Positions 1 to 64,000 of a stretch of DNA of 64,000 bases are shown here, one piece after another (within the stretch, counting starts at the first letter, position 1; each line of letters opens with the position of its first letter). The translations under genes and the position numbers were made by a program. The DNA lies in assembly GCF_008124865.1 (NCBI RefSeq), contig NZ_VNHY01000002.1, positions 310,001 through 374,000 of the forward strand, read 5' to 3'. This DNA is from Fodinibius salinus. GTDB taxonomy: Bacteria; Bacteroidota; Rhodothermia; Balneolales; Balneolaceae. The notes under the pieces were generated by a model. The model was given only the letters and a program-made list of their open reading frames with translations. It had not been told where the DNA came from and did no database searches.

Positions 1-1
1 G

Positions 2-1198
2 CGAAAAGCCCCAACGCAACGGTTTATGACGAGGGTTGCCAGCATCTATACCCCCATCGTCGTTTGGTTGGCGGTAGCTCTTACGTTCGTCCCTTATTTA
101 GTGGTGGAAAACTATGTCTTCCAGGATTGGTTTTACCGAGCCCTTATTTTCCTTGTCGTCTCATGTCCGTGTGGGTTAGTCATTTCTATTCCGCTTGGCT
201 ATTTCGGCGGGATTGGGGCAGCCTCCCGAAACGGCATTCTGCTCAAAGGTTCGGATTTCCTCGATCAGCTGCGAAAGATGAAAACCCTGTTCATGGACAA
301 AACAGGTACGATGACGGAAGGCAGCTTTGAGGTTCGCGAAATTCATCCCGTAAATGGATATAGCCAAGATGAATTGCTTGCCTTGGCCGCTTGCCTAGAA
401 CAAGACTCCACCCATCCGATAGCAAAAGCAATCCTTAACCGTACCAATGGACACCCGTTACATACCGTAGAAAATCAGCAGGAAATATCCGGCAAGGGAT
501 TGAAGGGCACCGTTAATGGAAAAACGGTAGTCGTCGGAAACGGTGACCTATTAGAACAACATGGTATCAACATTTCTGATACCACCATTGATGATCCCTA
601 TACCTATGTGCATGTGGCCGAGGATGGCACCCATGTTGGTACGATTAGTATTGCCGACCAGATTAAAGAGGATAGTAAACAAGCTATAGAAGGCCTTCGA
701 GAACATGGAGTCAACGAAATTGTAATGCTTTCCGGGGACAATCAGGAAGTGGTCGATCATGTATCTCGTAAACTCGGACTGGATCGGGCGTTTGGAAGCC
801 TGTTGCCTGATGAAAAATACCGTCACGTCGAACAAGCACTAAACCCATCCAAAACCGTCGGGTTTATCGGAGATGGCGTCAATGATGCTCCGGTCATTAC
901 GCTGGCTGACATTGGCATAGCCATGGGCGGCATTGGGTCGGATGCTACCGTTGAAACAGCCGATGTGGTTATTCAAACCGACCAGCCTTCCAAGATACCA
1001 CTGGCTATTGACATCGCTAATTTTACGCACCGCATTGTATGGCAAAACATTGGTTTTGCGTTAGGGATTAAAGTCTTGGTGATGGTGCTTGCTACCTTTG
1101 GCATGGCTACTATGTGGGAAGCTATTTTTGCAGATGTGGGAGTAGCACTGTTGGCTATTGCCAATGCCATCCGCATACAGCATAAATATTCCGATTGA
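2..1198 (+). CDS. Heavy-metal P1B-type ATPase, Zn/Cd class, C-terminal part (5' end outside window)
   Basis: The frame is open from the first bases, and residues before the first ATG (KAPTQRF) match the family, so the gene begins upstream of the window. Visible in order are the ion-channel motif SCPCGL, the phosphorylation site DKTGTMT, the HP motif (STHPIAKA) of the nucleotide-binding domain, GDGVNDAP and MGGIGSDA of the P-domain, and a last membrane helix with DVG. The CPC motif plus a conserved Asp in the last helix is typical of the Zn2+/Cd2+/Pb2+ exporters (ZntA/CadA class), so this protein probably pumps divalent soft metals out of the cytoplasm at the cost of ATP. It lies upstream of the Cu-type ATPase but is separated by 260 bp carrying its own promoter. 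The class is well supported; the exact metal is inferred. Confidence 0.93.
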   Translation, partial: RKAPTQRFMTRVASIYTPIVVWLAVALTFVPYLVVENYVFQDWFYRALIFLVVSCPCGLVISIPLGYFGGIGAASRNGILLKGSDFLDQLRKMKTLFMDKTGTMTEGSFEVREIHPVNGYSQDELLALAACLEQDSTHPIAKAILNRTNGHPLHTVENQQEISGKGLKGTVNGKTVVVGNGDLLEQHGINISDTTIDDPYTYVHVAEDGTHVGTISIADQIKEDSKQAIEGLREHGVNEIVMLSGDNQEVVDHVSRKLGLDRAFGSLLPDEKYRHVEQALNPSKTVGFIGDGVNDAPVITLADIGIAMGGIGSDATVETADVVIQTDQPSKIPLAIDIANFTHRIVWQNIGFALGIKVLVMVLATFGMATMWEAIFADVGVALLAIANAIRIQHKYSD

Positions 1199-1363
1199 GC
1201 GTTTCCGTTATCCAGCAAGAGTGATTCTAAGAAAGAAGTAGCCAACCAGTCAAATTCGTGTCTTGTGACTTCTATGTAAAAAAGATCTTGATGTTAAATA
1301 TTAAGCTAAGATTTTTTGATATGGCTAATTCCAACACCTTTTTAATACTAAAAAACCAAGCTT

Positions 1364-1397
1364 TTTAAGCTTAATTTAAGCCTCTCTTCCCTATAAT
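1364..1397 (+). promoter_or_regulatory. Direct-repeat operator and promoter of the copB operon
   Basis: TTTAAGCTTAA is followed directly by TTTAAGCC, giving TTTAAG at 1364 and again at 1375 (11-bp spacing). Eleven bases after the second hexamer there is a perfect TATAAT (1392-1397). The same arrangement occurs at six other promoters in the window. The 11-bp tandem spacing is what OmpR/PhoB-family regulators bind, and the position replaces a -35 box, as expected for an activator. Binding by the regulator at 17879-18598 is inferred. Confidence 0.75.
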
Positions 1398-1459
1398 ACC
1401 TGAAAGCCAAAGCTACGTACTTATTTGGTTATCATAAAAAAAAGCTCAAGGATGGTATT

Positions 1460-3526
1460 ATGGAACATTCTCACAAACATACTGGTCACGCTGATGCTCA
1501 CAATAAAGAGCATCAGCATAATCACGATCATAAAGATCACAACCACAAAGAACATTCCCACTCCGGCGGACATGCTGCCCATCATGCCCAAATGGCCAAG
1601 GATTTCCTGAAGCGGTTCTGGATCTCCATTGCACTTACGATCCCTGTTCTGATCCTGTCACCTATGATACAGGAATTCTTGGGACTGGGAGATACGCTGA
1701 GATTTGCCGGAGACAGCTATATATCCTTTGTTTTATCAAGCATCGTGTTCTTTTATGGCGGCTGGCCGTTCCTGAAAGGTCTCTACGATGAGCTGAAAGA
1801 TCGCCAGCCGGGAATGATGACCCTGATCGGCATCGCCATTACAGCCGCATATGTGTATAGCACATTGGTAGTCTTTGCCGTCGAAGGACAGGTCTTTTTC
1901 TGGGAGCTTGCTACACTGGTCGATATCATGCTGATTGGCCATTACATCGAAATGAAATCCGTGATGAGTGCTTCCCGGGCCCTGGAGGAACTAGCTAAAC
2001 TCATGCCCTCGGAAGCGCATATCGTACAGGATGACGGATCAACGAAAGATGTTCCACTTGAAGAATTGCAAAAAGGAATCAAGGTACTGGTCAAGCCGGG
2101 CGAAAAGATCCCAGCTGATGGTTTAGTTCTTGATGGAAAAAGCTCGGTCAATGAATCACTGATGACAGGCGAATCCAAACCGGTATCCAAAAAGCAGGGG
2201 GATGAAGTTATAGGCGGCTCCATCAACGGCGAAGGATCACTGACCATAGAAGTAAACCGGACCGGCGAAGATTCGTTTCTCTCACAGGTGATCAATCTGG
2301 TACGGCAGGCACAAGAAAGTAAATCCCGAACACAGGACTTGGCCAACAGAGCCGCATTCTGGCTCACGATTGTGGCATTGGGAGCCGGTGCCCTCACCTT
2401 CTTTGCATGGACTTTCTTTACCACTGAAGACTTTGTGTTCGCCTTGGAGCGCACGGTCACCGTAATGGTTATCGCCTGTCCACACGCATTGGGATTGGCC
2501 GTACCTCTAGTTGTAGCCGTTTCCACCAGTCTGGCCGCCCAAAACGGATTCCTAATTCGTAACCGTACCGCTTTTGAGGAGGCCCGAAACCTTGGGGCTA
2601 TTATCTTTGACAAAACAGGTACGCTCACGCACGGGGAATTTGGTGTAACCGATATAATAACATTTAACGGATATGAGGATAAAGATGAACTTCTCAAACT
2701 GGCGGCATCGCTGGAACAAAACTCCGAGCATCCTATCGCCACAGGCATTGTAAAAGCTACCGACGGCCTGATGAAAGTAGAAGAGTTTAATTCAATCACC
2801 GGCAAAGGTATTGAAGGCCGTGTAGATGGCAAACAGATTAAAGTGGTAAGTCCGGGATACCTGCGCGAAAACAACATTGAACTTCCGACACAGCAGTACG
2901 AACAGCTTTCAGGACAGGGTAAAACCGTGGTATTTGTAATGATTGACGACCAGCTGCAGGGAGCTATTGCCCTGGGTGACAGTATCAGGGAAGATTCAAA
3001 GAAGGCCATCCAAAGCCTGCAGTCAATGGGTATACAGTGCATCATGCTTACCGGGGATAACAAGCAAACCGCCGCTTATGTAGCCAAAGAGCTGGGACTG
3101 GATGATTTCTTTGCTGAGGTCCTTCCGGAAGAGAAAGCGGCCAAAGTCAAAGAGGTGCAGGGGCGCGGGCTCAAAGTAGCCATGACCGGCGACGGGGTCA
3201 ACGATGCTCCCGCTCTTGCCCAGGCTGACGTGGGTATTGCCATTGGGGCTGGTTCAGATGTAGCTGTAGAGACAGGAGATATTATCCTGACTCAGAGCAA
3301 CCCCAAAGATGTGGCTTCCCTGATTGGGCTGGCAAAAGCTACCTATAAGAAAATGGTGCAAAACCTGTGGTGGGCGACGGGATACAACGCTTTTGCAATA
3401 CCACTAGCCGCTGGCGTCTTGTATACCTACGGGATTATTTTGAGCCCCGCCATGGGTGCTGTCCTGATGTCACTAAGTACGGTAATTGTGGCTATCAATG
3501 CGCGTTTCCTTAAAATTGAACGCTAA
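1460..3526 (+). CDS. copB: Copper-translocating P1B-type ATPase, CopB type
   Basis: The 688-residue protein starts with about 45 residues very rich in His (HSHKHTGH, HNHDHKDHNH), a metal-binding tail found in CopB pumps. The channel motif is C340-P-H (ACPHALGL) rather than CPC, the hallmark of the P1B-3 group. D384 in DKTGTLT is the phosphorylated Asp; a TGE actuator loop (MTGESKPV), an HP motif (SEHPIA) and GDGVNDAP follow. It should export Cu (or Ag) across the inner membrane. The start at 1460 has AAGGAT seven bases upstream. It heads an operon with the PII-like gene 13 bp downstream and is preceded by the direct-repeat promoter at 1364-1397. Confidence 0.95.
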   Translation: MEHSHKHTGHADAHNKEHQHNHDHKDHNHKEHSHSGGHAAHHAQMAKDFLKRFWISIALTIPVLILSPMIQEFLGLGDTLRFAGDSYISFVLSSIVFFYGGWPFLKGLYDELKDRQPGMMTLIGIAITAAYVYSTLVVFAVEGQVFFWELATLVDIMLIGHYIEMKSVMSASRALEELAKLMPSEAHIVQDDGSTKDVPLEELQKGIKVLVKPGEKIPADGLVLDGKSSVNESLMTGESKPVSKKQGDEVIGGSINGEGSLTIEVNRTGEDSFLSQVINLVRQAQESKSRTQDLANRAAFWLTIVALGAGALTFFAWTFFTTEDFVFALERTVTVMVIACPHALGLAVPLVVAVSTSLAAQNGFLIRNRTAFEEARNLGAIIFDKTGTLTHGEFGVTDIITFNGYEDKDELLKLAASLEQNSEHPIATGIVKATDGLMKVEEFNSITGKGIEGRVDGKQIKVVSPGYLRENNIELPTQQYEQLSGQGKTVVFVMIDDQLQGAIALGDSIREDSKKAIQSLQSMGIQCIMLTGDNKQTAAYVAKELGLDDFFAEVLPEEKAAKVKEVQGRGLKVAMTGDGVNDAPALAQADVGIAIGAGSDVAVETGDIILTQSNPKDVASLIGLAKATYKKMVQNLWWATGYNAFAIPLAAGVLYTYGIILSPAMGAVLMSLSTVIVAINARFLKIER

Positions 3527-3539
3527 ATCCGAAGTTATT

Positions 3540-3881
3540 ATGAAACTTGTCAAAGCTTATATCCGACCAAAGCTCCTGGAAGATGTCTATAGGGCGCTGC
3601 GTAACGAAGGGTATTGTTGTATGACTGTTTTTGAAGGCGAAGGAACCGGCCGGTACAGTGATCCTGACCATCAGCATGGTTCCCTGAACTTCCCTGCCAT
3701 GCATACTCATGTAGTAAAAATTGAAATTGCAGTGGAATCGGAAGATGTAAATCCTGTTATCGACATTATTACAGAACATGGGAAAACAGGTCACAAAGGA
3801 GACGGTATTGTCTTTGTTTGCCCCATAGAAAAGGTGACAAGAATACGAGACGGAGAAGAAGGAGCTTCTGTTCTCAAATAA
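3540..3881 (+). CDS. PII-like signalling protein with His-rich T-loop
   Basis: A 113-residue PII (GlnB-like) fold: N-terminal MKLVKAYIRP, GxGxG-type turn, and the C-terminal GDGIVFVCPIEKVTRIRDGE that corresponds to the PII nucleotide site. The loop region around residues 41-57 carries H44, H46, H55 and H57 (DPDHQHG, AMHTH), which classical PII T-loops lack; this suggests metal sensing. A PII subgroup encoded beside CusABC-type metal-efflux genes (PII-NG) is known, and this gene lies 13 bp after copB. I chose ATG 3540 because the family starts here; an upstream in-frame ATG (3486) lies inside copB. Function (gating or sensing for the pump) is inferred. Confidence 0.85.
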   Translation: MKLVKAYIRPKLLEDVYRALRNEGYCCMTVFEGEGTGRYSDPDHQHGSLNFPAMHTHVVKIEIAVESEDVNPVIDIITEHGKTGHKGDGIVFVCPIEKVTRIRDGEEGASVLK

Positions 3882-3892
3882 ACCCCATGCTC

Positions 3893-3926
3893 TTTAAGGT
3901 TGCTTTAAGGGAGGTCACTGTATATT
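3893..3926 (+). promoter_or_regulatory. Direct-repeat operator and promoter of the DUF302/Met-rich operon
   Basis: TTTAAG at 3893 and 3904 (TTTAAGGTTGC then TTTAAGGG), then after 11 bases TATATT at 3921-3926. Same geometry as the copB promoter. It would drive the DUF302 gene at 3974 and the small genes behind it. Confidence 0.72.
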
Positions 3927-3973
3927 ACAGTAGAACATAAAAACCGATTGAATCTTAAAAGACCAAATACACT

Positions 3974-4360
3974 ATGGAATATTTTACTTCAAGAACAGTC
4001 GCCCTGACCTATGAACAGGCTATCGAAAAAGTGACCGACCTTCTCAAAGAAGAGGGGTTCGGCGTGCTGACGGAAATTGATGTCAAAGACACCCTGAAAA
4101 AGAAACTGGATGTAGACTTCAAGAAATACAAAATATTGGGAGCCTGTAATCCCAACTTTGCTCACCAAGCACTGCAGGCAGAAGACAAGATCGGTGTAAT
4201 GCTGCCCTGTAACGTCATTGTGGAAGAAAATGAAGATGGTACCGTAGAAGTATCAGCGGTAAACCCAGTCGCTTCCATGCAAGCTGTTTCTAATAACGGG
4301 TTGCAACCCATTGCCGAGCAGGTTAAGAGCAATCTCGAAAAAGTAATTAACAACTTATAA
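3974..4360 (+). CDS. DUF302 domain protein
   Basis: The 128-residue protein has no signal peptide and consists of one DUF302 domain: an AIEKVTDLLKEEGFGVLTEID segment (first helix and strand), the ILGACNPNFAHQAL block with a conserved Cys and Asn-Pro, and GVMLPCNVIVEE with a second conserved Cys. The biochemical role of DUF302 is unknown, but it recurs next to copper and heavy-metal resistance genes. Here it directly follows a direct-repeat promoter and leads the Met-rich and SHOCT genes in the same direction, which places it in the metal response. Confidence 0.88.
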   Translation: MEYFTSRTVALTYEQAIEKVTDLLKEEGFGVLTEIDVKDTLKKKLDVDFKKYKILGACNPNFAHQALQAEDKIGVMLPCNVIVEENEDGTVEVSAVNPVASMQAVSNNGLQPIAEQVKSNLEKVINNL

Positions 4361-4413
4361 ATAATAATTGATCTGAATTTTCAATCCCATTAACCACAAT
4401 AACGGTGACTATT

Positions 4414-4890
4414 ATGAAACGTTTTACACTTACACTTTCACTGATTCTTCTTTTTGCCACTATGAGTTTTGCCCAGCAAAAAAATATGGAACAGAAGAAG
4501 CAACAAATGATGGAGATGATGCAGGATTCCTCAATGCAATCCATGATGATGGAGCATATGGCCAAAAATCCTGAAATGCGTCAAAAAATGATGCAGCACA
4601 TGATGAAAAACATGGACGGCGACATGAAGATGGGCAACATGCAGGAAATGATGAAAAATAATCCCCAAATGAAGCAGCGCATGCAAAAACATATGGAAAT
4701 GATGCAGTCTATGATGGATGGAGAAACAATGGACCACTCCAAAATGATGGAGATGATGGGCGACTCATCCATGATGAAAATGCATATGATGTGCATGCAG
4801 ATGATGCAGGGCGGCATGATGGACGGCCAAGGAATGATGAACAAAAAAGATGGCATGAACGGCAATAACCATCAGCAACATCACAACTAA
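4414..4890 (+). CDS. Secreted Met-rich protein, probable periplasmic metal binder
   Basis: A signal peptide (MKRFTLTLSLILLFATMSFAQ) is followed by about 135 residues in which Met is by far the commonest residue, mostly in MM pairs (MMEMMQ, MQSMMM, MCMQMMQGG), with some His. Met clusters of this sort bind Cu(I)/Ag(I) in periplasmic proteins, so a copper buffer is likely, but no named family is recognised. The ATG at 4414 is used rather than a GTG at 4405 because the signal peptide begins there and GGTG lies just ahead. The next gene starts two bases after its stop. Confidence 0.75.
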   Translation: MKRFTLTLSLILLFATMSFAQQKNMEQKKQQMMEMMQDSSMQSMMMEHMAKNPEMRQKMMQHMMKNMDGDMKMGNMQEMMKNNPQMKQRMQKHMEMMQSMMDGETMDHSKMMEMMGDSSMMKMHMMCMQMMQGGMMDGQGMMNKKDGMNGNNHQQHHN

Positions 4891-4892
4891 TT

Positions 4893-5108
4893 ATGGACTG
4901 GCTAAACGCTCTTAACACCCATTGGGCCCCGGTGCTCTGGATCCTGCTAGCCGGGGTCTCTCTTTTGATCTGGTACTTTGCACTGCGCGGAAAGCACCGG
5001 CTTGAAATCCGAAATGCGGCCATCGAAGTTCACCGGAGACGCCTACAAACCGGTGAGATATCGAAAGAAGAGTTTAACCGACTCAAACAATCACTCTCTA
5101 CCAACTGA
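4893..5108 (+). CDS. SHOCT domain mini membrane protein
   Basis: 71 residues: one N-terminal membrane helix (APVLWILLAGVSLLIWYFAL) and a C-terminal SHOCT motif (RRLQTGEISKEEFNRLKQSL). SHOCT is a short helical module of unknown function, probably oligomerising. Four such proteins occur in this window (also 5795, 13810, 21446), all in metal operons. It follows the Met-rich gene by two bases and precedes a DUF2933-like gene. Confidence 0.85.
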   Translation: MDWLNALNTHWAPVLWILLAGVSLLIWYFALRGKHRLEIRNAAIEVHRRRLQTGEISKEEFNRLKQSLSTN

Positions 5109-5113
5109 CTATC

Positions 5114-5308
5114 ATGAGTAAGAAGATGAGCAAGCATACCCTTTGGATGATCATAGGATGTGGAGTACCACTTCTGCTCTTGTTTTTTGCTCCTCTTCTG
5201 GGGTTGAGCAGTAACATAACCATCTTTCTATTTGTCGCAGCGATGTTTGCCTGCCATATCCTGATGATTGGCCACCACCGAAAAGGATCCAAACATCAAG
5301 ATCACTAA
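5114..5308 (+). CDS. Small membrane protein, DUF2933-like
   Basis: 64 residues with two hydrophobic segments (LWMIIGCGVPLLLLFFAPLL and ITIFLFVAAMFACHILMIG) and a His/Lys tail (GHHRKGSKHQDH). The layout, with a CH near the end of the second helix and a His-rich tail, resembles DUF2933 proteins common in copper clusters; family assignment is tentative. It lies five bases after a SHOCT gene and 20 before a DUF5676 gene. Confidence 0.7.
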   Translation: MSKKMSKHTLWMIIGCGVPLLLLFFAPLLGLSSNITIFLFVAAMFACHILMIGHHRKGSKHQDH

Positions 5309-5328
5309 CATTAAATTCGGAGGTTACT

Positions 5329-5628
5329 ATGAAAACGCTAAGTATTAAAAAATTAGGAATGGCCGTTGGTGCTACCGGTGCCGTTCTTTATATCGGTTGC
5401 ATTATCCTGATGGTCTCAGTGGGAAGAGAAGGAACCATCTTCTTCTTTAACAGCCTATTGCATGGACTGGATGTAGAACCCATTATTCGCATGAGTGTCC
5501 CGCCATTGGACGCACTATTCGGCATTATCCAAACCTTTATTCTGGGTTGGCTGGTCGGCGCATTGATCGCGGCCATATATAATATTGGGATGGGTGAGGA
5601 TGAAAAAGTGGAAGGCATGCCATCATGA
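5329..5628 (+). CDS. DUF5676 family membrane protein
   Basis: 99 residues with two membrane helices separated by a loop; segments such as KLGMAVGATGAVLYIGCIIL and FILGWLVGALIAAIYNIG, with SLLHGLDVEP between them, match the DUF5676 pattern. GGAGGT lies 8 bases before the ATG, one of the clearest ribosome sites here. Function is unknown, but the family sits with SHOCT and DUF2933 proteins in copper islands. A paralogue is at 14320. Confidence 0.82.
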   Translation: MKTLSIKKLGMAVGATGAVLYIGCIILMVSVGREGTIFFFNSLLHGLDVEPIIRMSVPPLDALFGIIQTFILGWLVGALIAAIYNIGMGEDEKVEGMPS

Positions 5629-5701
5629 AATGGTTGCCATGAACCTGTAACCCATTTTAATAGTCGACTAAATTAAAGGATAGACTGAAATTACCTTCTA
5701 T

Positions 5702-5735
5702 TTTAAGGTTGTCTTAAGGCTCCTCTACCTATCTT
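5702..5735 (+). promoter_or_regulatory. Direct-repeat operator and promoter upstream of the SHOCT-GAPDH group
   Basis: TTTAAGGTTGT followed by CTTAAGGC places the two half-sites at 5702 and 5713 (one mismatch in the second). Eleven bases later comes TATCTT at 5730-5735. It is the third copy of this promoter type and would drive the genes from 5795, possibly through the GAPDH and ATP-cone genes. Confidence 0.68.
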
Positions 5736-5794
5736 AGATATAACTTAATTGCAGTAATTGCTGCAATTACAACTGTTAATAAAATATCAAGATT

Positions 5795-6010
5795 ATGTTC
5801 TACGATCATCATTTTATTGGAATGCATTGGATATGGTGGATCATCGTAGTCGGTATTATCCTTTTAGTGGTTTTCAATGTCATTCCGTATCGACCCAACA
5901 CAGAACTGGAAGAGAATGCCATGGAAATATTAAAGAAAAGGTTTGCCCGTGGGGAAATTGAACGGGAAGAGTTTGAGGAACGGAAAAAAATCTTAAAACA
6001 AAACAATTAA
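5795..6010 (+). CDS. SHOCT domain mini membrane protein
   Basis: 71 residues with one membrane helix (WIWWIIVVGIILLVVFNVIP) and a C-terminal SHOCT motif (ILKKRFARGEIEREEFEERK). The leading residues MFYDHHFIGMHW contain three His. It starts 59 bp after the direct-repeat promoter and is followed after 17 bp by the GAPDH gene. Confidence 0.85.
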   Translation: MFYDHHFIGMHWIWWIIVVGIILLVVFNVIPYRPNTELEENAMEILKKRFARGEIEREEFEERKKILKQNN

Positions 6011-6027
6011 TATTTAAGGCCAAACCT

Positions 6028-7059
6028 ATGAAGAAAGTAAAAGTTGCCGTCAATGGCTATGGAGTAATCGGGAAAAGAGTAGCTGAAGCTGTGGACCTAC
6101 AGGATGATATGGAGCTTATTGGTATTGGAGATGTAGCTGCCGACTGGAGAATTCAATCAGCTGAATCAAAAGGATACTCCATCTATGCCAATACCGAAGA
6201 AGGGCGAAAATTGATGACCAGTAAAAACATCAAGATAGCTGGCGATCTTGATGATCTGCTTGATAGTGCCGATGCAGTTGTAGACTGTGCTCCAAAAAAG
6301 TTTGGTGCTCAAAATGCCGAAAAATATAAACTTGCGAGCGTGAAATATATCGTACAAGGTGGTGAAAAGCATCAAACTACTGGACATTCTTTCAGTGCCG
6401 AATCGAACTATGCAACCGCCTTGGGAAAGGAAGCAACCCGTGTGGTATCCTGTAATACCACCTCCATCATACGAACACTTACAGCCTTGAAACGTGCGGA
6501 TTTACTACAAAAAGCTCGTGGTACTTTGCTCCGTCGAGCCACTGATCCGTGGGAAAGCCACAAAAACGGCATCATGAATACACTGGTGCCAGAGCCGGAA
6601 ATTCCCAGCCATCAAGGTCCTGATGCCCAAAGCGTTGATCCCGAACTGGATGTAGTAACCGCCGCTGTAAAAGTGCCGCAAACACTTTCCCATCTGCATT
6701 ACTGGACCGTTCAACTGAAGCGTGAAACAAATAAAGAAGAAATCCTCGAAGCGTTCGGTACTTCAACACGAACCGCCTTTATACGTATGGATGACGAGTT
6801 ATCAGCGAATAATACGGTAAAGGAATTAATGCTGGATATTGGCCGCCCTCATGGGGATATGTATGAGGTGGCCATATGGGAAGATATGTTGAAAGTGGAG
6901 GGAGACGAGCTTTACTACGCCTACCTGGTTGATAACCAGGCCATTGTAATTCCCGAAACCATCGATGCCATTCGAGCACTGACCGGCATAGAATCCAATC
7001 CGGAAAAATCGATAGACAAAACAAATCGATCACTGGGTATTACCCAACGGTTTATTTAA
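6028..7059 (+). CDS. Type II (archaeal-type) glyceraldehyde-3-phosphate dehydrogenase
   Basis: The 343-residue protein opens with a Rossmann NAD(P) site (VAVNGYGVIGKRVAEA) and has the catalytic Cys at C142 in VVSCNTTS, the signature of the archaeal type II enzyme rather than bacterial GapA. LRRATDPWESHKNGI and IPSHQGPDA are further type II blocks. It would oxidise glyceraldehyde-3-phosphate to 1,3-bisphosphoglycerate in the cytoplasm. It is unlikely to be the main glycolytic enzyme, lying 17 bp after a SHOCT gene in a metal-regulated stretch; a thiol enzyme poisoned by Cu or Hg would be a sensible one to duplicate. GAPDHs in arsenic clusters are usually type I with arsJ, which is absent here. 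Confidence 0.9.
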   Translation: MKKVKVAVNGYGVIGKRVAEAVDLQDDMELIGIGDVAADWRIQSAESKGYSIYANTEEGRKLMTSKNIKIAGDLDDLLDSADAVVDCAPKKFGAQNAEKYKLASVKYIVQGGEKHQTTGHSFSAESNYATALGKEATRVVSCNTTSIIRTLTALKRADLLQKARGTLLRRATDPWESHKNGIMNTLVPEPEIPSHQGPDAQSVDPELDVVTAAVKVPQTLSHLHYWTVQLKRETNKEEILEAFGTSTRTAFIRMDDELSANNTVKELMLDIGRPHGDMYEVAIWEDMLKVEGDELYYAYLVDNQAIVIPETIDAIRALTGIESNPEKSIDKTNRSLGITQRFI

Positions 7060-7097
7060 CCAATGAACATACATTCCAAATTAAGAGGAATTGTAAC

Positions 7098-7763
7098 ATG
7101 GAACGAGGAATTGAACATTCAGGAGCCTGGGTTATAGCGCTTTTTGTTATCGTTATTGCTTCCTGGCTGTTATACAAGTATATGGCGCCCAAAACCTGGC
7201 GGGAGTGGGCGGGAGCCGGGTTAATTCAAGGCTTTATCATTGCATTGTATGCAGAGATGTATGGCTTTCCCCTTACTATTTATTTGATGGCACGATTCCT
7301 GGGAATTGACAGCGGGTCTGTGGATGCCAATCTCTGGTCCACATTATTAGGTATGGGGCAGACCGGCATGATGATCTCAATGATTCTGGGTTATATCCTG
7401 CTTTTTATTGGCTTCGGAATTTTTATCCAGGGCTGGCGTCAGCTTTACCATGCCAAGCAGGAAAACAGGCTGGCAACCGACGGATTATACAGCCTGGTCA
7501 GACATCCCCAATACACCGGATTATTTATCGGGCTTTTTGGAGAGGGGGTCATTCACTGGCCGACTATATTTTCCGTAGGCCTGTTCCCGGTTATCGTTTT
7601 CGCTTATGTCCTGCTTGCCCGAAGGGAAGAGAAGAAAGTAATTGAAGAGTTTGGTGAAGAGTATCTCCAGTACAAACAAGACGTGCCGGCCTTCCTTCCG
7701 GCGAAAGGCAACTGGAAACAGTTTATTCAACGGTCCGGTAATACTCTTGATAATACGGACTAA
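7098..7763 (+). CDS. Isoprenylcysteine carboxyl methyltransferase-like (ICMT/PEMT family) membrane protein
   Basis: 221 residues with about five membrane helices. The C-terminal half has the family signature: GLYSLVRHPQYTGLF (S-adenosylmethionine-binding region), then RREEKKVIEEFGEEYLQYK and a final PAFLP. These enzymes methylate membrane or lipid substrates; the bacterial substrates are mostly unknown. Bacterial members often accompany heavy-metal genes, as here, 38 bp after the GAPDH gene. Confidence 0.82.
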   Translation: MERGIEHSGAWVIALFVIVIASWLLYKYMAPKTWREWAGAGLIQGFIIALYAEMYGFPLTIYLMARFLGIDSGSVDANLWSTLLGMGQTGMMISMILGYILLFIGFGIFIQGWRQLYHAKQENRLATDGLYSLVRHPQYTGLFIGLFGEGVIHWPTIFSVGLFPVIVFAYVLLARREEKKVIEEFGEEYLQYKQDVPAFLPAKGNWKQFIQRSGNTLDNTD

Positions 7764-7802
7764 TAAAATTTATAATTTTTTCAATCCAATAATGGTCTAA
7801 AT

Positions 7803-8660
7803 ATGGCACCGATCACAGTCACCAAGGCATCCGGAGAAAAAGAACTATTTGATGAAAATAAACTTCGCCGCTCACTTAAAAGCGCAGGTGCTGACCAACA
7901 AACTATTGATCGAATTGCAAATGCAATCAGCGATATCCTGTATGATGGTATTTCCACAAAAAAGATCTACAAAGAAGCATTTCATAAGCTTCGGCAACAT
8001 TCAAACCGTTCCGCCGGGCGATATAAATTAAAGGAAGCATTATTGGAACTGGGACCTACTGGTTACCCCTTTGAAAAGTTTGTTGGCGAACTACTTAAGA
8101 GGTTAGGGTACCAAACTGAAACAGGAATTGTTGTGGAGGGCAACTGTGTATCCCATGAAATAGATGTGATTGCTGAGAAGGATAACAAGCATTTCATGAT
8201 AGAATGCAAATTTCACAACCGAAAAGGGCATAAATGTAATGTGAAAGTCCCTCTTTACATTCAATCGCGATTCAAGGATGTGGAAAGAAACTGGAGTAGC
8301 CAGCCCGGTCACGAAGACAAGCAACACCAAGGATGGGTGGTAACCAATACTCGATTTACCAAGGATTCCCTGCAGTATGGCAATTGTATCGGTCTTAAAC
8401 TATTAAGCTGGGACTATCCACAAGATAAGGGACTTAAAGACCTTATTAGCAAAGTGAATCTCCATCCTATTACTTGTCTTTCAACCCTTAGTAAAAAAGA
8501 TAAACAGCGACTGCTTGAACAAGATATCGTTTTCTGCCAGCAGCTATGTGAAGATGAAAAGGTCTTAAACAACATGGGCTTGGACAACCGCAAGAAGAAC
8601 CAAGTGATTAAGGAAGCTCAGGATATCTGTAATACCAATTCAAATGAAGTAACCAAATGA
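7803..8660 (+). CDS. ATP-cone domain fused to an Mrr-like PD-(D/E)XK nuclease domain
   Basis: Residues 1-65 form an ATP-cone (ITVTKASGEKELFDENKLRR ... YDGISTKKIYKEAF), the nucleotide-sensing module of ribonucleotide reductases and NrdR. Residues 85-230 resemble Mrr restriction endonucleases, with EID (D121) and E134-C-K136 forming a PD-(D/E)XK site. About 50 helical residues follow. A nuclease whose activity answers to ATP or dATP is the obvious reading, but neither target nor activity is shown. No methylase or specificity subunit lies nearby. It overlaps the next gene by four bases (ATGA). Confidence 0.88.
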   Translation: MAPITVTKASGEKELFDENKLRRSLKSAGADQQTIDRIANAISDILYDGISTKKIYKEAFHKLRQHSNRSAGRYKLKEALLELGPTGYPFEKFVGELLKRLGYQTETGIVVEGNCVSHEIDVIAEKDNKHFMIECKFHNRKGHKCNVKVPLYIQSRFKDVERNWSSQPGHEDKQHQGWVVTNTRFTKDSLQYGNCIGLKLLSWDYPQDKGLKDLISKVNLHPITCLSTLSKKDKQRLLEQDIVFCQQLCEDEKVLNNMGLDNRKKNQVIKEAQDICNTNSNEVTK

Positions 8661-8989
8661 AAGATTCAGCTGATAAACACGCCGAAAGAGATCCTAAATT
8701 AATCATCTACTGCAAGAAATGGTGTGAATACCTCCAGGAATTAGTCAATTTACTTCGGGCCAAACAACAAACATTTACGTTTATCGATTTACGCTTTGAT
8801 ACCAAGCAAGCAAAAGCGTTGATATCTGAACTGGGAAATCCCTTGATTCTACCTGTACTCTTCTTAAATGGAACTTATCATGAAAAACCCCCAATTTCGA
8901 AAGTCAAAAGTATGTTAGATCGATATCAATGGCGAAAACAGGTTGACCAAAAGTATTATGGTACCCTACCAGTCCAAGACCATCAGTAA
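8657..8989 (+). CDS. Glutaredoxin-like protein, monothiol-type site
   Basis: 110 residues with a thioredoxin-like layout: strand LIIYCKKWCEYL, helix, strand TFTFIDLRFD and cis-Pro strand LPVLFLNGTY. Aligned to glutaredoxin CPYC, C23 is the nucleophile and the second Cys is Leu (CEYL), so it would be monothiol; C19 is an extra nearby Cys. It is cytoplasmic (no signal). It starts within the stop of the ATP-cone nuclease and ends 11 bp before the ATP-cone-glycoamylase, so the three are probably co-translated. Redox control of the partners is speculation. Confidence 0.72.
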   Translation: MKDSADKHAERDPKLIIYCKKWCEYLQELVNLLRAKQQTFTFIDLRFDTKQAKALISELGNPLILPVLFLNGTYHEKPPISKVKSMLDRYQWRKQVDQKYYGTLPVQDHQ

Positions 8990-9000
8990 CCACCTTACCT

Positions 9001-10530
9001 ATGGCTACGATAAACGTCACAAAATCTTCCGGAAAGCAGGAGCCTTTTGATGAAAGCAAGCTTCGCCGTATGCTAGTTGCTACCGGTGCTGATTCCAAAG
9101 TGGTTAAGCAAATAATTAGCTCTATAAAAGGAAAACTCTATGAGGGCATTTCTACCCAGAGGATAACCGAAGAAGTGTTTCGGCAGCTCAGCAAAAAATC
9201 AGAAAATATTCGATTTGACAAGGCACCTCCAGAACACGAACTACCTCCCGACTTTGATAGTAAAAGATTGGATAGGCTACAGCACCACGCTTTCGATTAT
9301 TTCTTGCATGAAACCAATCCGAATAACGGGCTGGTAGCAGACAATTCACAATTGGGGGCACCCGCCAGTATAGCATCGGTCGGTTTTGCAATGGGGGCCT
9401 ATGTGGTTGGCGTAAATCGCGAATGGATGTCACGAACCGACGCAATACAGCGTACCCTTGCAGTCCTGCATTTTTTCTGGAATAGCGAGCAGAGCACAGC
9501 CCCGGACGCGACCGGCTATAAGGGGTTCTTTTACCATTTTCTTGACATGAAGACGGGTAAACGCGTGGGCAAGTGTGAACTATCAACAGTCGATACCGGT
9601 ATCCTGCTGGCTGGCATGCTTGCGGCCGCTGCCTTTTTTGATCGAGATAGTGAAGACGAACAAGAAATACGTACCCTGACCGATGCCATTTACCATCGCG
9701 TAAATTGGAAATGGGCTTGCAATGGTGAGCCCACAATCACCCATGGCTGGACACCAGAGAATGGCTTCCTGCCATACCGATGGGAAGGATACGATGAAGC
9801 CGCACTTCTGTACATTCTTGCACTCGGTTCTCCGTCCCAACCACTACCGAAGGAAAGCTACGAAGCCTGGACCTCCACCTATGAATGGAAGAAGATATAT
9901 AGCAATGAATTTATTTACGGAGGTCCGCTGTTCATCCACCATTATTCCTACATCTGGATCGATTTTCGTGGGATCCAGGATGCTTTTATGCAGGAAAAAG
10001 GAATCGACTATTTTGAAAACAGCCGCCGGGCTACCTATGTCCAGCAAGAATATGCCATACGAAATCCTTTGGATTTTAAAGGCTACGGAGAAAATTTCTG
10101 GGGAATAACAGCCAGTGATGGTCCTGGTTGGACCACGAAAAAAGTAAACGGTATTGAGCGATCCTTCTTTGGTTATGTGGCACGTGGTGCTCCCTACGGA
10201 CCCGATGACGGCACGGTTGCCCCGTGGGCTGTAGTTGCCTCTCTACCCTTCACTCCGGAAATTGTACTACCAACAATTCAACATTTTCAAGACGTATATC
10301 CCCAGGTGACAGGAAAATATTGTCTCAGGTGCAGTTTCAACCTGAGCTATCCGAATGGGCAAAATGCCAATGATGGGTGGACCTCTTCCTACCATTATGG
10401 TATCAATCTTGGTCCTGTTATCTTGATGATAGAAAACCATCGATCAGATTTGATTTGGAAGCTCATGCGTGACTCCAAATACATTGTGACCGGTTTAAAA
10501 AAAGCAGGATTTATAAACGGATGGCTATGA
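9001..10530 (+). CDS. ATP-cone domain fused to a glycoamylase-family (COG5368-like) domain
   Basis: Residues 1-65 are a second ATP-cone (INVTKSSGKQEPFDESKLRR ... YEGISTQRITEEVF), clearly homologous to that of the nuclease 1.2 kb upstream. Residues 80-505 match the bacterial glycoamylase family, including GFLPYRWEGYDEAALLYI, GGPLFIHHYSYIWIDFRGIQ, YFENSRRATYVQQ, GITASDGPG and DDGTVAPWA. Members have an (alpha/alpha)6 barrel and include beta-1,2-glucan enzymes. There is no signal peptide, so it should act in the cytoplasm, unlike most relatives. An ATP-cone on a glycoside hydrolase is highly unusual; allosteric control of glucan turnover by nucleotide level is inferred. Confidence 0.9.
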   Translation: MATINVTKSSGKQEPFDESKLRRMLVATGADSKVVKQIISSIKGKLYEGISTQRITEEVFRQLSKKSENIRFDKAPPEHELPPDFDSKRLDRLQHHAFDYFLHETNPNNGLVADNSQLGAPASIASVGFAMGAYVVGVNREWMSRTDAIQRTLAVLHFFWNSEQSTAPDATGYKGFFYHFLDMKTGKRVGKCELSTVDTGILLAGMLAAAAFFDRDSEDEQEIRTLTDAIYHRVNWKWACNGEPTITHGWTPENGFLPYRWEGYDEAALLYILALGSPSQPLPKESYEAWTSTYEWKKIYSNEFIYGGPLFIHHYSYIWIDFRGIQDAFMQEKGIDYFENSRRATYVQQEYAIRNPLDFKGYGENFWGITASDGPGWTTKKVNGIERSFFGYVARGAPYGPDDGTVAPWAVVASLPFTPEIVLPTIQHFQDVYPQVTGKYCLRCSFNLSYPNGQNANDGWTSSYHYGINLGPVILMIENHRSDLIWKLMRDSKYIVTGLKKAGFINGWL

Positions 10531-10584
10531 ATCCAATTAAAAAGGAAGTTTATCGTGAATTAACCTTAACTAAAGAAGGGAGCT

Positions 10585-11493
10585 ATGATGAATAGAATGA
10601 ACATTAGATTTACTCTGATAACAATAAGTCTCCTTGTTTTTCTATCCTCATGTCAAATGGGAAGATCTGACTATATGAGTGAAGAACAGCGGAAAGAATT
10701 AGAAACCGCTTACGATTCCTTGCAGTCTAATTACAAAATGCTCCTGGCAAACTACGAAGGTGCAACGGACACTCTGCCTTCTGACATACAATCTCTCTAC
10801 AGCCAGATGCAAAATATGCACAGTGAGATGGATGTTAGCCACCGGCAAATGATGGCTGGCAACATGGGCCGTCATATGCAGGGCGATAACATGATGGCCG
10901 AAGGAATGGGTAGGCATATGCAGGGGCACATGACCGGTGAGTGGTATAGCCAGATGATGGGCATGCACGAGCAGATGGCGCGGCTGCACCAACAAATGGG
11001 ACAGCAAAATATGGCCCGGATGAACCGGCGCCTCTCCGAAGAGTATGGCAAGATGATAAAGATGATTCCCGACTTAGATGAACCTACCGAAATACCGTTT
11101 AATGAAGAGGGAGATCCAACGTTACTAAATGGCGAAAGTCTGTTTTCACAAAACTGTGCTTCCTGCCACGGAGGCAATGCCGAAGGGGTATCAGGCGCTT
11201 TCCCTCCACTACTCAATTCAGAATGGATCACCGGTGACAAATCTACTCCTATTCGTATTTTGCTTCACGGCCTGCAAGGCGAAATTGAAGTGCAAGGGCA
11301 AACATATCAGGGCATTATGCCTTCGTTCAAGGCCCGGTTAAGCGCTGCAGAAATCGCCTCCCTACTCACCTATCTTCGGGAAAAAAGTGACGGCGATTAT
11401 CCAACCGTTTCCCAACAAGATGTGGTAGAGGTTGCAAATTCATTCAGTAACCGGACGACTCCCTGGAGTGCGTCAGAACTAAATAAAAATTAA
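10585..11493 (+). CDS. Met/His-rich lipoprotein with C-terminal cytochrome c domain
   Basis: A lipoprotein signal peptide ends at FLSSC (C23). Residues 70-150 are rich in Met and His (GNMGRHMQG, GMGRHMQGHM), like copper-binding tails. The C-terminal domain is a class I cytochrome c with haem motif C191-A-S-C-H195 and likely axial M244 (GIMPSF). It is anchored in the periplasm and may carry electrons for Cu(I) oxidation or to a terminal acceptor. A good ribosome site (GAAGGGAG) precedes the ATG. The patatin gene begins 13 bp after its stop. Confidence 0.88.
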   Translation: MMNRMNIRFTLITISLLVFLSSCQMGRSDYMSEEQRKELETAYDSLQSNYKMLLANYEGATDTLPSDIQSLYSQMQNMHSEMDVSHRQMMAGNMGRHMQGDNMMAEGMGRHMQGHMTGEWYSQMMGMHEQMARLHQQMGQQNMARMNRRLSEEYGKMIKMIPDLDEPTEIPFNEEGDPTLLNGESLFSQNCASCHGGNAEGVSGAFPPLLNSEWITGDKSTPIRILLHGLQGEIEVQGQTYQGIMPSFKARLSAAEIASLLTYLREKSDGDYPTVSQQDVVEVANSFSNRTTPWSASELNKN

Positions 11494-11506
11494 GCCTCTG
11501 ATCCGT

Positions 11507-12343
11507 ATGGGAGATAATCAACCACAAACAGCCCTCGTTCTTTGCGGAGGTGGGGCCCAAGGAGCTGCTGAAATTGGTTTCTATCAAGCAATGGTGGAAC
11601 AGGGAGTAAAACCGGATTTTATAATCGGTACTTCCATCGGGGCTATTAATGGAGCTTTCATTGCATCTGGGTTGGATATAAATCAATTAAAGGAACTATG
11701 GAGAGGGATTTCAGAACAAAAACTTTACCGGTTCAACCCGGAACTCTTGTGGAAAGGGGGCAATGCTTCTAGTTTGTTCAAACCCACAGGTATAAAACAT
11801 TTCCTAAAAAGGAATCTACCGGTCGATACTTTTGAAGAACTCGATATCCCGCTGACGGTAGTAGCAACTGATCTTCAAGAAGCTGGTTCTACCTATATTG
11901 ATAACGGAGAATTACTACCTGCCCTGCTAGCCAGTTGTGCCCTACCAGTATATTTTCCTCCGCAAATTATCAATGGTAATCAGTTGGTTGATGGAGGAAT
12001 CACCAACAATATTCCTATAGACAAAGCTTACGAGCTGGGAGCAGATACCATTTATTGCATGTTGAGCGATTGCAGACACCAGTTTAAAAACACGGTAAAT
12101 GGATTGTTTAATATGATCATTCGTACTGCCCAGGTCAACCAACACGAAAAACTGAGAAATGACATCCAAGAGATTGCTAAAAATACGGATTTATATCTCC
12201 TGGATCTTTGTATCACAACTCACTTAACCAGCGTGCTTGATTTCAGCAAGACGGAGATGATCATTGAGGAGGCTTACCGGTTTTCCAAACGAGCTTTGGA
12301 ACAGGGCTTTGGCTGCGTTCCGCTACCAATAAAAGAGTCTTGA
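11507..12343 (+). CDS. Patatin-like phospholipase
   Basis: 278 residues with the patatin catalytic set: oxyanion loop GGGAQGA (residues 14-20), nucleophile S43 in GTSIG and D162 in DGG. Length and layout fit the small cytoplasmic RssA/YlbK type. It would hydrolyse acyl lipids with a Ser-Asp dyad. It follows the cytochrome gene by 13 bp. A role in membrane repair after metal damage is possible; patatins also serve as effectors in nucleotide-triggered defence, but no cyclase is near. Confidence 0.9.
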   Translation: MGDNQPQTALVLCGGGAQGAAEIGFYQAMVEQGVKPDFIIGTSIGAINGAFIASGLDINQLKELWRGISEQKLYRFNPELLWKGGNASSLFKPTGIKHFLKRNLPVDTFEELDIPLTVVATDLQEAGSTYIDNGELLPALLASCALPVYFPPQIINGNQLVDGGITNNIPIDKAYELGADTIYCMLSDCRHQFKNTVNGLFNMIIRTAQVNQHEKLRNDIQEIAKNTDLYLLDLCITTHLTSVLDFSKTEMIIEEAYRFSKRALEQGFGCVPLPIKES

Positions 12344-12456
12344 AGAGACCTTCGAATACTTCCCCATAATCTCCTCTTGAATCGTTAGAAGGGGTTTGTG
12401 GAGGTACAAACGACGGTTATTCAAAGGCGTCTTAAAATAAACTAATAACGGGGAAT

Positions 12457-13680
12457 ATGGAGAAAAAAGAAATTACCATCCTGCTTTTCTGCTTGTTCCT
12501 GGTGATGATTGGCTACGGGTTGACCCTACCCATCCTCCCCTTTTTAGTTGAGCAATCGGCTAAATCTAACGGATTTCTGAATATTTCCCCGGCTCTTCAT
12601 GTGGGATTAATGACCGGTATTTTCCCTTTAATGCAGTTTCTTTCAGCCCCCTTTTGGGGACGCTGGTCCGACCGCATCGGCCGGTCTCCAGTACTGGCCG
12701 CAGGCATGGGCGGCTATGCCCTCTCCCTTATCCTGTTTGGATGGACCGGTGACTTGGTTTTATTGTATATGCTCAGGGTAGGCGGGGGCCTTTTTTCAGC
12801 CTCCGTATTGCCCACGGTCAATTCCTGGGTTACAGACCTAAGCCCGGTAACAAACAGAGGAAAAGTACTGGCATGGACGGGTGGTTCGGCCAGCCTCGGT
12901 GTAATCTTCGGCCCGGTTTTGAGTTCCTTCTTTATTGATGTCAATTGGTTTGCCGGGTGGTCCTGGAAGTTGCTCGCTGCAAACACATATACGGTTCCCT
13001 TTATAATTGCCGGCGGGTTTTCAGTGCTGGCTCTGATAGCAGTATTATTATGGCTATCCGATGCATCATCTCAGAGTGAAAGCAACAGCTACCAACAGAG
13101 TAATCTCGGTTTTTTAAGCATTACTAAAGGTGAGATACTTCCGATTCTGATCTATGCCCTGATTGCCCAGGGAGCACTCTCGATGTTTGAAAGCACCTTT
13201 GCCCTGCATGCACAACAGACCCTCGGATACAGTGTCCTCGAAATGGGATTTATTTTTATGACCTGCGGACTGGGAATGAGTATCAGCCAGGTCGGACTGA
13301 CCGGCTTTCTGATTGACTGGTGGGGAGAGGAGCGCCTGCTTCCTATAGGTTACCTGTTGATTGGGCTGGCCCTGTTTCTCTTGATGTTTGTCAATACTTT
13401 TATACTTATTATAGTAGTGGTGAGTATTCTTGCTGTGGGTATGGCACTGGTCACCCCCAGTCTGGCATCGCTGACGAGTAAAATAAGCGAGCAGAGGGTC
13501 GGTGAGCGAATGGGACTGCTGGCATCCATAAGCAGCTTGGGCCTTGCTGCCGGGTCATTTTTGGGAGCCGGTCTGTATTCACTAAATATTCATCTGCCTT
13601 ATTTTTTATGCTCCAGTGTGGTACTAATTATCTTTTTTTACATGATCAGAAGACACCAAAATCAGGAAGTTAGTTTGTAA
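12457..13680 (+). CDS. MFS drug/metabolite exporter, DHA1 type
   Basis: 407 residues with twelve membrane helices, the first near residues 5-30. The loop between helices 2 and 3 carries motif A (GRWSDRIGRSPVL) typical of drug:H+ antiporters of the TetA/DHA1 type, and there is a second-half gate near DWWGEERLLP. Substrate unknown. It lies 114 bp after the patatin stop and just before a direct-repeat promoter, so it ends a transcription unit. Confidence 0.88.
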   Translation: MEKKEITILLFCLFLVMIGYGLTLPILPFLVEQSAKSNGFLNISPALHVGLMTGIFPLMQFLSAPFWGRWSDRIGRSPVLAAGMGGYALSLILFGWTGDLVLLYMLRVGGGLFSASVLPTVNSWVTDLSPVTNRGKVLAWTGGSASLGVIFGPVLSSFFIDVNWFAGWSWKLLAANTYTVPFIIAGGFSVLALIAVLLWLSDASSQSESNSYQQSNLGFLSITKGEILPILIYALIAQGALSMFESTFALHAQQTLGYSVLEMGFIFMTCGLGMSISQVGLTGFLIDWWGEERLLPIGYLLIGLALFLLMFVNTFILIIVVVSILAVGMALVTPSLASLTSKISEQRVGERMGLLASISSLGLAAGSFLGAGLYSLNIHLPYFLCSSVVLIIFFYMIRRHQNQEVSL

Positions 13681-13711
13681 TCATTTTTTCCCTCTCGATT
13701 ATTTCACCTGA

Positions 13712-13745
13712 TTTAAGCTTCCTTTAAGCCTCCCCATTGTATTAT
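13712..13745 (+). promoter_or_regulatory. Direct-repeat operator and promoter of the second SHOCT/DUF5676 group
   Basis: TTTAAGCTTCC then TTTAAGCC: half-sites at 13712 and 13723, then 11 bases and TATTAT at 13740-13745. Identical geometry to the copB promoter. It serves the genes at 13810-14586. Confidence 0.74.
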
Positions 13746-13809
13746 CTGGATAGAAAAGGTTTGCTTCCCTTTTTCCTAATTCCAATGTAAAGCAAGAAAG
13801 GAGGCACTT

Positions 13810-14073
13810 ATGTGGTTTGATACGATATGGAATACCCCCCTGTTTTGGTGGCTCCTATTGACCGTTTTCGGTGCCGGATTCATCATACTGATCCTTTTAT
13901 GGCGGCGCACCAAGTCCGATCCGGTAAAAGAACAGATGGATCATTTTTGCCGGTGCTATGCTCGGGGCGAAATAAGCCGGGAAGATTTTGAAGAGCTAAA
14001 AAAAGATTTACAGGTATTTAAAAAACAGAAAATCAAACTAAAGAGGAAGCGAAAACCAATAAAGCATGTGTAA
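13810..14073 (+). CDS. SHOCT domain mini membrane protein
   Basis: 87 residues: one membrane helix (FWWLLLTVFGAGFIILILLW), a SHOCT motif (CRCYARGEISREDFEELKKD) and a very basic tail (KKQKIKLKRKRKPIKHV) that the other SHOCT copies lack. GAAAGGAGG lies 6-14 bases before the ATG. It opens a three-gene set mirroring 4893-5628. Confidence 0.84.
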   Translation: MWFDTIWNTPLFWWLLLTVFGAGFIILILLWRRTKSDPVKEQMDHFCRCYARGEISREDFEELKKDLQVFKKQKIKLKRKRKPIKHV

Positions 14074-14111
14074 TATGAAGAAAAATATAAATAACCAATA
14101 CGGAGACTATA

Positions 14112-14297
14112 ATGGAATGGATAGCTGAAAACTGGTTCCTCATACTGATCATCATCCTTTTTGTGGGCATGCATATGTTCGGTCACGGAGGTCATGGCGG
14201 ACATGGGAAACAAGGCGGAGGACACGGACACAGCCACGGTTCGTCCCAAGATCACTACCAACCCGATAATGACAAAAACAAACATCAACATCATTAA
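14112..14297 (+). CDS. Small membrane protein with Gly/His-rich tail
   Basis: 61 residues: one membrane helix (WFLILIIILFVGMHMFG), then an almost pure Gly-His stretch (HGGHGGHGKQGGGHGHSHG) and a polar tail ending KHQHH. The His run should bind Cu, Zn or Ni. It occupies the place of the DUF2933-like gene in the first SHOCT set and may be a divergent relative. Family not recognised. Confidence 0.72.
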   Translation: MEWIAENWFLILIIILFVGMHMFGHGGHGGHGKQGGGHGHSHGSSQDHYQPDNDKNKHQHH

Positions 14298-14319
14298 CCA
14301 AATAAAAGGAGATTCTATT

Positions 14320-14586
14320 ATGCTTAATATCAAAATCGTGAGCTGGGCGGCAGGTACCTTTACCTCGGTCAGCTTTATTCTATGCGTTATTTACGGACTA
14401 GTAACCCCCGAAAGCATTCACATGCATCAGTTCCTGGAAATTGTGCTTCCCGCCTTCGAATGGATTTCCGTGGGTAGTTTCTTCCTGGGGTTAATCGAAA
14501 GCTTTGCTTGGGGCGCTTATATCGGGCTGGTGTACGTGCCCATCTATAATTTTTTCTACAAACGGTGGGGATCTGCAACCGCCTGA
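14320..14586 (+). CDS. DUF5676 family membrane protein
   Basis: 88 residues with two membrane helices (FTSVSFILCVIYGLVTP and IESFAWGAYIGLVYVPIYNF) and HMHQFLEIVLPAFEWIS between them, resembling the protein at 5329. The start at 14320 follows AAAGGAG by eight bases; an earlier in-frame ATG at 14161 lies inside the preceding gene and is not used. Function unknown. Confidence 0.82.
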   Translation: MLNIKIVSWAAGTFTSVSFILCVIYGLVTPESIHMHQFLEIVLPAFEWISVGSFFLGLIESFAWGAYIGLVYVPIYNFFYKRWGSATA

Positions 14587-14611
14587 GATTCAAAAAAAAG
14601 CAACAATCAAA

Positions 14612-14661
14612 GGAGCCGGATACAATCGATCTGCGTAAAGGTTTCCGGCTCCAGCTTTTTT
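14612..14661 (+). terminator. Rho-independent terminator
   Basis: GGAGCCGGA (14612-14620) pairs perfectly with TCCGGCTCC (14644-14652), followed by AGC and seven T. The loop is long (23 bases). It closes the SHOCT/DUF5676 group. Confidence 0.75.
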
Positions 14662-14708
14662 ATAGACGCTTCAACGGGATGCCTTAAACTTCAAATAGAT
14701 TTCATATC

Positions 14709-14909
14709 ATGAATAATGATTACAAAATGACAGTACGGCCTTATCCCGTCTCCAGTAAATTTGTACTTACCCTTGTTTCGCTTGGGCTGGGTCTGGGCGG
14801 ACTGCTGCTGTATGGATTCGATATTGCCGGAGGTGCCCTGGCTGCCCTGTCCGCTGTTCCCCTGCTTAATACGGTATCTGCAACCACAACGGCTTTTTTC
14901 AATTATTAG
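14709..14909 (+). CDS. Small hypothetical membrane protein
   Basis: 66 residues: a basic N-terminus (MNNDYKMTVRPYPVSS) and two hydrophobic segments (FVLTLVSLGLGLGGLLLYGF; GALAALSAVPLLNTVSA). No family recognised and no clear ribosome site. Kept because its composition is typical of real membrane mini-proteins and nothing competes on either strand. Confidence 0.45.
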   Translation: MNNDYKMTVRPYPVSSKFVLTLVSLGLGLGGLLLYGFDIAGGALAALSAVPLLNTVSATTTAFFNY

Positions 14910-15041
14910 CTAATACGTTTGTCGTGAGCATTCAATCAAGAATGATATGAGAAGTTTGGAAGTTTACCTCCTCAAGAATAGATTCCTACTTCTGATCAAA
15001 GTTTCTCTCTTCAATCTTTAATTTGGACGACAAAACCAATA

Positions 15042-15767
15042 ATGCTTAAAAAAAACACTAAGAAAAAATGCTGCCACTTTATATTTGTTATTGTAGTGGG
15101 AGTTGGGTTATGGTGGCCATTTTTCCTCGATGCTAACGCCCAACAATCCAGGCAGATGTTACTTTTTGAAATCGACAGCAACCAGTACAAAAAGTGCAAT
15201 TACAACAAACAGGGAGAGCTCCAATCCTTTCAAAAACTTCTGGTTGGTTCCATCGAGGAAGAAGCAGATAATTACCGTCTGCCGGTAGAACTGTATTCGT
15301 ATAGTGCTCAAGGAGAACTCCAGGACAGCACCAAAACAATTTACACCTGTCAACCTGAAGAACAAAAAGTGTTGTTAAACATCTTCCCATTTACTGACTA
15401 TGGAAAAGGAAGTCAAATCAAAGTGAATGTAGAGGACGAAAAAGCTTTTTATCCTGTTAATCCTGAAACCGACTGGGAGATGAAACCTATTGAATTTTCA
15501 TTGAATATTGATAAAGGGCTGGTGGGCTTTTTGGGAGGAAATAGTAAAATTACCATGTACGACCGCAGGGTGGTAGCCAACGATACCCTGCAGATTGGGC
15601 AGTACCAAATTAATTCTGCAGTCGATCTCGGCGTCTACGTGCTGGGTATCAAAATAAAAGGATTCGGGTACCATGTTGTGGAAATAATTAACAAGAATCA
15701 GGGCATTATCTGGCAAAAATTTACCAGTGAAGATGACGGCAGCTATTTTGTGATTAGCTTGTTATAA
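15042..15767 (+). CDS. Exported hypothetical protein
   Basis: 241 residues with a signal peptide (CCHFIFVIVVGVGLWWPF ending near DANAQ) and a beta-rich mature part. The order of blocks (YKKCNYNKQGEL near the start; ITMYDRRVVANDTLQIG and WQKFTSEDDGSYF near the end) recalls TapB/DUF3108-like periplasmic beta-barrels, but this is only an impression. It precedes a methyltransferase gene by 34 bp. Confidence 0.65.
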   Translation: MLKKNTKKKCCHFIFVIVVGVGLWWPFFLDANAQQSRQMLLFEIDSNQYKKCNYNKQGELQSFQKLLVGSIEEEADNYRLPVELYSYSAQGELQDSTKTIYTCQPEEQKVLLNIFPFTDYGKGSQIKVNVEDEKAFYPVNPETDWEMKPIEFSLNIDKGLVGFLGGNSKITMYDRRVVANDTLQIGQYQINSAVDLGVYVLGIKIKGFGYHVVEIINKNQGIIWQKFTSEDDGSYFVISLL

Positions 15768-15801
15768 ACCGAATTGAAAAATGATTATAACTCCGAATTA
15801 A

Positions 15802-16443
15802 ATGATGAATCCGGATCCTAAACAAACCCATTTCACTAAAAAGAGGTATAACACCACATCAATTATTTATAACCTGATGGAGTGGCCAGTCGAGCAATTA
15901 TGGTATAAAAAGTGGCGACGAAAGCTATGGCAGAACATCCACGGACCAACAGTATTAGAAATTGGCGTGGGTACCGGCAAAAACATCCCGTATTATCCTA
16001 AAAATGTTGAACTAACAGGCATTGATCTTTCCCCCGGTATGCTGAAACGTGCCAAGAAATTGTTGCCGAAATCGATAAATGATTCGGTGACCCTCCGCGA
16101 AATGGATGCCCAGCAGATGGAATTCCCCGACGATACCTTCGACGAAGTCGTAGCCACTTTTGTATTTTGCTCGGTGCCTGATCCCATATTGGGATTAAAA
16201 GAGGCCCTGCGCGTCACTAAGCCCGGTGGCAGGTTGCATCTGCTTGAACATATGAAGCCGGAAGCATCCTTTCTGACCAGTATAATGGAAACACTGGATA
16301 CTCCCATCCATTACCTGAGTGGGGTTCATATCGCACGACAAACCGTCTCGAATGTAGAAAAGGCGGGCTGGGATATCGACAAGGTTCGGGATTTAACGGC
16401 AACGGGCATCTTCAAAAAGATTGAAGCTACCAAACCACATTAG
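15802..16443 (+). CDS. Class I SAM-dependent methyltransferase
   Basis: 213 residues; SAM motif I is VLEIGVGTGKNIPYYP, the acidic motif II is ELTGIDLSPGML, and motif III is TFDEVVATFVFCSVPDP, then PGGRLHLLEHMKPE. The pattern fits the UbiE/PmtA-like group that methylates lipids or quinones. ATGs at 15802 and 15805 are both possible. Its stop overlaps by four bases the stop of the convergent histidine kinase. Confidence 0.88.
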   Translation: MMNPDPKQTHFTKKRYNTTSIIYNLMEWPVEQLWYKKWRRKLWQNIHGPTVLEIGVGTGKNIPYYPKNVELTGIDLSPGMLKRAKKLLPKSINDSVTLREMDAQQMEFPDDTFDEVVATFVFCSVPDPILGLKEALRVTKPGGRLHLLEHMKPEASFLTSIMETLDTPIHYLSGVHIARQTVSNVEKAGWDIDKVRDLTATGIFKKIEATKPH

Positions 16444-17882
16444 CCCTCAGTATCATTTACTAGTGGAAATTCGACCACAAACGTACTTCCTTTCCCCTTC
16501 CCTTTGCTGTAGGCTCTAATTTTTCCACTATATAATTCAACAATGGCTTTTACGAGGGGAAGCCCCAGCCCACTCCCTGGTTGCTCCTGCACTTCCGACT
16601 CATTCGCGCGATAGAACCGTTCAAACAGGTGCTTTTGCGTTTCCTCATCAAAACCGACCCCGGTATCACTAAGGTGGATAACCGCTTTGCCGCTGCTTCG
16701 TTGTAATTCCAGTTTCACTTCGCCTTCAGGAGTGTATTTCACTGCATTTTCCAACAGGTTATTGATAACCTCTTCGATATAGGCTCCATGAGCCCGTACC
16801 TGCAGGTCAGGGTCAATCTGGGTTTGAATCGTAATCTCCTTGCGATCGGCATCTTCCCGGTGCTGATCGGCTACTGCTGCAGCAATGTGGCTTATATTCA
16901 CAATATCCGGCTTGGATCGGTGCACCGACTCCACTCTCGAAAGTTGTAGCAACAGATGCACCATTTCGCTCATTTTGCGAACTTCATTCAGCATGCGCTG
17001 GATCGTTTCCTGGTACTCCTCTTTGGAACGGGGTTTACGGAGCATGATCTCAGCATCACTACGCATCGATGACAACGGCGTCATGAGCTCGTGGGCCGCA
17101 TCCGAGGTAAATCGCTTTTCACGCTCAAAACCCTTTTGCAGACGGTTCAGCATCATATTGAAGGTCTCGGCTAAGTCGGTCAGCTCATCCCGCACCTGGT
17201 AGTTGACCGGAATGCGTTTATCCAAATCGGTAGCTGTAATAGATTTTGCTGCTTCACTGATAGACGCCACCGGTGTAAGTGCTCTTCGGGACAGCCAGTA
17301 TCCCCCCAGGATTGAAAACGCCACACTGATAACTATCAATATGATTATATACCGCTTGAAGCGATTCACCTCCTCATGCCGCGTCCACTCGAAACCGGTG
17401 ACTTCCAGCCATCCGCAAAACTCACCCTCACTATTGTTAATAGGATAAAATAGCGTTCGCGCGGGAAGATCCTGCCACTGGCTGCTAAATGAATACTCCT
17501 CGGGCGTATCGGGAATCTCCGTATTCAAGGGCTGTGATACGTTTGCAAAGTTGGGACTTTTGTAAATCAGGCTATCATGCTGGTTATAGAGTTGAACATA
17601 CGTGCCGTATTCAACCCCGCTTTCAAGTGCAGCATTTCTGCTGTACCCTGTAAGATTTATGGAGAGTGAGTCTTTGGTATGGATGTAGGGAATCAACTGC
17701 TCAGCTTCAAAGCGAAGGTGGCGGTCGTAATTGTGATGAATGGAATTATGAAACGTCTCGTACAAGAAATAGCCAAACAAACTGAGCATCACGAAAAGGC
17801 TAAGCCCGTACCAAAATGCCAGTTTCTTGGAGATAGACAGGCGATCAAAAAAGCTCGTTATACTACTCACAATTCTACTCAT
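16440..17882 (-). CDS. CusS-like sensor histidine kinase
   Basis: 480 residues: membrane helix at about 20-42, a periplasmic sensor of about 130 residues, second helix (about 178-200), HAMP (RRALTPVASISEAAKS), HisKA with H264 in AAHELMTPLSS, then the ATPase domain with N box (NNLLENAVKYT), G1 (DTGVGFDEE) and G2 (GSGLGLPLVKAIV). This layout is that of CusS/PcoS/HprS. It follows its regulator with an ATGA overlap. Being inside a copper cluster and divergent from the multicopper oxidase, it probably senses periplasmic Cu or Ag. Confidence 0.92.
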   Translation of the reverse strand: MSRIVSSITSFFDRLSISKKLAFWYGLSLFVMLSLFGYFLYETFHNSIHHNYDRHLRFEAEQLIPYIHTKDSLSINLTGYSRNAALESGVEYGTYVQLYNQHDSLIYKSPNFANVSQPLNTEIPDTPEEYSFSSQWQDLPARTLFYPINNSEGEFCGWLEVTGFEWTRHEEVNRFKRYIIILIVISVAFSILGGYWLSRRALTPVASISEAAKSITATDLDKRIPVNYQVRDELTDLAETFNMMLNRLQKGFEREKRFTSDAAHELMTPLSSMRSDAEIMLRKPRSKEEYQETIQRMLNEVRKMSEMVHLLLQLSRVESVHRSKPDIVNISHIAAAVADQHREDADRKEITIQTQIDPDLQVRAHGAYIEEVINNLLENAVKYTPEGEVKLELQRSSGKAVIHLSDTGVGFDEETQKHLFERFYRANESEVQEQPGSGLGLPLVKAIVELYSGKIRAYSKGKGKGSTFVVEFPLVNDTEG

Positions 17883-18598
17883 TTTTTGTTAATAAGCTCA
17901 CTATTTAGTCGGTATCCAGCGCCCCGAATGGTTTCAATAATGCTATTGGAATCATCCCATGCCAGCTCATCACATTCCTCAAGTGATTCGCCCAGCTTTT
18001 GGCGAAGCGTCGAAATCGTAGCTTCAATCGTATTATCGCTCACGTAATAGGCAGATCCCCATACGCGTTCGGCGATCTGCGTCTTGGAAAATACCGCTTC
18101 CGGTTCTTTAAGCAGCAGTTCCAGCAAGGTAAACTCCTTGGGGCGAAGCGGCCGTTCGATGCCACAAATTTTAAGCTTGTGCTTTCGGCTGTCCAGCTCA
18201 ATAGGCCCGGCAGAGACCGTTTCGGTATCATTAATTTCGGACGTTCGCCTGCCCAGAGCACGCACGCGAGCCAGCAGCTCCTCAAAGGAAAACGGCTTGC
18301 TCATATAGTCATCGGCGCCCGCATCCAGCCCGGAAACCTTGTGGTCCAGGTCGCCGAGTGCCGTCAGCATAAGAACCGGGAAGGTCCGGTCCTCTTTGCG
18401 CCAATGCTGCAAAATTTGCTTGCCATCCCGGTTAGGCAGCCGCCAGTCAAGGATAACAACATCATAATCGCTGACCATCCCCTGAAGCTCGGCCTGTTCT
18501 CCATCGTGAATGACTTCAACGACGTGCCCTTCCTCTTCCAATCCCCGCTTGAGGTTACCCGCAAGCGGCTTTTCATCTTCCACTAATAATATCCACAT
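17879..18598 (-). CDS. OmpR-family response regulator, CusR-like
   Basis: 239 residues: receiver domain with phospho-acceptor D51 (VVILDWRLP), acidic pair ED (7-9), T/K switch (MLTAL, SKPFSFEEL), then a winged-helix DNA-binding domain (LRPKEFTLLELLL ... TIRGAGYRL). Partner of the kinase overlapping its stop by four bases. OmpR-family proteins bind tandem repeats with about 11-bp pitch, which is exactly the pitch of the seven TTTAAG boxes in this island, one of them in the divergent promoter 66 bp away. It is therefore the prime candidate regulator of those boxes. Confidence 0.92.
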   Translation of the reverse strand: MWILLVEDEKPLAGNLKRGLEEEGHVVEVIHDGEQAELQGMVSDYDVVILDWRLPNRDGKQILQHWRKEDRTFPVLMLTALGDLDHKVSGLDAGADDYMSKPFSFEELLARVRALGRRTSEINDTETVSAGPIELDSRKHKLKICGIERPLRPKEFTLLELLLKEPEAVFSKTQIAERVWGSAYYVSDNTIEATISTLRQKLGESLEECDELAWDDSNSIIETIRGAGYRLNSELINKK

Positions 18599-18663
18599 AA
18601 ATGACTCTGCATTATGAAATAAAAATTTTCATGCCCAAAATAACAGACTCTAACCTTAAATGT

Positions 18664-18696
18664 TTTAAGCTTGATTTAAGGTTCACCTGTTATATT
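18664..18696 (+). promoter_or_regulatory. Direct-repeat operator and promoter of the multicopper oxidase operon
   Basis: TTTAAGCTTGA then TTTAAGGT: half-sites at 18664 and 18675. TATATT starts at 18691, a gap of 10 rather than 11. A further CTTAAA (18655-18660) faces the divergent regulator gene, so the same region might also control the two-component operon. Confidence 0.72.
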
Positions 18697-18754
18697 CCGG
18701 TTCTATGCTGAAATTAGATGTTAGAACACTAAAAAAGAGATCCAAAGACCAGCT

Positions 18755-20572
18755 ATGAGTGAAGACAACACCATGACACGCCGAAAATTCCTGCGCTGTG
18801 CCGGTTCCCTGGCCGCTTTTGCCGGTGCAAGTGCCGTATTGCCGGGTTACGCATTAGCGGGCTTCGGCAGTGAAAAGCGAGATGTGTTAACCCCCAAAGG
18901 CCCCGATAATGTCATTGATCTGACTATCGGCAAAATGCCGCACAAGATTGATGGGAAGCGAGGAGAAGCCATTGGCATCAACGGTATGGTGCCGGCTCCC
19001 CTGATTCGCCTGAAAGAAGGTCAAGACGTGCTGCTTCGCGTAAAAAACAAACTGGATGAAGACACCTCTATCCACTGGCACGGCATTTTGCTGCCCTTCC
19101 AAATGGACGGCGTGCCGGGTGTCAGTTTTGATGGCATCAAACCAGGCGAAACCTTTGAGTACAGATATCCGGTTCGGCAGCACGGCACGTATTGGTATCA
19201 TAGTCACTCGGGCCTACAGGAACAGCTCGGCCATTACGGGCCGCTGGTCATTGACCCCGCCGATGAGGATCCGGTCGAGTACGATCGGGACTACCCCATT
19301 GTGCTCTCCGACTGGACCTTCGAGGATCCCCACGACGTGTTGGCGAACAACATCAAAATGGAGGGGTATTACAATTACCAGAAGCGAGACCTTGGCGAAT
19401 TTTTCAGTGATGTTAAAAAGAACGGTCTTGGCGACACCATTAAAGACTATGCCATGTTCGGGAATATGCGCATGAGTGCGACCGATCTGCTGGATGTCAC
19501 CGGTGCAACTTATACCTACCTGATGAACGGCCGCGGTCCGAACTCCAACTGGAATGCCCTGTTTAAGAAAGGCGAAAAAGTGCGGCTGCGATTTATCAAT
19601 GCCTCAGCCGGTACTACCGCCTTCGATGTCCGTATTCCCGGCCTGGAGATGACCGTGGTAGCAGCCGATGGACAAAATGTAGAACCGGTGCCTATTGAAG
19701 AGTTCCGCATCGGTATTGCCGAGACCTACGACGTTATTGTGGAACCCAAAGAAGAAAAACCCTACACCATTTTTGCCGAATCGCTTGATCGAAGCGGCTA
19801 TGCCCGTGGGACACTTGCCCCCCGTGAAGGCATGGAAGCCTCGGTTCCCGCGCTTCGCCCACGCCCCAAGCGCGATATGAAAGATATGGGCATGATGATG
19901 TCGATGGACGGCATGGATATGGAAGGTGACGACATGGAAGAAATGGACCATGGGGATATGAATCACGGAAATATGGATCATGGCAACATGGATATGTCCA
20001 AAGACTCCAAATTCCCTGTCAAGCATGGCCCCGACAAGCACGGACCGGGCGCAGCCGCTATCGCCCAGAACCAGTTTGACCGGCTCGGCGATCCCGGTAT
20101 CGGTCTCGGCAACGACGGACGAAAAGTGCTGGTTTATAACGATCTGAAAAGCCTGCGTCCCAATAAAGATACCCGCGATGCGCAGCGGGACGTAGAGCTC
20201 CACCTGACCGGCAACATGGAACGCTACATGTGGTCGTTTGACGGGGAACAGTTCCATGAAGTGGATGGCCCCATTGAATTCAAACATAACGAGCGCCTGC
20301 GGCTTACGCTGGTCAACGACACCATGATGGAGCACCCGATCCACCTGCATGGCATGTGGATGGAGCTGGAAAACGGCAACGGGCAGTATAATCCCCGGCA
20401 ACACACCCTGCTCGTACAACCGGCTCAGCGCATTTCGGCCCTCATTACGCCGCGCGACAAAGGACGCTGGGCCTTTCACTGCCACATCCTGTATCACATG
20501 GAGCGCGGCATGTTCCGCGTCGTCCAGGTGGCCGATGAAGATGGCAGCATTTACGGACAGGATTATTCGTAA
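18755..20572 (+). CDS. copA: Multicopper oxidase, CopA/PcoA type
   Basis: A 605-residue Tat substrate: TRRKFLRCAG followed by a hydrophobic stretch and cleavage near ALAG. The four copper motifs are visible: H107-W-H109-G, WYH149SH151, HPIHLHG, and HC576H with the axial Met (HCHILYHMERGM). A Met/His/Asp insert at about 375-415 (MDGMDMEGDDME, NHGNMDHGNMDM) is the CopA-type copper-binding segment. It should oxidise Cu(I) to the less toxic Cu(II) in the periplasm. It lies downstream of the direct-repeat promoter and is followed by the PcoB homologue. Confidence 0.95.
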   Translation: MSEDNTMTRRKFLRCAGSLAAFAGASAVLPGYALAGFGSEKRDVLTPKGPDNVIDLTIGKMPHKIDGKRGEAIGINGMVPAPLIRLKEGQDVLLRVKNKLDEDTSIHWHGILLPFQMDGVPGVSFDGIKPGETFEYRYPVRQHGTYWYHSHSGLQEQLGHYGPLVIDPADEDPVEYDRDYPIVLSDWTFEDPHDVLANNIKMEGYYNYQKRDLGEFFSDVKKNGLGDTIKDYAMFGNMRMSATDLLDVTGATYTYLMNGRGPNSNWNALFKKGEKVRLRFINASAGTTAFDVRIPGLEMTVVAADGQNVEPVPIEEFRIGIAETYDVIVEPKEEKPYTIFAESLDRSGYARGTLAPREGMEASVPALRPRPKRDMKDMGMMMSMDGMDMEGDDMEEMDHGDMNHGNMDHGNMDMSKDSKFPVKHGPDKHGPGAAAIAQNQFDRLGDPGIGLGNDGRKVLVYNDLKSLRPNKDTRDAQRDVELHLTGNMERYMWSFDGEQFHEVDGPIEFKHNERLRLTLVNDTMMEHPIHLHGMWMELENGNGQYNPRQHTLLVQPAQRISALITPRDKGRWAFHCHILYHMERGMFRVVQVADEDGSIYGQDYS

Positions 20573-20629
20573 GCAGATCCAGCGAGCCTTAACGAACGAA
20601 TGCTATCTGACATACAAAATTGCAACATA

Positions 20630-21394
20630 ATGACCATGATTAAACGCACGTCAACATTCATTCTCAGTACGTTAGCTATCATTGTAATCGCCAGCAGCTC
20701 AGCTGTTGCTCAAAAAGCCCCTGAGTTCAGCAACGACCTGATGATGGACGATAAAACCTACGTCTATCTGATTGCTGAAAAGCTGGAGTATCGCAGCGTA
20801 AGCGGCATCAACCCGTTAATGTGGGAAGTGCAGGGCTATGTGGGCGGTAGCTTAAATAAGTTCTGGTTCAAATCCCATGGCGAAGCGCTGACCACCGAAC
20901 GTGAAGCTGAAATGCAGTTTCAGGGACTTTACAGTAGGGCTATTGGTCCGTACTTCGACATTCAGGGAGGAATTCGCTACGACTTAGCCTATGAAGGTGG
21001 GGGCAACAAGTCCAGAGGTTTTGCGGTGATCGGCCTCCAAGGTATGGCGCCCTATTTCTTCCACGTGGACGGGGGGATGTTTATCAGCGAAAACGGCAAT
21101 ATTTCTGCTTCTGTGGAAGCCGAATATGACCTATTGTTTACCCAGCGATTGATCGGTCAGCCCGTGCTTGAAACCAGTGTTGCCCTCCAGGAAGTACCTG
21201 AATGGGGTGTCGGCTCCGGCTTCAACAATATCGGACTTGGCTTCCGACTTCGCTATGAGTTTGCGCGGGAATTTGCTCCATATATCGGCATCAACTGGGA
21301 GCGTAAGCTGGGCGAAACCGCTGATATGGCACGCAATGGAGGCGGACACGTAAGCAACCTAAGCATGGTCGGCGGCGTTCGCATGTGGTTTTGA
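20630..21394 (+). CDS. pcoB: Outer-membrane copper resistance protein, CopB/PcoB type
   Basis: 254 residues with a signal peptide (up to AVAQ) and a beta-barrel mature part: YVYLIAEKLEYRS, MWEVQGYVGG, GGIRYDLAYE, LGFRLRYEFAREFAPYIGINWER and a C-terminal aromatic (RMWF), all typical of PcoB. PcoB acts with the PcoA oxidase in the outer membrane. It follows the oxidase by 57 bp. Start may be ATG 20630 or 20636. The symbol pcoB avoids confusion with the copB ATPase. Confidence 0.9.
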   Translation: MTMIKRTSTFILSTLAIIVIASSSAVAQKAPEFSNDLMMDDKTYVYLIAEKLEYRSVSGINPLMWEVQGYVGGSLNKFWFKSHGEALTTEREAEMQFQGLYSRAIGPYFDIQGGIRYDLAYEGGGNKSRGFAVIGLQGMAPYFFHVDGGMFISENGNISASVEAEYDLLFTQRLIGQPVLETSVALQEVPEWGVGSGFNNIGLGFRLRYEFAREFAPYIGINWERKLGETADMARNGGGHVSNLSMVGGVRMWF

Positions 21395-21445
21395 TGCTAA
21401 GTACAGGTATGTTAGATCAATAAAAATTAATTCAGAAACCGAGTT

Positions 21446-21661
21446 ATGCACGATTTTAATTTATTTGGAGGCGGTTGGATGATGTTCATATGGTGGTTTT
21501 TATTAATAGCATTAGTCGTGATTGTCGTTCGAGCTCTTATGAACTCCAATCAAAATAATAAGAACAATGATACACCTATGGATATCCTTAAACGCCGATA
21601 TGCCAGTGGCGAAATTGATGAAGAAGAATTTAACAAGCGTAAAAAAGAATTACACAAATGA
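21446..21661 (+). CDS. SHOCT domain mini membrane protein
   Basis: 71 residues: one membrane helix (MMFIWWFLLIALVVIVVRAL) and a SHOCT motif (ILKRRYASGEIDEEEFNKRK). It is 51 bp behind the PcoB gene and before a hairpin, so probably the last gene of the oxidase operon. It has no direct-repeat box of its own. Confidence 0.84.
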   Translation: MHDFNLFGGGWMMFIWWFLLIALVVIVVRALMNSNQNNKNNDTPMDILKRRYASGEIDEEEFNKRKKELHK

Positions 21662-21732
21662 CTAAAGCTGATGTCATTATTCATTAATGATTATAATCAA
21701 TTTCTCTATGATCCCATTACAACCTAATAACA

Positions 21733-21766
21733 GGCGCCCAGCATGAAGGACTGGGCGTCTGCCTTT
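21733..21766 (+). terminator. Hairpin, possible weak terminator
   Basis: GGCGCCCAG (21733-21741) pairs with CTGGGCGTC (21751-21759) with one G-T pair and a nine-base loop. Only a short T run follows, so termination strength is doubtful. Confidence 0.5.
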
Positions 21767-21797
21767 GAAAGCAAAAATTCAATACACATTATTACCT

Positions 21798-23003
21798 ATG
21801 GATTTTATAAGTCTTTACGGTGAATCAGCAAAAACGGCTTTGGGTTTTTTCTGGAAATCCGGATGGGCCTTTGTGCTCGGCTATTTTGTCAGTGGCATGA
21901 TCCAGGCCTTTGTGCCCAAGACAGAGCTCACCAAATACATGGGCGACGCGGATCTCAAAAGTATTTCTTTGTCTACGTTCTTTGGCGCTGCTTCATCGTC
22001 CTGCTCCTTTGCTGCCCTGGCGGCCGCCCGGTCATTAGTCAAAAAAGGAGCTCATTTTATCGCCGCCGTAGCCTTTATGTTTGCCTCTACCAATCTGGTT
22101 ATTGAGCTGGGGATATTGATTCTCATTTTTCTCGGATGGCAATTTTTAGCTGCGGAAATTATCGGCGGACTTGTCCTTATTGCGATAAGTAGCCTGCTCA
22201 TTAAATGGACCTATCCCGAAAGCTGGCTACAGGCAGCACGAGAGAAAGTAGAACAAGAGGATGACGGGCTGACCGAAGATTTTGACTGGAAAGAGCGCAT
22301 CACCAGCAAAGAAGGATGGCAGCTGGTCGGCCATAAGTTCGTCAACGACTGGAAGATGGCCTGGGAGGATATCCTGATCGGTTTTACCATTGCCGGCTTT
22401 GTAGCCGTGCTGGTGCCCGAATCATTCTGGACGAGCCTGTTCCTGGTTGATGCCCACCACCTCCCCGACTGGCTGGTAGCGCTGGAAAATGCCGCTATTG
22501 CGCCTTTTGTGGCTGCCTCTACCTTCATTGGCTCGATGGGGAATATTCCGCTGGCTACGGTCCTTAATCAAAACGGGGTGCTCTTTGCCGGTATCATGGG
22601 TTTCATCTATTCCGACCTGATGGTGCCACCCCTGGTCCACATCAACGCCAAATACTACGGCTGGCGCGTAGCACTGTATATTGCCGGAGTTATGTTTGTC
22701 AGCATTGTACTTACGGCTTTGATCTTGAACGGTTTGTTTACATACCTGGACATCGTGCCCGAAAGCAGACGAGTAGTCTCAGAAATCACCCAGTTTAAAA
22801 TTGACTACACATTCTGGATGAACCTTGTATTTGTCTGGATCGCCGGTGGGTTGGTCTGGCTCCACAAAAAATATATTCAGGAACATGAAATGAAGATGAT
22901 GGATATGGAAGGCGGCGGCAAGATTAAGAAATTTGCGGTTACCCTATTTATTATCATCAATGTGTTAGGAATATCAGCATTCGCTTACACCCAACTATTA
23001 TAA
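21798..23003 (+). CDS. Permease of the ArsP_1/YraQ (UPF0718) family
   Basis: 401 residues with about ten membrane helices. GAASSSCSFAALAAARSL near residue 60 is the family signature with a conserved Cys among Ser, and ASTFIGSMGNIPLATVL is its counterpart in the second half; a charged loop separates the halves. Relatives export organoarsenicals (ArsP) or have been linked to Cu/Zn handling. ATG 21798 is preferred over TTG 21765, which abuts a hairpin. It precedes the DUF2231 gene by 18 bp. Confidence 0.85.
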   Translation: MDFISLYGESAKTALGFFWKSGWAFVLGYFVSGMIQAFVPKTELTKYMGDADLKSISLSTFFGAASSSCSFAALAAARSLVKKGAHFIAAVAFMFASTNLVIELGILILIFLGWQFLAAEIIGGLVLIAISSLLIKWTYPESWLQAAREKVEQEDDGLTEDFDWKERITSKEGWQLVGHKFVNDWKMAWEDILIGFTIAGFVAVLVPESFWTSLFLVDAHHLPDWLVALENAAIAPFVAASTFIGSMGNIPLATVLNQNGVLFAGIMGFIYSDLMVPPLVHINAKYYGWRVALYIAGVMFVSIVLTALILNGLFTYLDIVPESRRVVSEITQFKIDYTFWMNLVFVWIAGGLVWLHKKYIQEHEMKMMDMEGGGKIKKFAVTLFIIINVLGISAFAYTQLL

Positions 23004-23021
23004 CAAATAGAACCTCGTACT

Positions 23022-24098
23022 ATGGAACTAATTCCCGAATGGGCCCCCAATATACATCCGATTATTGTTCACTTTCCTATTGCGATTCTGTTATTGGCAG
23101 TGCTGATGGATCTACTAACCTTCTTTCTGCCAGACAAATGGTGGGATAATCTAAAAACCACCCTGCTCTATGGCATTGGTGCTGTTTCTGCTATTGCCGC
23201 CTATTACACAGGTACCCTGGCGGCTGACAGTGTTTTTCTACCCTCGGGCGCTCAATCGGTTTTGAACGAACACGCCGACTGGGCGTTGTGGACCGTCTGG
23301 TTCTTTGGAATTTATGCCCTGCTACGAATTGCACTCCATTGGTATCAAAAGATGGACCAAAGAATGATCAAAATTGGACTGTTTGTAATCGCCCTGCCCG
23401 GAGTGTTCTTCCTGTATGAAACAGGCGACCACGGTGCCGAAATGGTCTTTGGGTACGGAGCAGGCACCGGACAGCTGGTAGAACAGCAAAGCAATGCCTC
23501 AGTTTCTACGGATAGTCTACAACAGTCAAATTCAACATTTACGGTCAGTGACAATGGCAACTGGACGTGGGAGATCGGTTCCAATGGAGTAAGCACGTTG
23601 CTTTCTCAATTCCGATGGCTGGAAGGATCTGCTTCAGCGCTACAGCCAACGATTGTAAACAGTGGCAATAATCACTTGCTTGAACTATCTGTTGATTCTA
23701 CCACGAACTTTTTTGTAGGGCAAAGTACTTCCCAAAACGTGCAGGTCGATTATTACGTGGACCTGTCTAATTTTGAGGGAGATGTTTCACTGGTCAACCA
23801 CGTGCAGGATGCCCAAAACTATGATTTTGTTATGCTCTCTTCCGATGGCACCATATCACAGGGACGAGTTAGCGGTGGTAATCGTGAAGTGTTTGCCGAA
23901 GAATCTTATTCGGCCTCAGGCATGCTGTTTATTCGCACCGTTGGCAACGGCACGCATTTCCGTGGCTACATCAACAAAGAGATGGTAGTGCATGGCCATG
24001 GGGAAGCCCCCGATGCCGGTAGCGTGGGGCTTCGGTTGAATGGAAGCGGAACGGTGCTTATCGATCGCGTGACCTTAACACAACTCAATAATCATTAA
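23022..24098 (+). CDS. DUF2231 membrane domain fused to a lectin-like beta-sandwich domain
   Basis: Residues 1-145 form a DUF2231 domain: NIHPIIVHFPIAILLL, four membrane helices and conserved His and acidic residues (LNEHADWALW, ETGDHGAEM). Residues 170-355 are extracytoplasmic and beta-rich, resembling concanavalin-like or DUF1080-type domains (NHLLELSVDS, VQVDYYVDLSNF, GMLFIRTVGNGTHFRGYIN, AGSVGLRLNGSG). DUF2231 may bind haem or metal in the membrane. Sits 18 bp after the permease and 8 bp before the NTF2-like gene. Confidence 0.8.
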   Translation: MELIPEWAPNIHPIIVHFPIAILLLAVLMDLLTFFLPDKWWDNLKTTLLYGIGAVSAIAAYYTGTLAADSVFLPSGAQSVLNEHADWALWTVWFFGIYALLRIALHWYQKMDQRMIKIGLFVIALPGVFFLYETGDHGAEMVFGYGAGTGQLVEQQSNASVSTDSLQQSNSTFTVSDNGNWTWEIGSNGVSTLLSQFRWLEGSASALQPTIVNSGNNHLLELSVDSTTNFFVGQSTSQNVQVDYYVDLSNFEGDVSLVNHVQDAQNYDFVMLSSDGTISQGRVSGGNREVFAEESYSASGMLFIRTVGNGTHFRGYINKEMVVHGHGEAPDAGSVGLRLNGSGTVLIDRVTLTQLNNH

Positions 24099-24106
24099 AC
24101 AATATT

Positions 24107-24559
24107 ATGTCTACTCGAATATCACTCATAGTAATTCTACTTTTTATAGTCGGAACATCCCTTGCCGTAGGGCAAGATTCTGCAACAGAGAAAAAGGTAA
24201 TCAAGACGCTTGATGCATTCCATCAGGCTATTATTGAGAACGACAGTCAAACGGCCAAGCATCTGCTCTCAGAATCAGCCCGAATCCTGGAGGGAGGTAA
24301 CATCGAAACTAAGGATGAATATTTGTCTCATCATTTCCACTCGGATGGCAAATTTCTAAGTGCCATGAAACGTGAAAATGAATCACGTGATGTTACCATT
24401 GAGGGAAATATGGCCTGGGTCTCAACGCAAACCCACACCTGGGGCACCTACAGCAATAGAACATTGGATCTGAACAGTCTCGAACTGGCAGTTCTCAAGA
24501 AAGAAGAAGGAAACTGGAAAATCACCGCACTTCATTGGTCCTCGGCCAGTCGAGACTAA
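24107..24559 (+). CDS. Secreted NTF2-like (SnoaL/DUF4440) protein
   Basis: 150 residues with a signal peptide (IVILLFIVGTSLAVGQ) and a single cone-shaped NTF2-like fold: KKVIKTLDAFHQAIIENDSQ, LLSESARILEGG, MAWVSTQTHTWG, LAVLKKEEGNWKITALHWS. Such domains bind small ligands or hydrolyse them; no specific role can be read. Last gene before a strong terminator. Confidence 0.8.
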   Translation: MSTRISLIVILLFIVGTSLAVGQDSATEKKVIKTLDAFHQAIIENDSQTAKHLLSESARILEGGNIETKDEYLSHHFHSDGKFLSAMKRENESRDVTIEGNMAWVSTQTHTWGTYSNRTLDLNSLELAVLKKEEGNWKITALHWSSASRD

Positions 24560-24583
24560 ATCTCAATTCATACTTTTTCTTCA

Positions 24584-24614
24584 AGTCCTGCATTATTGGT
24601 GCAGGACTTTTTTT
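24584..24614 (+). terminator. Rho-independent terminator
   Basis: GTCCTGCA (24585-24592) pairs with TGCAGGAC (24600-24607) around a seven-base loop, followed by seven T. It ends the permease-DUF2231-NTF2 unit. Confidence 0.9.
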
Positions 24615-24632
24615 ATGGGAACCCCCGTTTGA

Positions 24633-24666
24633 TTTAAGGTTCATTTAAGGAAGTTGGTGTTAGTTT
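24633..24666 (+). promoter_or_regulatory. Direct-repeat operator and promoter of the cusCBA operon
   Basis: TTTAAGGTTCA then TTTAAGGA: half-sites at 24633 and 24644, 11 bases, then TAGTTT at 24661-24666. It lies immediately after the terminator and 64 bp before the TolC-type gene, so it is the start of the Cus operon. Confidence 0.72.
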
Positions 24667-24729
24667 AGTCAGAAATAAGACATAGAACTCTTTTTTATAA
24701 CTGATTGAACAAAACACGCAGCATTAAAA

Positions 24730-26010
24730 ATGAACAAAATCATCTTTGCTCCCCTGTTATTACTCCTTCCTCTTTTGCTGTTATCCCCGTTTGAAGCAAA
24801 TGGTCAGACAAGTGATTCAACGCTTGTCCTGGATAACCTGATCCAAAAAGTGTTAACCAAGAATCCTGAACTCCAGTCTTCTTACCGAGAATGGGAAGCA
24901 AGCAAAACCCGAATTTCTCAACAAGAGGCATTGCCCGATCCAACGCTCAGCTTAAACCTCATGAATCTGCCGGTTAACAGTTTTGCCCTTGATCAGGAAC
25001 CGATGACCGGTAAACAGATCTCCCTGATGCAGCCTTTCCCTTTTCCGGGGAAACTGCACCTGAAGGGAGACATCGCCAGAAGCACCTCGGAGATCACCCT
25101 GCACCAGCACCAAGAGTTAAAAAATCAGCTTATCAAGAAAACCAAGCAGGCGTACTACGATCTTTACTATATAGATCAAGCCCTGAGGACCGTGGTCAAT
25201 AACCAGGAACTACTCAAGGAATTTGTGGAAATAGTCGAAACCCGCTATAGCGTGGGAAAGGGTATCCAACAAGATGTACTTCGCGCCCAGGTAGCACTTT
25301 CCAAAATGATTGACCGGGAGCTTAAGCTTCGCCAGCAACGCGAAGGTATCCAAGCACAAATAAATGCTCTCATAAACGAACCGGCCGATGCCCAACTGGG
25401 AAAAGCCGTAGCTACAGAACCGGAACCAAGGGAACACGAATTAACCACCCTTGTTCAGCGAGCCGATAGCACCAGTCCCATACTCGCTGCATGGAAAACA
25501 GCCGTAAATCAAAGTGGTCAACGGGTAGATCTGGCCCTGAAAGACCGCTATCCCGATTTCGGAATTGGTGTGGCCTATACCCAAAGGGATGAGCTAAAAA
25601 ATGGGATGCCGGGTTATGATTTTGTCTCGGCCATGTTCAATGTCAAAATTCCCCTCTTTTACAATAAGAAGCAGCAGAAAAAGGTACAAGAAACCCGCAT
25701 CAAGCAGTCTTCCATGGAGTATCGCTACCAAAATGTAGCAAACTCCGTAGAACAGATGCTTCAGCAGTCATTGACCAATCTTGAAAAAAACCGGCGGCTG
25801 ATCGACTTATATCAAACCGGCATCATCCCCCAGGCCGAAAAATCGCTGGAATCCTCGATGGCCGGATATCAGAATAACAAAGTCGACTTTCTGTCCCTTC
25901 TCGACAGCGAGCTGACCCTGTTTCAGTTTCGACTGGATTACCACCGATTTGTAGCCGATTACCAAAAAGCGGTGGCAGAAATAGAAGCACTAACCGGCAC
26001 GGAGTTTTAA
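24730..26010 (+). CDS. cusC: TolC-family outer-membrane channel of the Cus system
   Basis: 426 residues: signal peptide (LLLLLPLLLLSPFEANGQ) and two TolC repeats (LDNLIQKVLTKNPELQSSYR; DSTSPILAAWKTAVNQSGQR). ALPDPTLSLNLMNLPV and QPFPFPGKLHLKG are motifs of the CusC/CzcC group. It forms the outer-membrane exit duct for the pump encoded by the next two genes. Confidence 0.9.
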   Translation: MNKIIFAPLLLLLPLLLLSPFEANGQTSDSTLVLDNLIQKVLTKNPELQSSYREWEASKTRISQQEALPDPTLSLNLMNLPVNSFALDQEPMTGKQISLMQPFPFPGKLHLKGDIARSTSEITLHQHQELKNQLIKKTKQAYYDLYYIDQALRTVVNNQELLKEFVEIVETRYSVGKGIQQDVLRAQVALSKMIDRELKLRQQREGIQAQINALINEPADAQLGKAVATEPEPREHELTTLVQRADSTSPILAAWKTAVNQSGQRVDLALKDRYPDFGIGVAYTQRDELKNGMPGYDFVSAMFNVKIPLFYNKKQQKKVQETRIKQSSMEYRYQNVANSVEQMLQQSLTNLEKNRRLIDLYQTGIIPQAEKSLESSMAGYQNNKVDFLSLLDSELTLFQFRLDYHRFVADYQKAVAEIEALTGTEF

Positions 26011-26047
26011 ACCATTTTAGAAAAACAGAACAATGAGGACAACCACC

Positions 26048-27472
26048 ATGAATACCAAATCTATACTTCTTTCCCTCGGGGTAATTGCCATATTTACATT
26101 AGGCGGCTACTGGCTTGGGACCCAAACTACAAACGCTTCAGCATCAAATACTCAACCTGTCGAAGAGATGCAGCATCAGGAGATGCAGGATACATCGAAA
26201 TCCGACACCAAAAATCAGGAAGATCGTGAAATCCTGTATTGGCAGGCTCCAATGAATCCCAGCGAGATCTATGACGAGCCCGGCCAATCCAAGATGGGAA
26301 TGGACCTGGTACCGGTCTATGCCGACGAAGCGAACAGCTCGGAAGGAATGGTAAAAATTAATCCTGTCGTCGTTCAAAATATGAATGTCCGCACAGCAAA
26401 AGTTCAGCAAAAAGATCTTTCCACCGTCGTAAGTGCTGTCGGAAAGGTAGAATATGATGAGCAAAAGCTCTTCAACGTAAATCCCAAAATTTCCGGCTGG
26501 GTGGAGAAACTCCATGTAGATTATACGGGGAAAATGGTTGAGCGCGGACAACCACTGTTCAACATCTATTCTCCGGAGCTGGTTACTACGCAGCGTGAAT
26601 ACCTGCTGGCTCTTAAAACACAAGATAAAGTGAGCACCAGTAGTTTTGAATCCATTCGCGATGGAGGGAATAGCTTGCTCAATGCTACTCGAAAGCGACT
26701 GGATTACTGGGATATCCCTGCCTCGGAGATTGAACAACTAGAGCAAACTGGTGAAATTAAGAAAGCGGTAACACTGAAATCACCGGCAAGCGGCGTAGTA
26801 GTCCACAAAAATGCCGTCGAAGGTGAATTTATTAAAGCGGGTACCCCCGCCTATAAGATTGCTGATCTTTCCACCGTCTGGGTACAAGCCAGCGTGTATG
26901 ACTACGAAGTCCCCTGGATTAAGGAAGGACAATCTGCCCAGATGGAACTTTCCTACCAGCCGGGCAAGACCTACCGAGGGTCCATTGCTTATGTATATCC
27001 CAGCCTGGACCAAAAGACCAGAACCGTTCAAGTACGCCTGGAGTTTCCCAACCCTAACCTTGAACTGAAGCCGGGAATGTTTGCCAATGTACGTATTCAA
27101 ACGCATCCCAAAAGTAATGTCATTGTCATACCGAATGAAGCCATCATCCGAACCGGGGAACGCAATATTGTATTTGTTGCCAAGGGAGAGGGAGCCTTTG
27201 AGCCCCGCGAGGTAATGCTGGGCATGGAAGGCGGCCCGCGAAATAATGAAATCGAAATACTAGAAGGCGTAAAACCCGGTGAAGAGATCGTCACCTCGGC
27301 CCAGTTCCTCTTCGATAGTGAAAGCCGCTTGCAGGAAGCCATCCAAAAAATGCTACAGCAAAAGACGAGTTCGCCAGACAAAGAAATGCAGGATATGGAT
27401 ATGTCCGGCGAGGAAATGAACCATGAAGATATGCCAGTTGACACTACCGATCATTCAAACATGAATATGTGA
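26048..27472 (+). CDS. cusB: RND periplasmic adaptor (CusB type) with heavy-metal-binding domain
   Basis: About 474 residues: an N-terminal membrane anchor (ILLSLGVIAIFTLGGYWLG), a heavy-metal-binding module (YWQAPMNPSEIYDEPGQSKM, then MGMDLVPVY), barrel-sandwich and helical hairpin (VDYTGKMVERGQPLFNIYSP), beta-barrel and a Met/His-rich tail (MQDMDMSGEEMNHEDM). It receives Cu(I)/Ag(I) and links CusA to CusC. ATG 26048 has GAGG 9 bases upstream; an in-frame ATG at 26033 is the alternative. Confidence 0.9.
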   Translation: MNTKSILLSLGVIAIFTLGGYWLGTQTTNASASNTQPVEEMQHQEMQDTSKSDTKNQEDREILYWQAPMNPSEIYDEPGQSKMGMDLVPVYADEANSSEGMVKINPVVVQNMNVRTAKVQQKDLSTVVSAVGKVEYDEQKLFNVNPKISGWVEKLHVDYTGKMVERGQPLFNIYSPELVTTQREYLLALKTQDKVSTSSFESIRDGGNSLLNATRKRLDYWDIPASEIEQLEQTGEIKKAVTLKSPASGVVVHKNAVEGEFIKAGTPAYKIADLSTVWVQASVYDYEVPWIKEGQSAQMELSYQPGKTYRGSIAYVYPSLDQKTRTVQVRLEFPNPNLELKPGMFANVRIQTHPKSNVIVIPNEAIIRTGERNIVFVAKGEGAFEPREVMLGMEGGPRNNEIEILEGVKPGEEIVTSAQFLFDSESRLQEAIQKMLQQKTSSPDKEMQDMDMSGEEMNHEDMPVDTTDHSNMNM

Positions 27473-27529
27473 TCCCATAAGCTAAGTTATAGCGCAAACC
27501 CTTATTAAATATTTTAGAGATTTAAGAAA

Positions 27530-30500
27530 ATGCTACAGAAAATAATTGAACTATCCGTTAATAACCGCTTCATGGTGATCATTGCAAGTATCCTGTTGCT
27601 GGCGGGCGGTACATATGTAATGTATCAAACCCCCGTGGATGCCATTCCGGATCTCAGTGATGTGCAGGTCATTGTCTTTACTAAATATCCCGGTCAGGCC
27701 CCGCAGGTTGTGGAAGACCAGGTCACCTACCCGCTGACTACCACGATGATGTCAGTACCCAATACAAAAACAGTGCGCGGCTACTCCTTTTTCGGGCTTT
27801 CATTTATCTATATCATTTTTGAGGATGATACCGATATGTACTGGGCCCGAAGCCGGGTACTGGAATACCTCAATACCGCAGGTAGTAACTTGCCGGACGG
27901 CGTGACTCCTACCCTCGGACCGGATGCCACCGGTGTTGGTTGGGTGTACGAGTATGTATTAGATGGTGGTGATCAGTATGATCTCCAGCAACTGCGCTCT
28001 ATCCAGGATTGGTTCCTGAAATATGAACTACTCAGTGTGGACGGGGTAGCTGAAGTTGCCAGTGTGGGAGGTCACGTCAAACAGTACCAGGTTGAAGTGG
28101 ATCCAGATAAACTGCTGGCTTATGGTATCCCATTGTCGAAAGTGAAAATGGCTATCAAACGCAGTAACAATGATGTAGGTGGCCGCTTGGTGGAAATGGG
28201 CGAAACTGAGTTTATGGTCCGAGGCAAGGGATATATTCAAACCGTCGCAGACGTAGAAAATATCCCTATCGGCACCGATGGTAACGGCACCCCCGTGACC
28301 ATTCGCAATGTGGCCAATGTTCAATTAGGTCCTGACCTGCGCCGCGGCGTAGCTGACTGGAATGGTGAGGGAGAAACCGTCGGAGGCATAGTAGTGATGC
28401 GCTATGGTGAAAATGCCCTTCAGACCATCAACAATGTAAAATCCAAACTGAAAGAACTCAAAAGCGGCCTGCCGGAAGGAGTAACTATTAAGACGGCCTA
28501 CGACCGATCCAGTCTGATCAACCGAGCTATTTCATTTTTGGAGGAAAAACTGATAGAGGAAAGCATCGTGGTCGCGATCATTGTCATGATATTCCTGTTA
28601 CACTTCAGGAGTTCGCTGGTGGCTATAATCAGCTTGCCTATCGGTATTTTGGCAGCCTTTCTTGTGATGTATTTTCAAGGTATCAACGCCAATATCATGT
28701 CGTTGAGCGGTATTGCCATTGCTATAGGAGCGATGGTGGATGCAGCTATTGTAATGGTGGAGAATGCCCATAAACACCTGGAAAAAGATAAGGGGAAGAA
28801 GGGACACTGGCGGATTATTATAGATGCATCCAAAGAGGTGGGACCGGCCCTGTTCTTTTCCCTGCTGATTATCACGGTCTCATTTCTACCGATCTTTGCC
28901 CTAGAAGGGCAGGAAGGACGCCTCTTTAAACCACTGGCCTTTACCAAAACGTATGCCATGGCTGCAGCAGCCTTGCTCTCGGTCACGCTGGTACCTGTAT
29001 TAATGGGATATCTAATACGCGGAAAAATTCAACCCGAACATAAAAATCCCGTTAACCGGTTTTTAATCTGGGTCTACCGACCGGTTATCAATTTGGCAAT
29101 GCGTTTTAAATGGACCACCATCATTGCCTCTATTGCGATACTTGTCATTTCCATTGTGCCCCTGCAACGACTCGGTTCAGAATTTATGCCTCCTATTGAA
29201 GAAGGCGACCTGCTATATATGCCCACCACCGACCCGGGCATCAGTATCACCAAGGCTAAGGAGCTGCTGCAACAGACCGACAAAATTATCGCCAGCTTCC
29301 CGGAGGTTGAATCGGTATTTGGTAAATCCGGACGGGCACAGACCTCTACGGACCCGGCTCCGTTATCGATGTTTGAAACCATTATCCAGCTCAAGCCCGA
29401 AGACCAGTGGCGGGAAGGAATGACTTTGGATAAGCTAAAACAGGAAATGGATGAGGCCATCAACATTCCGGGACTTACCAATGCCTGGACCATGCCGATT
29501 AAAACTCGAATTGATATGCTTTCTACAGGTATTAAGACCCCGATTGGAATAAAAGTAACCGGCCCTGATCTTCAAACGCTTTCCGATCTCAGTCAGGATA
29601 TTGCATCGGTGGTGCGCGATGTGCCTGGCACCCTCAGTGTCTTCGCTGACAAGACCACGGGCGGCAACTACCTGGACTTCAGCATCGACAGGAAAGAAGC
29701 AGCCCGATACGGCCTGACAACCGGGGATGTGCAGGATGTAATTCAATCAGCTATTGGCGGCATGAACGTAACAGAGACCGTGGAAGGGCTGGAACGCTAT
29801 CCGGTGAACGTGCGATATGCCCGAGAGAACCGTGAAAACCTTACAGATCTCGGACGGGTATTGATCCCTACGCCTTCCGGCGCTCAAATTCCAATTGAAT
29901 ACGTCGCCGACCTGCAGATCCGCAAAGACGCCCCGGTGATCAAGACTGAGAATGCCCGCTATTCCAGCTGGGTATATGTTGATCTTACCACCTCCGATAT
30001 TGGAAGCTATGTAAATCAGGCCCGACAGACGGTAGACGAAGGGCTGAACCTGCCATCCGGCTACAGCCTCACCTGGAGCGGGCAGTACGAATACATGGAA
30101 CGGGCCAAGAAGCGCCTGCAGGTTGTAGTCCCAATAACTCTGCTGATCATCTTCCTGCTGCTGTATTTTAACTTTAAAAATCTCCAGGAGAGTCTAATCG
30201 TGCTATTGACCCTGCCCTTCTCGTTGGTAGGCTCTTTTTGGCTGTTGTATATCCTGGGATATAACCTGAGTGTAGCTGTCGGCGTCGGTGCTATTGCCCT
30301 TGCCGGGGTGGCTGCCGAAATCGGAGTCATCATGCTCACATATCTGGATAATGCGTATAACAATCGAAAATATAATGACAATATGAACAACCTTGAAGAC
30401 CTCAAGCAGGCAATATTTGAAGGATCGGCTCAGCGAATCCGCCCGATATTCATGACTGTCTGTGCCATTACCGGCGGCCTGCTGCCTATTATGTGGGGTA

Positions 30501-30673
30501 TGGGAACTGGTGCAACCGTTATGAAACGAATTGCTGCCCCGATGGTTGGAGGAATGATATCAGCGACGATACTAAGCCTGGTAGTATTACCGGTTATCTA
30601 CTACCTATGGAAGAGCCGGGAAGTAAAACAGCTGGCACAAACAACAAACGATGACCAACAGATAACCAATTAA
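27530..30673 (+). CDS. cusA: Heavy-metal RND efflux pump, CusA type
   Basis: 1047 residues with twelve membrane helices and two large periplasmic loops. The fourth helix reads AIAIGAMVDAAIVMVENAHK, the monovalent Cu/Ag subgroup signature, and the porter domain contains TMPIKTRIDMLSTGIKTPIG with the Met residues of the CusA copper site. It uses the proton gradient to expel Cu(I)/Ag(I) from the periplasm. It is followed by a PII-like gene after 44 bp. Confidence 0.95.
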   Translation: MLQKIIELSVNNRFMVIIASILLLAGGTYVMYQTPVDAIPDLSDVQVIVFTKYPGQAPQVVEDQVTYPLTTTMMSVPNTKTVRGYSFFGLSFIYIIFEDDTDMYWARSRVLEYLNTAGSNLPDGVTPTLGPDATGVGWVYEYVLDGGDQYDLQQLRSIQDWFLKYELLSVDGVAEVASVGGHVKQYQVEVDPDKLLAYGIPLSKVKMAIKRSNNDVGGRLVEMGETEFMVRGKGYIQTVADVENIPIGTDGNGTPVTIRNVANVQLGPDLRRGVADWNGEGETVGGIVVMRYGENALQTINNVKSKLKELKSGLPEGVTIKTAYDRSSLINRAISFLEEKLIEESIVVAIIVMIFLLHFRSSLVAIISLPIGILAAFLVMYFQGINANIMSLSGIAIAIGAMVDAAIVMVENAHKHLEKDKGKKGHWRIIIDASKEVGPALFFSLLIITVSFLPIFALEGQEGRLFKPLAFTKTYAMAAAALLSVTLVPVLMGYLIRGKIQPEHKNPVNRFLIWVYRPVINLAMRFKWTTIIASIAILVISIVPLQRLGSEFMPPIEEGDLLYMPTTDPGISITKAKELLQQTDKIIASFPEVESVFGKSGRAQTSTDPAPLSMFETIIQLKPEDQWREGMTLDKLKQEMDEAINIPGLTNAWTMPIKTRIDMLSTGIKTPIGIKVTGPDLQTLSDLSQDIASVVRDVPGTLSVFADKTTGGNYLDFSIDRKEAARYGLTTGDVQDVIQSAIGGMNVTETVEGLERYPVNVRYARENRENLTDLGRVLIPTPSGAQIPIEYVADLQIRKDAPVIKTENARYSSWVYVDLTTSDIGSYVNQARQTVDEGLNLPSGYSLTWSGQYEYMERAKKRLQVVVPITLLIIFLLLYFNFKNLQESLIVLLTLPFSLVGSFWLLYILGYNLSVAVGVGAIALAGVAAEIGVIMLTYLDNAYNNRKYNDNMNNLEDLKQAIFEGSAQRIRPIFMTVCAITGGLLPIMWGMGTGATVMKRIAAPMVGGMISATILSLVVLPVIYYLWKSREVKQLAQTTNDDQQITN

Positions 30674-30717
30674 CGTCATGAACAAAACCTGACAGGTCTA
30701 ACAAAAAGGTGACCATT

Positions 30718-31077
30718 ATGAATGAAATCAAAGCATTTATTCGCAAACGAAAAGCAGAAGAGGTCATTGACGGACTAGAAGCCGAAGGGTTCTGCTGTAT
30801 GACCATCATTGATGTCATGGGACTGGGTCGCATGTCGGATCCCGAAAAAGCACAACTGTCTATCAGCATAGCCGAACGATTCTCTGATATTGTAAAATTG
30901 GTTGTGGTCTGCACTCAAAATGACACAGAAGAAGTGTTAGAGATCATCCAAAACCATGCTCGCAGTGGCCAACCCGGCGATGGCATCATCTATGTGACAC
31001 CGGTATCCAAAACGATTCATATACGAAGCGGTAAAACCGGAGGTAGTTTCTTGCAAAGTGAAAGAACGTCCAATTGA
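30718..31077 (+). CDS. PII-like protein linked to CusCBA (PII-NG type)
   Basis: 119 residues with PII features: MNEIKAFIRKRKAEEVIDGL, GFCCMTIIDVMGLGR, and the C-terminal GQPGDGIIYVTPVSKTIHIR nucleotide site. It shares the GxCCMT block with the protein at 3540 but has no His in the loop. PII-NG proteins are a described subgroup encoded beside CusABC pumps, which is this context. ATG 30718 follows AAAAGGTG by 8 bases. It may gate the pump or signal energy state; unproven. Confidence 0.86.
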   Translation: MNEIKAFIRKRKAEEVIDGLEAEGFCCMTIIDVMGLGRMSDPEKAQLSISIAERFSDIVKLVVVCTQNDTEEVLEIIQNHARSGQPGDGIIYVTPVSKTIHIRSGKTGGSFLQSERTSN

Positions 31078-31186
31078 CCAGGTAAATAAACCAATAAGTC
31101 CAAATGACCTTTGTATTTTATTACTACTTGTAATAGGAATAGCCGGATTTATGCCAGTCATTAGCACTTTTAAATTGTTGCAGTAA
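31058..31186 (+). CDS. Possible 42-residue single-pass membrane protein
   Basis: A GTG at 31058, inside the end of the PII-like gene, opens a frame to TAA at 31184-31186. It encodes a polar start (KERPIDQVNKPISPND) and one hydrophobic helix (LCILLLLVIGIAGFMPVIST). Its stop lies one base before the TTG start of the cytochrome gene. The helix and tight packing suggest it is real; the start and ribosome site are weak. Confidence 0.42.
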   Translation: MKERPIDQVNKPISPNDLCILLLLVIGIAGFMPVISTFKLLQ

Positions 31187-31187
31187 A

Positions 31188-31634
31188 TTGAGAACGAGTC
31201 TACTAATTATTTTTACGTTGGGTGTTTTTATAGCTATTAGTTGTTCTAGTGAACCACCTGACCAAAGGGAACCAGTTACCAAAGGGCGTTGGTTTACTCA
31301 AAAGCAATTCCAGTTGGGCAAGCAGGTATTTACAACCAATTGCGCCAGTTGTCATGGTAGTCGAGCCCAGGGCATTGTTGAAGACTGGAAGCAGCGAAAT
31401 CCCGACGGGTCTTTTCCGGCGCCCCCACTGGATGGCTCGGCCCATGCCTGGCATCATCCCCTGAGCGTACTGGTTCGACAAATCAATGAAGGCGGTGTAA
31501 AGCTGGGAGGTACTATGCCTGCCTTTGGTGATACCTTAAGTGATGAGGAAGTCATTGCGGCCATTGCCTATTTTCAAAGTTTTTGGGATGAACAAACCTA
31601 TAACCGATGGGTACAAATGAATGCTGATCAGTAG
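31188..31634 (+). CDS. Cytochrome c lipoprotein
   Basis: 148 residues: lipobox ending at C19 (FIAISC), haem motif C52-A-S-C-H56, and probable axial M110 in GGTMPAFGD, a standard class I monohaem cytochrome with the C-terminal helix EVIAAIAYFQSFW. The start codon is TTG (31188), dictated by the signal peptide. It is periplasmic and membrane-anchored; as part of the Cus operon it may take electrons from copper oxidation. Confidence 0.87.
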   Translation: MRTSLLIIFTLGVFIAISCSSEPPDQREPVTKGRWFTQKQFQLGKQVFTTNCASCHGSRAQGIVEDWKQRNPDGSFPAPPLDGSAHAWHHPLSVLVRQINEGGVKLGGTMPAFGDTLSDEEVIAAIAYFQSFWDEQTYNRWVQMNADQ

Positions 31635-31670
31635 TATTCCAAATTATTGACGCTTAACACCTTGGAATAG

Positions 31671-31704
31671 TTTCAGCTTCGTTTAAGCTACCATGTTGTT
31701 ACTT
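31671..31704 (+). promoter_or_regulatory. Direct-repeat operator and promoter of the HMA-AraC gene
   Basis: TTTCAGCTTCG then TTTAAGCT: half-sites at 31671 (one mismatch) and 31682, then 11 bases and TTACTT. The weakest of the seven copies, but geometry is kept. Confidence 0.58.
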
Positions 31705-31734
31705 GATGTATAAACCTCAGCCTAATTGACACTG

Positions 31735-32310
31735 ATGGAAAACAGCAACGTTTTGTACATAAAGAACATGGTGTGCCCCCGCTGCAAGCTCGCAGTTAAA
31801 AATCTATTAACTGATATGGGCTGCAACGTTCTTGCTGTTGAATTGGGGCAGGCAGTAGTCAGCTCAAGGTCTCTCCCTGCTATATCGGAAGTTGCTAATA
31901 AATTGAGAACGATTGGGTTTGACCTTTTATCTACCCGGAAAACCAAGTTAGTTGAAAGGATAAAAATTTTGCTGATCTATGACATTTATTACCAATCATG
32001 CCAGGTAACGTTATCACAGGTGCAAAACTATCTTGAATTAGCTACCCACCAGAACTATCAGTACCTGGACACTCAATTTTATTCCGTCTATCAAATATCT
32101 ATTAAAGACTACTGGGATAAACTAAGATTTGAGCGAGCGAAAGAATTGCTTTCGTATAATGAAAAAGCTCCTGATGAAATAGCTCGGGAGTTGGGCTACG
32201 CCACGGAGGATGATTTGGAATTAACATTTAAACAAAACCTTCATTTATCAATATCAGAATATATCCAATCAGAGAATAATTATAGATCGCCACTCAATAA
32301 GCTACCGTAA
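31735..32310 (+). CDS. Metal-sensing regulator: HMA-like domain fused to AraC-type helix-turn-helix
   Basis: 191 residues. The first 65 resemble a heavy-metal-associated (HMA) fold with C14-P-R-C17 (KNMVCPRCKLAVKNLL). The C-terminal 100 residues are an AraC-type DNA-binding domain (YWDKLRFERAKELLS, IARELGYATEDDLELTFKQN). It looks like a one-component regulator in which metal binding at CxxC controls DNA binding. ATG 31735 is used because the HMA strand begins there. It has a direct-repeat promoter of its own, so it may be an output or a modulator of that regulon. Confidence 0.82.
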   Translation: MENSNVLYIKNMVCPRCKLAVKNLLTDMGCNVLAVELGQAVVSSRSLPAISEVANKLRTIGFDLLSTRKTKLVERIKILLIYDIYYQSCQVTLSQVQNYLELATHQNYQYLDTQFYSVYQISIKDYWDKLRFERAKELLSYNEKAPDEIARELGYATEDDLELTFKQNLHLSISEYIQSENNYRSPLNKLP

Positions 32311-32321
32311 AATATTTTTAT

Positions 32322-32353
32322 TTGACTCTCGACCATGGTACAGGGCTTATATT
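32322..32353 (+). promoter_or_regulatory. MerR-type promoter (20-bp spacer with dyad)
   Basis: TTGACT (32322-32327) and TATATT (32348-32353) are 20 bp apart, the overlong spacer that MerR-family proteins untwist. Between them is a dyad centred on ACCATGGT with flanking CTC and GGG, like merT, cadA and pbrA operators. It drives the 48-residue Cys-rich gene, with the MerR gene just downstream. Confidence 0.8.
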
Positions 32354-32393
32354 ACAGATGAATTGTATTCTTTAATGTATAGGAGGAATTGTT

Positions 32394-32540
32394 ATGCCAC
32401 TCAAAAAAGGAGAAGTTTACCAATGTCCAGACGATAGTTGTGGTTGTGAAGTCACCGTAACCAAAGGTGCCCCCAGCGACTGCTCGGGGACGCAAAACCC
32501 GACTTGTTGCTGCGGCAAAACCATGGTAAAGAAACAATGA
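32394..32540 (+). CDS. 48-residue Cys-rich protein, candidate metallothionein-like metal binder
   Basis: A strong ribosome site (AGGAGGAAT) precedes ATG 32394. The 48 residues contain seven Cys (11, 16, 18, 30, 38, 39, 40), with CPDDSCGC near the start and TCCCGKTM near the end, plus a Lys-rich tail. It has no signal peptide or membrane helix, so it is cytoplasmic. The MerR-type promoter means it should be induced by a thiophilic metal. No named family is recognised; a small zinc-ribbon-like or metallothionein-like chelator is inferred. Confidence 0.8.
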   Translation: MPLKKGEVYQCPDDSCGCEVTVTKGAPSDCSGTQNPTCCCGKTMVKKQ

Positions 32541-32546
32541 GATTAA

Positions 32547-32576
32547 TAAGCATCCGGGGAATGCCTCGGATGCTTA
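32547..32576 (+). terminator. Hairpin after the Cys-rich gene
   Basis: TAAGCATCCG (32547-32556) pairs perfectly with CGGATGCTTA (32567-32576) around ten bases. Not followed by a T run, so it may stabilise the small mRNA or attenuate read-through into the regulator gene. Confidence 0.55.
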
Positions 32577-32612
32577 CCTAATTCCAACATTTGTGTTCAG
32601 CAGGTGATGTGT

Positions 32613-33074
32613 ATGATTGAAAACATGGATGAAAAATATAACGGAATCACCACCTACAAAATTGGTGACGTAGCTAAACGGGCTGATGTTAATAAAGAAA
32701 CCGTGCGATACTATGAGAAACGAGACCTGATCCCTAAGCCTGATCGGCGCCGCTCGGGTTATCGCATTTTTACCCAGCGCCATATTGATCAGATCCGGTT
32801 TATAAAACGAGCCCAACAGCTGGGCTTTACCCTCAGTGAAATTAAAGAGCTGTTGGAGCTGCGGATGAATGCGAATACTACCTGCCCGGAGATCAAGAGC
32901 GAAGCCCAGGAAAAATACCGGGATGTAAGGGAGAAGATCGAAGATCTCAGACGCATCCAAAAAACATTGACTGATCTTATTGATTCGTGTTCTGAAGAAG
33001 GACCTGTCGGAGATTGCCCTATTCTCGAAGCTTTAGAAGGAAAGAACGAAACTGGAAAGCAACTTAGAAAATGA
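32613..33074 (+). CDS. MerR-family metal-responsive regulator with three-Cys site
   Basis: 153 residues: winged helix (KIGDVAKRADVNKETVRYYE), long dimer helix and metal loop. Cys 91, 126 and 135 have spacings of 35 and 9, identical to C82, C117 and C126 of Tn21 MerR, and the surroundings match (DVREKIEDL, GDCPILEAL). Hg(II) or Pb(II) sensing is therefore likely. ATG 32613 has AGGTG six bases ahead; other in-frame starts are at 32604, 32607 and 32625. There are no merT, merP or merA genes nearby. It overlaps the next gene by four bases. Confidence 0.9.
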   Translation: MIENMDEKYNGITTYKIGDVAKRADVNKETVRYYEKRDLIPKPDRRRSGYRIFTQRHIDQIRFIKRAQQLGFTLSEIKELLELRMNANTTCPEIKSEAQEKYRDVREKIEDLRRIQKTLTDLIDSCSEEGPVGDCPILEALEGKNETGKQLRK

Positions 33075-33283
33075 ATGAACAAGTAAAACTTCAATCCACA
33101 ATTACGTGTCCTGAATGCGGGAATCAGGCGGAAGAAGATATGCCAACAGATTCCTGCCAATATTTTTGGGAATGCCCAAATTGCAACAAAATTCTAAAAC
33201 CTCAGAAAGGTGATTGTTGTGTATTTTGCTCCTATGGTGATATCCCATGTCCTCCGGTTCAAAAAGAAAAATCCTGCTGCTAA
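33071..33283 (+). CDS. GDCCVxC domain Cys-rich protein
   Basis: 70 residues with CPEC and CPNC pairs (a zinc ribbon, residues 13-38) followed by GDCCVFCSYGDIPCPP and a terminal CC. The GDCCVxC motif defines a small protein family in which some members carry selenocysteine; here both positions are ordinary Cys. It is co-translated with the MerR-type regulator (ATGA overlap), implying a part in Hg/Pb-type response. The function is unknown. Confidence 0.85.
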   Translation: MNEQVKLQSTITCPECGNQAEEDMPTDSCQYFWECPNCNKILKPQKGDCCVFCSYGDIPCPPVQKEKSCC

Positions 33284-33431
33284 TTTATTGATCTAATGCA
33301 ATAATACGCAAAGGATTTTGAATCTATGTATGATCAAAATTAAGACTAATTTATAGGTTTTAATTCTTCGTAATTTTTCCGAATTTCGTCTGCGCTACTC
33401 TCAAGTAGCGTCTCTCTTGATGAATAGTTAG

Positions 33432-33466
33432 GGCCCTAGCTTTGAACGGCTAGGGCCTGTTTTATT
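33432..33466 (+). terminator. Rho-independent terminator
   Basis: GGCCCTAGC (33432-33440) pairs perfectly with GCTAGGGCC (33449-33457) around eight bases, then TGTTTTATT. Probably ends the MerR/GDCCVxC transcript. Confidence 0.8.
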
Positions 33467-33643
33467 AGGATAGAAAATATTTCTTCAAATACTTGGAGGA
33501 GAAGGATTCGATAATTGAGCCTTTATCATGTACAGCTATTGAATAGAAATGAATATCATTCCCAGTTTTCATATTAGTTGTTACATATGATGTTACGTGA
33601 CCTATCAAAATCAACCTGTATGAATCATAAAGGCATATATCAG

Positions 33644-33690
33644 TTTGGCTTCGGATCAGAAGGTTAGGGGTTCGAATCCTCTCGGGCGTA
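33644..33690 (+). other. 3' fragment of a tRNA-Arg(UCG)-like gene, likely attachment-site remnant
   Basis: The sequence reads as anticodon stem (TTTGG/TCAGA, with wobbles), seven-base loop CTTCGGA with anticodon TCG, variable loop, a T arm (AGGGG TTCGAAT CCTCT) and 3' acceptor strand CGGGCGT plus A. No D arm or 5' acceptor strand is present upstream, so this is not a full tRNA. A 3' tRNA piece of this extent is what integrases leave at island borders. A terminator follows within 10 bases. Confidence 0.75.
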
Positions 33691-33699
33691 CTTTCAAAC

Positions 33700-33736
33700 A
33701 ATGTGCTCGTCATTTTGGGCGGGCACATTTGTATTT
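33700..33736 (+). terminator. Terminator-like hairpin behind the tRNA fragment
   Basis: AATGTGC pairs with GCACATT, extended by wobble pairs through CTCGTC/GGCGGG, followed by TGTATTT. It looks like the tRNA's own terminator carried along with the fragment. Confidence 0.6.
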
Positions 33737-33940
33737 AAATTCCCTCCTCTTAACCTGAAAACAGTATTACTCCTAATAAGATCATATAAAGAGTAATATA
33801 ACCAATGTGGCAATTCTATCGCCCTTTCTATTACCGTCGGCTACAAGACCACTCGTTAGTGGAAACCCCATGCCCGTATTGCTGTATTTTAATCAGTTTT
33901 CTTAAATTGGTGTTATAAATTCAACGCTATTAATTTGTCA

Positions 33941-33968
33941 ATCCATACTTTCTACATATTTGTTTATT
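33941..33968 (+). promoter_or_regulatory. Putative operator of the Czc-linked two-component operon
   Basis: ATCCATACTT TCTACATATT TG recurs 40 bp ahead of this regulator gene and, with few changes, at 36001-36022 ahead of the czcC-like gene. The two copies match at about 19 of 22 positions. As these are the two promoter regions of the cassette, an autoregulatory box of the local regulator is a fair guess. Confidence 0.5.
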
Positions 33969-34007
33969 AACTTGAATCAAAAATATGATACAATAAGCTT
34001 ATAAATT

Positions 34008-34697
34008 ATGCGTGCCCTTATTGTAGAAGACGAACCTTTATTAAATGAAGAGTTAGAAGAACAGCTGCTGGAGGAGCAGTTTAGCGTAGACTGTGCCGAA
34101 ACGCTTCAGGAAGGGGGCGATTTGGTAGCCGGTGATGAATATGATTTAGTACTCCTTGATCTGGGCCTGCCCGACGGCAATGGATTAGAGCTGCTAAAGA
34201 TGATCAAGAAGTACTATGAGGAAACGGTGGTAGTAATCCTAACTGCCCGCGGTGAGGTAGAGGATAAAGTCAAAGGCTTAGAGTTGGGCAGCGATGACTA
34301 CTTGGCTAAACCATTTGCAATGGCTGAATTGCGTGCTCGTATCCACGCTGTACTACGACGACGTTTTAAAATAAATGAAAATGAAATAGAAGCCGGTAAG
34401 CTACTGCTTAATCTTAATCACATGGAAGTCCGTTATGACGGCCAGACGCTTGACCTTACCGAGACGGAATATAAAATTCTGCGCTATCTGCTTTTGAATA
34501 AGAATAAAACAATCACACGTATTGCACTAGCCGAACATATCTGGGGTAGTAAAGTAGATGATCGTTTTTCGCTGGATTTCATTAATTCGCATATGAAAAA
34601 CCTTAGGAAAAAACTTTCAAAAGCCGGAGCCCCAGAACTGATTGAAACGGTTTATGGCGTGGGATATAAATTGGATATCCATGAAGCTCAACAATAA
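34008..34697 (+). CDS. OmpR-family response regulator of the Czc cassette
   Basis: 229 residues: receiver with D51 (LVLLDLGLP), acidic pair near residue 7-9 and conserved Lys (LAKPFAMAEL), then winged helix (LDLTETEYKILRYLLLN ... YGVGYKL). Similar to the PhoP/QseB/CzcR group. It overlaps the kinase gene by 17 bases. Expected to activate the czcCBA-like genes downstream. Confidence 0.92.
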   Translation: MRALIVEDEPLLNEELEEQLLEEQFSVDCAETLQEGGDLVAGDEYDLVLLDLGLPDGNGLELLKMIKKYYEETVVVILTARGEVEDKVKGLELGSDDYLAKPFAMAELRARIHAVLRRRFKINENEIEAGKLLLNLNHMEVRYDGQTLDLTETEYKILRYLLLNKNKTITRIALAEHIWGSKVDDRFSLDFINSHMKNLRKKLSKAGAPELIETVYGVGYKLDIHEAQQ

Positions 34698-36000
34698 AAT
34701 ACTCCTTAGCAATCTAGTACTCTCCGTGATAATTTTCTTGATTACCAGTATTGGCATGTATTACCTGGTGAACGACACGGTGTATGATGAGCTCGACAAT
34801 CATCTGATCCAACACAAGATTGACCTTATGAACCAGGTACAGGGTGATCCTGCAAGCGTGGGGCAAGTCCAAGAATTGGGTGGACTCGGCTCTTATGAGT
34901 GGATTGATATTTATCCCTATGAAGGGGAAGTAAAACTCAATGCGAACAATTTCACCACCTTGGATACGACGCGGAATCCCGATGAGGTAAGCTCGGAGGC
35001 CTATCGGAGGCTAGCTACCACTATATCGGTTAACGATCGTTATTATACTGTAAAAATTTATGAGGAGGTGGCAGCCTGGCAAAACATCAGTATGACGATT
35101 TTGGTTAGCGTGTTAGCCGGCTTGTTAATTTGGATATTATTGCTCTACCTACTTAACCAAATGGTATTCGATCGCATTTTGACCCCCTTTTATGACACCG
35201 TAGATACCCTCGAAACCATTTCCGATCCTACAGACTTTGAGGAAAAGTTTCCCGACTCTACAACATATGAGGTTAAAGTCTTAAACGATGCCTTAAATAC
35301 GATGTTAAACCAAGTACGATCGTCGTTTGAGGACCAGAAAAAGTTTATTCAGAATGCCTCACACGAATTGCTGACGCCCCTATCGATTATCCGTCAAAAG
35401 GCCGAGAAGATTTTGTCCAATGCTGATAATTGCAGTCAACAGACATTACGGGCAGCCAGTGAAATCCAACAGACCACCGTACGACTGAGCCGGCTCAGCA
35501 ATGCTTTGCTACTAATCAGTCGCGTAGAAAATAAGCAGTATGAGCTTGACGAACAGATTGATATCAATGCAGTAAGCAATGAAGTGCTGGAGGAACTCGA
35601 TGACTTTATAAAGTTAAAGAGTATTACTGTTGAGAAAGACTTTGAAAACGACATCACCATACAGGGTAACAAAGAACTAATTCACTCGGCTATCTACAAC
35701 ATTGTACAGAACGCGGTAAAATTTTCACCGGAGAGATCAACAATTCACATCCAGACAAATGCTGGATCGGAGCAGGAAGAGTTAGTTGTTAGTGACCAAG
35801 GACCTGGCATACCGGACGAGCTCAAAAAATCTCTTTTTGACCGCTTTAAAAAGGAACAAGATCACCTTAATAAGTTGGGTAAGAACAACGGAAACGGTCT
35901 GGGATTGTCACTGGTAAAAAGCATTTGTAAGCTTCACGGTTTCGGCTATCGGGCCGAAAACAAAAACGGTTCCGGCGCTAAAATCACCCTCCAATTCTGA
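34681..36000 (+). CDS. Sensor histidine kinase of the Czc cassette
   Basis: 439 residues from ATG 34681: membrane helix (LLSNLVLSVIIFLITSIGMY), a periplasmic sensor of about 100 residues, a second helix (about 138-158), a HAMP-like linker, H228 in ASHELLTPLS, N box (NIVQNAVKF), G1 (DQGPGIPDEL) and G2 (NGLGLSLVKSI). An upstream in-frame ATG (34642) would put the start deep in the regulator gene and lacks support. Likely senses periplasmic Zn, Co, Cd or Ni. Confidence 0.9.
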   Translation: MKLNNKILLSNLVLSVIIFLITSIGMYYLVNDTVYDELDNHLIQHKIDLMNQVQGDPASVGQVQELGGLGSYEWIDIYPYEGEVKLNANNFTTLDTTRNPDEVSSEAYRRLATTISVNDRYYTVKIYEEVAAWQNISMTILVSVLAGLLIWILLLYLLNQMVFDRILTPFYDTVDTLETISDPTDFEEKFPDSTTYEVKVLNDALNTMLNQVRSSFEDQKKFIQNASHELLTPLSIIRQKAEKILSNADNCSQQTLRAASEIQQTTVRLSRLSNALLLISRVENKQYELDEQIDINAVSNEVLEELDDFIKLKSITVEKDFENDITIQGNKELIHSAIYNIVQNAVKFSPERSTIHIQTNAGSEQEELVVSDQGPGIPDELKKSLFDRFKKEQDHLNKLGKNNGNGLGLSLVKSICKLHGFGYRAENKNGSGAKITLQF

Positions 36001-36079
36001 ATCCATATTCTCTACAGATTTGATTTGTACATTTTGACCGTAGACAAATTATGTGCTATCGCATACTAACGGTCAAAAT
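36001..36079 (+). promoter_or_regulatory. czcC-like promoter region: repeat box plus 11-bp inverted repeat
   Basis: Contains the second copy of the ATCCATA..TCTACA box (36001-36022) and a perfect inverted repeat, ATTTTGACCGT (36031-36041) and ACGGTCAAAAT (36069-36079), separated by 27 bases. The right arm ends eight bases before the ATG. It may be an operator pair or an mRNA structure masking the start. Confidence 0.55.
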
Positions 36080-36087
36080 TATTCGAA

Positions 36088-37323
36088 ATGGCTTTTTCCA
36101 TAGTTTTAGCAATCTTGGTCTCATTTCAGCCCACACAATCAGATACGACTAATCTCAATAGTTTGAGTGTTGGCAAGGCCCTTGAAATTGCATATCAGCA
36201 TAATCCCCGTATAAATCAGCTCAAAAACCGGATTGAAGCCCAACGGCAGCAGCAGTCCCTGAGTTTAGGTATCCAAGATCCAGAAGTAACCTATGCCAAA
36301 GAAGGAATTGGCCAAGGTACGTTTGCCGAGCAGCGGTGGGTTGTGTCGCAATCACTGGATTTTCCACTCACCGGCTACTACCGTTCGAAGAGCCAAAAAG
36401 CCAACACACGCTCCATGGAACTGGAACTGCAAGCACTGAAGTTGCAGCTTAAAGCCGACGTAAAATCAGCATATACCAAGCTTGCATATGCCATTGAATC
36501 GAGCCATTTGGCACGTGAGCGGGTAGACCTGTTTAAAAGTCTGCGAGATGCAGCAAAGGCCCGGGCCGATCTGGGAGAATCATCGAAAATTGATGCTATG
36601 CAGGCCAACCTTCAGCTCACGGAGGCGCAAAACAATATGGAAAAGGCTCATCAGGATATCATGGATGCCCGATATAATCTTTTTGAAACCATTGGGCTGG
36701 ATGAAGAACAAACTTATGAAATAGGTTTTCCTGATACACTACACTATGTAGCTGTTGATATCAATCAGAATGAAGTATTGCGGCAGTTGCAACAGCATCC
36801 CCAGCTTCAGCAGATCAGCAAAGATCAGTTGGCAGCATCTTATCAAACAAAGGTAGCCCAAAGTGGGTATTTGCCGGATATCAATCTAAAATACTATCGA
36901 CAGGATTTTGGCAACGGATTTGATTTCAATGGTTTTGAAATAGGTGTTAGCATTCCACTGTGGTTTGGGATTAACCAATCGAATCAAGTTCAACAATCCA
37001 AAGCAAGATACAGTGCCGTAGAATGGCAATATCAGGAAGAACAGCTCTCCCTAAAAAAACAAGCCGAGCAAGCTTGGCACGGCTATGAAACAACGCGGGC
37101 TAACATCAAGCGTTATCGGGAATCCATCCAAGCAAAATCTAAAGAGCTGGTTGATATGACCCAGAAAGGATACCGGATGGGAGAGCTGAATCTGTTGACG
37201 CTTTTGGAGGCCCAACGCACTTATCTGCGGACCCAACAAGCTTATTACGAGACCCTTAGAGATTATTATCTGCGTGTCATTGAGCTAGAAAAGTATATAC
37301 AAAAGGATATCATATTCAAATAA
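36088..37323 (+). CDS. czcC: TolC-family outer-membrane channel of the Czc system
   Basis: 411 residues: short signal-like N-terminus (MAFSIVLAILVSFQP), two TolC repeats (VGKALEIAYQHNPRINQLKN; LRQLQQHPQLQQISKDQL), and GIQDPEVTYAKEGIGQG near residue 65, as in CzcC-type proteins. It is the outer-membrane part of the pump encoded next. The start has no clear ribosome site and a stem may cover it. Confidence 0.88.
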   Translation: MAFSIVLAILVSFQPTQSDTTNLNSLSVGKALEIAYQHNPRINQLKNRIEAQRQQQSLSLGIQDPEVTYAKEGIGQGTFAEQRWVVSQSLDFPLTGYYRSKSQKANTRSMELELQALKLQLKADVKSAYTKLAYAIESSHLARERVDLFKSLRDAAKARADLGESSKIDAMQANLQLTEAQNNMEKAHQDIMDARYNLFETIGLDEEQTYEIGFPDTLHYVAVDINQNEVLRQLQQHPQLQQISKDQLAASYQTKVAQSGYLPDINLKYYRQDFGNGFDFNGFEIGVSIPLWFGINQSNQVQQSKARYSAVEWQYQEEQLSLKKQAEQAWHGYETTRANIKRYRESIQAKSKELVDMTQKGYRMGELNLLTLLEAQRTYLRTQQAYYETLRDYYLRVIELEKYIQKDIIFK

Positions 37324-37342
37324 ACCCATAGTCGAATTTATT

Positions 37343-38569
37343 ATGAACGTTCACTTAACCCGACATCGGTACTCATCATACACTCTCTTGGGCTTGGTCA
37401 TCGGACTGCTTTTGTTTTTGAGCAACTGTGGTTCTGAGACCGCCGAGAAGACTACCCAACCGGACCCCGGAACACCCCCTTCTCTGTCGGACAAACAAAC
37501 CGAACAGCTGGTTCAACTGACTGAGCAACAGGCCAAAGATCTGAACATTCAGCTCTACACGGTCGAGAGTGAAAATATTAGTTTTGATATCAACGCACCC
37601 GGCCAGGTTTATGCGGCCCCGGGACGTATATCAGTAGTAAGTTCCCCCATCAACGGTCGGGTATCAAATATTTACGTGCACGAAGGAGAACGCGTCCAAA
37701 AAGGCGATCCGCTGCTGGAGATCGAAAGTCTCGAATTTGCAAATCTGGTTGGGGACTACCTCGAAGCCACCGCTGAAATTACTTATCAACAACAGCAAGT
37801 AGAACGACTGAAAGTACTTACGGAAGATAAAATAAGTCCGCAGCGTACACTCGAGCGTGCACAAGCCGATCTCCGGCGTGCTAAGACTAAACAGAGTGCT
37901 TCGTTGGCCCGTCTGCGTGCTGTAGGTATTTCCCGGGAGGAAGTTCAAAACTGGGATCCCTTTGCTACTGACCCCAAAGCCGAGCTGACTCTTCGTGCCC
38001 CAATTTCAGGCGTGCTGAACCAACACTTAATTGATCTTGGGGAGGCCGTCAATGCTTACGATAAGCTGCTGGATATTATCGACAACACCGAAGTATTGGT
38101 GCGGGGCTTTGTATCACCGGCTGATGCTCCCTTTGTACGGGAAGGCACTTCGGTAGTGATTACGGAAAAAACCGAGGACGGTACTCCGCAAGGGAAACGC
38201 ATTGAAGGACAGGTTACTTCAGTCAATCCGGCCCTTGACGAAGAGAACCGGTCAATCGTCCTGAACAGTATTGTACCTACCGAAGAAGGCTGGCCCATTG
38301 TGGGACAAAGCGTGCGGATGAAATACGCTGCCCAGCCGTTGGATTCTACTTTTACCATCCCACTCTCGGCCATCCAGTTCGAGGAGCAGGAAGCAGCAGT
38401 CTTTGTTCAGCAGGCCCCTAGAGAATATGTCAAACGAGTAGTACAGATTGAACGAATGACCGAGGATCGTGCAGTTATAGGAGCCGGCCTCAAACCCGGA
38501 GAAAAGATTGCTGTCACGCAGGTATTTAGCTTAAAGGCGCTAGAACGTTTCGAACAATTTGCTGATTAA
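37343..38569 (+). CDS. czcB: RND periplasmic adaptor lipoprotein (CzcB type)
   Basis: 408 residues: lipoprotein signal (LLFLSNC, Cys near residue 30), biotinyl-lipoyl-like domain (VYAAPGRISVVSSPINGRVS, VHEGERVQKGDPLLEIES), helical hairpin and beta-barrel (LRAPISGVLNQHLIDLGEAV). No heavy-metal-binding N-domain and no Met-rich tail, unlike the CusB protein at 26048, matching divalent-cation specificity. Confidence 0.88.
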   Translation: MNVHLTRHRYSSYTLLGLVIGLLLFLSNCGSETAEKTTQPDPGTPPSLSDKQTEQLVQLTEQQAKDLNIQLYTVESENISFDINAPGQVYAAPGRISVVSSPINGRVSNIYVHEGERVQKGDPLLEIESLEFANLVGDYLEATAEITYQQQQVERLKVLTEDKISPQRTLERAQADLRRAKTKQSASLARLRAVGISREEVQNWDPFATDPKAELTLRAPISGVLNQHLIDLGEAVNAYDKLLDIIDNTEVLVRGFVSPADAPFVREGTSVVITEKTEDGTPQGKRIEGQVTSVNPALDEENRSIVLNSIVPTEEGWPIVGQSVRMKYAAQPLDSTFTIPLSAIQFEEQEAAVFVQQAPREYVKRVVQIERMTEDRAVIGAGLKPGEKIAVTQVFSLKALERFEQFAD

Positions 38570-38587
38570 CTTATAGCCATATCAACC

Positions 38588-41500
38588 ATGTTAAAGAGTA
38601 TTATTGACTTTAGTCTCAAACAGAAATTTGTAGCGCTTTCCTTGGTAGTATTGATGGCAGCTGGGGGTGTTTTCTCTCTTTCTAATATCCCCATAAACTC
38701 CCAGCCCGATGTGACTCCAACGCAGGTGCTCGTCATTACCAAGGCCGGACAGTATTCGCCCTATGATGTGGAGCGGCTGGTAAGTTATCCGATCGAAACT
38801 TCAATGAGTGGACTTCCGAATGTGAAGGAGGTACGTTCTATTTCACAATTCGGACTGTCGGCGGTAACAGTTCTGTTCGAAGAGGGAACGGATATCTATT
38901 TTGCCCGACAGCAGGTAAGTCAGCAGGTGCAGAGTATTTCTGAGGAACTACCAGAAGGCGTTTCTACACCCAACTTGGGACCGATATCAACGGCCATGGG
39001 GGAAATTGTGCAGTATGTTGTTCGCGGTGAAAATCGCTCACTTACCGAGCTTCGTACCATTCAGGACTGGCTGATTGCCCCCCAGCTTAAAACAGTGGAT
39101 GGGGTCACTGAAATTAATTCATTCGGCGGCTTTGTTAAGCAGTTCGAAGTGGCCGTCAATCCTGATAAGCTCCGGAACTTTGGGATTGGACTGAAAGACT
39201 TAACTGAGGCCATTAAAAATAATAACAGCGTATCGGGCGGTAACTATCTTGAGCATAACCGGGAGCAGTATATTATTCGCGGTTTCGGACAGATTTCGGA
39301 CACTAAGAATATTGAAAATATTATTGTGAAGCGTACTGAAGATCGTCCGGTCTATGTCAAGGATGTGGCAGAAATTAGTATTGGAAGACAGCTGCGGCAA
39401 GGAGCGGTAACCAAGGATGGAAACGGAGAAGTTGTAACTGGTATAGCTATGATGCTTCGGGGCGCTAACGGACGTGAAGTAATTCAAAAGATGGATAAGA
39501 AGATAGCAGAGGTAAATAAAAGTCTGCCCGAAGGGGTAACTATTAAAAAATTCTATGATCAGTCCGATCTCATCGATCGTACAACTGATACTATCGTCAC
39601 GAACTTAGTAGAAGGTGGCTTTTTTGTAATTGCTGTGCTGCTACTGTTGCTGGGCGAAATTACAGGAGCGATTATTGTAGCTGCAGTAATCCCATTGTCG
39701 ATGCTGTTTGCCTTCATCGGTATGGACCAGCTCGGGCTGGCAGCCAACCTGATGAGTTTGGGTGCCATTGACTTTGGGATGGTTGTAGATGGATCCGTGG
39801 TGATGGTGGAGAATATTGTAGAGAAATTGAACAGTGATAAATCTGATAAGTCAAAACTCGTTATCATCAGGGAGGCGGCTCACGAGGTGGCCCGACCTAT
39901 TTTCTTTGGCGTGTTAATTATTCTAATGGTGTATGTGCCGGTAATGACGTTCTCCGGCATGGAGGGCATTTTGTATCGTCCCATGGCTATTACGGTCGGT
40001 GCGGCGGTTTTTGGATCGCTTATTTTAGCACTTGTATATATACCGGCTATTTCGGCCCTGGTATTCCGTAATGGTGTTAAAACGCGCAAAAATTATGTTA
40101 TTAACTGGCTAAAACCCCGCTACGAAAAATTCCTTGAAAAGAGCCTGGATAAAAAAGCGATAACGATTGGTTCAGCGGTAGTGATTTTTGGAATATCGAT
40201 GGCCCTTATGCCGTTTTTGGGTACGCAGTTTTTACCCGAACTTGATGAAGGTTCCATCCTAATTGAACAGGTGCGCATGCCCTCGGTAACGCTCGATGAA
40301 TCCGTGGATAACGCCAACTGGCTGGCCGGAAAAATAACCAAGAATATTCCTGAGATAAAAACGGTCGTCCCCAAAACGGGACGCTCCGATTTGGCCAACG
40401 ACTGGATGGGGGTTCATCAGACGGATGTCTGGGTGATGTTGCATCCCCGTGATCAATGGCGCGAAGGCATGAGCAAGCAAGACATTATCGATCAGATAAG
40501 GCCCTACTTGGAAACGGAGCCTGGCTTGTCGTACAACTTTACCCAGCCTATTGCCATGCGAGTGGACGAGTTGACCAGCGGGGTGAAGTCCGACATTGCA
40601 GTCAAGGTGTTTGGCGAAGAGCTGGACACGCTGAATGCAGTGGGGCGTCGGATATCCGGCATCTTGAATGAGCTAGAGGGTACGGAAAACTTTCTGTTGG
40701 AGCAAAGTAGTGGACAACCCTACTACAACATTGAAATTGATCGCGAAGCAGTGGCCTCGTATGGACTTAACGTAAATGAGGTTCAGAATGTCATTGAAAC
40801 CGGCATTGGGGGTAGTGAGGCCGGACAGATTTTTGAAGGTCAACGTCGATTTGATATCAATGTCCGACTGCCCGCAAACTTGAGGAGTGATTTCCAAGAC
40901 ATCATGGAGGTGCCACTGCAACTACCAGGCGGCGGTTATATTCCGTTGAAAGAGGTTGCAAATATTTATGCCGAGGAAGGACCACGACAGATTTCGCGGG
41001 AGAACGGCTGGCGGCGTGCTATTCTTGGAATCAACATTTCTGGCATTGATGTAGGAAGTTATGTGGCTAATCTGCGCGAAGCTATCAATAAAAAAGTAGA
41101 TGTGCCGCCCGGCTATTTTCTACAGTATGGAGGTTCATTCGAAGATCAAGAGCGGGCAATGAACCACCTATTGATAGTAGTACCCATTTCGCTGTTGATC
41201 ATTATTGGATTGCTCTACATGATGTTTGGCAAGTTTCGCTTTACTATGCTGATATTCCTAAATCTCCCGCTAGCCCTGTCCGGGGGTATCTTCATACTAT
41301 GGATGCGGGGACTGTATTTGTCTGTGTCGGCCAGTATCGGTTTTGTAGCCTTGTTTGGAGTAGCAGTACTCAATGGGATTGTGCTGGTTGCTCATCTCAA
41401 CGATCTGCGCAAAGAGGGGGAAGATTTAAAAACAGCCGTCATCAAAGGTGCCAGTGATCGATTAAGGCCGGTTCTGATGACAGCCCTGGTGGCCAGTCTT

Positions 41501-41677
41501 GGATTCATACCAATGGCCTTCAACGTGGGGCCCGGTTCAGAAGTCCAGCGGCCACTGGCCTCGGTGGTGATAGGCGGATTAATTACAGCAACATTACTCA
41601 CCTTGCTGGTCTTACCCACTATCTATCACTGGATGGAGAAAGGCAAAGAACTGGTTACCGAAGATGAAGCATTCTAA
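38588..41677 (+). CDS. czcA: Heavy-metal RND efflux pump, CzcA type
   Basis: 1029 residues, twelve membrane helices. The fourth helix reads LMSLGAIDFGMVVDGSVVMVEN; the DFG..DG..EN pattern supplies the two Asp and one Glu of CzcA and marks the divalent (Zn/Co/Cd/Ni) subgroup, differing from the CusA signature at 27530. The Met triad of CusA is absent. It expels divalent cations using the proton gradient. Confidence 0.94.
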   Translation: MLKSIIDFSLKQKFVALSLVVLMAAGGVFSLSNIPINSQPDVTPTQVLVITKAGQYSPYDVERLVSYPIETSMSGLPNVKEVRSISQFGLSAVTVLFEEGTDIYFARQQVSQQVQSISEELPEGVSTPNLGPISTAMGEIVQYVVRGENRSLTELRTIQDWLIAPQLKTVDGVTEINSFGGFVKQFEVAVNPDKLRNFGIGLKDLTEAIKNNNSVSGGNYLEHNREQYIIRGFGQISDTKNIENIIVKRTEDRPVYVKDVAEISIGRQLRQGAVTKDGNGEVVTGIAMMLRGANGREVIQKMDKKIAEVNKSLPEGVTIKKFYDQSDLIDRTTDTIVTNLVEGGFFVIAVLLLLLGEITGAIIVAAVIPLSMLFAFIGMDQLGLAANLMSLGAIDFGMVVDGSVVMVENIVEKLNSDKSDKSKLVIIREAAHEVARPIFFGVLIILMVYVPVMTFSGMEGILYRPMAITVGAAVFGSLILALVYIPAISALVFRNGVKTRKNYVINWLKPRYEKFLEKSLDKKAITIGSAVVIFGISMALMPFLGTQFLPELDEGSILIEQVRMPSVTLDESVDNANWLAGKITKNIPEIKTVVPKTGRSDLANDWMGVHQTDVWVMLHPRDQWREGMSKQDIIDQIRPYLETEPGLSYNFTQPIAMRVDELTSGVKSDIAVKVFGEELDTLNAVGRRISGILNELEGTENFLLEQSSGQPYYNIEIDREAVASYGLNVNEVQNVIETGIGGSEAGQIFEGQRRFDINVRLPANLRSDFQDIMEVPLQLPGGGYIPLKEVANIYAEEGPRQISRENGWRRAILGINISGIDVGSYVANLREAINKKVDVPPGYFLQYGGSFEDQERAMNHLLIVVPISLLIIIGLLYMMFGKFRFTMLIFLNLPLALSGGIFILWMRGLYLSVSASIGFVALFGVAVLNGIVLVAHLNDLRKEGEDLKTAVIKGASDRLRPVLMTALVASLGFIPMAFNVGPGSEVQRPLASVVIGGLITATLLTLLVLPTIYHWMEKGKELVTEDEAF

Positions 41678-41702
41678 CCATAAATAACGAGAGGTATCTG
41701 TC

Positions 41703-42191
41703 ATGAATGACGCATATTTACACTTGGTCATAAATCACTTCCCCATTTTTAGTATGCTCTTTGGCGTACTTATTTTGGGCTGGGGACTGTGGAAAAAGAA
41801 GGATTCAATTCAAAGAATTGCGATGGTATTGTTTGTCCTTGGTGCCATCACCAGCTACATAGCTGTTGAAACAGGAGAAGGAGCCGAAGAAGTTCTGGAA
41901 GAGTACGCGACTTCGATATCCCATGATGCGATCCACGATCATGAGGAGGCAGCAGAAATTGCGATGTGGTTTTCGCTGGTCACAGGTGGACTGTCTCTAG
42001 TAGGTCTGTTTGGGGCGAACTATAATATTCGTTACAAAAATGTACTGATGGGTGTTTTGTTAGTTGCTGCCTTAACTGCAGTAAGTAGCCTGCTATATAC
42101 AGCCTACGAAGGAGGGAAAATTCGTCATCCTGAAGCACATAACACCATTAAAGTTGAAAAGTCAGTTGAAGACTCAGGAACTAGCAGTTGA
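41703..42191 (+). CDS. DUF2231-like four-helix membrane protein
   Basis: 162 residues, four membrane helices. LHLVINHFPIFSMLFGVLIL at the start and the His/Glu-rich loop ISHDAIHDHEEAAEI between helices 2 and 3 match the DUF2231 pattern; the C-terminus is short (no lectin-like domain as at 23022). It follows czcA by 25 bp and ends the cassette. The His-rich loop may bind metal. Confidence 0.78.
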   Translation: MNDAYLHLVINHFPIFSMLFGVLILGWGLWKKKDSIQRIAMVLFVLGAITSYIAVETGEGAEEVLEEYATSISHDAIHDHEEAAEIAMWFSLVTGGLSLVGLFGANYNIRYKNVLMGVLLVAALTAVSSLLYTAYEGGKIRHPEAHNTIKVEKSVEDSGTSS

Positions 42192-42324
42192 TAAGGTGTT
42201 TCACCACAGGTTAACATTATTAAATTTTCAACTTATACCTGCAATTTCTTACAAAAGAGGAGGGAAAAAACACTACATTAAATTTCAAAATATTAGTCTA
42301 TAAACAACCACGTCTCATACTGGT

Positions 42325-42374
42325 CTTGGATCAGAAGACTGAAAATTCTCACAAAACTTTCGGAACCCTCGTAC
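42325..42374 (+). other. Weak, decayed counterpart of the tRNA-Arg fragment
   Basis: CTTGGATCAGAAG matches CTTCGGATCAGAAG of the fragment at 33649 with one base missing. Downstream TTC, TCGG and CGTAC also recur in order, but with insertions. GTCTT/AAGAC would form a five-pair anticodon-like stem. Resemblance may be chance; its position at the far end of the Czc cassette is what makes it notable. Confidence 0.35.
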
Positions 42375-42381
42375 ATATCAA

Positions 42382-42418
42382 ACTCATCAGCTGTTAACAT
42401 TCAGCTGATGAGTTTTTC
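42382..42418 (+). terminator. Strong Rho-independent terminator
   Basis: ACTCATCAGCTG (42382-42393) pairs perfectly with CAGCTGATGAGT (42402-42413) around eight bases, followed by TTTTT. Confidence 0.9.
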
Positions 42419-42629
42419 TATATAGAACCTTCTTACATACCTGCTTAATAAGCCTACAAGTCAACAACAAAAAGACAAAAACCAAAGATTCAATCAGTTG
42501 CCTCCACCAACACTCATTGATTACTTACCGGATGCATCATCCGGGGCTAACTTGTGATAAACTCGTAGTTACATATATTATCAAATAACAGGTAGCTTCA
42601 TCAAGTATAGGATCAAAATATATAATGGC

Positions 42630-44369
42630 ATGGATAGCCTTAAAAAACGACTTGGCAGTCAGTGGGGAAATACTGCCATAATATCGGTTTTTATAGTATT
42701 CGCTCTGTTTATCATTGTAGGAACACATTATGGAACCAAAACACTCTCTGCTGTCCGGGCGTATGTAGGCGCTGAAGGCCAATGGACAAAAGCTCAAAAA
42801 GAAGCAACGACATTGCTTATCCGATACAATGATAATGAGCAACCGAAATTATATGAACAGTTCCAGCAAGAGCTGGAATTGCATAAAGCATTTAAAAGAA
42901 GTCGTCAAACGCTGACCTCACAAGCTCCGAATTACGATTTGGCATTCAGGGGATTTGAAACCGCTGATATCCATTCCGATGATATTAAACTGTTGATATG
43001 GCTTGCTCAATTCCATGCTAATATCTCATATCTTCAAAAGGCTTTTGAGGTCTGGAAACAGGGAGACCGGCACATTGCAAAATTAGACACCTTGGGGCGT
43101 ACCTTGCACGAAACCATACAAGAAGAACCTACTAATCATGAAAGGAGAACTCAGTTAATTCAGGATATTTATGAATTGGATCAAACGCTAACCAAGCTGG
43201 AAAACTCCTTTTCAGCAAACATGGCAGAAGGGGCCCGGGAAATTCGGAGTGTACTTTTCTGGTCTATTGCGGGACTGGGAATAATTATCATTCTTACAGG
43301 TTATATCATAATGCGCAACCTATTTAGCAATATAAATATCCTGAACCAAGAATTGGTAGAAAGCGAAACCAAATTCCGCAGTGTCCTTCAAAACTCCCGG
43401 GACGTTGTTTACCAAATAGACTTTGACTCGGGTAACTATGAGTATATGAGTCCTGCCGTTAAAGATATGCTTGGCTATTCACCGGATCAGATATTGGAGC
43501 AGGGGACTGAATTTGTATTGGATCGCATCCATCCGGAAGACCTTAAAAGGATGGACCAAGAAATTGAGGAGATGAAAGGCAAGGGGGTTGAAAATCATTT
43601 CGCCGGAGAAACAGAGTTTCGCATCAAAACAAAAGATGGTAACTATATCTGGGTTAATAATAAACGATCGCTGGTTAAAGACGATAATGGTAATCCTACT
43701 GCAATCGTCGGTACCGTTCGGGATATATCGACCCGCAAAAAACATGAGGTGCAAACACAAAAATCCCTTGAAGAAAAACAAACATTATTAGAAGAAGTTC
43801 ACCACCGTGTAAAAAATAACCTCGGGGTTGTGTTGAGTCTGCTTGAGTTACAGAAAAAAGAAGCCGATAATGAATTAAAATCCCTTCTTCAGGAAACCCA
43901 GTCCCGGATCCATTCTATTGGCATGATCCATGAAAAGTTATATCAAACAGAAACGCTTTCTGATATAGACATCAAGGAATACATCGAAGATTTTGCCAAC
44001 ATGATTGCAAGCTCTTTTAATTCAGAACAAAAAGACATTACCATTACCAAAGATGTTCAAAGCTTTAATCTAGAGACAACCAAAGCCGTGCCAGTTGGAC
44101 TTATACTAAACGAGTTGCTCAATAATGCTTATCAACATGGATTTTCGGACACTAAATCCGGAGAGTTGCGTATTACCTTTAAAAAAGAAGATGAAGAAAT
44201 CCTATTCCGTGTCGCTGATAACGGCAGGGGACTACCCGACGGGTTTAGTCTTTCAAACCAACAGTCCCTGGGCATGACACTAATCCAAAGACTAACCAAG
44301 CAGTTGAAAGGAGAGTTAGAGGTATTTTCGGAAGATGAATGGACGATCTTTCAAGTTACTTTCCCATAA
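42630..44369 (+). CDS. Membrane sensor histidine kinase, PAS plus HisKA_2 type
   Basis: 579 residues: helix at about 13-32, a 175-residue extracytoplasmic helical sensor, helix at about 208-228, PAS domain (about 245-370: SRDVVYQIDFDSGNYEYMSP ... GTVRDIS), then HisKA_2 with H391-H392 in EEVHHRVKNNL and an ATPase domain (NELLNNAYQHGF, DNGRGLPDGF). Kinases with the HHRVKNNL box normally signal to separate response regulators, often in light or general-stress pathways. No regulator is adjacent. Confidence 0.88.
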   Translation: MDSLKKRLGSQWGNTAIISVFIVFALFIIVGTHYGTKTLSAVRAYVGAEGQWTKAQKEATTLLIRYNDNEQPKLYEQFQQELELHKAFKRSRQTLTSQAPNYDLAFRGFETADIHSDDIKLLIWLAQFHANISYLQKAFEVWKQGDRHIAKLDTLGRTLHETIQEEPTNHERRTQLIQDIYELDQTLTKLENSFSANMAEGAREIRSVLFWSIAGLGIIIILTGYIIMRNLFSNINILNQELVESETKFRSVLQNSRDVVYQIDFDSGNYEYMSPAVKDMLGYSPDQILEQGTEFVLDRIHPEDLKRMDQEIEEMKGKGVENHFAGETEFRIKTKDGNYIWVNNKRSLVKDDNGNPTAIVGTVRDISTRKKHEVQTQKSLEEKQTLLEEVHHRVKNNLGVVLSLLELQKKEADNELKSLLQETQSRIHSIGMIHEKLYQTETLSDIDIKEYIEDFANMIASSFNSEQKDITITKDVQSFNLETTKAVPVGLILNELLNNAYQHGFSDTKSGELRITFKKEDEEILFRVADNGRGLPDGFSLSNQQSLGMTLIQRLTKQLKGELEVFSEDEWTIFQVTFP

Positions 44370-44535
44370 GTGATAAATACGGGCCATTTTCTTTTTTCTA
44401 TATTTCTTACATATTAAGTTAGGTAAAAAGGTTTTGTTATTTGTCTAGAAAGACCTATCAAAAGTTAAGCCTCGAGTGTTAAATCAATTGCTATCGATCT
44501 AACTTTATTTAAAGCCCATATTTTAAAAGGTGGCC

Positions 44536-46806
44536 ATGGATAATCATATCTCCCATACCGAACACGAAGAGGAAAGAGTTAGGGAACTGCTGCGATACAA
44601 TATCCTTGATACTCCTGACGAAAAAGAGTTTGACGACCTCACCAAGATGGCCGCCTATCTTTGCGATGTTAAATATGCTCACATTAATTTTCTGGATCAC
44701 AAGCGGCAGTGGACAAAATCCTGTCACGGGTGGGACGTAAGAGAAATGCCCCGGGATGAAAGCATCTGTAACCATACCATCCAGCGGGATAAATATATGG
44801 TTGTCAATGACCTAAGCGAGGACCCTCACTTTAAGGATATGGACTATGTAAAAGATAAGAGTATCCGATTTTATGCCGGTGTTATATTAAAAAATAATGG
44901 GTATAAGCTGGGAACCTTATGCGTTTTTGGACCGGAACCCAAACAGCTTTCCGATAATCAGTTGGAATCATTACAAATTCTGGGAAATGAAGTAGAGGCT
45001 CAGCTGGAGCTTCGTCTCAAAAGGGAAGAACTGATTGAGGAACATAAACGATTGAAAAAGAGTGCAATATTTCTTCAGAATTCGACGGACATCAGAATGA
45101 TCCTGGATCCGGAGACATTACGTATTCTCGAAGTCAATAAAGAGGTAGAAGAACTGCTCGGCTACGAGACCGGAGAGATCCAAGATACTACCTTGGCTAA
45201 TCACCTCCGACAGGAAAAATTCATAACCGAGCTTAAGGAATGGGCCAACAACAAATCAGCACAACAGTTTTCCTCAGAAACGATTATTAGCACTCGGGCA
45301 AATGATCCCTTATGGTTCCAGTTAACTGTTACCGAAGAATCGAATCGATATTATGTAACCGGGCGCAATATCAGCCGACGCAAACAATCTGAGCAGCGCT
45401 TCCGCAAACAGGCAAAGCTTACCGAAAACATTATCCAAAACCTTCCCGGCATTTTCTTCATCATGAACAAAGAGGGTCGTATTAAAAGATGGAATAATAA
45501 TTTGGTTGACGTTACAAACCGCGGGCCCGAAGAAACCCAAAACTTGCCCTATACAAACTTTATCGCTCCCAAACATCACGATAAAGCCGAAAAAGCATTG
45601 CATAAAGTTTTTGAAGATGGACATATCCGTACTGAACTCGACTTCTTGTCCAAAGATCAGAAGGTTACTCCCATTCTTTTAGTCGGATTCCGTTATCAGA
45701 CTAATGACAATACCTATGTCACAGGTATAGGTATTGATATCAGTGATAAAAAACAGGCCCTTGAAGAGCTGGAGCAAAAAGAGCAAAAACTGAAAGAAGC
45801 TCTGCGTATCGGTAAAATAGGTGGGTGGACCTGGGAAATACCTGATGATGAGCTCATTTGGTCAGATGAAGTTTACCACATTTTGGGGCTTGATAAAGAG
45901 GAAACGAAACCCACTGTCGAATTATACTTTGACCTATTGCCGGAAAGTGAGGTTGAAAGGTTAGAAAAACTTGTGGAAGGAATAAGAGAAGGCAGAGGCA
46001 TGAAAGATATTGAGCACCAAATGCTGAAATCGGATGGCTCAGTTATTTATGTTCACCAGCGCGGTGAAACACATTATGACAGTGAGGGAAATGCGATTCG
46101 GGTTGACGGCATTTTACAGGACGTAACGGCTCGCAAAAAAAATGAAGAAAAAATAAAAAAAGCTCTCAAGGAGAAGGAAGTCCTGTTATCCGAGGTGCAT
46201 CACCGAGTTAAAAATAACCTCGCAATTATTAACAGCCTGTTGCAGCTCGAAATGTTTAATATTGAGAATGGAAAACTTAAAGACATCCTTTCCAAAAGCC
46301 AGATGCGTATCCACTCAATGGCTCTTATCCACGAGACACTGTACTCTTGGGAAAGTTTCGCAAATATTTCATTCGGAAGTTATATTAAAAAACTGACCAC
46401 CTCACTATGCGATACCTTCCCGGAAAAGTCACAAAATGTAGATATTAATTTGCATACAGATGATGTAAGCCTCAATATCAACCAGGCAATACCCTGTGCA
46501 TTGGTGATTAATGAACTTGTCACCAATTCATTTAACCATGCATTCCCCGATTCTGAAACCGGAACTGTATCAATTGATTTACAAGGAAACGATCACGCCA
46601 TTGACTTGACGATATCCGATAATGGGATTGGGTTTGACGTTCCGAATGCCTTGGACAATACCAATACACTGGGACTCACTCTCGTAAAAAAGCTTATCAG
46701 TCAAATCGATGGGGACGTTGACATCAATGCCCAAAACGGCACCTCCTTTCATATCACTTTTACCAAAACACAATCCGGCGGATCCAGTGCCAGTTATTTT
46801 CCATAG
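44536..46806 (+). CDS. Soluble GAF-PAS-PAS-PAS HisKA_2 histidine kinase
   Basis: 756 residues, no membrane helix: GAF domain (about 20-165, RESICNHTIQ-type block and GTLCVFG), three PAS domains (about 175-285, 300-410, 425-540), HisKA_2 (SEVHHRVKNNLAIINSLLQL) and ATPase (NELVTNSFNHAF, DNGIGFDV). ATG 44536 is preceded by AAAAGGTGG; a GTG at 44530 is less likely. The GAF resembles that of the kinase at 49000, so both may see the same cytoplasmic signal. Confidence 0.88.
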   Translation: MDNHISHTEHEEERVRELLRYNILDTPDEKEFDDLTKMAAYLCDVKYAHINFLDHKRQWTKSCHGWDVREMPRDESICNHTIQRDKYMVVNDLSEDPHFKDMDYVKDKSIRFYAGVILKNNGYKLGTLCVFGPEPKQLSDNQLESLQILGNEVEAQLELRLKREELIEEHKRLKKSAIFLQNSTDIRMILDPETLRILEVNKEVEELLGYETGEIQDTTLANHLRQEKFITELKEWANNKSAQQFSSETIISTRANDPLWFQLTVTEESNRYYVTGRNISRRKQSEQRFRKQAKLTENIIQNLPGIFFIMNKEGRIKRWNNNLVDVTNRGPEETQNLPYTNFIAPKHHDKAEKALHKVFEDGHIRTELDFLSKDQKVTPILLVGFRYQTNDNTYVTGIGIDISDKKQALEELEQKEQKLKEALRIGKIGGWTWEIPDDELIWSDEVYHILGLDKEETKPTVELYFDLLPESEVERLEKLVEGIREGRGMKDIEHQMLKSDGSVIYVHQRGETHYDSEGNAIRVDGILQDVTARKKNEEKIKKALKEKEVLLSEVHHRVKNNLAIINSLLQLEMFNIENGKLKDILSKSQMRIHSMALIHETLYSWESFANISFGSYIKKLTTSLCDTFPEKSQNVDINLHTDDVSLNINQAIPCALVINELVTNSFNHAFPDSETGTVSIDLQGNDHAIDLTISDNGIGFDVPNALDNTNTLGLTLVKKLISQIDGDVDINAQNGTSFHITFTKTQSGGSSASYFP

Positions 46807-46878
46807 AAAATGGAACTGCAATTATATCACCCTAAATAACATTATGTAGAACAATAACCTTTAGTTAAGTTACAATTT

Positions 46879-47697
46879 ATGGCACATAACGTTGTTGAAA
46901 GAAATAATGTTACCATTATCGGAGAAGGTGAAATACCAATAGTATTTGCCCATGGCTTTGGGTGTGATCAAAACATGTGGCGTTTTATTACACCGGCATT
47001 AAAAGAGAATTTTAAAATTATTCTCTTCGATTATGTGGGTTCCGGTAATTCTGACATCAGCGCTTATAAAACTAATCGTTATTGCAGCCTCGAGGGGTAT
47101 GTACAGGATGTTTTAGATATTATTCATGCCTTGGACCTTGATGAAGTTATATTTGTGGGACATTCGGTAAGCTCCATAATTGGTGCACTAGCATCTATTG
47201 AAGAACCCCAAAAATTTGAACATCTGATTATGATTGGTCCTTCTCCATGCTATTTAAATGATCCGCCTGAATATTTTGGGGGGTTTGATCGTAGTACTAT
47301 TGAAGAGCTGCTGCAACTCATGGAAAAAAATTATATCGGCTGGGCGGAATTTTTCGCTCCTGAAATGATGAAGAATGAAGACAAACCTGAATTAACTGAG
47401 GAACTCGAGGAAAGTTTTTGCTCTACCGATCCAGTTATCGCTCATCAATTCGCCAAAACCACTTTTCTTGCTGATAACCGTGAAGATCTATCCGAAATAG
47501 AGGTACCGGTACTTATCATACAGTGCGAAGATGATTCCATAGCCCCGCTCCACGTTGGAAAATACGTGCATGCCCAAATTAACGAAAGCACCTTTGAGGT
47601 GCTTCCGACCAACGGCCACTGTCCACATATGACAGACCCTGAATTAACCATTGAGGCCATCGATAATTATCTGGAACCAAACTTAGCTACATCATGA
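46879..47697 (+). CDS. rsbQ: RsbQ-like alpha/beta hydrolase
   Basis: 272 residues that follow Bacillus RsbQ almost block by block: FAHGFGCDQNMW, ILFDYVGSGNSD, FVGHSVSSIIGALASI, MIGPSPCYLNDPPEYFGGF, NYIGWAEFFA, FCSTDPVIAHQFAK, GHCPHM. The triad falls at S96, D219 and H247, the same numbers as in RsbQ. RsbQ binds or makes a small ligand needed by the PAS domain of its partner phosphatase RsbP. Here the gene overlaps (ATGA) a PAS-histidine kinase instead. It belongs to the family that includes plant karrikin/strigolactone receptors. Confidence 0.93.
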   Translation: MAHNVVERNNVTIIGEGEIPIVFAHGFGCDQNMWRFITPALKENFKIILFDYVGSGNSDISAYKTNRYCSLEGYVQDVLDIIHALDLDEVIFVGHSVSSIIGALASIEEPQKFEHLIMIGPSPCYLNDPPEYFGGFDRSTIEELLQLMEKNYIGWAEFFAPEMMKNEDKPELTEELEESFCSTDPVIAHQFAKTTFLADNREDLSEIEVPVLIIQCEDDSIAPLHVGKYVHAQINESTFEVLPTNGHCPHMTDPELTIEAIDNYLEPNLATS

Positions 47698-48773
47698 GCC
47701 CTGTTAAAAATCAAATACCTTGTGGCTATCTGGAATTTAATGATGAAGGAACATTAACGCAGGTAAACAACCGGCTTTGTAGTATTTTAGGCTACAATAA
47801 TAAGCAATTAGCCAATAACCATATCGAGACTATCCTTTCATCAGGTGCTGAAATTTTTTATCAGACCCACCTGTTTCCCATGTTAAAAATGGAAAAGCAG
47901 GCAAATGAAATTTACTTAACCTTGCAATCAAAGGAGGGGAAACATATACCGGTGTTGATCAATGCCGATAGAACAGTAGAAAATAATGAGGCTATAAATC
48001 GCTGTATTGTTGTACAAATGGAGCGCCGCTCGGAATACGAAGACCGAATTTTGTATGACAAAATGAAAGCTCAAAAAAAGAGTGACAAAAAGGAAAAACT
48101 ACTGTCAATGATGTCGCATGAATTACGTAGTCCTTTAAACGCCATTCTCGGGATGGTCGATCTGCTATCCGAGGAGATAAATGGTGAAGCCCAGAGTGAT
48201 GAACGCAAGTATCTGGGCCTTATTAAAAACGCAGGGAAAGATCTGGCACGACTGGCGGATGACATTCTGAATTTTGCCAAGCTTGAATCGGGCTATTTTG
48301 AGGTAAACAAAGAAGTGGTACTCCTTGAAGAAGTGCTCATGAACTCGGTTATGATGACTATGCCTGATGCTGATGACAAAGGCATTGAACTAATCAGAAG
48401 TGAGAAAACTGAGCTTAAACTCTTGGCCGACAAAGACCGGCTCAAACAGGTAATCATAAACTTGTTAACGAATGCGGTCAAATACACTGAGCAAGGAGGT
48501 AAAGTTACCTTATCTACAGACAAAGAGGAGCAGTTTGCTAAAATACAAGTGAAAGATACCGGCATTGGAATCCCTTCTGACAAAATTGATCACATATTCC
48601 AGCCTTTTAACCAAATGGATAACAATAATTCAGGCTCAAGTGAAAGTGGATTTGGGCTGGGACTCCCAATCAGTAAAAAACTGGTTAATTTTATGGAAGG
48701 GGAGCTGACGGTGAGTAGTAAAGAAGGTGAAGGATCTATTTTTTCTGTCAAGATTCCACTGGCAGAAAATTAA
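47694..48773 (+). CDS. PAS-histidine kinase paired with RsbQ
   Basis: 359 residues: an N-terminal PAS domain (about 10-110, GYLEFNDEGTLTQVNNRL, ILGYNN), HisKA with H142 in MSHELRSPLNAI, N box (INLLTNAVKYT), G1 (DTGIGIPSD) and G2 (GFGLGLPISKKL). Its first four bases overlap the rsbQ stop. The PAS takes the place of the RsbP PAS, but the output is a kinase rather than a PP2C phosphatase. No membrane helix. There is no response regulator nearby. Confidence 0.9.
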   Translation: MSPVKNQIPCGYLEFNDEGTLTQVNNRLCSILGYNNKQLANNHIETILSSGAEIFYQTHLFPMLKMEKQANEIYLTLQSKEGKHIPVLINADRTVENNEAINRCIVVQMERRSEYEDRILYDKMKAQKKSDKKEKLLSMMSHELRSPLNAILGMVDLLSEEINGEAQSDERKYLGLIKNAGKDLARLADDILNFAKLESGYFEVNKEVVLLEEVLMNSVMMTMPDADDKGIELIRSEKTELKLLADKDRLKQVIINLLTNAVKYTEQGGKVTLSTDKEEQFAKIQVKDTGIGIPSDKIDHIFQPFNQMDNNNSGSSESGFGLGLPISKKLVNFMEGELTVSSKEGEGSIFSVKIPLAEN

Positions 48774-48999
48774 CGTATGTGAAATACCCTATGAAGTTAT
48801 GCCTGCGTTATTGTTTAATATGAAAACTACCCGTCCGTTTAACATGCCAAGGCCACGTCCTGAACAGGATAACAAAAAAGAATAAAATGACGAACCGGTA
48901 AGTCCTGTCTACGGATATGGCGGTTATCTTATAAAAGATTATGCCACTCAACAAGTTACTGGAAAGGTACATCAAAGATTGACTCGTAAACAATTTAAT

Positions 49000-50208
49000 C
49001 TAGGTATCAGGATTGTCAACCCTTGGCATAAGTAATCTTATCGAAAATGTTGTACCTTGGCTTTCGTTGCTCTCCGCTACGATATCGCCGTTTTGTTTTT
49101 CTACAAGTTGTCGAATATGATCCAGTCCTATACCAAAACTTTCTTCATCTGCAGTTCCTTTGGATTTTTCTAGGCGTTGCCCATTATTGAACGCTTGTTT
49201 TTGATCAGCGGACATACCTTTACCACTATCTTCAACACTAACATTCAAAATCTGCTTTTCCTCTTCCATCTTACGACTAAAATCAACCGTGATAGTTCCA
49301 CCTTCTGGAGTAAATTTCATGGCATTCCCAACCAAATTTCCGATAATCTGAGCCAAGGTCACAGAAAAGTCATGGGGAACACTTAACTCTTTATTAATGG
49401 AGCTTTTCACAGAAAAGTCATGTCCCTTTTGTTGGGCCAATGGACTATATAGTCGTTTAATTTTTTCAAATACTTGGGAAAGCGAGGTTTGGGTAAGGTT
49501 CTTTTCGCTGCCATCTTCGGCCAAGGCGGTATGTAACACCCCGTCAATTTCTTCAATAATGGCTTGTGCAGAATCCTTGATTTGCAATACGTCTTCCTCC
49601 AGACCCTCATCATGATCTCCATTTCCAAGTAAGAGATCAGCCATGCCAATAATACCGCTAATTGGACCTCGTACATCGTGATTCAGGTTCCGCAAGCTAT
49701 CCTTAAGTTCATCTAATTGTTCCGATAGCTGGAAAAATCTGCTTTCTCGTTCAATATGATCGACAACAAATTGCCCGAGGTTCCCCAACATTTGTTTTTG
49801 CTCGATGCTGATTTGCTTTGGTTCCATATCCAACACGCAGATAGACCCGATATTATATCCGTCAGAGGTCGTTAGTTGTACGCCGCAATAGTAACGGAAA
49901 TGGGGTTCCTCAGTAACGTAAATTCTATTTTGATATCGCTCGTTTTTACTAAGGTCGGGAATTTCATGGGTGAAATTTTGCTGGATCGTGTCCTCGCAAA
50001 TACTTTTCTCACGAGGAATAGCTTTTAAGCTATCCTTGGTACGCGCGATCGTCCACTGAGCATGGCTGTCAATAATATTGATTTCGCAAACCGGAGATTC
50101 GGTAATAAATTTTGCCAGCTCGACAAATGGCTGCAATTTTTTCTTTTGCTTACCAAAATCAATACCCAACTTAGCCAATTCTTGTAACCGACGTATTTCT
50201 TCTTCCAT
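49000..50208 (-). CDS. Soluble GAF-histidine kinase
   Basis: 402 residues: GAF domain (about 20-155, EKSICEDTIQQ, YYCGVQLTTSDGYNIGSICV), HisKA-like segment with H177 in LNHDVRGPISGI, and ATPase domain (GNLVGNAMKFT, DSGKGMSAD, FGIGLDHIRQ). GAF blocks resemble those at 44536. It is transcribed towards the PAS-kinase at 47694. Between 48774 and 49000 nothing certain is seen. Confidence 0.87.
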   Translation of the reverse strand: MEEEIRRLQELAKLGIDFGKQKKKLQPFVELAKFITESPVCEINIIDSHAQWTIARTKDSLKAIPREKSICEDTIQQNFTHEIPDLSKNERYQNRIYVTEEPHFRYYCGVQLTTSDGYNIGSICVLDMEPKQISIEQKQMLGNLGQFVVDHIERESRFFQLSEQLDELKDSLRNLNHDVRGPISGIIGMADLLLGNGDHDEGLEEDVLQIKDSAQAIIEEIDGVLHTALAEDGSEKNLTQTSLSQVFEKIKRLYSPLAQQKGHDFSVKSSINKELSVPHDFSVTLAQIIGNLVGNAMKFTPEGGTITVDFSRKMEEEKQILNVSVEDSGKGMSADQKQAFNNGQRLEKSKGTADEESFGIGLDHIRQLVEKQNGDIVAESNESQGTTFSIRLLMPRVDNPDT

Positions 50209-50633
50209 AACCTAAAACTAAACTTTTTATATGTAAGAATAGGGCACTCTAATAGTTTAGCAAATTTATCACTACGGAAAACTACATTTTATGTGTTAAT
50301 AAACTGCCAATCTATAGGTCTCTAATAACTTTATTTTTAAACTTGATTATAAAAGAAATTAGTTTAATGTCCAATGTTATAATGTTCAATATTAATAGTG
50401 TCTTGTGAAGCTAAGCTCCCAAGGGTGGCTCGTCCATACATTAATAAACCCTTGATTCGCAAAAAGGTTTTTTGTTAGAAATTAATTAGTCAAATCAAGG
50501 AAAGCTCATACAACCCGGTTAACAAAGTAGTTGGATATAACATTATTACCTATTTCATCCAAGCTATATCTTATCCGTACTCTTCTTTATTCGAGGACAC
50601 ATGCTTAGTTTAGCAGCTTGTGAAATTCCAAAC
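50209..50633. other. Gene-free AT-rich spacer
   Basis: 425 bp between two minus-strand kinase genes. No open frame, repeat or hairpin with terminator features stands out; it should contain the promoter of the GAF-kinase, but no box can be named. Confidence 0.6.
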
Positions 50634-51362
50634 TTATATTAGATTACTGCCAATTCCTTTCACTTCAGCCTTTGTAAATGCCAATCTAAATTCAGTACCA
50701 TTTTTATTGTCGTATTTAATCTCTCCCTTCAATTGTTGCCCTAAAAGTTTGATAAGAGTTATTCCAATTGAGGATGTGGTCTCATCCATTATATCATCAG
50801 AGATACCGATCCCATTATCTTTTATCATCACCACTACCTTATCCCCATCTTCACGTACCTTAATATCAATTCCCGCTTTCTCTTGATGTCTAAAAGCATG
50901 TTTAAACGCGTTGGTAACCACTTCATTCACCAACAACGCGCAAGGAATAGCTTGATTTATATTCAAGGAAATTGAATCAGTATCAACGGTCACCGAAATT
51001 TCATCATCCTCATTATATACATCATCTATATTTTGAACTAACTGTTTAACATTTTTTCCAAAATTTAAATGCGACAGACTATCAGCCCCATAAAGCAATT
51101 CGTGAATATTGGCAATGGTGTGTATTCGCTGCCGGGCTACTTTAAGTGATTCCCGAAGTGCAGAATTTTTAGAATCCATGGCCTGCAGCTCCATCATACT
51201 CGTCACAATGGCCAAGTTATTTTTTACCCGGTGATGGATTTCGGCTAAAAGCGTTTCTTTTTCTCGGAGCGATTCCTCCAGCTGGTTTTGATAGGCAATC
51301 TGCTCACTATAATCCAAGGCCTCTACAAAGATCCCATAAACTTCTCCGTCTTCATCAAACAA
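50634..51362 (-). CDS. C-terminal HisKA_2 kinase part of a stop-interrupted PAS kinase
   Basis: 242 residues from the first ATG after the break: end of a PAS domain (GEVYGIFVEALDYSEQ), HisKA_2 (LLAEIHHRVKNNLAIVTSMM) and ATPase domain (NEVVTNAFKHAF, DNGIGISDD). The same frame is open back to 51497, where a TAG ends the upstream PAS part; the 45 codons between (starting QGYINLLKRVYETGEAYI) are clearly PAS sequence. Taken together, 50634-52805 is one kinase gene with a single nonsense codon. By itself this part could still be a kinase if translated. Confidence 0.8.
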   Translation of the reverse strand: MFDEDGEVYGIFVEALDYSEQIAYQNQLEESLREKETLLAEIHHRVKNNLAIVTSMMELQAMDSKNSALRESLKVARQRIHTIANIHELLYGADSLSHLNFGKNVKQLVQNIDDVYNEDDEISVTVDTDSISLNINQAIPCALLVNEVVTNAFKHAFRHQEKAGIDIKVREDGDKVVVMIKDNGIGISDDIMDETTSSIGITLIKLLGQQLKGEIKYDNKNGTEFRLAFTKAEVKGIGSNLI

Positions 51363-51497
51363 TGGGGCAAACAGAAGATTAAAGATATATTCTTGCTTTG
51401 AACCTTTGTTATCTTTGTCAATATATATCGGTTTCTCATGGCCTATATATGCCTCACCAGTCTCGTATACCCGTTTTAGCAGATTAATATAGCCCTG

Positions 51498-52805
51498 CTA
51501 CTCGACTTCGGGTACAACTTCATCAACTCGTTTTCCTATAATATTTTCTTGTCCTACCACTTCCCGATACGCCTTATTGGCAATCACATAGCGCAGCTGC
51601 GGGCCTTCTATCATACATTTCGGTGAGGGCGCCTCCTCGAACATCTCTTTTAGTTTATCACGATCAGCCTCTGCCTTCTTGCGTTGAACCTGTTCCTGTT
51701 CTAACAGCAAGTTCAACCTCTCTTCCAGCTCTTTTTTCTCCGTTATATCTAATCCCGTACCAATGATGAATGTTTGATCATTAAGCTCCAGCCGCTCGGC
51801 ATTAAAGTGGTAGATCGCAGTGTTTCCACCTGCCTTCTCTACGGTTATTTCAAATTCTCGGTATCCCTCTTCAAGAACGGCTTCAATTTCTTCCGGTACT
51901 TTTCCCTGATCGGCTTCATGAACAAAATCTGCGGGCGATCGACCAACTATTTTTTCTACTGGTACGCCAAATACTTCCGTTGCCCGGTCATTAAATTGGA
52001 CCACTTTACCCTCTTTATTCAGAATGTAAAATAGCCCCGGCAGACTATTCAAGACAATATCGGTAAATTCCTTTTCTTTCCGCACGGCCTGTTCCTGTTG
52101 TTTCCGATCACTGATATCCCGAAATATTAAGCTGCTTCGCCTTTCCCCTGCAAAATTCACAAACACCGATGAGGTAAGTTCTACCGGTATTTTGTGCCCG
52201 TCCTTATGAATAAAGTTGAGTTCACCGATAAACCGTCCCGTTTCAGACCGCTGCTTTAAGGCCTCCTCCAACTTTTGATCTTTTGCTACAACCCCTTCGC
52301 GACCACACTCTGTAATTTCCTGCTCGGTCATTCCCAGTATCTCACAAGCTGCAGAGTTTGCCTGGAGGATCTCCCCGTTGGGATTGGTCAACATAATGCC
52401 CTCCAGGCTATGCTTGAACAGCATGTCATTATTTAGCTGGGTATTCAGCTCACTGGTAATATCTTTATACATTGCCAGTTGGTAGGTATGATCTTCCTCC
52501 TCAAAAGTCACCGGGTTTGTGATCACATGTACATAGATAAAGTCACCGTTCTTTTTCTGCTGTTTCCATACCCCTTCATCGCCCAACCTATCATGATCCA
52601 TCTGTTCTAGATGCTTTTTAAGTTTTGGAACCTCCTCTTCAGGACGTAAATCAAATAACGTAAAGGAGAGCATCTCTTCTCTATTATATCCGTACAGGCG
52701 AACCATTGATTGATTCACATCCTTTATCGAGTAATCGCGGGGATCGTAAATCCACATGGGGATGGGATTATTACTAAAAAACTGGTCAAAATGTTTGATT
52801 TCCAT
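51498..52805 (-). CDS. N-terminal multi-PAS part of a stop-interrupted histidine kinase
   Basis: 435 residues: three complete PAS domains (about 1-120, 130-245, 255-365; e.g. IKDVNQSMVRLYGYNREEML, ILQANSAACEILGMTEQE, VVQFNDRATEVFGVPVEK), a coiled linker (about 365-400), and the start of a fourth PAS that stops at VVPEVE followed by TAG (51498-51500). The reading frame continues in the kinase part without shift. Either a recent nonsense mutation, a sequencing error, or a read-through site. AGGTGGTGG precedes the ATG. Confidence 0.82.
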   Translation of the reverse strand: MEIKHFDQFFSNNPIPMWIYDPRDYSIKDVNQSMVRLYGYNREEMLSFTLFDLRPEEEVPKLKKHLEQMDHDRLGDEGVWKQQKKNGDFIYVHVITNPVTFEEEDHTYQLAMYKDITSELNTQLNNDMLFKHSLEGIMLTNPNGEILQANSAACEILGMTEQEITECGREGVVAKDQKLEEALKQRSETGRFIGELNFIHKDGHKIPVELTSSVFVNFAGERRSSLIFRDISDRKQQEQAVRKEKEFTDIVLNSLPGLFYILNKEGKVVQFNDRATEVFGVPVEKIVGRSPADFVHEADQGKVPEEIEAVLEEGYREFEITVEKAGGNTAIYHFNAERLELNDQTFIIGTGLDITEKKELEERLNLLLEQEQVQRKKAEADRDKLKEMFEEAPSPKCMIEGPQLRYVIANKAYREVVGQENIIGKRVDEVVPEVE

Positions 52806-53326
52806 AAGTCCACCACCTCTTTAAAGTCAGTATCTTTTCACTTAATCCTTTTAATATTTCGATGAAAGGATTAGATACGGTAGAATAAAATGTTATGATC
52901 GGGCTTGTTTCATCCTCAGGAACATCTCGTTTTGATTACGGAGCATAAGGATATGAACTAGATCCCTCTCCTAGATCCATTGAGCCCGCAACTCATAAAG
53001 ATTTACGGACTTTTTATACAACAAAAAATGATACTACCATATAGATATAGTAGCTATAAAATATTCATAACCCAAACACATCTATATCAGTTGTTAAATA
53101 GATGAAACTGGAGTACGGCACATGAAATGCTAACCTCCTTTGCGAAATAGCTGGATAATCTCTACCTATTTTATAAAAGGGGAGAAGATGGATATGTATA
53201 TAGGTGGTTGCTGGATTGTCAAACCTTTAGTATTTGTCCAATACAATAACAATCAATAGTAGCAGATACTATATTACTGCTACTATTTTTTATATAAGTT
53301 AACTTAGTAACTGAAGATATACCAGT
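52806..53326. other. Gene-free intergenic region between divergent genes
   Basis: 521 bp separating the minus-strand PAS kinase and the plus-strand propeller gene. It contains one hairpin in the kinase leader, TAATCCTTT/AAAGGATTA (52843-52873), and is otherwise featureless and AT-rich. It should contain two divergent promoters. Confidence 0.6.
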
Positions 53327-54410
53327 ATGCGTAAAGAAATAATACTATTCGCAACCACTCTTTTTACATTAGCAATTGCTCTTAATTGCTCTAAGAATTC
53401 TAAAAACCGCTCTTCTCCAATAAAAGTCATTGAACATAAAGTGGTAGAGTTAGACAGTTCGGTTTCAAACCGCTTGGGAAGACTTTATCCAATCATATCT
53501 GCAAGTCCCAATGAAGATTACTTGGCGCTATCTAATATGAAAGGTCCACTTAGTGTAATCAAAGTTGATTACCAGGGAAATTTCATAGATCAATATGGCA
53601 GTAAAGGCAGAGGCCCTAAGGAAATACTCAGTGCACGCTTTTTTGGTTTTGATGAAGAAAACAACATCAATATATACGATAAGACACTTGCTACTATTAA
53701 AGAATTCAACCTCAAAGCTGATACTGTAAACAGCTTCAAATCTCCAATGTCTGAAGAAATAAATATTAGCTCCAATATTCTTGAACAATGTGGATCACAT
53801 TGGTTTCTTGGCATTAATGATCTTAAAAAAGGTAATAATGAAATTGTCGGTAAGTTTGCAGATGATTTTACGCTAAAAGAATCATTTGGTGAAATTGATC
53901 CCTATCTTAAAGGACATAAAAGTATTTTGATGAAAACTATCTCGTCAGTTAATTGTGAAGAGGATGTAATATTCACAACTCAAATGAAAGTACCTTTCAT
54001 ACAGGTTTGGGATTTAAATGATTTTTCAAAAATCAAGAGAATTACTGAGGTCCCCCCCGTCATTTAGACTTTCAGATGAATTTATTGGAAAGGTAAAAGA
54101 TTCTGAAAAATTAAAAGAGTTTGCGATCAACGATCAAAGTACAACGGTTTTCCTGGCTCAAAATAAAGAGTATCTACTGCATACTTTCCGAAATGAAACA
54201 TCGAAATTTTATGAAACTCGAAATTACAATGATAGAAATCACTTCTTAGCTATATACTCTAAAAATGATTATCAGTTCATCAAAGAAGTTCCATTATCAG
54301 GAGCTCCACTGGGATATACTAAAGAGGGTTATATAATTACATTAGTTAACGACAACCCAAATAATTTTAAAATTAAGTTTTTAGAGATAAAAAAAGTTAT
54401 CAATAGTTGA
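53327..54410 (+). pseudogene. 6-bladed beta-propeller lipoprotein gene with a frameshift at a C7 run
   Basis: The first frame (53327-54067) gives a lipoprotein signal (LAIALNC) and propeller repeats (YGSKGRGPKEILSARFFGF). At CCCCCCC (54052-54058) it runs into TAG; removing one C restores ITEVPPSFRLSDEF and continues to 54410, giving about 360 residues, normal for the Bacteroidota-type TolB-like 6-bladed propellers. The single indel in a homopolymer is either a sequencing error, a fixed mutation, or slippage-based on/off switching. Confidence 0.75.
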
Positions 54411-54561
54411 TTTAACTTCGCAATTGTACTGTGGGAAAGCGCATTTGGTTAAGCAGAGTAGAAACTCTCAGCTGCGCTTATTTTCTAACGGCTACGACTT
54501 TATTGAACAACTGGCGCAAATATTTAAAACCCCTTAAGAGAAACAGATGGCCTGCCATAAT

Positions 54562-55596
54562 TTATAAACCTTCAATCTCACTCAACGAAAATTTATAAAT
54601 TTTTAGATTGAAACGATTAATCAAGAAAAGGTCATTTCCTGCCAAGACTATTTTTTGCGGAATAATTTTATTATCGGAGCTATCAACAAAAATAAATGCC
54701 CTACTCCGCCAACTATTTTTTGAAATGACCAAAAATTTGTTGCGGAAATGAACCAGAAGGCGGTCTTTGTAGCTATAAATGTCTTTTATAATATTTTTGA
54801 CCCTGGCTTTTTCTTGATGCGGCATGATATTCAACGGAGTGTTAAGATCTTCCAAGTTGGTGCGAGGGAGTAGATTGACCATTTTTTTTGCATTGGGATT
54901 TTTATAAAACAGTACCGGAATACCACGATAGGCATAGAATATATCGTTTTTAGAAGGGTCCTCATCATACACCGTTGCATTATAAGTCGCCGGTTGATGG
55001 CCTTTGGGAATTAATCTATGGACCGATGAATCCTGTATCATACCACTGGAATCAGCTTTTATTATGACATGATTATCTAAATTATACGTTGGCCAAACTA
55101 ATCTGTTACTGCGGAGGGCAATTACCCAATTGTTGAATAGACTCCTGTCTATTGTTTCTTGTGGAATTCTGTTTATTTCATTGCCCTCTTTATCAAAAAT
55201 AAGAATACTTTTCTGAGGTGGATCAACAGTATATATAAGCGTACCATCTTCTCCATCCAGAGAATAAAGGGCAGCGGGTTTTAGAGTTTCTCCAGGACCT
55301 CTTCCCCTGGCAGACACGGTTTCTAAGTAATTTCCATCAGAACTGAACTTAAAAATACTTCCCATCATTGGATCACAAATCCAATAATTATCACCAACCT
55401 TCACAAGATCAGCAGGCGTACTGTAAACAGCATTTTTGGGATTTTTAGGATCAATCCAAAGGGAAGCAGCCAGGGTATCAACCGCTTTCTTTTTATTCCA
55501 CTCTCCCGCTTTAACATATTCGTAGCTTTTGGATTGAGGAAGCTTATTGATGTATTCAGGCCAGTCTATTGAGCTGCTGCAGGCACTGTATATCAA
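54562..55596 (-). CDS. 6-bladed beta-propeller lipoprotein
   Basis: 344 residues from a TTG at 55596. Propeller features: YWICDPMMGSIFKFSSDGNY, ARGRGPGETLKPAAL, ILIFDKEGNEI. The lipobox Cys follows YSA. The frame is open upstream to 55656 and encodes a perfect signal peptide (RNLRIIGYRFLAYVFGIF then LLIYSAC), so the true start is probably an ATT at 55654-55656 that overlaps the stop of the preceding gene (TAATT where TAATG would be normal), or the start was lost by mutation. Cell-surface or periplasmic role; ligand unknown. Confidence 0.78.
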   Translation of the reverse strand: MIYSACSSSIDWPEYINKLPQSKSYEYVKAGEWNKKKAVDTLAASLWIDPKNPKNAVYSTPADLVKVGDNYWICDPMMGSIFKFSSDGNYLETVSARGRGPGETLKPAALYSLDGEDGTLIYTVDPPQKSILIFDKEGNEINRIPQETIDRSLFNNWVIALRSNRLVWPTYNLDNHVIIKADSSGMIQDSSVHRLIPKGHQPATYNATVYDEDPSKNDIFYAYRGIPVLFYKNPNAKKMVNLLPRTNLEDLNTPLNIMPHQEKARVKNIIKDIYSYKDRLLVHFRNKFLVISKNSWRSRAFIFVDSSDNKIIPQKIVLAGNDLFLINRFNLKIYKFSLSEIEGL

Positions 55597-55655
55597 TAAG
55601 AATATACCAAATACATATGCTAAAAATCGATACCCGATAATCCTTAAATTTCTAA

Positions 55656-55907
55656 TTAAATAGTCATTTGTTTACAATTACCACCATATTCTGCACCGCT
55701 AGTACGTCCGGAAACCATAGTACCATCCATACATTCAATATGCCAACTAAAGCCCTCGCTGTCTTCAATGATATAAGTAGCACAATTATTATTTCGACAA
55801 ACATAAAAATCAGCCAATGCTTTTTGAACCAACGGGCCCACTGTAAAAAATAGTGAAATAAAAATTATTGAAACTAAATTGAAAAAGTCTTTAGTATTAA
55901 ATTTCAT
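55656..55907 (-). CDS. Small secreted Cys-containing protein
   Basis: 83 residues from ATG 55907: signal peptide (VSIIFISLFFTVGPLVQKALA) and a mature part of about 50 residues with four Cys (FYVCRNNNCATY, WHIECMDG, GGNCKQ), probably two disulphides. In Bacteroidota, small secreted proteins of this sort (NVEALA-like) often neighbour 6-bladed propeller lipoproteins; this is the same arrangement, but the family itself is not recognised. Co-transcribed with the propeller gene that overlaps its stop. Confidence 0.68.
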   Translation of the reverse strand: MKFNTKDFFNLVSIIFISLFFTVGPLVQKALADFYVCRNNNCATYIIEDSEGFSWHIECMDGTMVSGRTSGAEYGGNCKQMTI

Positions 55908-55971
55908 AGCTTTTATTTTCAATTAGAAATTATTTTAACTTATTTTCTTTTTTAATTATCCGCAATTAGAT

Positions 55972-56358
55972 TCATTCGCTAATCTTATTACATAATCTTT
56001 TTTGCAATCTCTGATAATCACTGGCAACCATATTTTGTATAGCTGTTGGTGAGTGACCGGTTTGCTCTTTCACAAACTGGTACAGTCCTTTTTCGTTGCG
56101 CAGCTTCAGCTTTTGGGCAATTTCGTAGTTGCTCAGATTCGATTTCCGTACCAAGGCAATCGCCTTGCGGGTGCGGAAGCTAATCAATACCGGCTGGGGA
56201 CGCTTGCCAAATTCATTTCTAAATACATTTGAAAATTTTTTTGAACACTCGTACCCAACTGCTTGTGCCCAATATTGTACGGTAATAATATGACACACCT
56301 CATCTTGTAAAATAGATAATGCCTCTCCGATGGACGCCAGTTGCCTCTGCTTGTTCAT
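55972..56358 (-). CDS. AraC-type helix-turn-helix protein
   Basis: 128 residues made of little more than an AraC-type double helix-turn-helix: WAQAVGYECSKKFSNVFRNEFGKRP (first unit), IALVRKSNLSNYEIAQKLKL and LYQFVKEQTGHSPTAIQ (second). No sensor domain. It precedes the small secreted protein gene in the same direction and may regulate the propeller genes. Confidence 0.75.
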   Translation of the reverse strand: MNKQRQLASIGEALSILQDEVCHIITVQYWAQAVGYECSKKFSNVFRNEFGKRPQPVLISFRTRKAIALVRKSNLSNYEIAQKLKLRNEKGLYQFVKEQTGHSPTAIQNMVASDYQRLQKRLCNKISE

Positions 56359-56520
56359 AATAACTCCTGTAAATGTTAGATAGCCTTAACATAACAAGAT
56401 GATTCTCCCCCCCTTTGTTACATTAGAAATTTTTAAGAATCAAGGAGGTCAATTGGTGTATTAGGGCGTACTTTACATTTTAAAACTGCAGTCTGGAGTC
56501 CATCCGGTACCAATTTTCAG

Positions 56521-59500
56521 TTAACCGGAATACCGTGCTTTCTCCCATAATCCCACCAGCAACAGGATCAGCAGCGTGCTGCAACTTAGTCCCCAGACGA
56601 CTACTGTAGCCAGCGTCTGCCAAAAATCGCTCCCCTCCATAACAATAAGAGGCACCAGTCCACCAATGGTTGTCAGCGTAGTAATAAGTACCGCCCGCAT
56701 CTTATTTTTATAGACGTAAAGCCAGCTTCGAAGCCCGTGAATGCCCAATCTTCGGGTATATTGTTTTTCATGCATCAGCAAAATAGCATTGTTGACCACC
56801 ACGCCCACACACAGCAGCGTACCGGCAATAGCTCCGCGATCAAAGGCCAAATCGTGATAAAGAGTGCCCAGCATAACGCCCAGCAGGCTCAACGGTACCG
56901 CACCAATCACAATTAGCGGATCTATCCATGACTCCAGCAGGGCCGATACGATCATCCACACACTCAGGATGGTAAGCCCCAGCAACAACAGAACGTTTTT
57001 TGTGTTTTTGTCTCTTCCAAACGCGAAGATTCCGCCGCCGCCAAACTCCATACTCATACCTACGGGCACTGGCATTTGCTGGAGCACACTTTCTACATAT
57101 TTTTCTCCCAGTCGATAGGGGCCTAAAAAATCTACCTCTACAGTGCGCTGGTACGACTGGTTTTTGCGCTGTATCATAGACTGTCTTTTTTCGCGCCCCA
57201 GCCTGGATATTCCAGCAAGCGAAAATACGGTACTGTCGGAGGGCGAAAAACGCTTTTTTTGCATCAGCAATCTACGGGTATTTTGCTGATTTTTGTTTCG
57301 TCCAATAAGATGCATTTCTCTGCCACTTAGTTCTATTTTTCCAGGAGAGTTGGTAGGATTTACATCAAGTGTAATTGCAGAAAGCACATCTGTGCGGTTT
57401 AACCCATTGAGCGCCAACTGCTCATCATTAAACTGCAGGAAATACTGATATAGATCGTCCCGGCTGCGCCAGCCGCCCGTGCCGTGAATATCCACTTCTT
57501 TTACCCGGCGGTTTTTCTTTAGCTTTGTTCGCAAATTTTTTGCCAGCCCCAAAAGCTTATCATATGAATAGCCGGTTAGCGTAATACGATGGGTGGAGGA
57601 ACCGCCGCCATAACCGGTGCTGATGCCGTTTCCGAGTCCGCCCACTGAAATAGCCGAATTGCCGGTTCGGGCTGCCAAAAACTGGGCCTCAAAATAAAAA
57701 ACAAAGGGCATTGTGCGGGTCAGATACTCATCTTTAATATAAAAGACCATCCGCGCGCCGCTATACTCCGACACCCGAGTCTCATAAAACGAAAAGGCTT
57801 CTTCATACGGCTTGACAATTTTTTCATAATTCCGCGCCATCTTATCAATCTCTTCAATGGGGGTACCCTGAGACGTACGAATGGTAACATAAATGCGCTG
57901 CTGTCGGTCTCTGCCTCCCCACGGACTCCCAAAATACGTTTCATTAAAAAATTTATGGGTAACGCCCCCAATCCATGGATCAATATCTCCACGATTATCA
58001 AAATAGGTTTGCGTAAATTCGGGCCACCACGTTTCCTTCTCCCAATCCGGTGTTTCTATAGCAAAAAGGGGAATACCAATAAGAAAAATCAGTGCACCGT
58101 AAAAAAGCCAGCGCAGCTTGTGCCGCCAAACAAAAAGCCCCATCAAGTATCGGCGAACCTTCTCAAAGATACCGTTTTTAAGTACCACCCATCCCGACGG
58201 TGAGTCTTGGGATTGTCGGGGTACCAACCAAATGAGTGCATACGGAATCCAGCTGAGAGCAATAAGCACTGAAGAGATCAGCGTCAATGACAGGGCTACA
58301 GCCAGCGGCACCAGAAAAATCTGTAGTTCCTCCATCGCAAAAAACAACGGAATAAATATCCCCACTGTCGTTAGCGTACTGCCCAGTACCGGCACCAAAG
58401 CCCGCGGCAGCTGCTGCTGTATATGAGCTATACGCCGATCTTTTAAATCCGGAAGACCCGGGTTCACCTGCTCAAATACTACCACAGCGTTATCGATAAT
58501 CATTCCCAGCGAAACGGTAAGCCCTGCCAGCGTGATGATGTTAAGCGTATATCCGATAAAATACAGGATACTTACACTCATCAGCAGCGAAAAAAGGATG
58601 CTGCCAAGAATAACAAAGGGCGCCCGAAATCGACGGATAAATACTATTAAAATGATAAATACAGCTAATAGGCTAATGACTGCCTGGTACTGCAGGTTCC
58701 CAAACTGTTTCCGAAGCTTGTCAGTAGCGTCCCGCTCCAGCTGAATAGTCATGTCTGACGGCAGTGTGGCCGCAATCTCACTCATCCGGTTCCGAATTTG
58801 CTCAGCCAGCCCTATGGCATCGGCACCACTTTCTTTAATGAAATTTATACTCAGTGCCGGACTTCCATTTATACGCTTCAGGGTTTTTGCCGGATAATCC
58901 CGGATATCAACTTCTGCCAAATCCGACAGCTTTACAGTCCGTTGACTGCCGGGTATTGCAAGCGATATATTCCGAATCGATTCTAATCCTGAAAATTGTG
59001 GGGGCACCAGCATGCTCATACGCTTGCCGGATGATTCTACATAGCCCGAGGAACGCCACTCCAAATTGCGGCGAATATTCCCGAGTACCTGCTGGGGATT
59101 AATTTCGTAGCGCTCCAACAATTCGGTATCAAACTCAACGGTTAATGCAGGGTCACGCGCGCCGTTAATTTCGACATCGGCCACACCCTGCAAGCCGATC
59201 AGCGACAACCGGATATTCCGGCGGGCATATTCCAACAGCTGGCGAACCGGCCGCTCGCCGCTCAGCGAATAAACCACAAAGGTCTGCATCTCCTGCAGGG
59301 CTTCGGGCACCCGGCGGGTGATCGACGGCTGACGCACATTGGGCGGCAACTGCTCCTGTAGCGAAACCAAATATTCCTGCAGTTCTACCTTGCGATACTC
59401 TACCGGTGCATTGCGGTTAAAAGTGATGGTAACCCTGGCCTGTCCCTCTTCTGAAATAGATTCAATTTTCTTGACATCCCGTAGCCGGTTTGCCGATTGC

Positions 59501-59697
59501 TCCACCTTGCGGGTCACCTCCTGCTCCATTACTTCCGGAGAGGTGCTTCCCCAACTGTAGCTGACCGTAATGGACGGCAGGCTCAGGTCTGGCGACTGCT
59601 CGAGGGCAATCTGCTGCCAGGCAATTACACCAATGACCACCACCAGCAAATAACTGAGCGAAATAAAGTAGCGTCTGTTAAATAGTCGTGATAACAT
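56521..59697 (-). CDS. RND efflux transporter (HAE-type permease subunit)
   Basis: 1058 residues, twelve membrane helices. The fourth helix reads TVSLGMIIDNAVVVFEQV; the single Asp and following Asn differ from the heavy-metal pumps above and match HAE/AcrB-like multidrug or lipid exporters. The second porter domain is odd, with a Gly-rich loop (GGLGNGISTGYGGGSS). Base composition is richer in GC than its neighbours. The adaptor is at 61124, separated by decayed genes. Confidence 0.9.
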   Translation of the reverse strand: MLSRLFNRRYFISLSYLLVVVIGVIAWQQIALEQSPDLSLPSITVSYSWGSTSPEVMEQEVTRKVEQSANRLRDVKKIESISEEGQARVTITFNRNAPVEYRKVELQEYLVSLQEQLPPNVRQPSITRRVPEALQEMQTFVVYSLSGERPVRQLLEYARRNIRLSLIGLQGVADVEINGARDPALTVEFDTELLERYEINPQQVLGNIRRNLEWRSSGYVESSGKRMSMLVPPQFSGLESIRNISLAIPGSQRTVKLSDLAEVDIRDYPAKTLKRINGSPALSINFIKESGADAIGLAEQIRNRMSEIAATLPSDMTIQLERDATDKLRKQFGNLQYQAVISLLAVFIILIVFIRRFRAPFVILGSILFSLLMSVSILYFIGYTLNIITLAGLTVSLGMIIDNAVVVFEQVNPGLPDLKDRRIAHIQQQLPRALVPVLGSTLTTVGIFIPLFFAMEELQIFLVPLAVALSLTLISSVLIALSWIPYALIWLVPRQSQDSPSGWVVLKNGIFEKVRRYLMGLFVWRHKLRWLFYGALIFLIGIPLFAIETPDWEKETWWPEFTQTYFDNRGDIDPWIGGVTHKFFNETYFGSPWGGRDRQQRIYVTIRTSQGTPIEEIDKMARNYEKIVKPYEEAFSFYETRVSEYSGARMVFYIKDEYLTRTMPFVFYFEAQFLAARTGNSAISVGGLGNGISTGYGGGSSTHRITLTGYSYDKLLGLAKNLRTKLKKNRRVKEVDIHGTGGWRSRDDLYQYFLQFNDEQLALNGLNRTDVLSAITLDVNPTNSPGKIELSGREMHLIGRNKNQQNTRRLLMQKKRFSPSDSTVFSLAGISRLGREKRQSMIQRKNQSYQRTVEVDFLGPYRLGEKYVESVLQQMPVPVGMSMEFGGGGIFAFGRDKNTKNVLLLLGLTILSVWMIVSALLESWIDPLIVIGAVPLSLLGVMLGTLYHDLAFDRGAIAGTLLCVGVVVNNAILLMHEKQYTRRLGIHGLRSWLYVYKNKMRAVLITTLTTIGGLVPLIVMEGSDFWQTLATVVVWGLSCSTLLILLLVGLWEKARYSG

Positions 59698-59846
59698 ACG
59701 ATTAAGATAGTGGGATCTCAGAAAATATCAATAGCATTCATAGGTAACCGTAGATTAGCATAGATTATACTCACCTGTACACCAATACGTTCACCATCTT
59801 CAGCCTAACAACTATAAATTATTTTTAAACACATTGCACCTCTTTT

Positions 59847-60201
59847 TCAGCATAGATAGTGGTACGGAAAAAGAATACATTTTTTAGTTTTCTTTCGCTC
59901 TCCTATCATTGCAGACAGGAATGATTTAAAACAACTCTCACAATTTTGGCTATAGCTAATTTTTCCCCATAAGTTCCATTGCTTTAACAGATTAATTGCC
60001 TGAAACGTAACTTCATTTCTCCCGAACCAAGAATCATCTTCCAGAACGATATTAACCGGAATATTCTGTTGTCGAAGATAATCATACCATTTAAGAAAAG
60101 ACTTTTACAGGTGGTGCATTCTTCATTAAAAGCATTTTTTACAAGGTATAAAGTGACCTTGGTATTGCCGCAAGATCAAATATCAGATAAAGAATTTTCA
60201 T
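59847..60201 (-). pseudogene. Remnant of a thioredoxin-like lipoprotein gene
   Basis: Across shifting frames one can read MKILYLIF, then CGNTKVTLYLVKNAFNEECT with a following TCKS (CTTC motif), then YDYLRQQNIPVNIVLEDDSW and FQAINLLKQWNLWGK up to a stop at 59847. At least two frameshifts are needed. The CxxC and strand pattern suggest a thioredoxin-like fold; the gene is not functional as read. Confidence 0.5.
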
Positions 60202-61110
60202 GAATTTTCTTACCCTCAATAGTAAATATAGTATCATCAACAGCTAGAAGCCTCCCATTATATAGAGATCCAATTTCTTCAAAAAAATCTTCCTTTATAT
60301 CGTAAACAAAAAGCACACTCCCTAACTTATAGGAATCTGCTTGGATAAAATATGTGGTCCATCTATAGATGTGGATCTATCAGTACATATTCTGGCATTA
60401 TCTTCTTTTTCCGGACCACTTTCATCATCGGGCGTTTTAAAAATCGGTATCGGCTTTTATTTCTTCTGCCAAAGAATGCTCTTCTATAAATGGAATTCTT
60501 TTTCGATACAGGGAATCGCCATGGAAGATCGTTAAAGAACTTTTGGCTTCCCGAGCAACGAGAACAGTATTATTTGAGACATCCATAAGTTCAGCATCAT
60601 AAAAAGGATTTATTGGATTAGGACCTTCCATCTTAAATAACATCTTTTGGTCATCCTTAAGCTGACTAAAAGTGTTAACCTGTTTACCAGTTTCTGAGAG
60701 ATAGGACTCCTCGGAATCGGTAACATATCCATACATTTTTTGTTCGTAGAATATTAAACAAGATGCTGGTTTCTTAATTACCGTTCTACCACGACTCGTA
60801 AACAGATTTTTATCTATTTTCGTAATAGTCATCGCCTTATCATCCAACACATATAGAAAACTCTCTGTCAGTAAAAACTCTAAGTTATCTGTCGAAAATT
60901 CTTTGGGGGCCTTTCCCCTTTTGCCAAAAGTTTTTAAAACATCTCCTGACGTATCAATTTTTACAACCTGAAAAGTTTATTTGCAACAGCATAGAAATTC
61001 TTTCTATCATATTTCACATTACTGAATACGATCCAGCAACCCTGGGCCGGTAATCCTAACGGAACCAAAACAAAGAAAGTAAACAGTGTTAGATAATGTA
61101 AGCACCTCAT
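60176..61110 (-). pseudogene. Decayed 6-bladed beta-propeller gene
   Basis: Begins at ATG 61110 with a signal peptide (MRCLHYLTLFTFFVLVPLGL), then needs a frameshift in a T run to reach KIDTSGDVLKTFGKRGKAPK and the open part 60850-60437 (MYGYVTDSEESYLSETGKQ, MEGPNPINPFYDAELM). A second T-run indel after KADTDF and another later are required to reach the end (GRLLAVDDTIFTIEGKKI) at 60176. The G-K-x-P-x-EF block is propeller-typical. Multiple indels make decay more likely than a single sequencing error. Confidence 0.65.
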
Positions 61111-61123
61111 CAAAATGGTTTAA

Positions 61124-62263
61124 TTATTCGTTGGCGGTTACCCTCAGTTGGGGGTCTACAATCTGCTGATGGCTAAGGCTAAAGTGGCGGTCCACGGCAA
61201 TAGTATCACCCGGGGCAATCTGCTTGTGATCAATAATCGCCCATTCACTGTTCTGGGCTGTTGGCTCTAGATACACCCATTGCACTTCGTTATTTTCAGG
61301 TTTGAGTTTAAAAAGCAGCGTTCGCCCCCCGTCCCGCGATAAAATGGCTGATCGGGGAACACGCACTTTCCCATCCTGCTTCAACGTTTGGATAAGTCCT
61401 TCTACCGTCATCCCTGGCCGTAATACTTGACTGCTATTGTTAGCCTGTACCACTACAGTCCCGGTTTTCGTTTCGGTATTTACCACCGGAGCTACCGCCT
61501 GTACTTGTCCCTGCAACTCTTGTCCGTTAGGGGCAGTCAGCCGCACGTTCATTCCTTTGTTAATATTACTCAGCTCAGATTCCAGTACATCAAAACGGAT
61601 GCGTACGGTCCGGTCATCCACTAGCTGCCCCACTTCTGTACCGGCATTTACATAGGTACCGGACGAGAGCCGCTTATTCGTAGCCAACACCCCTGAAAAG
61701 GGTGCTTTAAGTGTAGCATAGGATAGATTCAGGCGGGCTTGCTTCAAATTGACCTCTGCCTGTGCCAAGCCTGTGGTAATACGCACCAGCTGTTCTCCAG
61801 GATCTTCATGCCCATTTGTCCCTCGTGCGCTGTCACGCCCGGAACGCATGCCCATCTCGATGCGATACTTCTGACGGGCTTCCTTGTACTTGTTCTGGGC
61901 TTCCTGTACTGCTATAGCATATTCTTTCTGATCAAAAGTGAGCAGTGTCTCTCCCTTACGTATTCGTTTCCCCTGCCTGATATATGAGCTATCTACATAA
62001 CCGCTTATTTTCGGCTTTAACTGTACAGACTGGTTAGCTTCTACCACGCCCTGACTTTCGACATACTGGTAGATAGGTTTATCATCGGCTATAGCAAAAG
62101 TCACCTGCGGACGCACTTTGGCAGATTCCTGCTCTTCTTCGGAAAGAGGATTTTCGTTTTCAGTTTCACTTGTTTGACAGCCACTAAACAAAAGTGCCGC
62201 GCAACACACAAGTAGCGCAATCTGATAAAATGACGAATAGTTTTTTAGCATAATCGGTAGCAT
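61124..62263 (-). CDS. RND periplasmic adaptor lipoprotein
   Basis: 379 residues: lipobox at LLFSGC, barrel-sandwich domain (VVEANQSVQLKPKISGYVDS, RIRKGETLLTFDQKEY), helical hairpin, LSYATLKAPFSGVLATNKRL and beta-barrel (GMNVRLTAPNGQELQGQV). AcrA/MdtA-type adaptor. Starts at 62263 or ATG 62251. It belongs with the RND gene at 56521, from which it is now separated by 1.4 kb of decayed sequence. No TolC gene is adjacent. Confidence 0.9.
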   Translation of the reverse strand: MLPIMLKNYSSFYQIALLVCCAALLFSGCQTSETENENPLSEEEQESAKVRPQVTFAIADDKPIYQYVESQGVVEANQSVQLKPKISGYVDSSYIRQGKRIRKGETLLTFDQKEYAIAVQEAQNKYKEARQKYRIEMGMRSGRDSARGTNGHEDPGEQLVRITTGLAQAEVNLKQARLNLSYATLKAPFSGVLATNKRLSSGTYVNAGTEVGQLVDDRTVRIRFDVLESELSNINKGMNVRLTAPNGQELQGQVQAVAPVVNTETKTGTVVVQANNSSQVLRPGMTVEGLIQTLKQDGKVRVPRSAILSRDGGRTLLFKLKPENNEVQWVYLEPTAQNSEWAIIDHKQIAPGDTIAVDRHFSLSHQQIVDPQLRVTANE

Positions 62264-62338
62264 TCAGGGTTCTTATTCACAATAATGTATTGAGAAGCAA
62301 AGCTTTGGGCAAACCAAAAAAGATTGCAATAAAATGAG

Positions 62339-62977
62339 TTATAACCACTTGGGCGGCCAGGGCCAAATTTTGGCTTCAGCTCGGCCAATTAAATTCTTTT
62401 GGGGCACCAGACCAAAGTATCGACTGTCAAAGCTTTGAGTACGATTATCTCCTAACATAAAATAACTATTGGATTTTTTTTGAGGAATAGCAAAAACCTT
62501 TAATAATGTATCAGACTTTGTATTAATCATCACGTTGTGTTTATGGTCTATTATTTGGCTATTCAAAGTGGTATGAGCAAGGTATATTTGAATAGTATCT
62601 CCCGGAAGCCCAACACATCTCTTAACTAAATTCCGTTTTGATACTATCTCTGAATTATTTTGCCCTACAGGATCCTCAAAAACGACAATATCATTATGAT
62701 TCATGTTCCCTATACCATTTATAGACAAATCTGGGAATGGAACATTAGTTAATGGCCAGTGGGCAGGAGTATGAAGTCGATAGGGAAATTTAAGTACTAT
62801 AATATAACTGTTCGGCTGAATAGTTGGGGACATTGACTGAGTCGGCACATAATAGACCGAAAAAAGCAGTGCCTTACATAACCAAGAGATAATGACTATT
62901 GCTCCAATAAGTTTAAGCCACCGGACTAGCTTTTTAGCCCGAACAGAAAACCAATAGTGTCGATTGCTAACTTTCAC
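62339..62977 (-). CDS. lepB: Type I signal peptidase
   Basis: 212 residues: one N-terminal membrane helix (LIGAIVIISWLCKALLFSVY), catalytic S48 in PTQSMSPTI, catalytic K119 in LVKRCVGLPGD, and box E GDNRTQSFDSRYFGLVP. It cleaves signal peptides at the outer face of the inner membrane. It is short, with few insertions, and its start overlaps the thioredoxin-like gene by four bases, so it looks like a dedicated second peptidase for products of this locus rather than the housekeeping enzyme. Confidence 0.92.
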   Translation of the reverse strand: MKVSNRHYWFSVRAKKLVRWLKLIGAIVIISWLCKALLFSVYYVPTQSMSPTIQPNSYIIVLKFPYRLHTPAHWPLTNVPFPDLSINGIGNMNHNDIVVFEDPVGQNNSEIVSKRNLVKRCVGLPGDTIQIYLAHTTLNSQIIDHKHNVMINTKSDTLLKVFAIPQKKSNSYFMLGDNRTQSFDSRYFGLVPQKNLIGRAEAKIWPWPPKWL

Positions 62978-63579
62978 TTATACACTGAATTAAATAATGA
63001 ATTCACCCTCCTGAAAAACCAAGTGCTTTTTTGTGGATTTTTGTCATTGCTTACATAAGATAATTGCACAAGTCCATTCTGGTCAATAACTAACATAATA
63101 GGTACGGTCACTTGTTTTTCGTTTATCGGAATTAGTTGACTTAAATCATCTATAGAAACCATTTTCAACTTTTTACCAACTAATTTATTAATATCATATC
63201 TCATCCCAATATCTAAGACCGTAATCGCTTTTGAATAATCTTGAGCTAACTTTTTGAGCTTGGGCAATTCTAACTCTATCGAAGCAGGACAATATGACTT
63301 TGGGAACAAAGTAATTAATTGAAGCTCAGACCTATTTTTTGATAGCAGTAATTTATCAACAAAGATATTTTTATTTGTCTGGCTGAAAATCACCTTTTGC
63401 TTAATTTCCTTGGCCGTTTTGTCATTATTTATGTCACTACTTGTTATAAATAAGAAATAACAATTTAGTGAAAATAACGCTGCCACTGCTAACCACAATT
63501 TAACATTATGAGTGAGTTTTGACTTAAACATGTTATTGAATTTGTTGAGATTCAAAACAACTACGTGATTCCACAGCAA
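62974..63579 (-). CDS. Membrane-anchored thioredoxin-fold-like protein
   Basis: 201 residues (or 185 from an internal ATG at 63531): a membrane helix (LWLAVAALFSLNCYFLFI) and an extracytoplasmic domain with an LQLITLFPKSYCPASIELEL block, a strand ITVLDIGM, and TVPIMLVIDQNGLVQLSYV with the cis-Pro of thioredoxin folds. Only one Cys (SYC) sits where CxxC would be, so a redox function is doubtful; it may be a scaffold or a peroxiredoxin-like protein. Two bases separate it from the upstream propeller gene. Confidence 0.6.
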   Translation of the reverse strand: MLWNHVVVLNLNKFNNMFKSKLTHNVKLWLAVAALFSLNCYFLFITSSDINNDKTAKEIKQKVIFSQTNKNIFVDKLLLSKNRSELQLITLFPKSYCPASIELELPKLKKLAQDYSKAITVLDIGMRYDINKLVGKKLKMVSIDDLSQLIPINEKQVTVPIMLVIDQNGLVQLSYVSNDKNPQKSTWFFRRVNSLFNSVYK

Positions 63580-63581
63580 TG

Positions 63582-64000
63582 TTAATTTGGCAATTTGTAA
63601 ACAGCCAGCCTGCGATTATCATTTTTAGAATCCCATTCAATTACAAATATCTTAGTATCAGACATCGTAAAATCCTCCACCGGATGGTTAAAAATATAAG
63701 ACCGTAAATAACCCCCATCCTCAATATTATAAGTATCCAAACAATAATACCATGAGTTTTTATTGCCTGAAAAACCAGCATAAAGCTTATTATTCCGCAC
63801 CCACACATCTCCGCTCACGCGACGTGCATCATCAGAACGAGTATACCATTTTCCATCTTTGGTAACCATTGGTTCTTTGTTCGGTTCAAAAGACTGGACA
63901 CTACGTGAAAATATAATGCTACCTCCAGAATCGTACTTTCGGATGTAATTTTTATAAGAACCTACGATAAAAAGGTTCTCATTATGGCAGGTTACCTCTC
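63582..64000 (-). CDS. 6-bladed beta-propeller protein, C-terminal part (5' end outside window)
   Basis: The frame is open from the window edge to 63582: NLFIVGSYKNYIRKYDSGGS, SRDD-type repeat (WYTRSDDARRVSGDVWVRN) and KIFVIEWDSKNDNRRLAVYK. The alternating strand pattern with KYDSGG and YKLPN end is that of the propellers at 53327 and 54562. First visible gene of the operon leading to the thioredoxin-like protein and signal peptidase. Confidence 0.72.
   Translation of the reverse strand, partial: EVTCHNENLFIVGSYKNYIRKYDSGGSIIFSRSVQSFEPNKEPMVTKDGKWYTRSDDARRVSGDVWVRNNKLYAGFSGNKNSWYYCLDTYNIEDGGYLRSYIFNHPVEDFTMSDTKIFVIEWDSKNDNRRLAVYKLPN

Follow-up and report, generated by a model that had tools for sequence, protein, structure and literature searches.

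Three adjoining genes in Fodinibius, encoding a nuclease (ORF1), a glutaredoxin-like protein (ORF2) and a glucanase (ORF3) and hereafter called the triad, constitute a genuine gene set at genus level; the families are known, and a single domain fusion, in shortened form, is new. Taken as a whole, the triad is in our judgement best explained as metabolic genes that a mobile copper/metal-resistance island carries as cargo, and not as a dedicated defence or sensory system, a reading which we hold with middling confidence. The comparisons described below establish the protein families, the synteny, the conserved catalytic residues, the single origin and truncation of the ATP-cone of ORF3, and the action of purifying selection.

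The three-gene locus and its distribution

The window, i.e. the whole stretch of 64,000 nucleotides from Fodinibius salinus that was analyzed, belongs to a genome of 2.86 Mb (G000); the named species closest to it are Fodinibius sediminis and F. salsisoli. The triad lies on its forward strand (ORF1 at 7803–8660, ORF2 at 8657–8989 and ORF3 at 9001–10530), with a 4-bp overlap (ATGA) between ORF1 and ORF2 and an 11-bp gap between ORF2 and ORF3; coordinates, strand, overlap and gap had been given correctly in the preliminary description. The features of the locus are as follows.

6028–7059, forward: type II (archaeal-type) GAPDH, island neighbour and recurrent cargo (NF003251, 455.6 bits, over cut-off)
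7098–7763, forward: PEMT/ICMT-family membrane methyltransferase, island neighbour and recurrent cargo (PF04191/PF04140 over cut-off; adjoins type II GAPDH elsewhere)
7803–8660, forward: ORF1, 285 aa, ATP-cone, PD-(D/E)XK Mrr-type nuclease and AF1548-like C-terminal domain (Pfam, 1Y88 match)
8657–8989, forward: ORF2, 110 aa, glutaredoxin-like thioredoxin-fold protein (PF00462, alignment of 14 homologues)
9001–9198, forward: ORF3 N-terminal truncated ATP-cone, aa 1–66, beta-hairpin and three helices (PF03477)
9199–9264, forward: ORF3 weakly constrained linker, aa 67–88, replacing cone helix 4 (dN, low pLDDT)
9265–10530, forward: ORF3 GH144 (PF10091) endo-beta-1,2-glucanase-type catalytic domain (291.9 bits, over cut-off; XcSGL match)
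10585–11493, forward: cytochrome c domain protein (PF00034, 50.2 bits)

The triad genes are not chance open reading frames, since intact homologues exist in Fodinibius genomes (at 64–88% for ORF1 in other members of the genus, and at 79–83% for ORF3 among seven copies, window included) and dN was far below dS in most comparisons. The cytochrome c domain gene directly follows ORF3 in seven of seven cone-GH144 loci (window included). Elsewhere in the window, a P-II-like protein (3486–3881, PF00543) lies directly 3' of a copper P-type ATPase, with a DUF302 protein next in line; several short membrane proteins of ~70–87 aa recur through the island (4893–5108, 5795–6010, 13810–14073) and end in a tail of the type GEI(S/E)(K/R)E(E/D)F..LK; and, judged from translations, a row of similar PAS/GAF-type histidine kinases is found 3' of efflux genes (42630–52805). 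A sigma-70 scan returned promoter-like sites no more numerous than in shuffled sequences.

Among 147 relatives, ORF1 was found in 65, in most of these without ORF2 and ORF3, and ORF2 in 13; cone-bearing ORF3 was present in six Fodinibius genomes as seven copies (window included). The triad is contiguous in the window genome, G001, G002, G003 and G007, and is interrupted in G011, where ORF1 and ORF2 are separated by three genes. The preliminary description had asked for the three-gene set in other genomes, and its recurrence in five other Fodinibius genomes, one of them with the inserted genes, disposes of the possibility that the three never co-occur elsewhere. Partial sets were also encountered: cone-ORF3 without ORF1 and ORF2 in a second island of G001 (G001:C21), ORF1 and ORF2 without ORF3 in G029, G032 and G053, and ORF2 without adjoining ORF1 in G060, G070, G083 and G091. 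Within the genus, G008 and G009 carry only ORF1, and G004, G005, G006 and G010 none of the three.

The cone-GH144 fusion was absent outside Fodinibius in the 147 relatives and in the plasmid matches checked, and a search of genome contigs returned it in two Fodinibius species only. One S. fredii plasmid match that seemingly reached ORF3 residue 2 turned out to be a 447-aa cone-less open reading frame.

Between species, the order of the triad is kept at dS ~0.4–1, which hints at some benefit of togetherness; the rest of the island is equally kept. The P-type ATPase, type II GAPDH, PEMT, cytochrome c, patatin and two-component pair genes are indeed conserved along with the triad, a pattern consistent with plain neighbours, i.e. 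unrelated cargo co-inherited in a syntenic Fodinibius island and devoid of joint function, in which the ORF3 cone would be a fusion accident kept for folding. This alternative, which we regard as a real if lesser possibility, gains from the finding that each gene also occurs without the others, so that the triad is not a fixed set, and from the unequal dS of neighbouring genes: between the window and G001 (L087), dS was 0.42 for the nuclease part of ORF1 and 1.03 for the ORF3 catalytic domain, a difference suggestive of recombination within the island. It is weakened by the ATGA overlap of ORF1 and ORF2, which is found in five genomes (the window, G007, G029, G032 and G053), and by the constraint on residues 1–66 of the ORF3 cone described below.

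Domain content of the three proteins

ORF1 comprises an ATP-cone of the four-helix type (aa ~5–88), a nuclease domain (aa ~87–197) and an AF1548-like C-terminal domain (aa 222–275), all scoring over the curated Pfam cut-offs (ATP-cone 31.6 vs 25.8 bits, Mrr_cat 32.7 vs 21.0, AF1548-like_C 37.4 vs 23.9), and thus has the same domain set as other AF1548-like/Mrr_cat nucleases with an N-terminal ATP-cone (PF03477, PF04471 and PF22357). It matches the AF1548 structure 1Y88 (E=4.5e-38), whose 199-residue chain aligns to ORF1 residues 93–276 only and therefore shows no cone. In AF1548, D38, E51 and K53 are the predicted catalytic triad (PMC1821046); they correspond to ORF1 D121, E134 and K136, assuming that chain index and native numbering differ by 13 residues. 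Residues E91, D121, E134 and K136 (E134-C-K136) are invariant in 55 of 55 homologues, bearing out the earlier choice of D121 and E134 as nuclease residues. By its domains and predicted catalytic residues, ORF1 is an AF1548-like PD-(D/E)XK nuclease. Its cone fits the four-helix ATP-cone, with a hairpin Lys, a helix-3 Thr and a basic helix 4 (R73-Y74), and conservation among the 55 homologues is high at K8 (55), T52 (52), Y56 (55), R73 (51) and Y74 (55); the adenine-contacting position (E14) is Glu in 34 of them.

ORF2 scored 21.8 bits against Glutaredoxin (PF00462), just under the cut-off of 22.9, and its nearest solved structures are Grx3 and mycoredoxin (E 0.006–0.009). Similarity to glutaredoxin 3 and mycoredoxin (TIGR02200) extends over the fold and the cis-Pro (ILP in ORF2), whereas ORF2 remains below the family cut-offs and differs at the active site: its motif, IIYC-KxW-C-(D/E)YL, holds a CxxxC and no CxxC. 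The 14 aligned homologues share IYC-(K/Q)-x-W-C-x-Y-(L/M) and the cis-Pro, with C-x-x-L/M at the CxxC/CxxS site, such that the usual resolving Cys is gone and a new invariant Cys stands four residues before the catalytic one. The label monothiol glutaredoxin-like thus applies in the CxxC sense only, given this second Cys. A search for ORF2 homologues on plasmids returned none at E 1e-3. A similar CxxxC spacing is known from copper-binding Sco proteins. ORF2 (8657–8989) is a thioredoxin-fold-like protein with CxxxC within a copper island and might be a metal-binding variant.

ORF3 was originally termed a glycoamylase; the PF10091 domain behind that name is present, while GH144 beta-1,2-glucanase is the better designation. 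The nearest relative of known structure is XcSGL (8XUL, E=6.8e-117), a GH144 endo-beta-1,2-glucanase with assigned catalytic residue roles and a signal peptide (PMC12102758), and the same catalytic domain is found in CpSGL (5GZK). E266 and D198 are invariant in the ORF3 alignment; E266 is predicted to be the general acid (XcSGL E239), and D198 is probably the base (at the position of CpSGL E142, as mapped via 4gl3/3eu8). In contrast to XcSGL, ORF3 has no signal peptide and carries a truncated ATP-cone. Its nearest cone-less homologues (73% in G022, 72% on a Polaromonas plasmid, 69% in G085) begin at the catalytic domain, and no signal peptide was seen in those sequences of cone-less relatives (58–73%) that were read. 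A periplasmic role was considered for ORF3 and is not favoured, as neither ORF3 nor its nearest cone-less relatives carry a signal peptide.

The ORF3 cone is clearly recognizable (30.7 bits; residues 4–65, profile positions 1–69 of 88) and, as had been proposed, homologous to that of ORF1, both scoring over the Pfam cut-off and being alignable over residues 1–66, where the consensus of GH cones and the island nuclease cones are 59–60% identical. The GH144 cones form one clade (support 100/98), and a branch with support 90/89 separates them and the Balneolaceae nuclease cones from the remaining cones; the AU test did not distinguish between topologies with and without the GH cones branching inside the Balneolaceae nuclease cones (p 0.26). 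As judged from these alignments and trees, ORF3 acquired its cone a single time, from a nuclease of the Balneolaceae. For residues 1–66, dN/dS was mostly well below 1 and dN was 0.05–0.18, in most pairs about double the value for the catalytic domain. The linker had a much higher dN in most pairs (0.1–0.76), exceeding both the cone and the catalytic domain. Purifying selection on the cone piece indicates that it does something. AlphaFold models of ORF1 and ORF3 were unusable for fold searches because of a mean pLDDT of 44; the weak ORF3 model shows three helices followed by coil.

The preliminary description proposed that one ATP/dATP signal, acting through both cones, governs both DNA cleavage and glucan metabolism, possibly with ORF2 supplying a redox input. 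Homologous cones do occur on adjoining genes in six genomes, and both share with the cones of ribonucleotide reductase and NrdR the hairpin Lys (K8), the Glu position E14 and the helix-3 Thr (T52), E14 and T52 being kept in the island cones aligned. However, the ORF3 alignment stops before helix 4, which bears the phosphate-binding Lys and is replaced by the variable linker; in E. coli NrdA this helix provides K91, contacting the phosphates, and F87 of the second ATP site (PMC11447812). Moreover, Tyr56, invariant in the nuclease cones and located at the H59 position of the reductase/NrdR cones, is Thr in all GH cones, and the copy in G001:C21 has no cone-nuclease beside it. Because helix 4 and the invariant Tyr are missing, a full ATP/dATP switch in ORF3 appears doubtful, and we consider common control of both enzymes by a single signal distinctly unlikely.

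Metal-island context and recurrent partners

Among 55 annotated ORF1-family loci, the next same-strand gene encodes a beta-CASP RNase (RMMBL domain) in 28, often with a 4-bp overlap, a count that does not represent independent events, as the loci come from related genomes. ORF2 follows in eight loci (window included), another same-strand gene in ten and an opposite-strand gene in eight. The RNase is nearest to Cas14 (type VII; 355.9 bits, cut-off 800) and aCPSF1, below both NCBIfam cut-offs. The full run of cone-nuclease, RNase, thymidine/AMP-phosphorylase-like enzyme and PRPP synthetase was found in G011, in G001:C6 and on a Criblamydia and a Pontibacter plasmid, and in G011 the last three lie within the triad, between ORF1 and ORF2. 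The phosphorylase scores over the PRK04350 cut-off and under that for AMP phosphorylase (NCBIfam); in proteobacterial plasmid loci without the cone-nuclease, it is found near type II GAPDH, PPK2, P-type ATPases, PRPP synthetase or universal stress proteins. Cone-nucleases with RNase, phosphorylase and PRPP-synthetase neighbours recur in at least two phyla. The earlier view that no such system has been described holds for the triad itself, of which the open-licence papers searched contain no description, and has to be narrowed in the light of this arrangement. The partner enzyme families suggest a role in nucleic-acid breakdown and ribose/nucleotide salvage. The window departs from the usual order, ORF1 being followed there by the glutaredoxin-like gene in place of the RNase; no beta-CASP RNase match was obtained in the window genome (in a search without a positive control for that genome), so that the salvage route would be incomplete there.

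Cone-less relatives of ORF3 are found in the metal islands of both Pseudomonadota and Chlamydiota, where their neighbours include phosphoglucomutase, phosphoketolase, acetate kinase, PRPP synthetase, type II GAPDH and metal-resistance genes: the first three on Polaromonas and Variovorax plasmids, type II GAPDH on a Methylophaga plasmid, and PRPP synthetase/phosphorylase on Sinorhizobium pSinB. The plasmid of Criblamydia carries the cone-nuclease run at most 8 kb from a cone-less GH144 gene, providing a second nuclease-GH144 linkage, in another phylum.

Further associations were observed among the metal islands. Type II GAPDH, in several loci adjoining an ICMT/PEMT-like methyltransferase, recurs in those of Balneolaceae, Paracoccus, Acidovorax and Methylophaga (window 6028–7763 and loci L093–L095, L101, L177, L183 and L184). 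In L173, L175, L180 and L184, genes for metal resistance or mercury are accompanied by phosphoketolase together with acetate kinase, phosphoglucomutase or PRPP synthetase, and on plasmids these sets occur with GH144 or the phosphorylase. The open-licence literature searched holds no description of this phosphoketolase linkage on plasmids.

The suggestion of a stress or defence module of the metal island stands as regards island cargo, the recurrent neighbours of the triad families being RNase, nucleotide-salvage, sugar-phosphate and metal genes, and is unsupported as regards defence: PADLOC called no system at the triad, giving weak partial PDDEXK matches for ORF1 and none for ORF2 or ORF3, and searches of phages and viral contigs for triad homologues returned nothing convincing. 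An anti-phage abortive-infection module with a nuclease effector gated by nucleotide level is highly improbable, since the ORF1 family lives in metal/metabolic islands without adjoining defence genes, no phage homologue was found and a viral scan yielded no confirmed one, even though defence systems do include PD-(D/E)XK effectors that bear sensor domains, the PADLOC matches over the ORF1 nuclease part were to CARF-PDDEXK and PDC-S02 models, and the RNase partner found elsewhere comes nearest to type VII Cas14.

Proposed role of the triad

The enzyme activities, cone ligands, joint regulation and physiological role that we infer for the triad as island cargo would be as follows. ORF1 would be an ATP-cone-gated nuclease of the AF1548 family whose ancestral job was nucleic-acid breakdown for ribose/nucleotide salvage, in partnership with the beta-CASP RNase, the AMP/thymidine-phosphorylase-like enzyme and PRPP synthetase, and its cone most likely keeps it inactive until the ATP/dATP balance shifts under stress. 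ORF2, a small CxxxC thioredoxin-fold protein, would be translated with ORF1, yet not tied to it, and probably serves thiol or metal (Cu) handling of the island; the choice between a thiol and a copper role is a guess. ORF3 would be a cytosolic GH144 glucanase, formerly cone-less in such islands, in front of which the opening ~66 codons of a nuclease cone from Balneolaceae were presumably placed, once, in a Fodinibius ancestor. Owing to the loss of helix 4, a full ATP/dATP switch is less likely for this piece than a role in assembly or docking, or weak nucleotide binding at one site.

A broader and rather speculative possibility, which we rate as fairly unlikely, is that metal islands carry a mobile energy/nucleotide-rescue module scavenging nucleic acid and glucan when metals halt respiration, and that the shortened cone makes the Fodinibius glucanase the first nucleotide-sensing glycoside hydrolase. 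Its members would be the cone-gated nuclease, beta-CASP RNase, NMP phosphorylase, PRPP synthetase, phosphoketolase/acetate kinase, type II GAPDH, PPK2 and cytosolic GH144. The movement of central-carbon and salvage enzymes with metal resistance is not described in the open-licence literature searched.

Most known regulatory ATP-cones belong to ribonucleotide reductases and NrdR. A cone on a salvage-operon nuclease and a shortened cone on a glucanase would allow a direct test of the minimal nucleotide-sensing cone, and the finding that central-carbon and nucleotide-salvage enzymes travel with metal resistance in at least three phyla offers a testable idea as to how these islands may benefit their hosts.

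Follow-up and report, generated by a model that had tools for sequence, protein, structure and literature searches.

A MerR-controlled operon for a small, cysteine-rich, probably metal-sequestering protein in Balneolaceae

The 64,000-nucleotide stretch of DNA analysed here (the window), from a salt-loving bacterium, contains a short operon in which a MerR-type promoter is followed by the gene for a 48-residue, seven-cysteine protein (MT48), an RNA hairpin, merR, and a gene for a GDCCVxC protein. Judged by its sequence, this appears to be a MerR-controlled metallothionein-type unit that is related to mer operons and falls below the formal mer, MymT, and desulforedoxin cut-offs. We consider it reasonably probable that the operon is an autoactivated, soft-metal-inducible sequestration unit, with mercury the most likely inducer; that is, a mer-type operon cut to its chelator arm.

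Operon layout, promoter, and hairpin

The promoter (32322..32353, forward strand, as are all features below) has the -35 element TTGACT and the -10 element TATATT, separated by a 20-bp spacer with an imperfect dyad; MerR promoters are characterized by a 19–20 bp spacing over a dyad. The operator TTGACT-N20-TATATT is found once in the 64-kb window, against none expected from shuffles, and the count in the whole 2.86-Mb genome is still one when up to three mismatches are allowed. The MT48 reading frame (32394..32540; 48 aa, 7 Cys) is preceded by an AGGAGG ribosome-binding site. Directly behind its stop codon lies the hairpin (32547..32576; 13-bp stem, 4-nt loop), followed by merR (32613..33074, 153 aa), whose most likely start is the ATG at 32613, where several relatives also start, and by the GDCCVxC gene (33071..33283, 70 aa), which overlaps the merR stop in an ATGA at 33071–33074. 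An intrinsic-terminator-like hairpin at 33431..33458 is the probable end of the operon, a call that is weak on its own because 1.7 such sites are expected by chance in the stretch.

Most of this anatomy had been proposed in the first-pass annotation. The promoter is present exactly as it was described there, the gene behind it does encode a 48-residue protein with seven cysteines, and no reductase or transporter gene follows within the window unit. The claimed co-translation of the regulator with the GDCCVxC protein is supported by the ATGA overlap, which is kept in relatives. Since a single operator is found genome-wide, the claim that the tiny cysteine-rich proteins are the only targets also holds for this operator type.

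A MerR-type promoter with a 19–20-bp spacer is located 54–85 bp 5′ of MT48 at 37 of 44 loci, the window included; this survey was judged by position, spacing, and a per-locus shuffle p, an overall score of 19 being reached by no site. The geometry is common to Balneolaceae and Actinomycetota, although the operators themselves differ in sequence, as in CTCGACCATGGTACAGGGCT of the window vs TTGCCCCTGGGGCCAGGTTC of a Streptomyces. Moreover, four actinobacterial loci with no adjoining MerR (L033, L035, L036, and L039) still have the promoter. Neither an adjoining MerR nor a convincing promoter was found at three Nitrospirae and Chloroflexota loci (L026, L032, and L042) or at L007. The persistence of the promoter geometry where operators differ or merR is missing is, in our opinion, the strongest sequence evidence that MT48 is a MerR cargo.

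The hairpin between MT48 and merR is unusually stable (z -4.24; none of 200 shuffles reached its stability). Where a MerR gene follows MT48 in Balneolaceae, 17 of 20 distinct loci fold as well as or better than 98% of shuffles; the stems differ in sequence, and several are followed by a T run. The hairpin is possibly a leaky terminator or a 3′-end stabiliser that raises MT48 over MerR, and such an excess would be what a stoichiometric chelator needs. If MerR activates the transcript from which it is itself translated, the circuit should be self-amplifying.

The MerR regulator

The regulator (Pfam MerR_1, 1.6e-20) contains exactly three cysteines, C91, C126, and C135. Their spacing of 35 and 9, which the initial annotation had likened to that of mercury MerR, is borne out: the residues align with the cysteines of the Tn501 and Bacillus MerR structures and form the three-cysteine pattern of the mercury site. 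The best solved structures are those of Bacillus (116.6 bits) and Tn501 (96.9 bits) MerR, ahead of CadR (88 bits) and of CueR and the MerR-family regulator 5gpe (~80 bits). Among NCBIfam models, the mercury MerR model TIGR02051 is the best, its 142.5 bits being 8 bits short of the curated cut-off of 150.85. The spacing recurs in all 26 full-length Balneolaceae MerRs found beside MT48 (the tree set); the MerR tree does not separate one origin of the reduced layout from several.

These data bear on the main alternative, namely that this metallothionein switch responds to a different soft metal (Cu/Ag, or Cd/Pb/Zn) and that the mercury link is incidental. The lead sensor PbrR also has the 35/9 spacing, which is therefore not unique to mercury MerR, and the shortfall against the mercury cut-off counts against the mercury reading. 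On the other hand, the mercury MerR is the best match both by family and by structure, and the window protein has a cysteine at the start of the dimer helix, the site at which Cu(I) sensors carry serine. On balance we consider another metal rather unlikely for the window unit.

The situation differs outside Balneolaceae. There, the MerRs partnering MT48 mostly lack the three-cysteine mercury site, which makes it unlikely that the MT48 family in general is specific for mercury. Actinobacterial partner MerRs mostly keep two of the three metal cysteines, which suggests that metal choice has probably shifted in Actinomycetota and lends the other-metal alternative some weight.

MT48 and its relatives

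No Pfam or NCBIfam model matches MT48 above its cut-off. In size and cysteine content the protein belongs with metallothioneins, and it looks like a member of an unnamed, probably metal-sequestering family. A scan of bacterial and archaeal genome contigs gave 43 loci with homologues: those of Balneolaceae are 75–96% identical to the window protein and those of Actinomycetota 57–78%, and further homologues occur in metagenome-assembled genomes labelled Nitrospirae, Acidobacteria, Chloroflexota, and Deltaproteobacteria. Every aligned member has C11, C16, C18, and C38; C39 and C40 are almost always kept, and a subgroup has another residue in place of C30. Among 394 genomes drawn from the window's phylum, 15 carry MT48, all of them from Balneolaceae; in the family itself the count is 22 of 92 genomes. 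A draw of 396 actinobacterial genomes gave a match in three, from which no family-wide frequency is claimed. Plasmids of Streptomyces and Mycolicibacterium also carry MT48, either annotated as hypothetical or with no gene listed for it. At L019 (Aliifodinibius salipaludis), L071, and L182, the MT48 start and first cysteine have been lost (C11 to F), and merR and the GDCCVxC gene behind it are intact.

The nearest named relative is the mycobacterial copper metallothionein MymT. Its model, NF052418, scores 20.1 bits on MT48 (E 4e-4; cut-off 80) and is weakly matched by 22 of 26 family members, and hhalign of MT48 with mycobacterial MymT gave E 4.8e-5 and a probability of 68% with most cysteines aligned. 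A distant relationship between the two is thus supported at the sequence level. M. simulans and M. parascrofulaceum carry a true MymT and MT48 as separate genes. It should be noted that MymT is a Cu(I) metallothionein, which again favours a metal other than mercury.

The AlphaFold model of MT48 (pLDDT 92) matches desulforedoxin (1dxg) over the whole predicted domain. In a VIA-align run, a second look at the top chains from a Foldseek search of the model, this match had a Z of 4.9 and 1.6 Å over 36/36 residues with 39% identity, the next row having 3.1. The match is graded moderate because no PDB entry was significant in the plain Foldseek search. By sequence, the desulforedoxin ligands correspond to C11, C16, C39, and C40 of MT48, the extra cysteines being C18, C30, and C38. 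The Desulfoferrod_N model (PF06397) scores 10.5 bits on MT48 (E 0.49; cut-off 23), and 22 of 26 family members match it weakly, the best with E 0.0037.

Could MT48 then be a genuine desulforedoxin, with a redox or iron function that serves a reductase or an oxidative-stress response, and no chelator? The top structural match with all four ligand cysteines in place, the weak Desulfoferrod_N matches across the family, and the flavin reductase gene downstream in fuller operons all favour this idea. However, MT48 has three extra cysteines, two of them invariant, and a first knuckle two residues longer; it resembles MymT and sits behind a MerR promoter, and the window unit has neither a reductase nor a superoxide reductase. 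We therefore regard the redox explanation as improbable and continue to treat MT48 as a likely chelator. Open-access literature yielded no paper with both desulforedoxin and metallothionein; this is weak evidence of novelty because the search covered open-access papers only.

The GDCCVxC protein

The third product of the operon is a zinc-ribbon-like protein and a clear member of the GDCCVxC domain (seleno)protein family, with 103.6 bits and 4.8e-30 against NF041374 (cut-off 40); it was aligned with 13 relatives. Its predicted structure was set aside as too poor a model (pLDDT 57). Over 92 Balneolaceae genomes, the family is present in 21 of 22 genomes with MT48 vs 27 of 70 without (p 1e-6, kinship uncorrected). 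A search of the open-access literature gave no paper mentioning GDCCVxC, which is likewise weak evidence of novelty.

A second GDCCVxC copy is located at contig positions 306897–307064, approximately 2.9 kb before the window, behind a paralogous RND efflux–P-II–HMA/AraC cluster. It has an in-frame TAA and a degenerate motif (L046, L055), and looks like a pseudogene within a decayed sister of the window cluster.

Genomic neighbourhood and the link to mercury

The first-pass annotation had proposed looking for homologues of the 48-residue protein next to MerR genes, with consistently unrelated contexts as the outcome that would count against it. A MerR gene in fact adjoins MT48 or lies in the same gene run at 35 of 43 loci from several phyla; many of these loci are close relatives and hence not all independent, and it is the support across phyla that counts. 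MerR is encoded 3′ of MT48 and in the same direction in Balneolaceae (27 of 29 loci), and divergently in most Actinomycetota.

The Balneolaceae loci provide the link to mercury. At 9 of 29, MT48 and MerR are followed in the same operon by MerTP, eight of these also having GDCCVxC, and most of the nine encode ArsR and a flavin reductase as well. Nine further loci, from several species, have MT48-MerR-GDCCVxC alone, as in the window; at two, MerT-like and MerP-like genes separate MT48 from MerR; and seven have MT48-MerR with none of these neighbours. The identity of MerTP is clear (264.7 bits in a relative's operon vs the NF033556 cut-off of 180), and over the 92 Balneolaceae genomes it exceeds the cut-off in 13 of 22 with MT48 vs 7 of 70 without (Fisher p 8e-6, kinship uncorrected). 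The occurrence of MerTP in the same operon in nine relatives speaks against an incidental mercury link. The window unit is one of several layouts sharing a front end with larger mer-type operons and not a stand-alone invention.

The window unit itself contains no mercury transporter or MerA gene. In the whole genome, no MerTP exceeds the cut-off, in a search that evidently works because it was clearly positive in 20 relatives; MerT gave no match, there or in any control genome. No convincing MerA was found in the window genome, the two best MerA-like matches being under the cut-off. The first of these was rejected as a lipoamide dehydrogenase, with lipB/lipA-like genes coming next, and the second as an SthA-like flavoprotein by sequence and context. 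The reductase in the relatives' operons was also rejected as MerA, since it is under the MerA cut-off and nearer to glutathione reductase; mercury reduction is therefore no more than a possibility even for the fuller operons.

The unit belongs to a Cu/Ag efflux island of the Cus type and is flanked on both sides by Cus-type RND efflux systems, a setting that favours the other-metal alternative, as does a Streptomyces copy of MT48 that adjoins an arsenic cluster. Several features of the surroundings deserve mention in their own right. The protein encoded at 31735–32310 begins with an HMA-like CxxC motif (MVCPRC), joined to a DNA-binding domain of the AraC type, and may regulate the Cus genes as a metal-sensing AraC protein; L004 has a relative in the corresponding position, and the paralogous cluster contains another. 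A P-II-like protein is encoded at 30709–31077, directly behind an RND efflux pump gene. The paralogous cluster repeats this pairing, and in L006 and L181 MT48 is immediately preceded by a P-II-like gene. Positions 33650–33691 resemble the 3′ half of a tRNA; the window has no complete tRNA gene and the genome no second copy with up to three mismatches, and the sequence may be the attachment-site scar of an inserted island. Elsewhere, MT48 clusters of Acidobacteria and Balneolaceae (L044, L013, L016, and L172) include a MerP-like HMA protein and a protein of ~290 aa with no Pfam or NCBIfam match, and at L026 and L032 (Nitrospirae) the HMA protein again adjoins MT48, with a CsoR-like gene upstream.

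Selection

Constraint in the operon is strongest on MT48. When the window is compared with relatives, MT48 has a dN/dS of about 0.01–0.07 and the lowest dN of the three proteins; MerR and the GDCCVxC protein have low dN/dS where dS could be estimated, synonymous change being near saturation. Because of this low dN/dS and the conservation of the other two proteins, it is very improbable that the window unit is a functionless leftover of a decaying mer-type operon. MerTP, ArsR, and the reductase are indeed missing from the unit, the upstream GDCCVxC copy appears to be a pseudogene, and MT48 is damaged at L019 and L071. Nevertheless, the promoter, ribosome-binding site, hairpin, and ATGA overlap are all intact in the window, and the same reduced layout recurs at nine loci of several species.

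Proposed mechanism and significance

We propose that MerR occupies the 20-bp-spacer promoter and underwinds it once its three-cysteine site is bridged by a divalent, thiophilic metal ion, Hg(II) being the most likely. RNA polymerase would then transcribe MT48, merR, and the GDCCVxC gene, and the hairpin would end or stabilise many transcripts behind MT48, leaving MT48 in excess over its regulator. The seven cysteines of MT48, four corresponding to desulforedoxin ligands plus three, could bind one or several soft metal ions as a thiolate cluster, in the way that the related MymT binds Cu(I). The GDCCVxC protein is probably metal-binding too, and may take ions from MT48 or give ions to it. Relatives with MerTP and a flavin reductase would use the same front end for a fuller mer-type operon, the window unit consisting of sensor and chelators alone.

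The anatomy, promoter geometry, single operator, family, gene context, and selection can be read from the sequence; the choice of mercury, metal binding, detoxification, and the parts played by the hairpin and the GDCCVxC protein are what we infer beyond it. Of the original interpretation, MerR control and a tiny cysteine-rich first target stand, in view of the promoter, the operator, and the MerR neighbours. Its suggestion of chelation-based mercury or lead detoxification survives in part: chelation is the likely mode and MerTP at nine related loci supports a mercury link. A broader proposal, which we put forward tentatively and with less than even confidence, is that MT48 and MymT form one metallothionein superfamily on the desulforedoxin fold, MT48 being the MerR-switched, mercury-sequestering arm of mer-type operons, which in some genomes, this one among them, would act alone, with neither reductase nor transporter, and confer mercury tolerance independently of MerA.

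These findings point to a family of small proteins that has escaped annotation, is probably metal-sequestering, and is tied to MerR switches in several phyla; they also suggest a fold-level origin, in desulforedoxin, for MymT-type metallothioneins. The unit is also a candidate for mercury handling without MerA. A mer-gene survey (PMC8261052) raises such a gap for genomes with MerB and without MerA, for which it discusses thiol-based mercury handling. As a sensor-plus-chelator cassette, it could be ready-made for soft-metal biosensing.

Comparison with known systems

The consulted parts of PMC8261052 and of a study of P. aeruginosa CadR (PMC12301328) do not describe the MT48 family. In the latter, CadR activates the small zinc-ribbon gene zrd, and the authors note metallothionein similarities. 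The two systems are alike in that a MerR-family metal sensor switches on a small cysteine-rich gene. However, zrd has two CXXC-N10-CXXC ribbon motifs and a Cd/Zn response, and it lies between opdD and PA1026, not in the operon of its regulator (PMC12301328).

With the mer operons of Tn21/Tn501 and Bacillus (TIGR02051, NF033556), the unit shares a three-cysteine MerR, a long-spacer promoter, and, in its relatives, MerTP. It differs in having no MerA, MerT, or MerP, in its metallothionein-like first cargo, and in a merR that lies downstream in the same direction, whereas that of Tn21/Tn501 is divergent. Desulforedoxin and the desulfoferrodoxin N-domain share with MT48 the predicted fold, the four ligand cysteines, a GxVYxC start, and a CCGxxM end, but MT48 adds its further cysteines and a two-residue insertion in the first knuckle and is under the Pfam cut-off. 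MymT has a similar length of ~48 aa and the Cx4CxC ... CxC-G layout in common with MT48; unlike MymT, MT48 is far below the model cut-off (20 bits vs 80) and is under MerR control. In its likely mode of action, the unit comes closest to a mercury-type MerR switch with a MymT-like chelator as its output.
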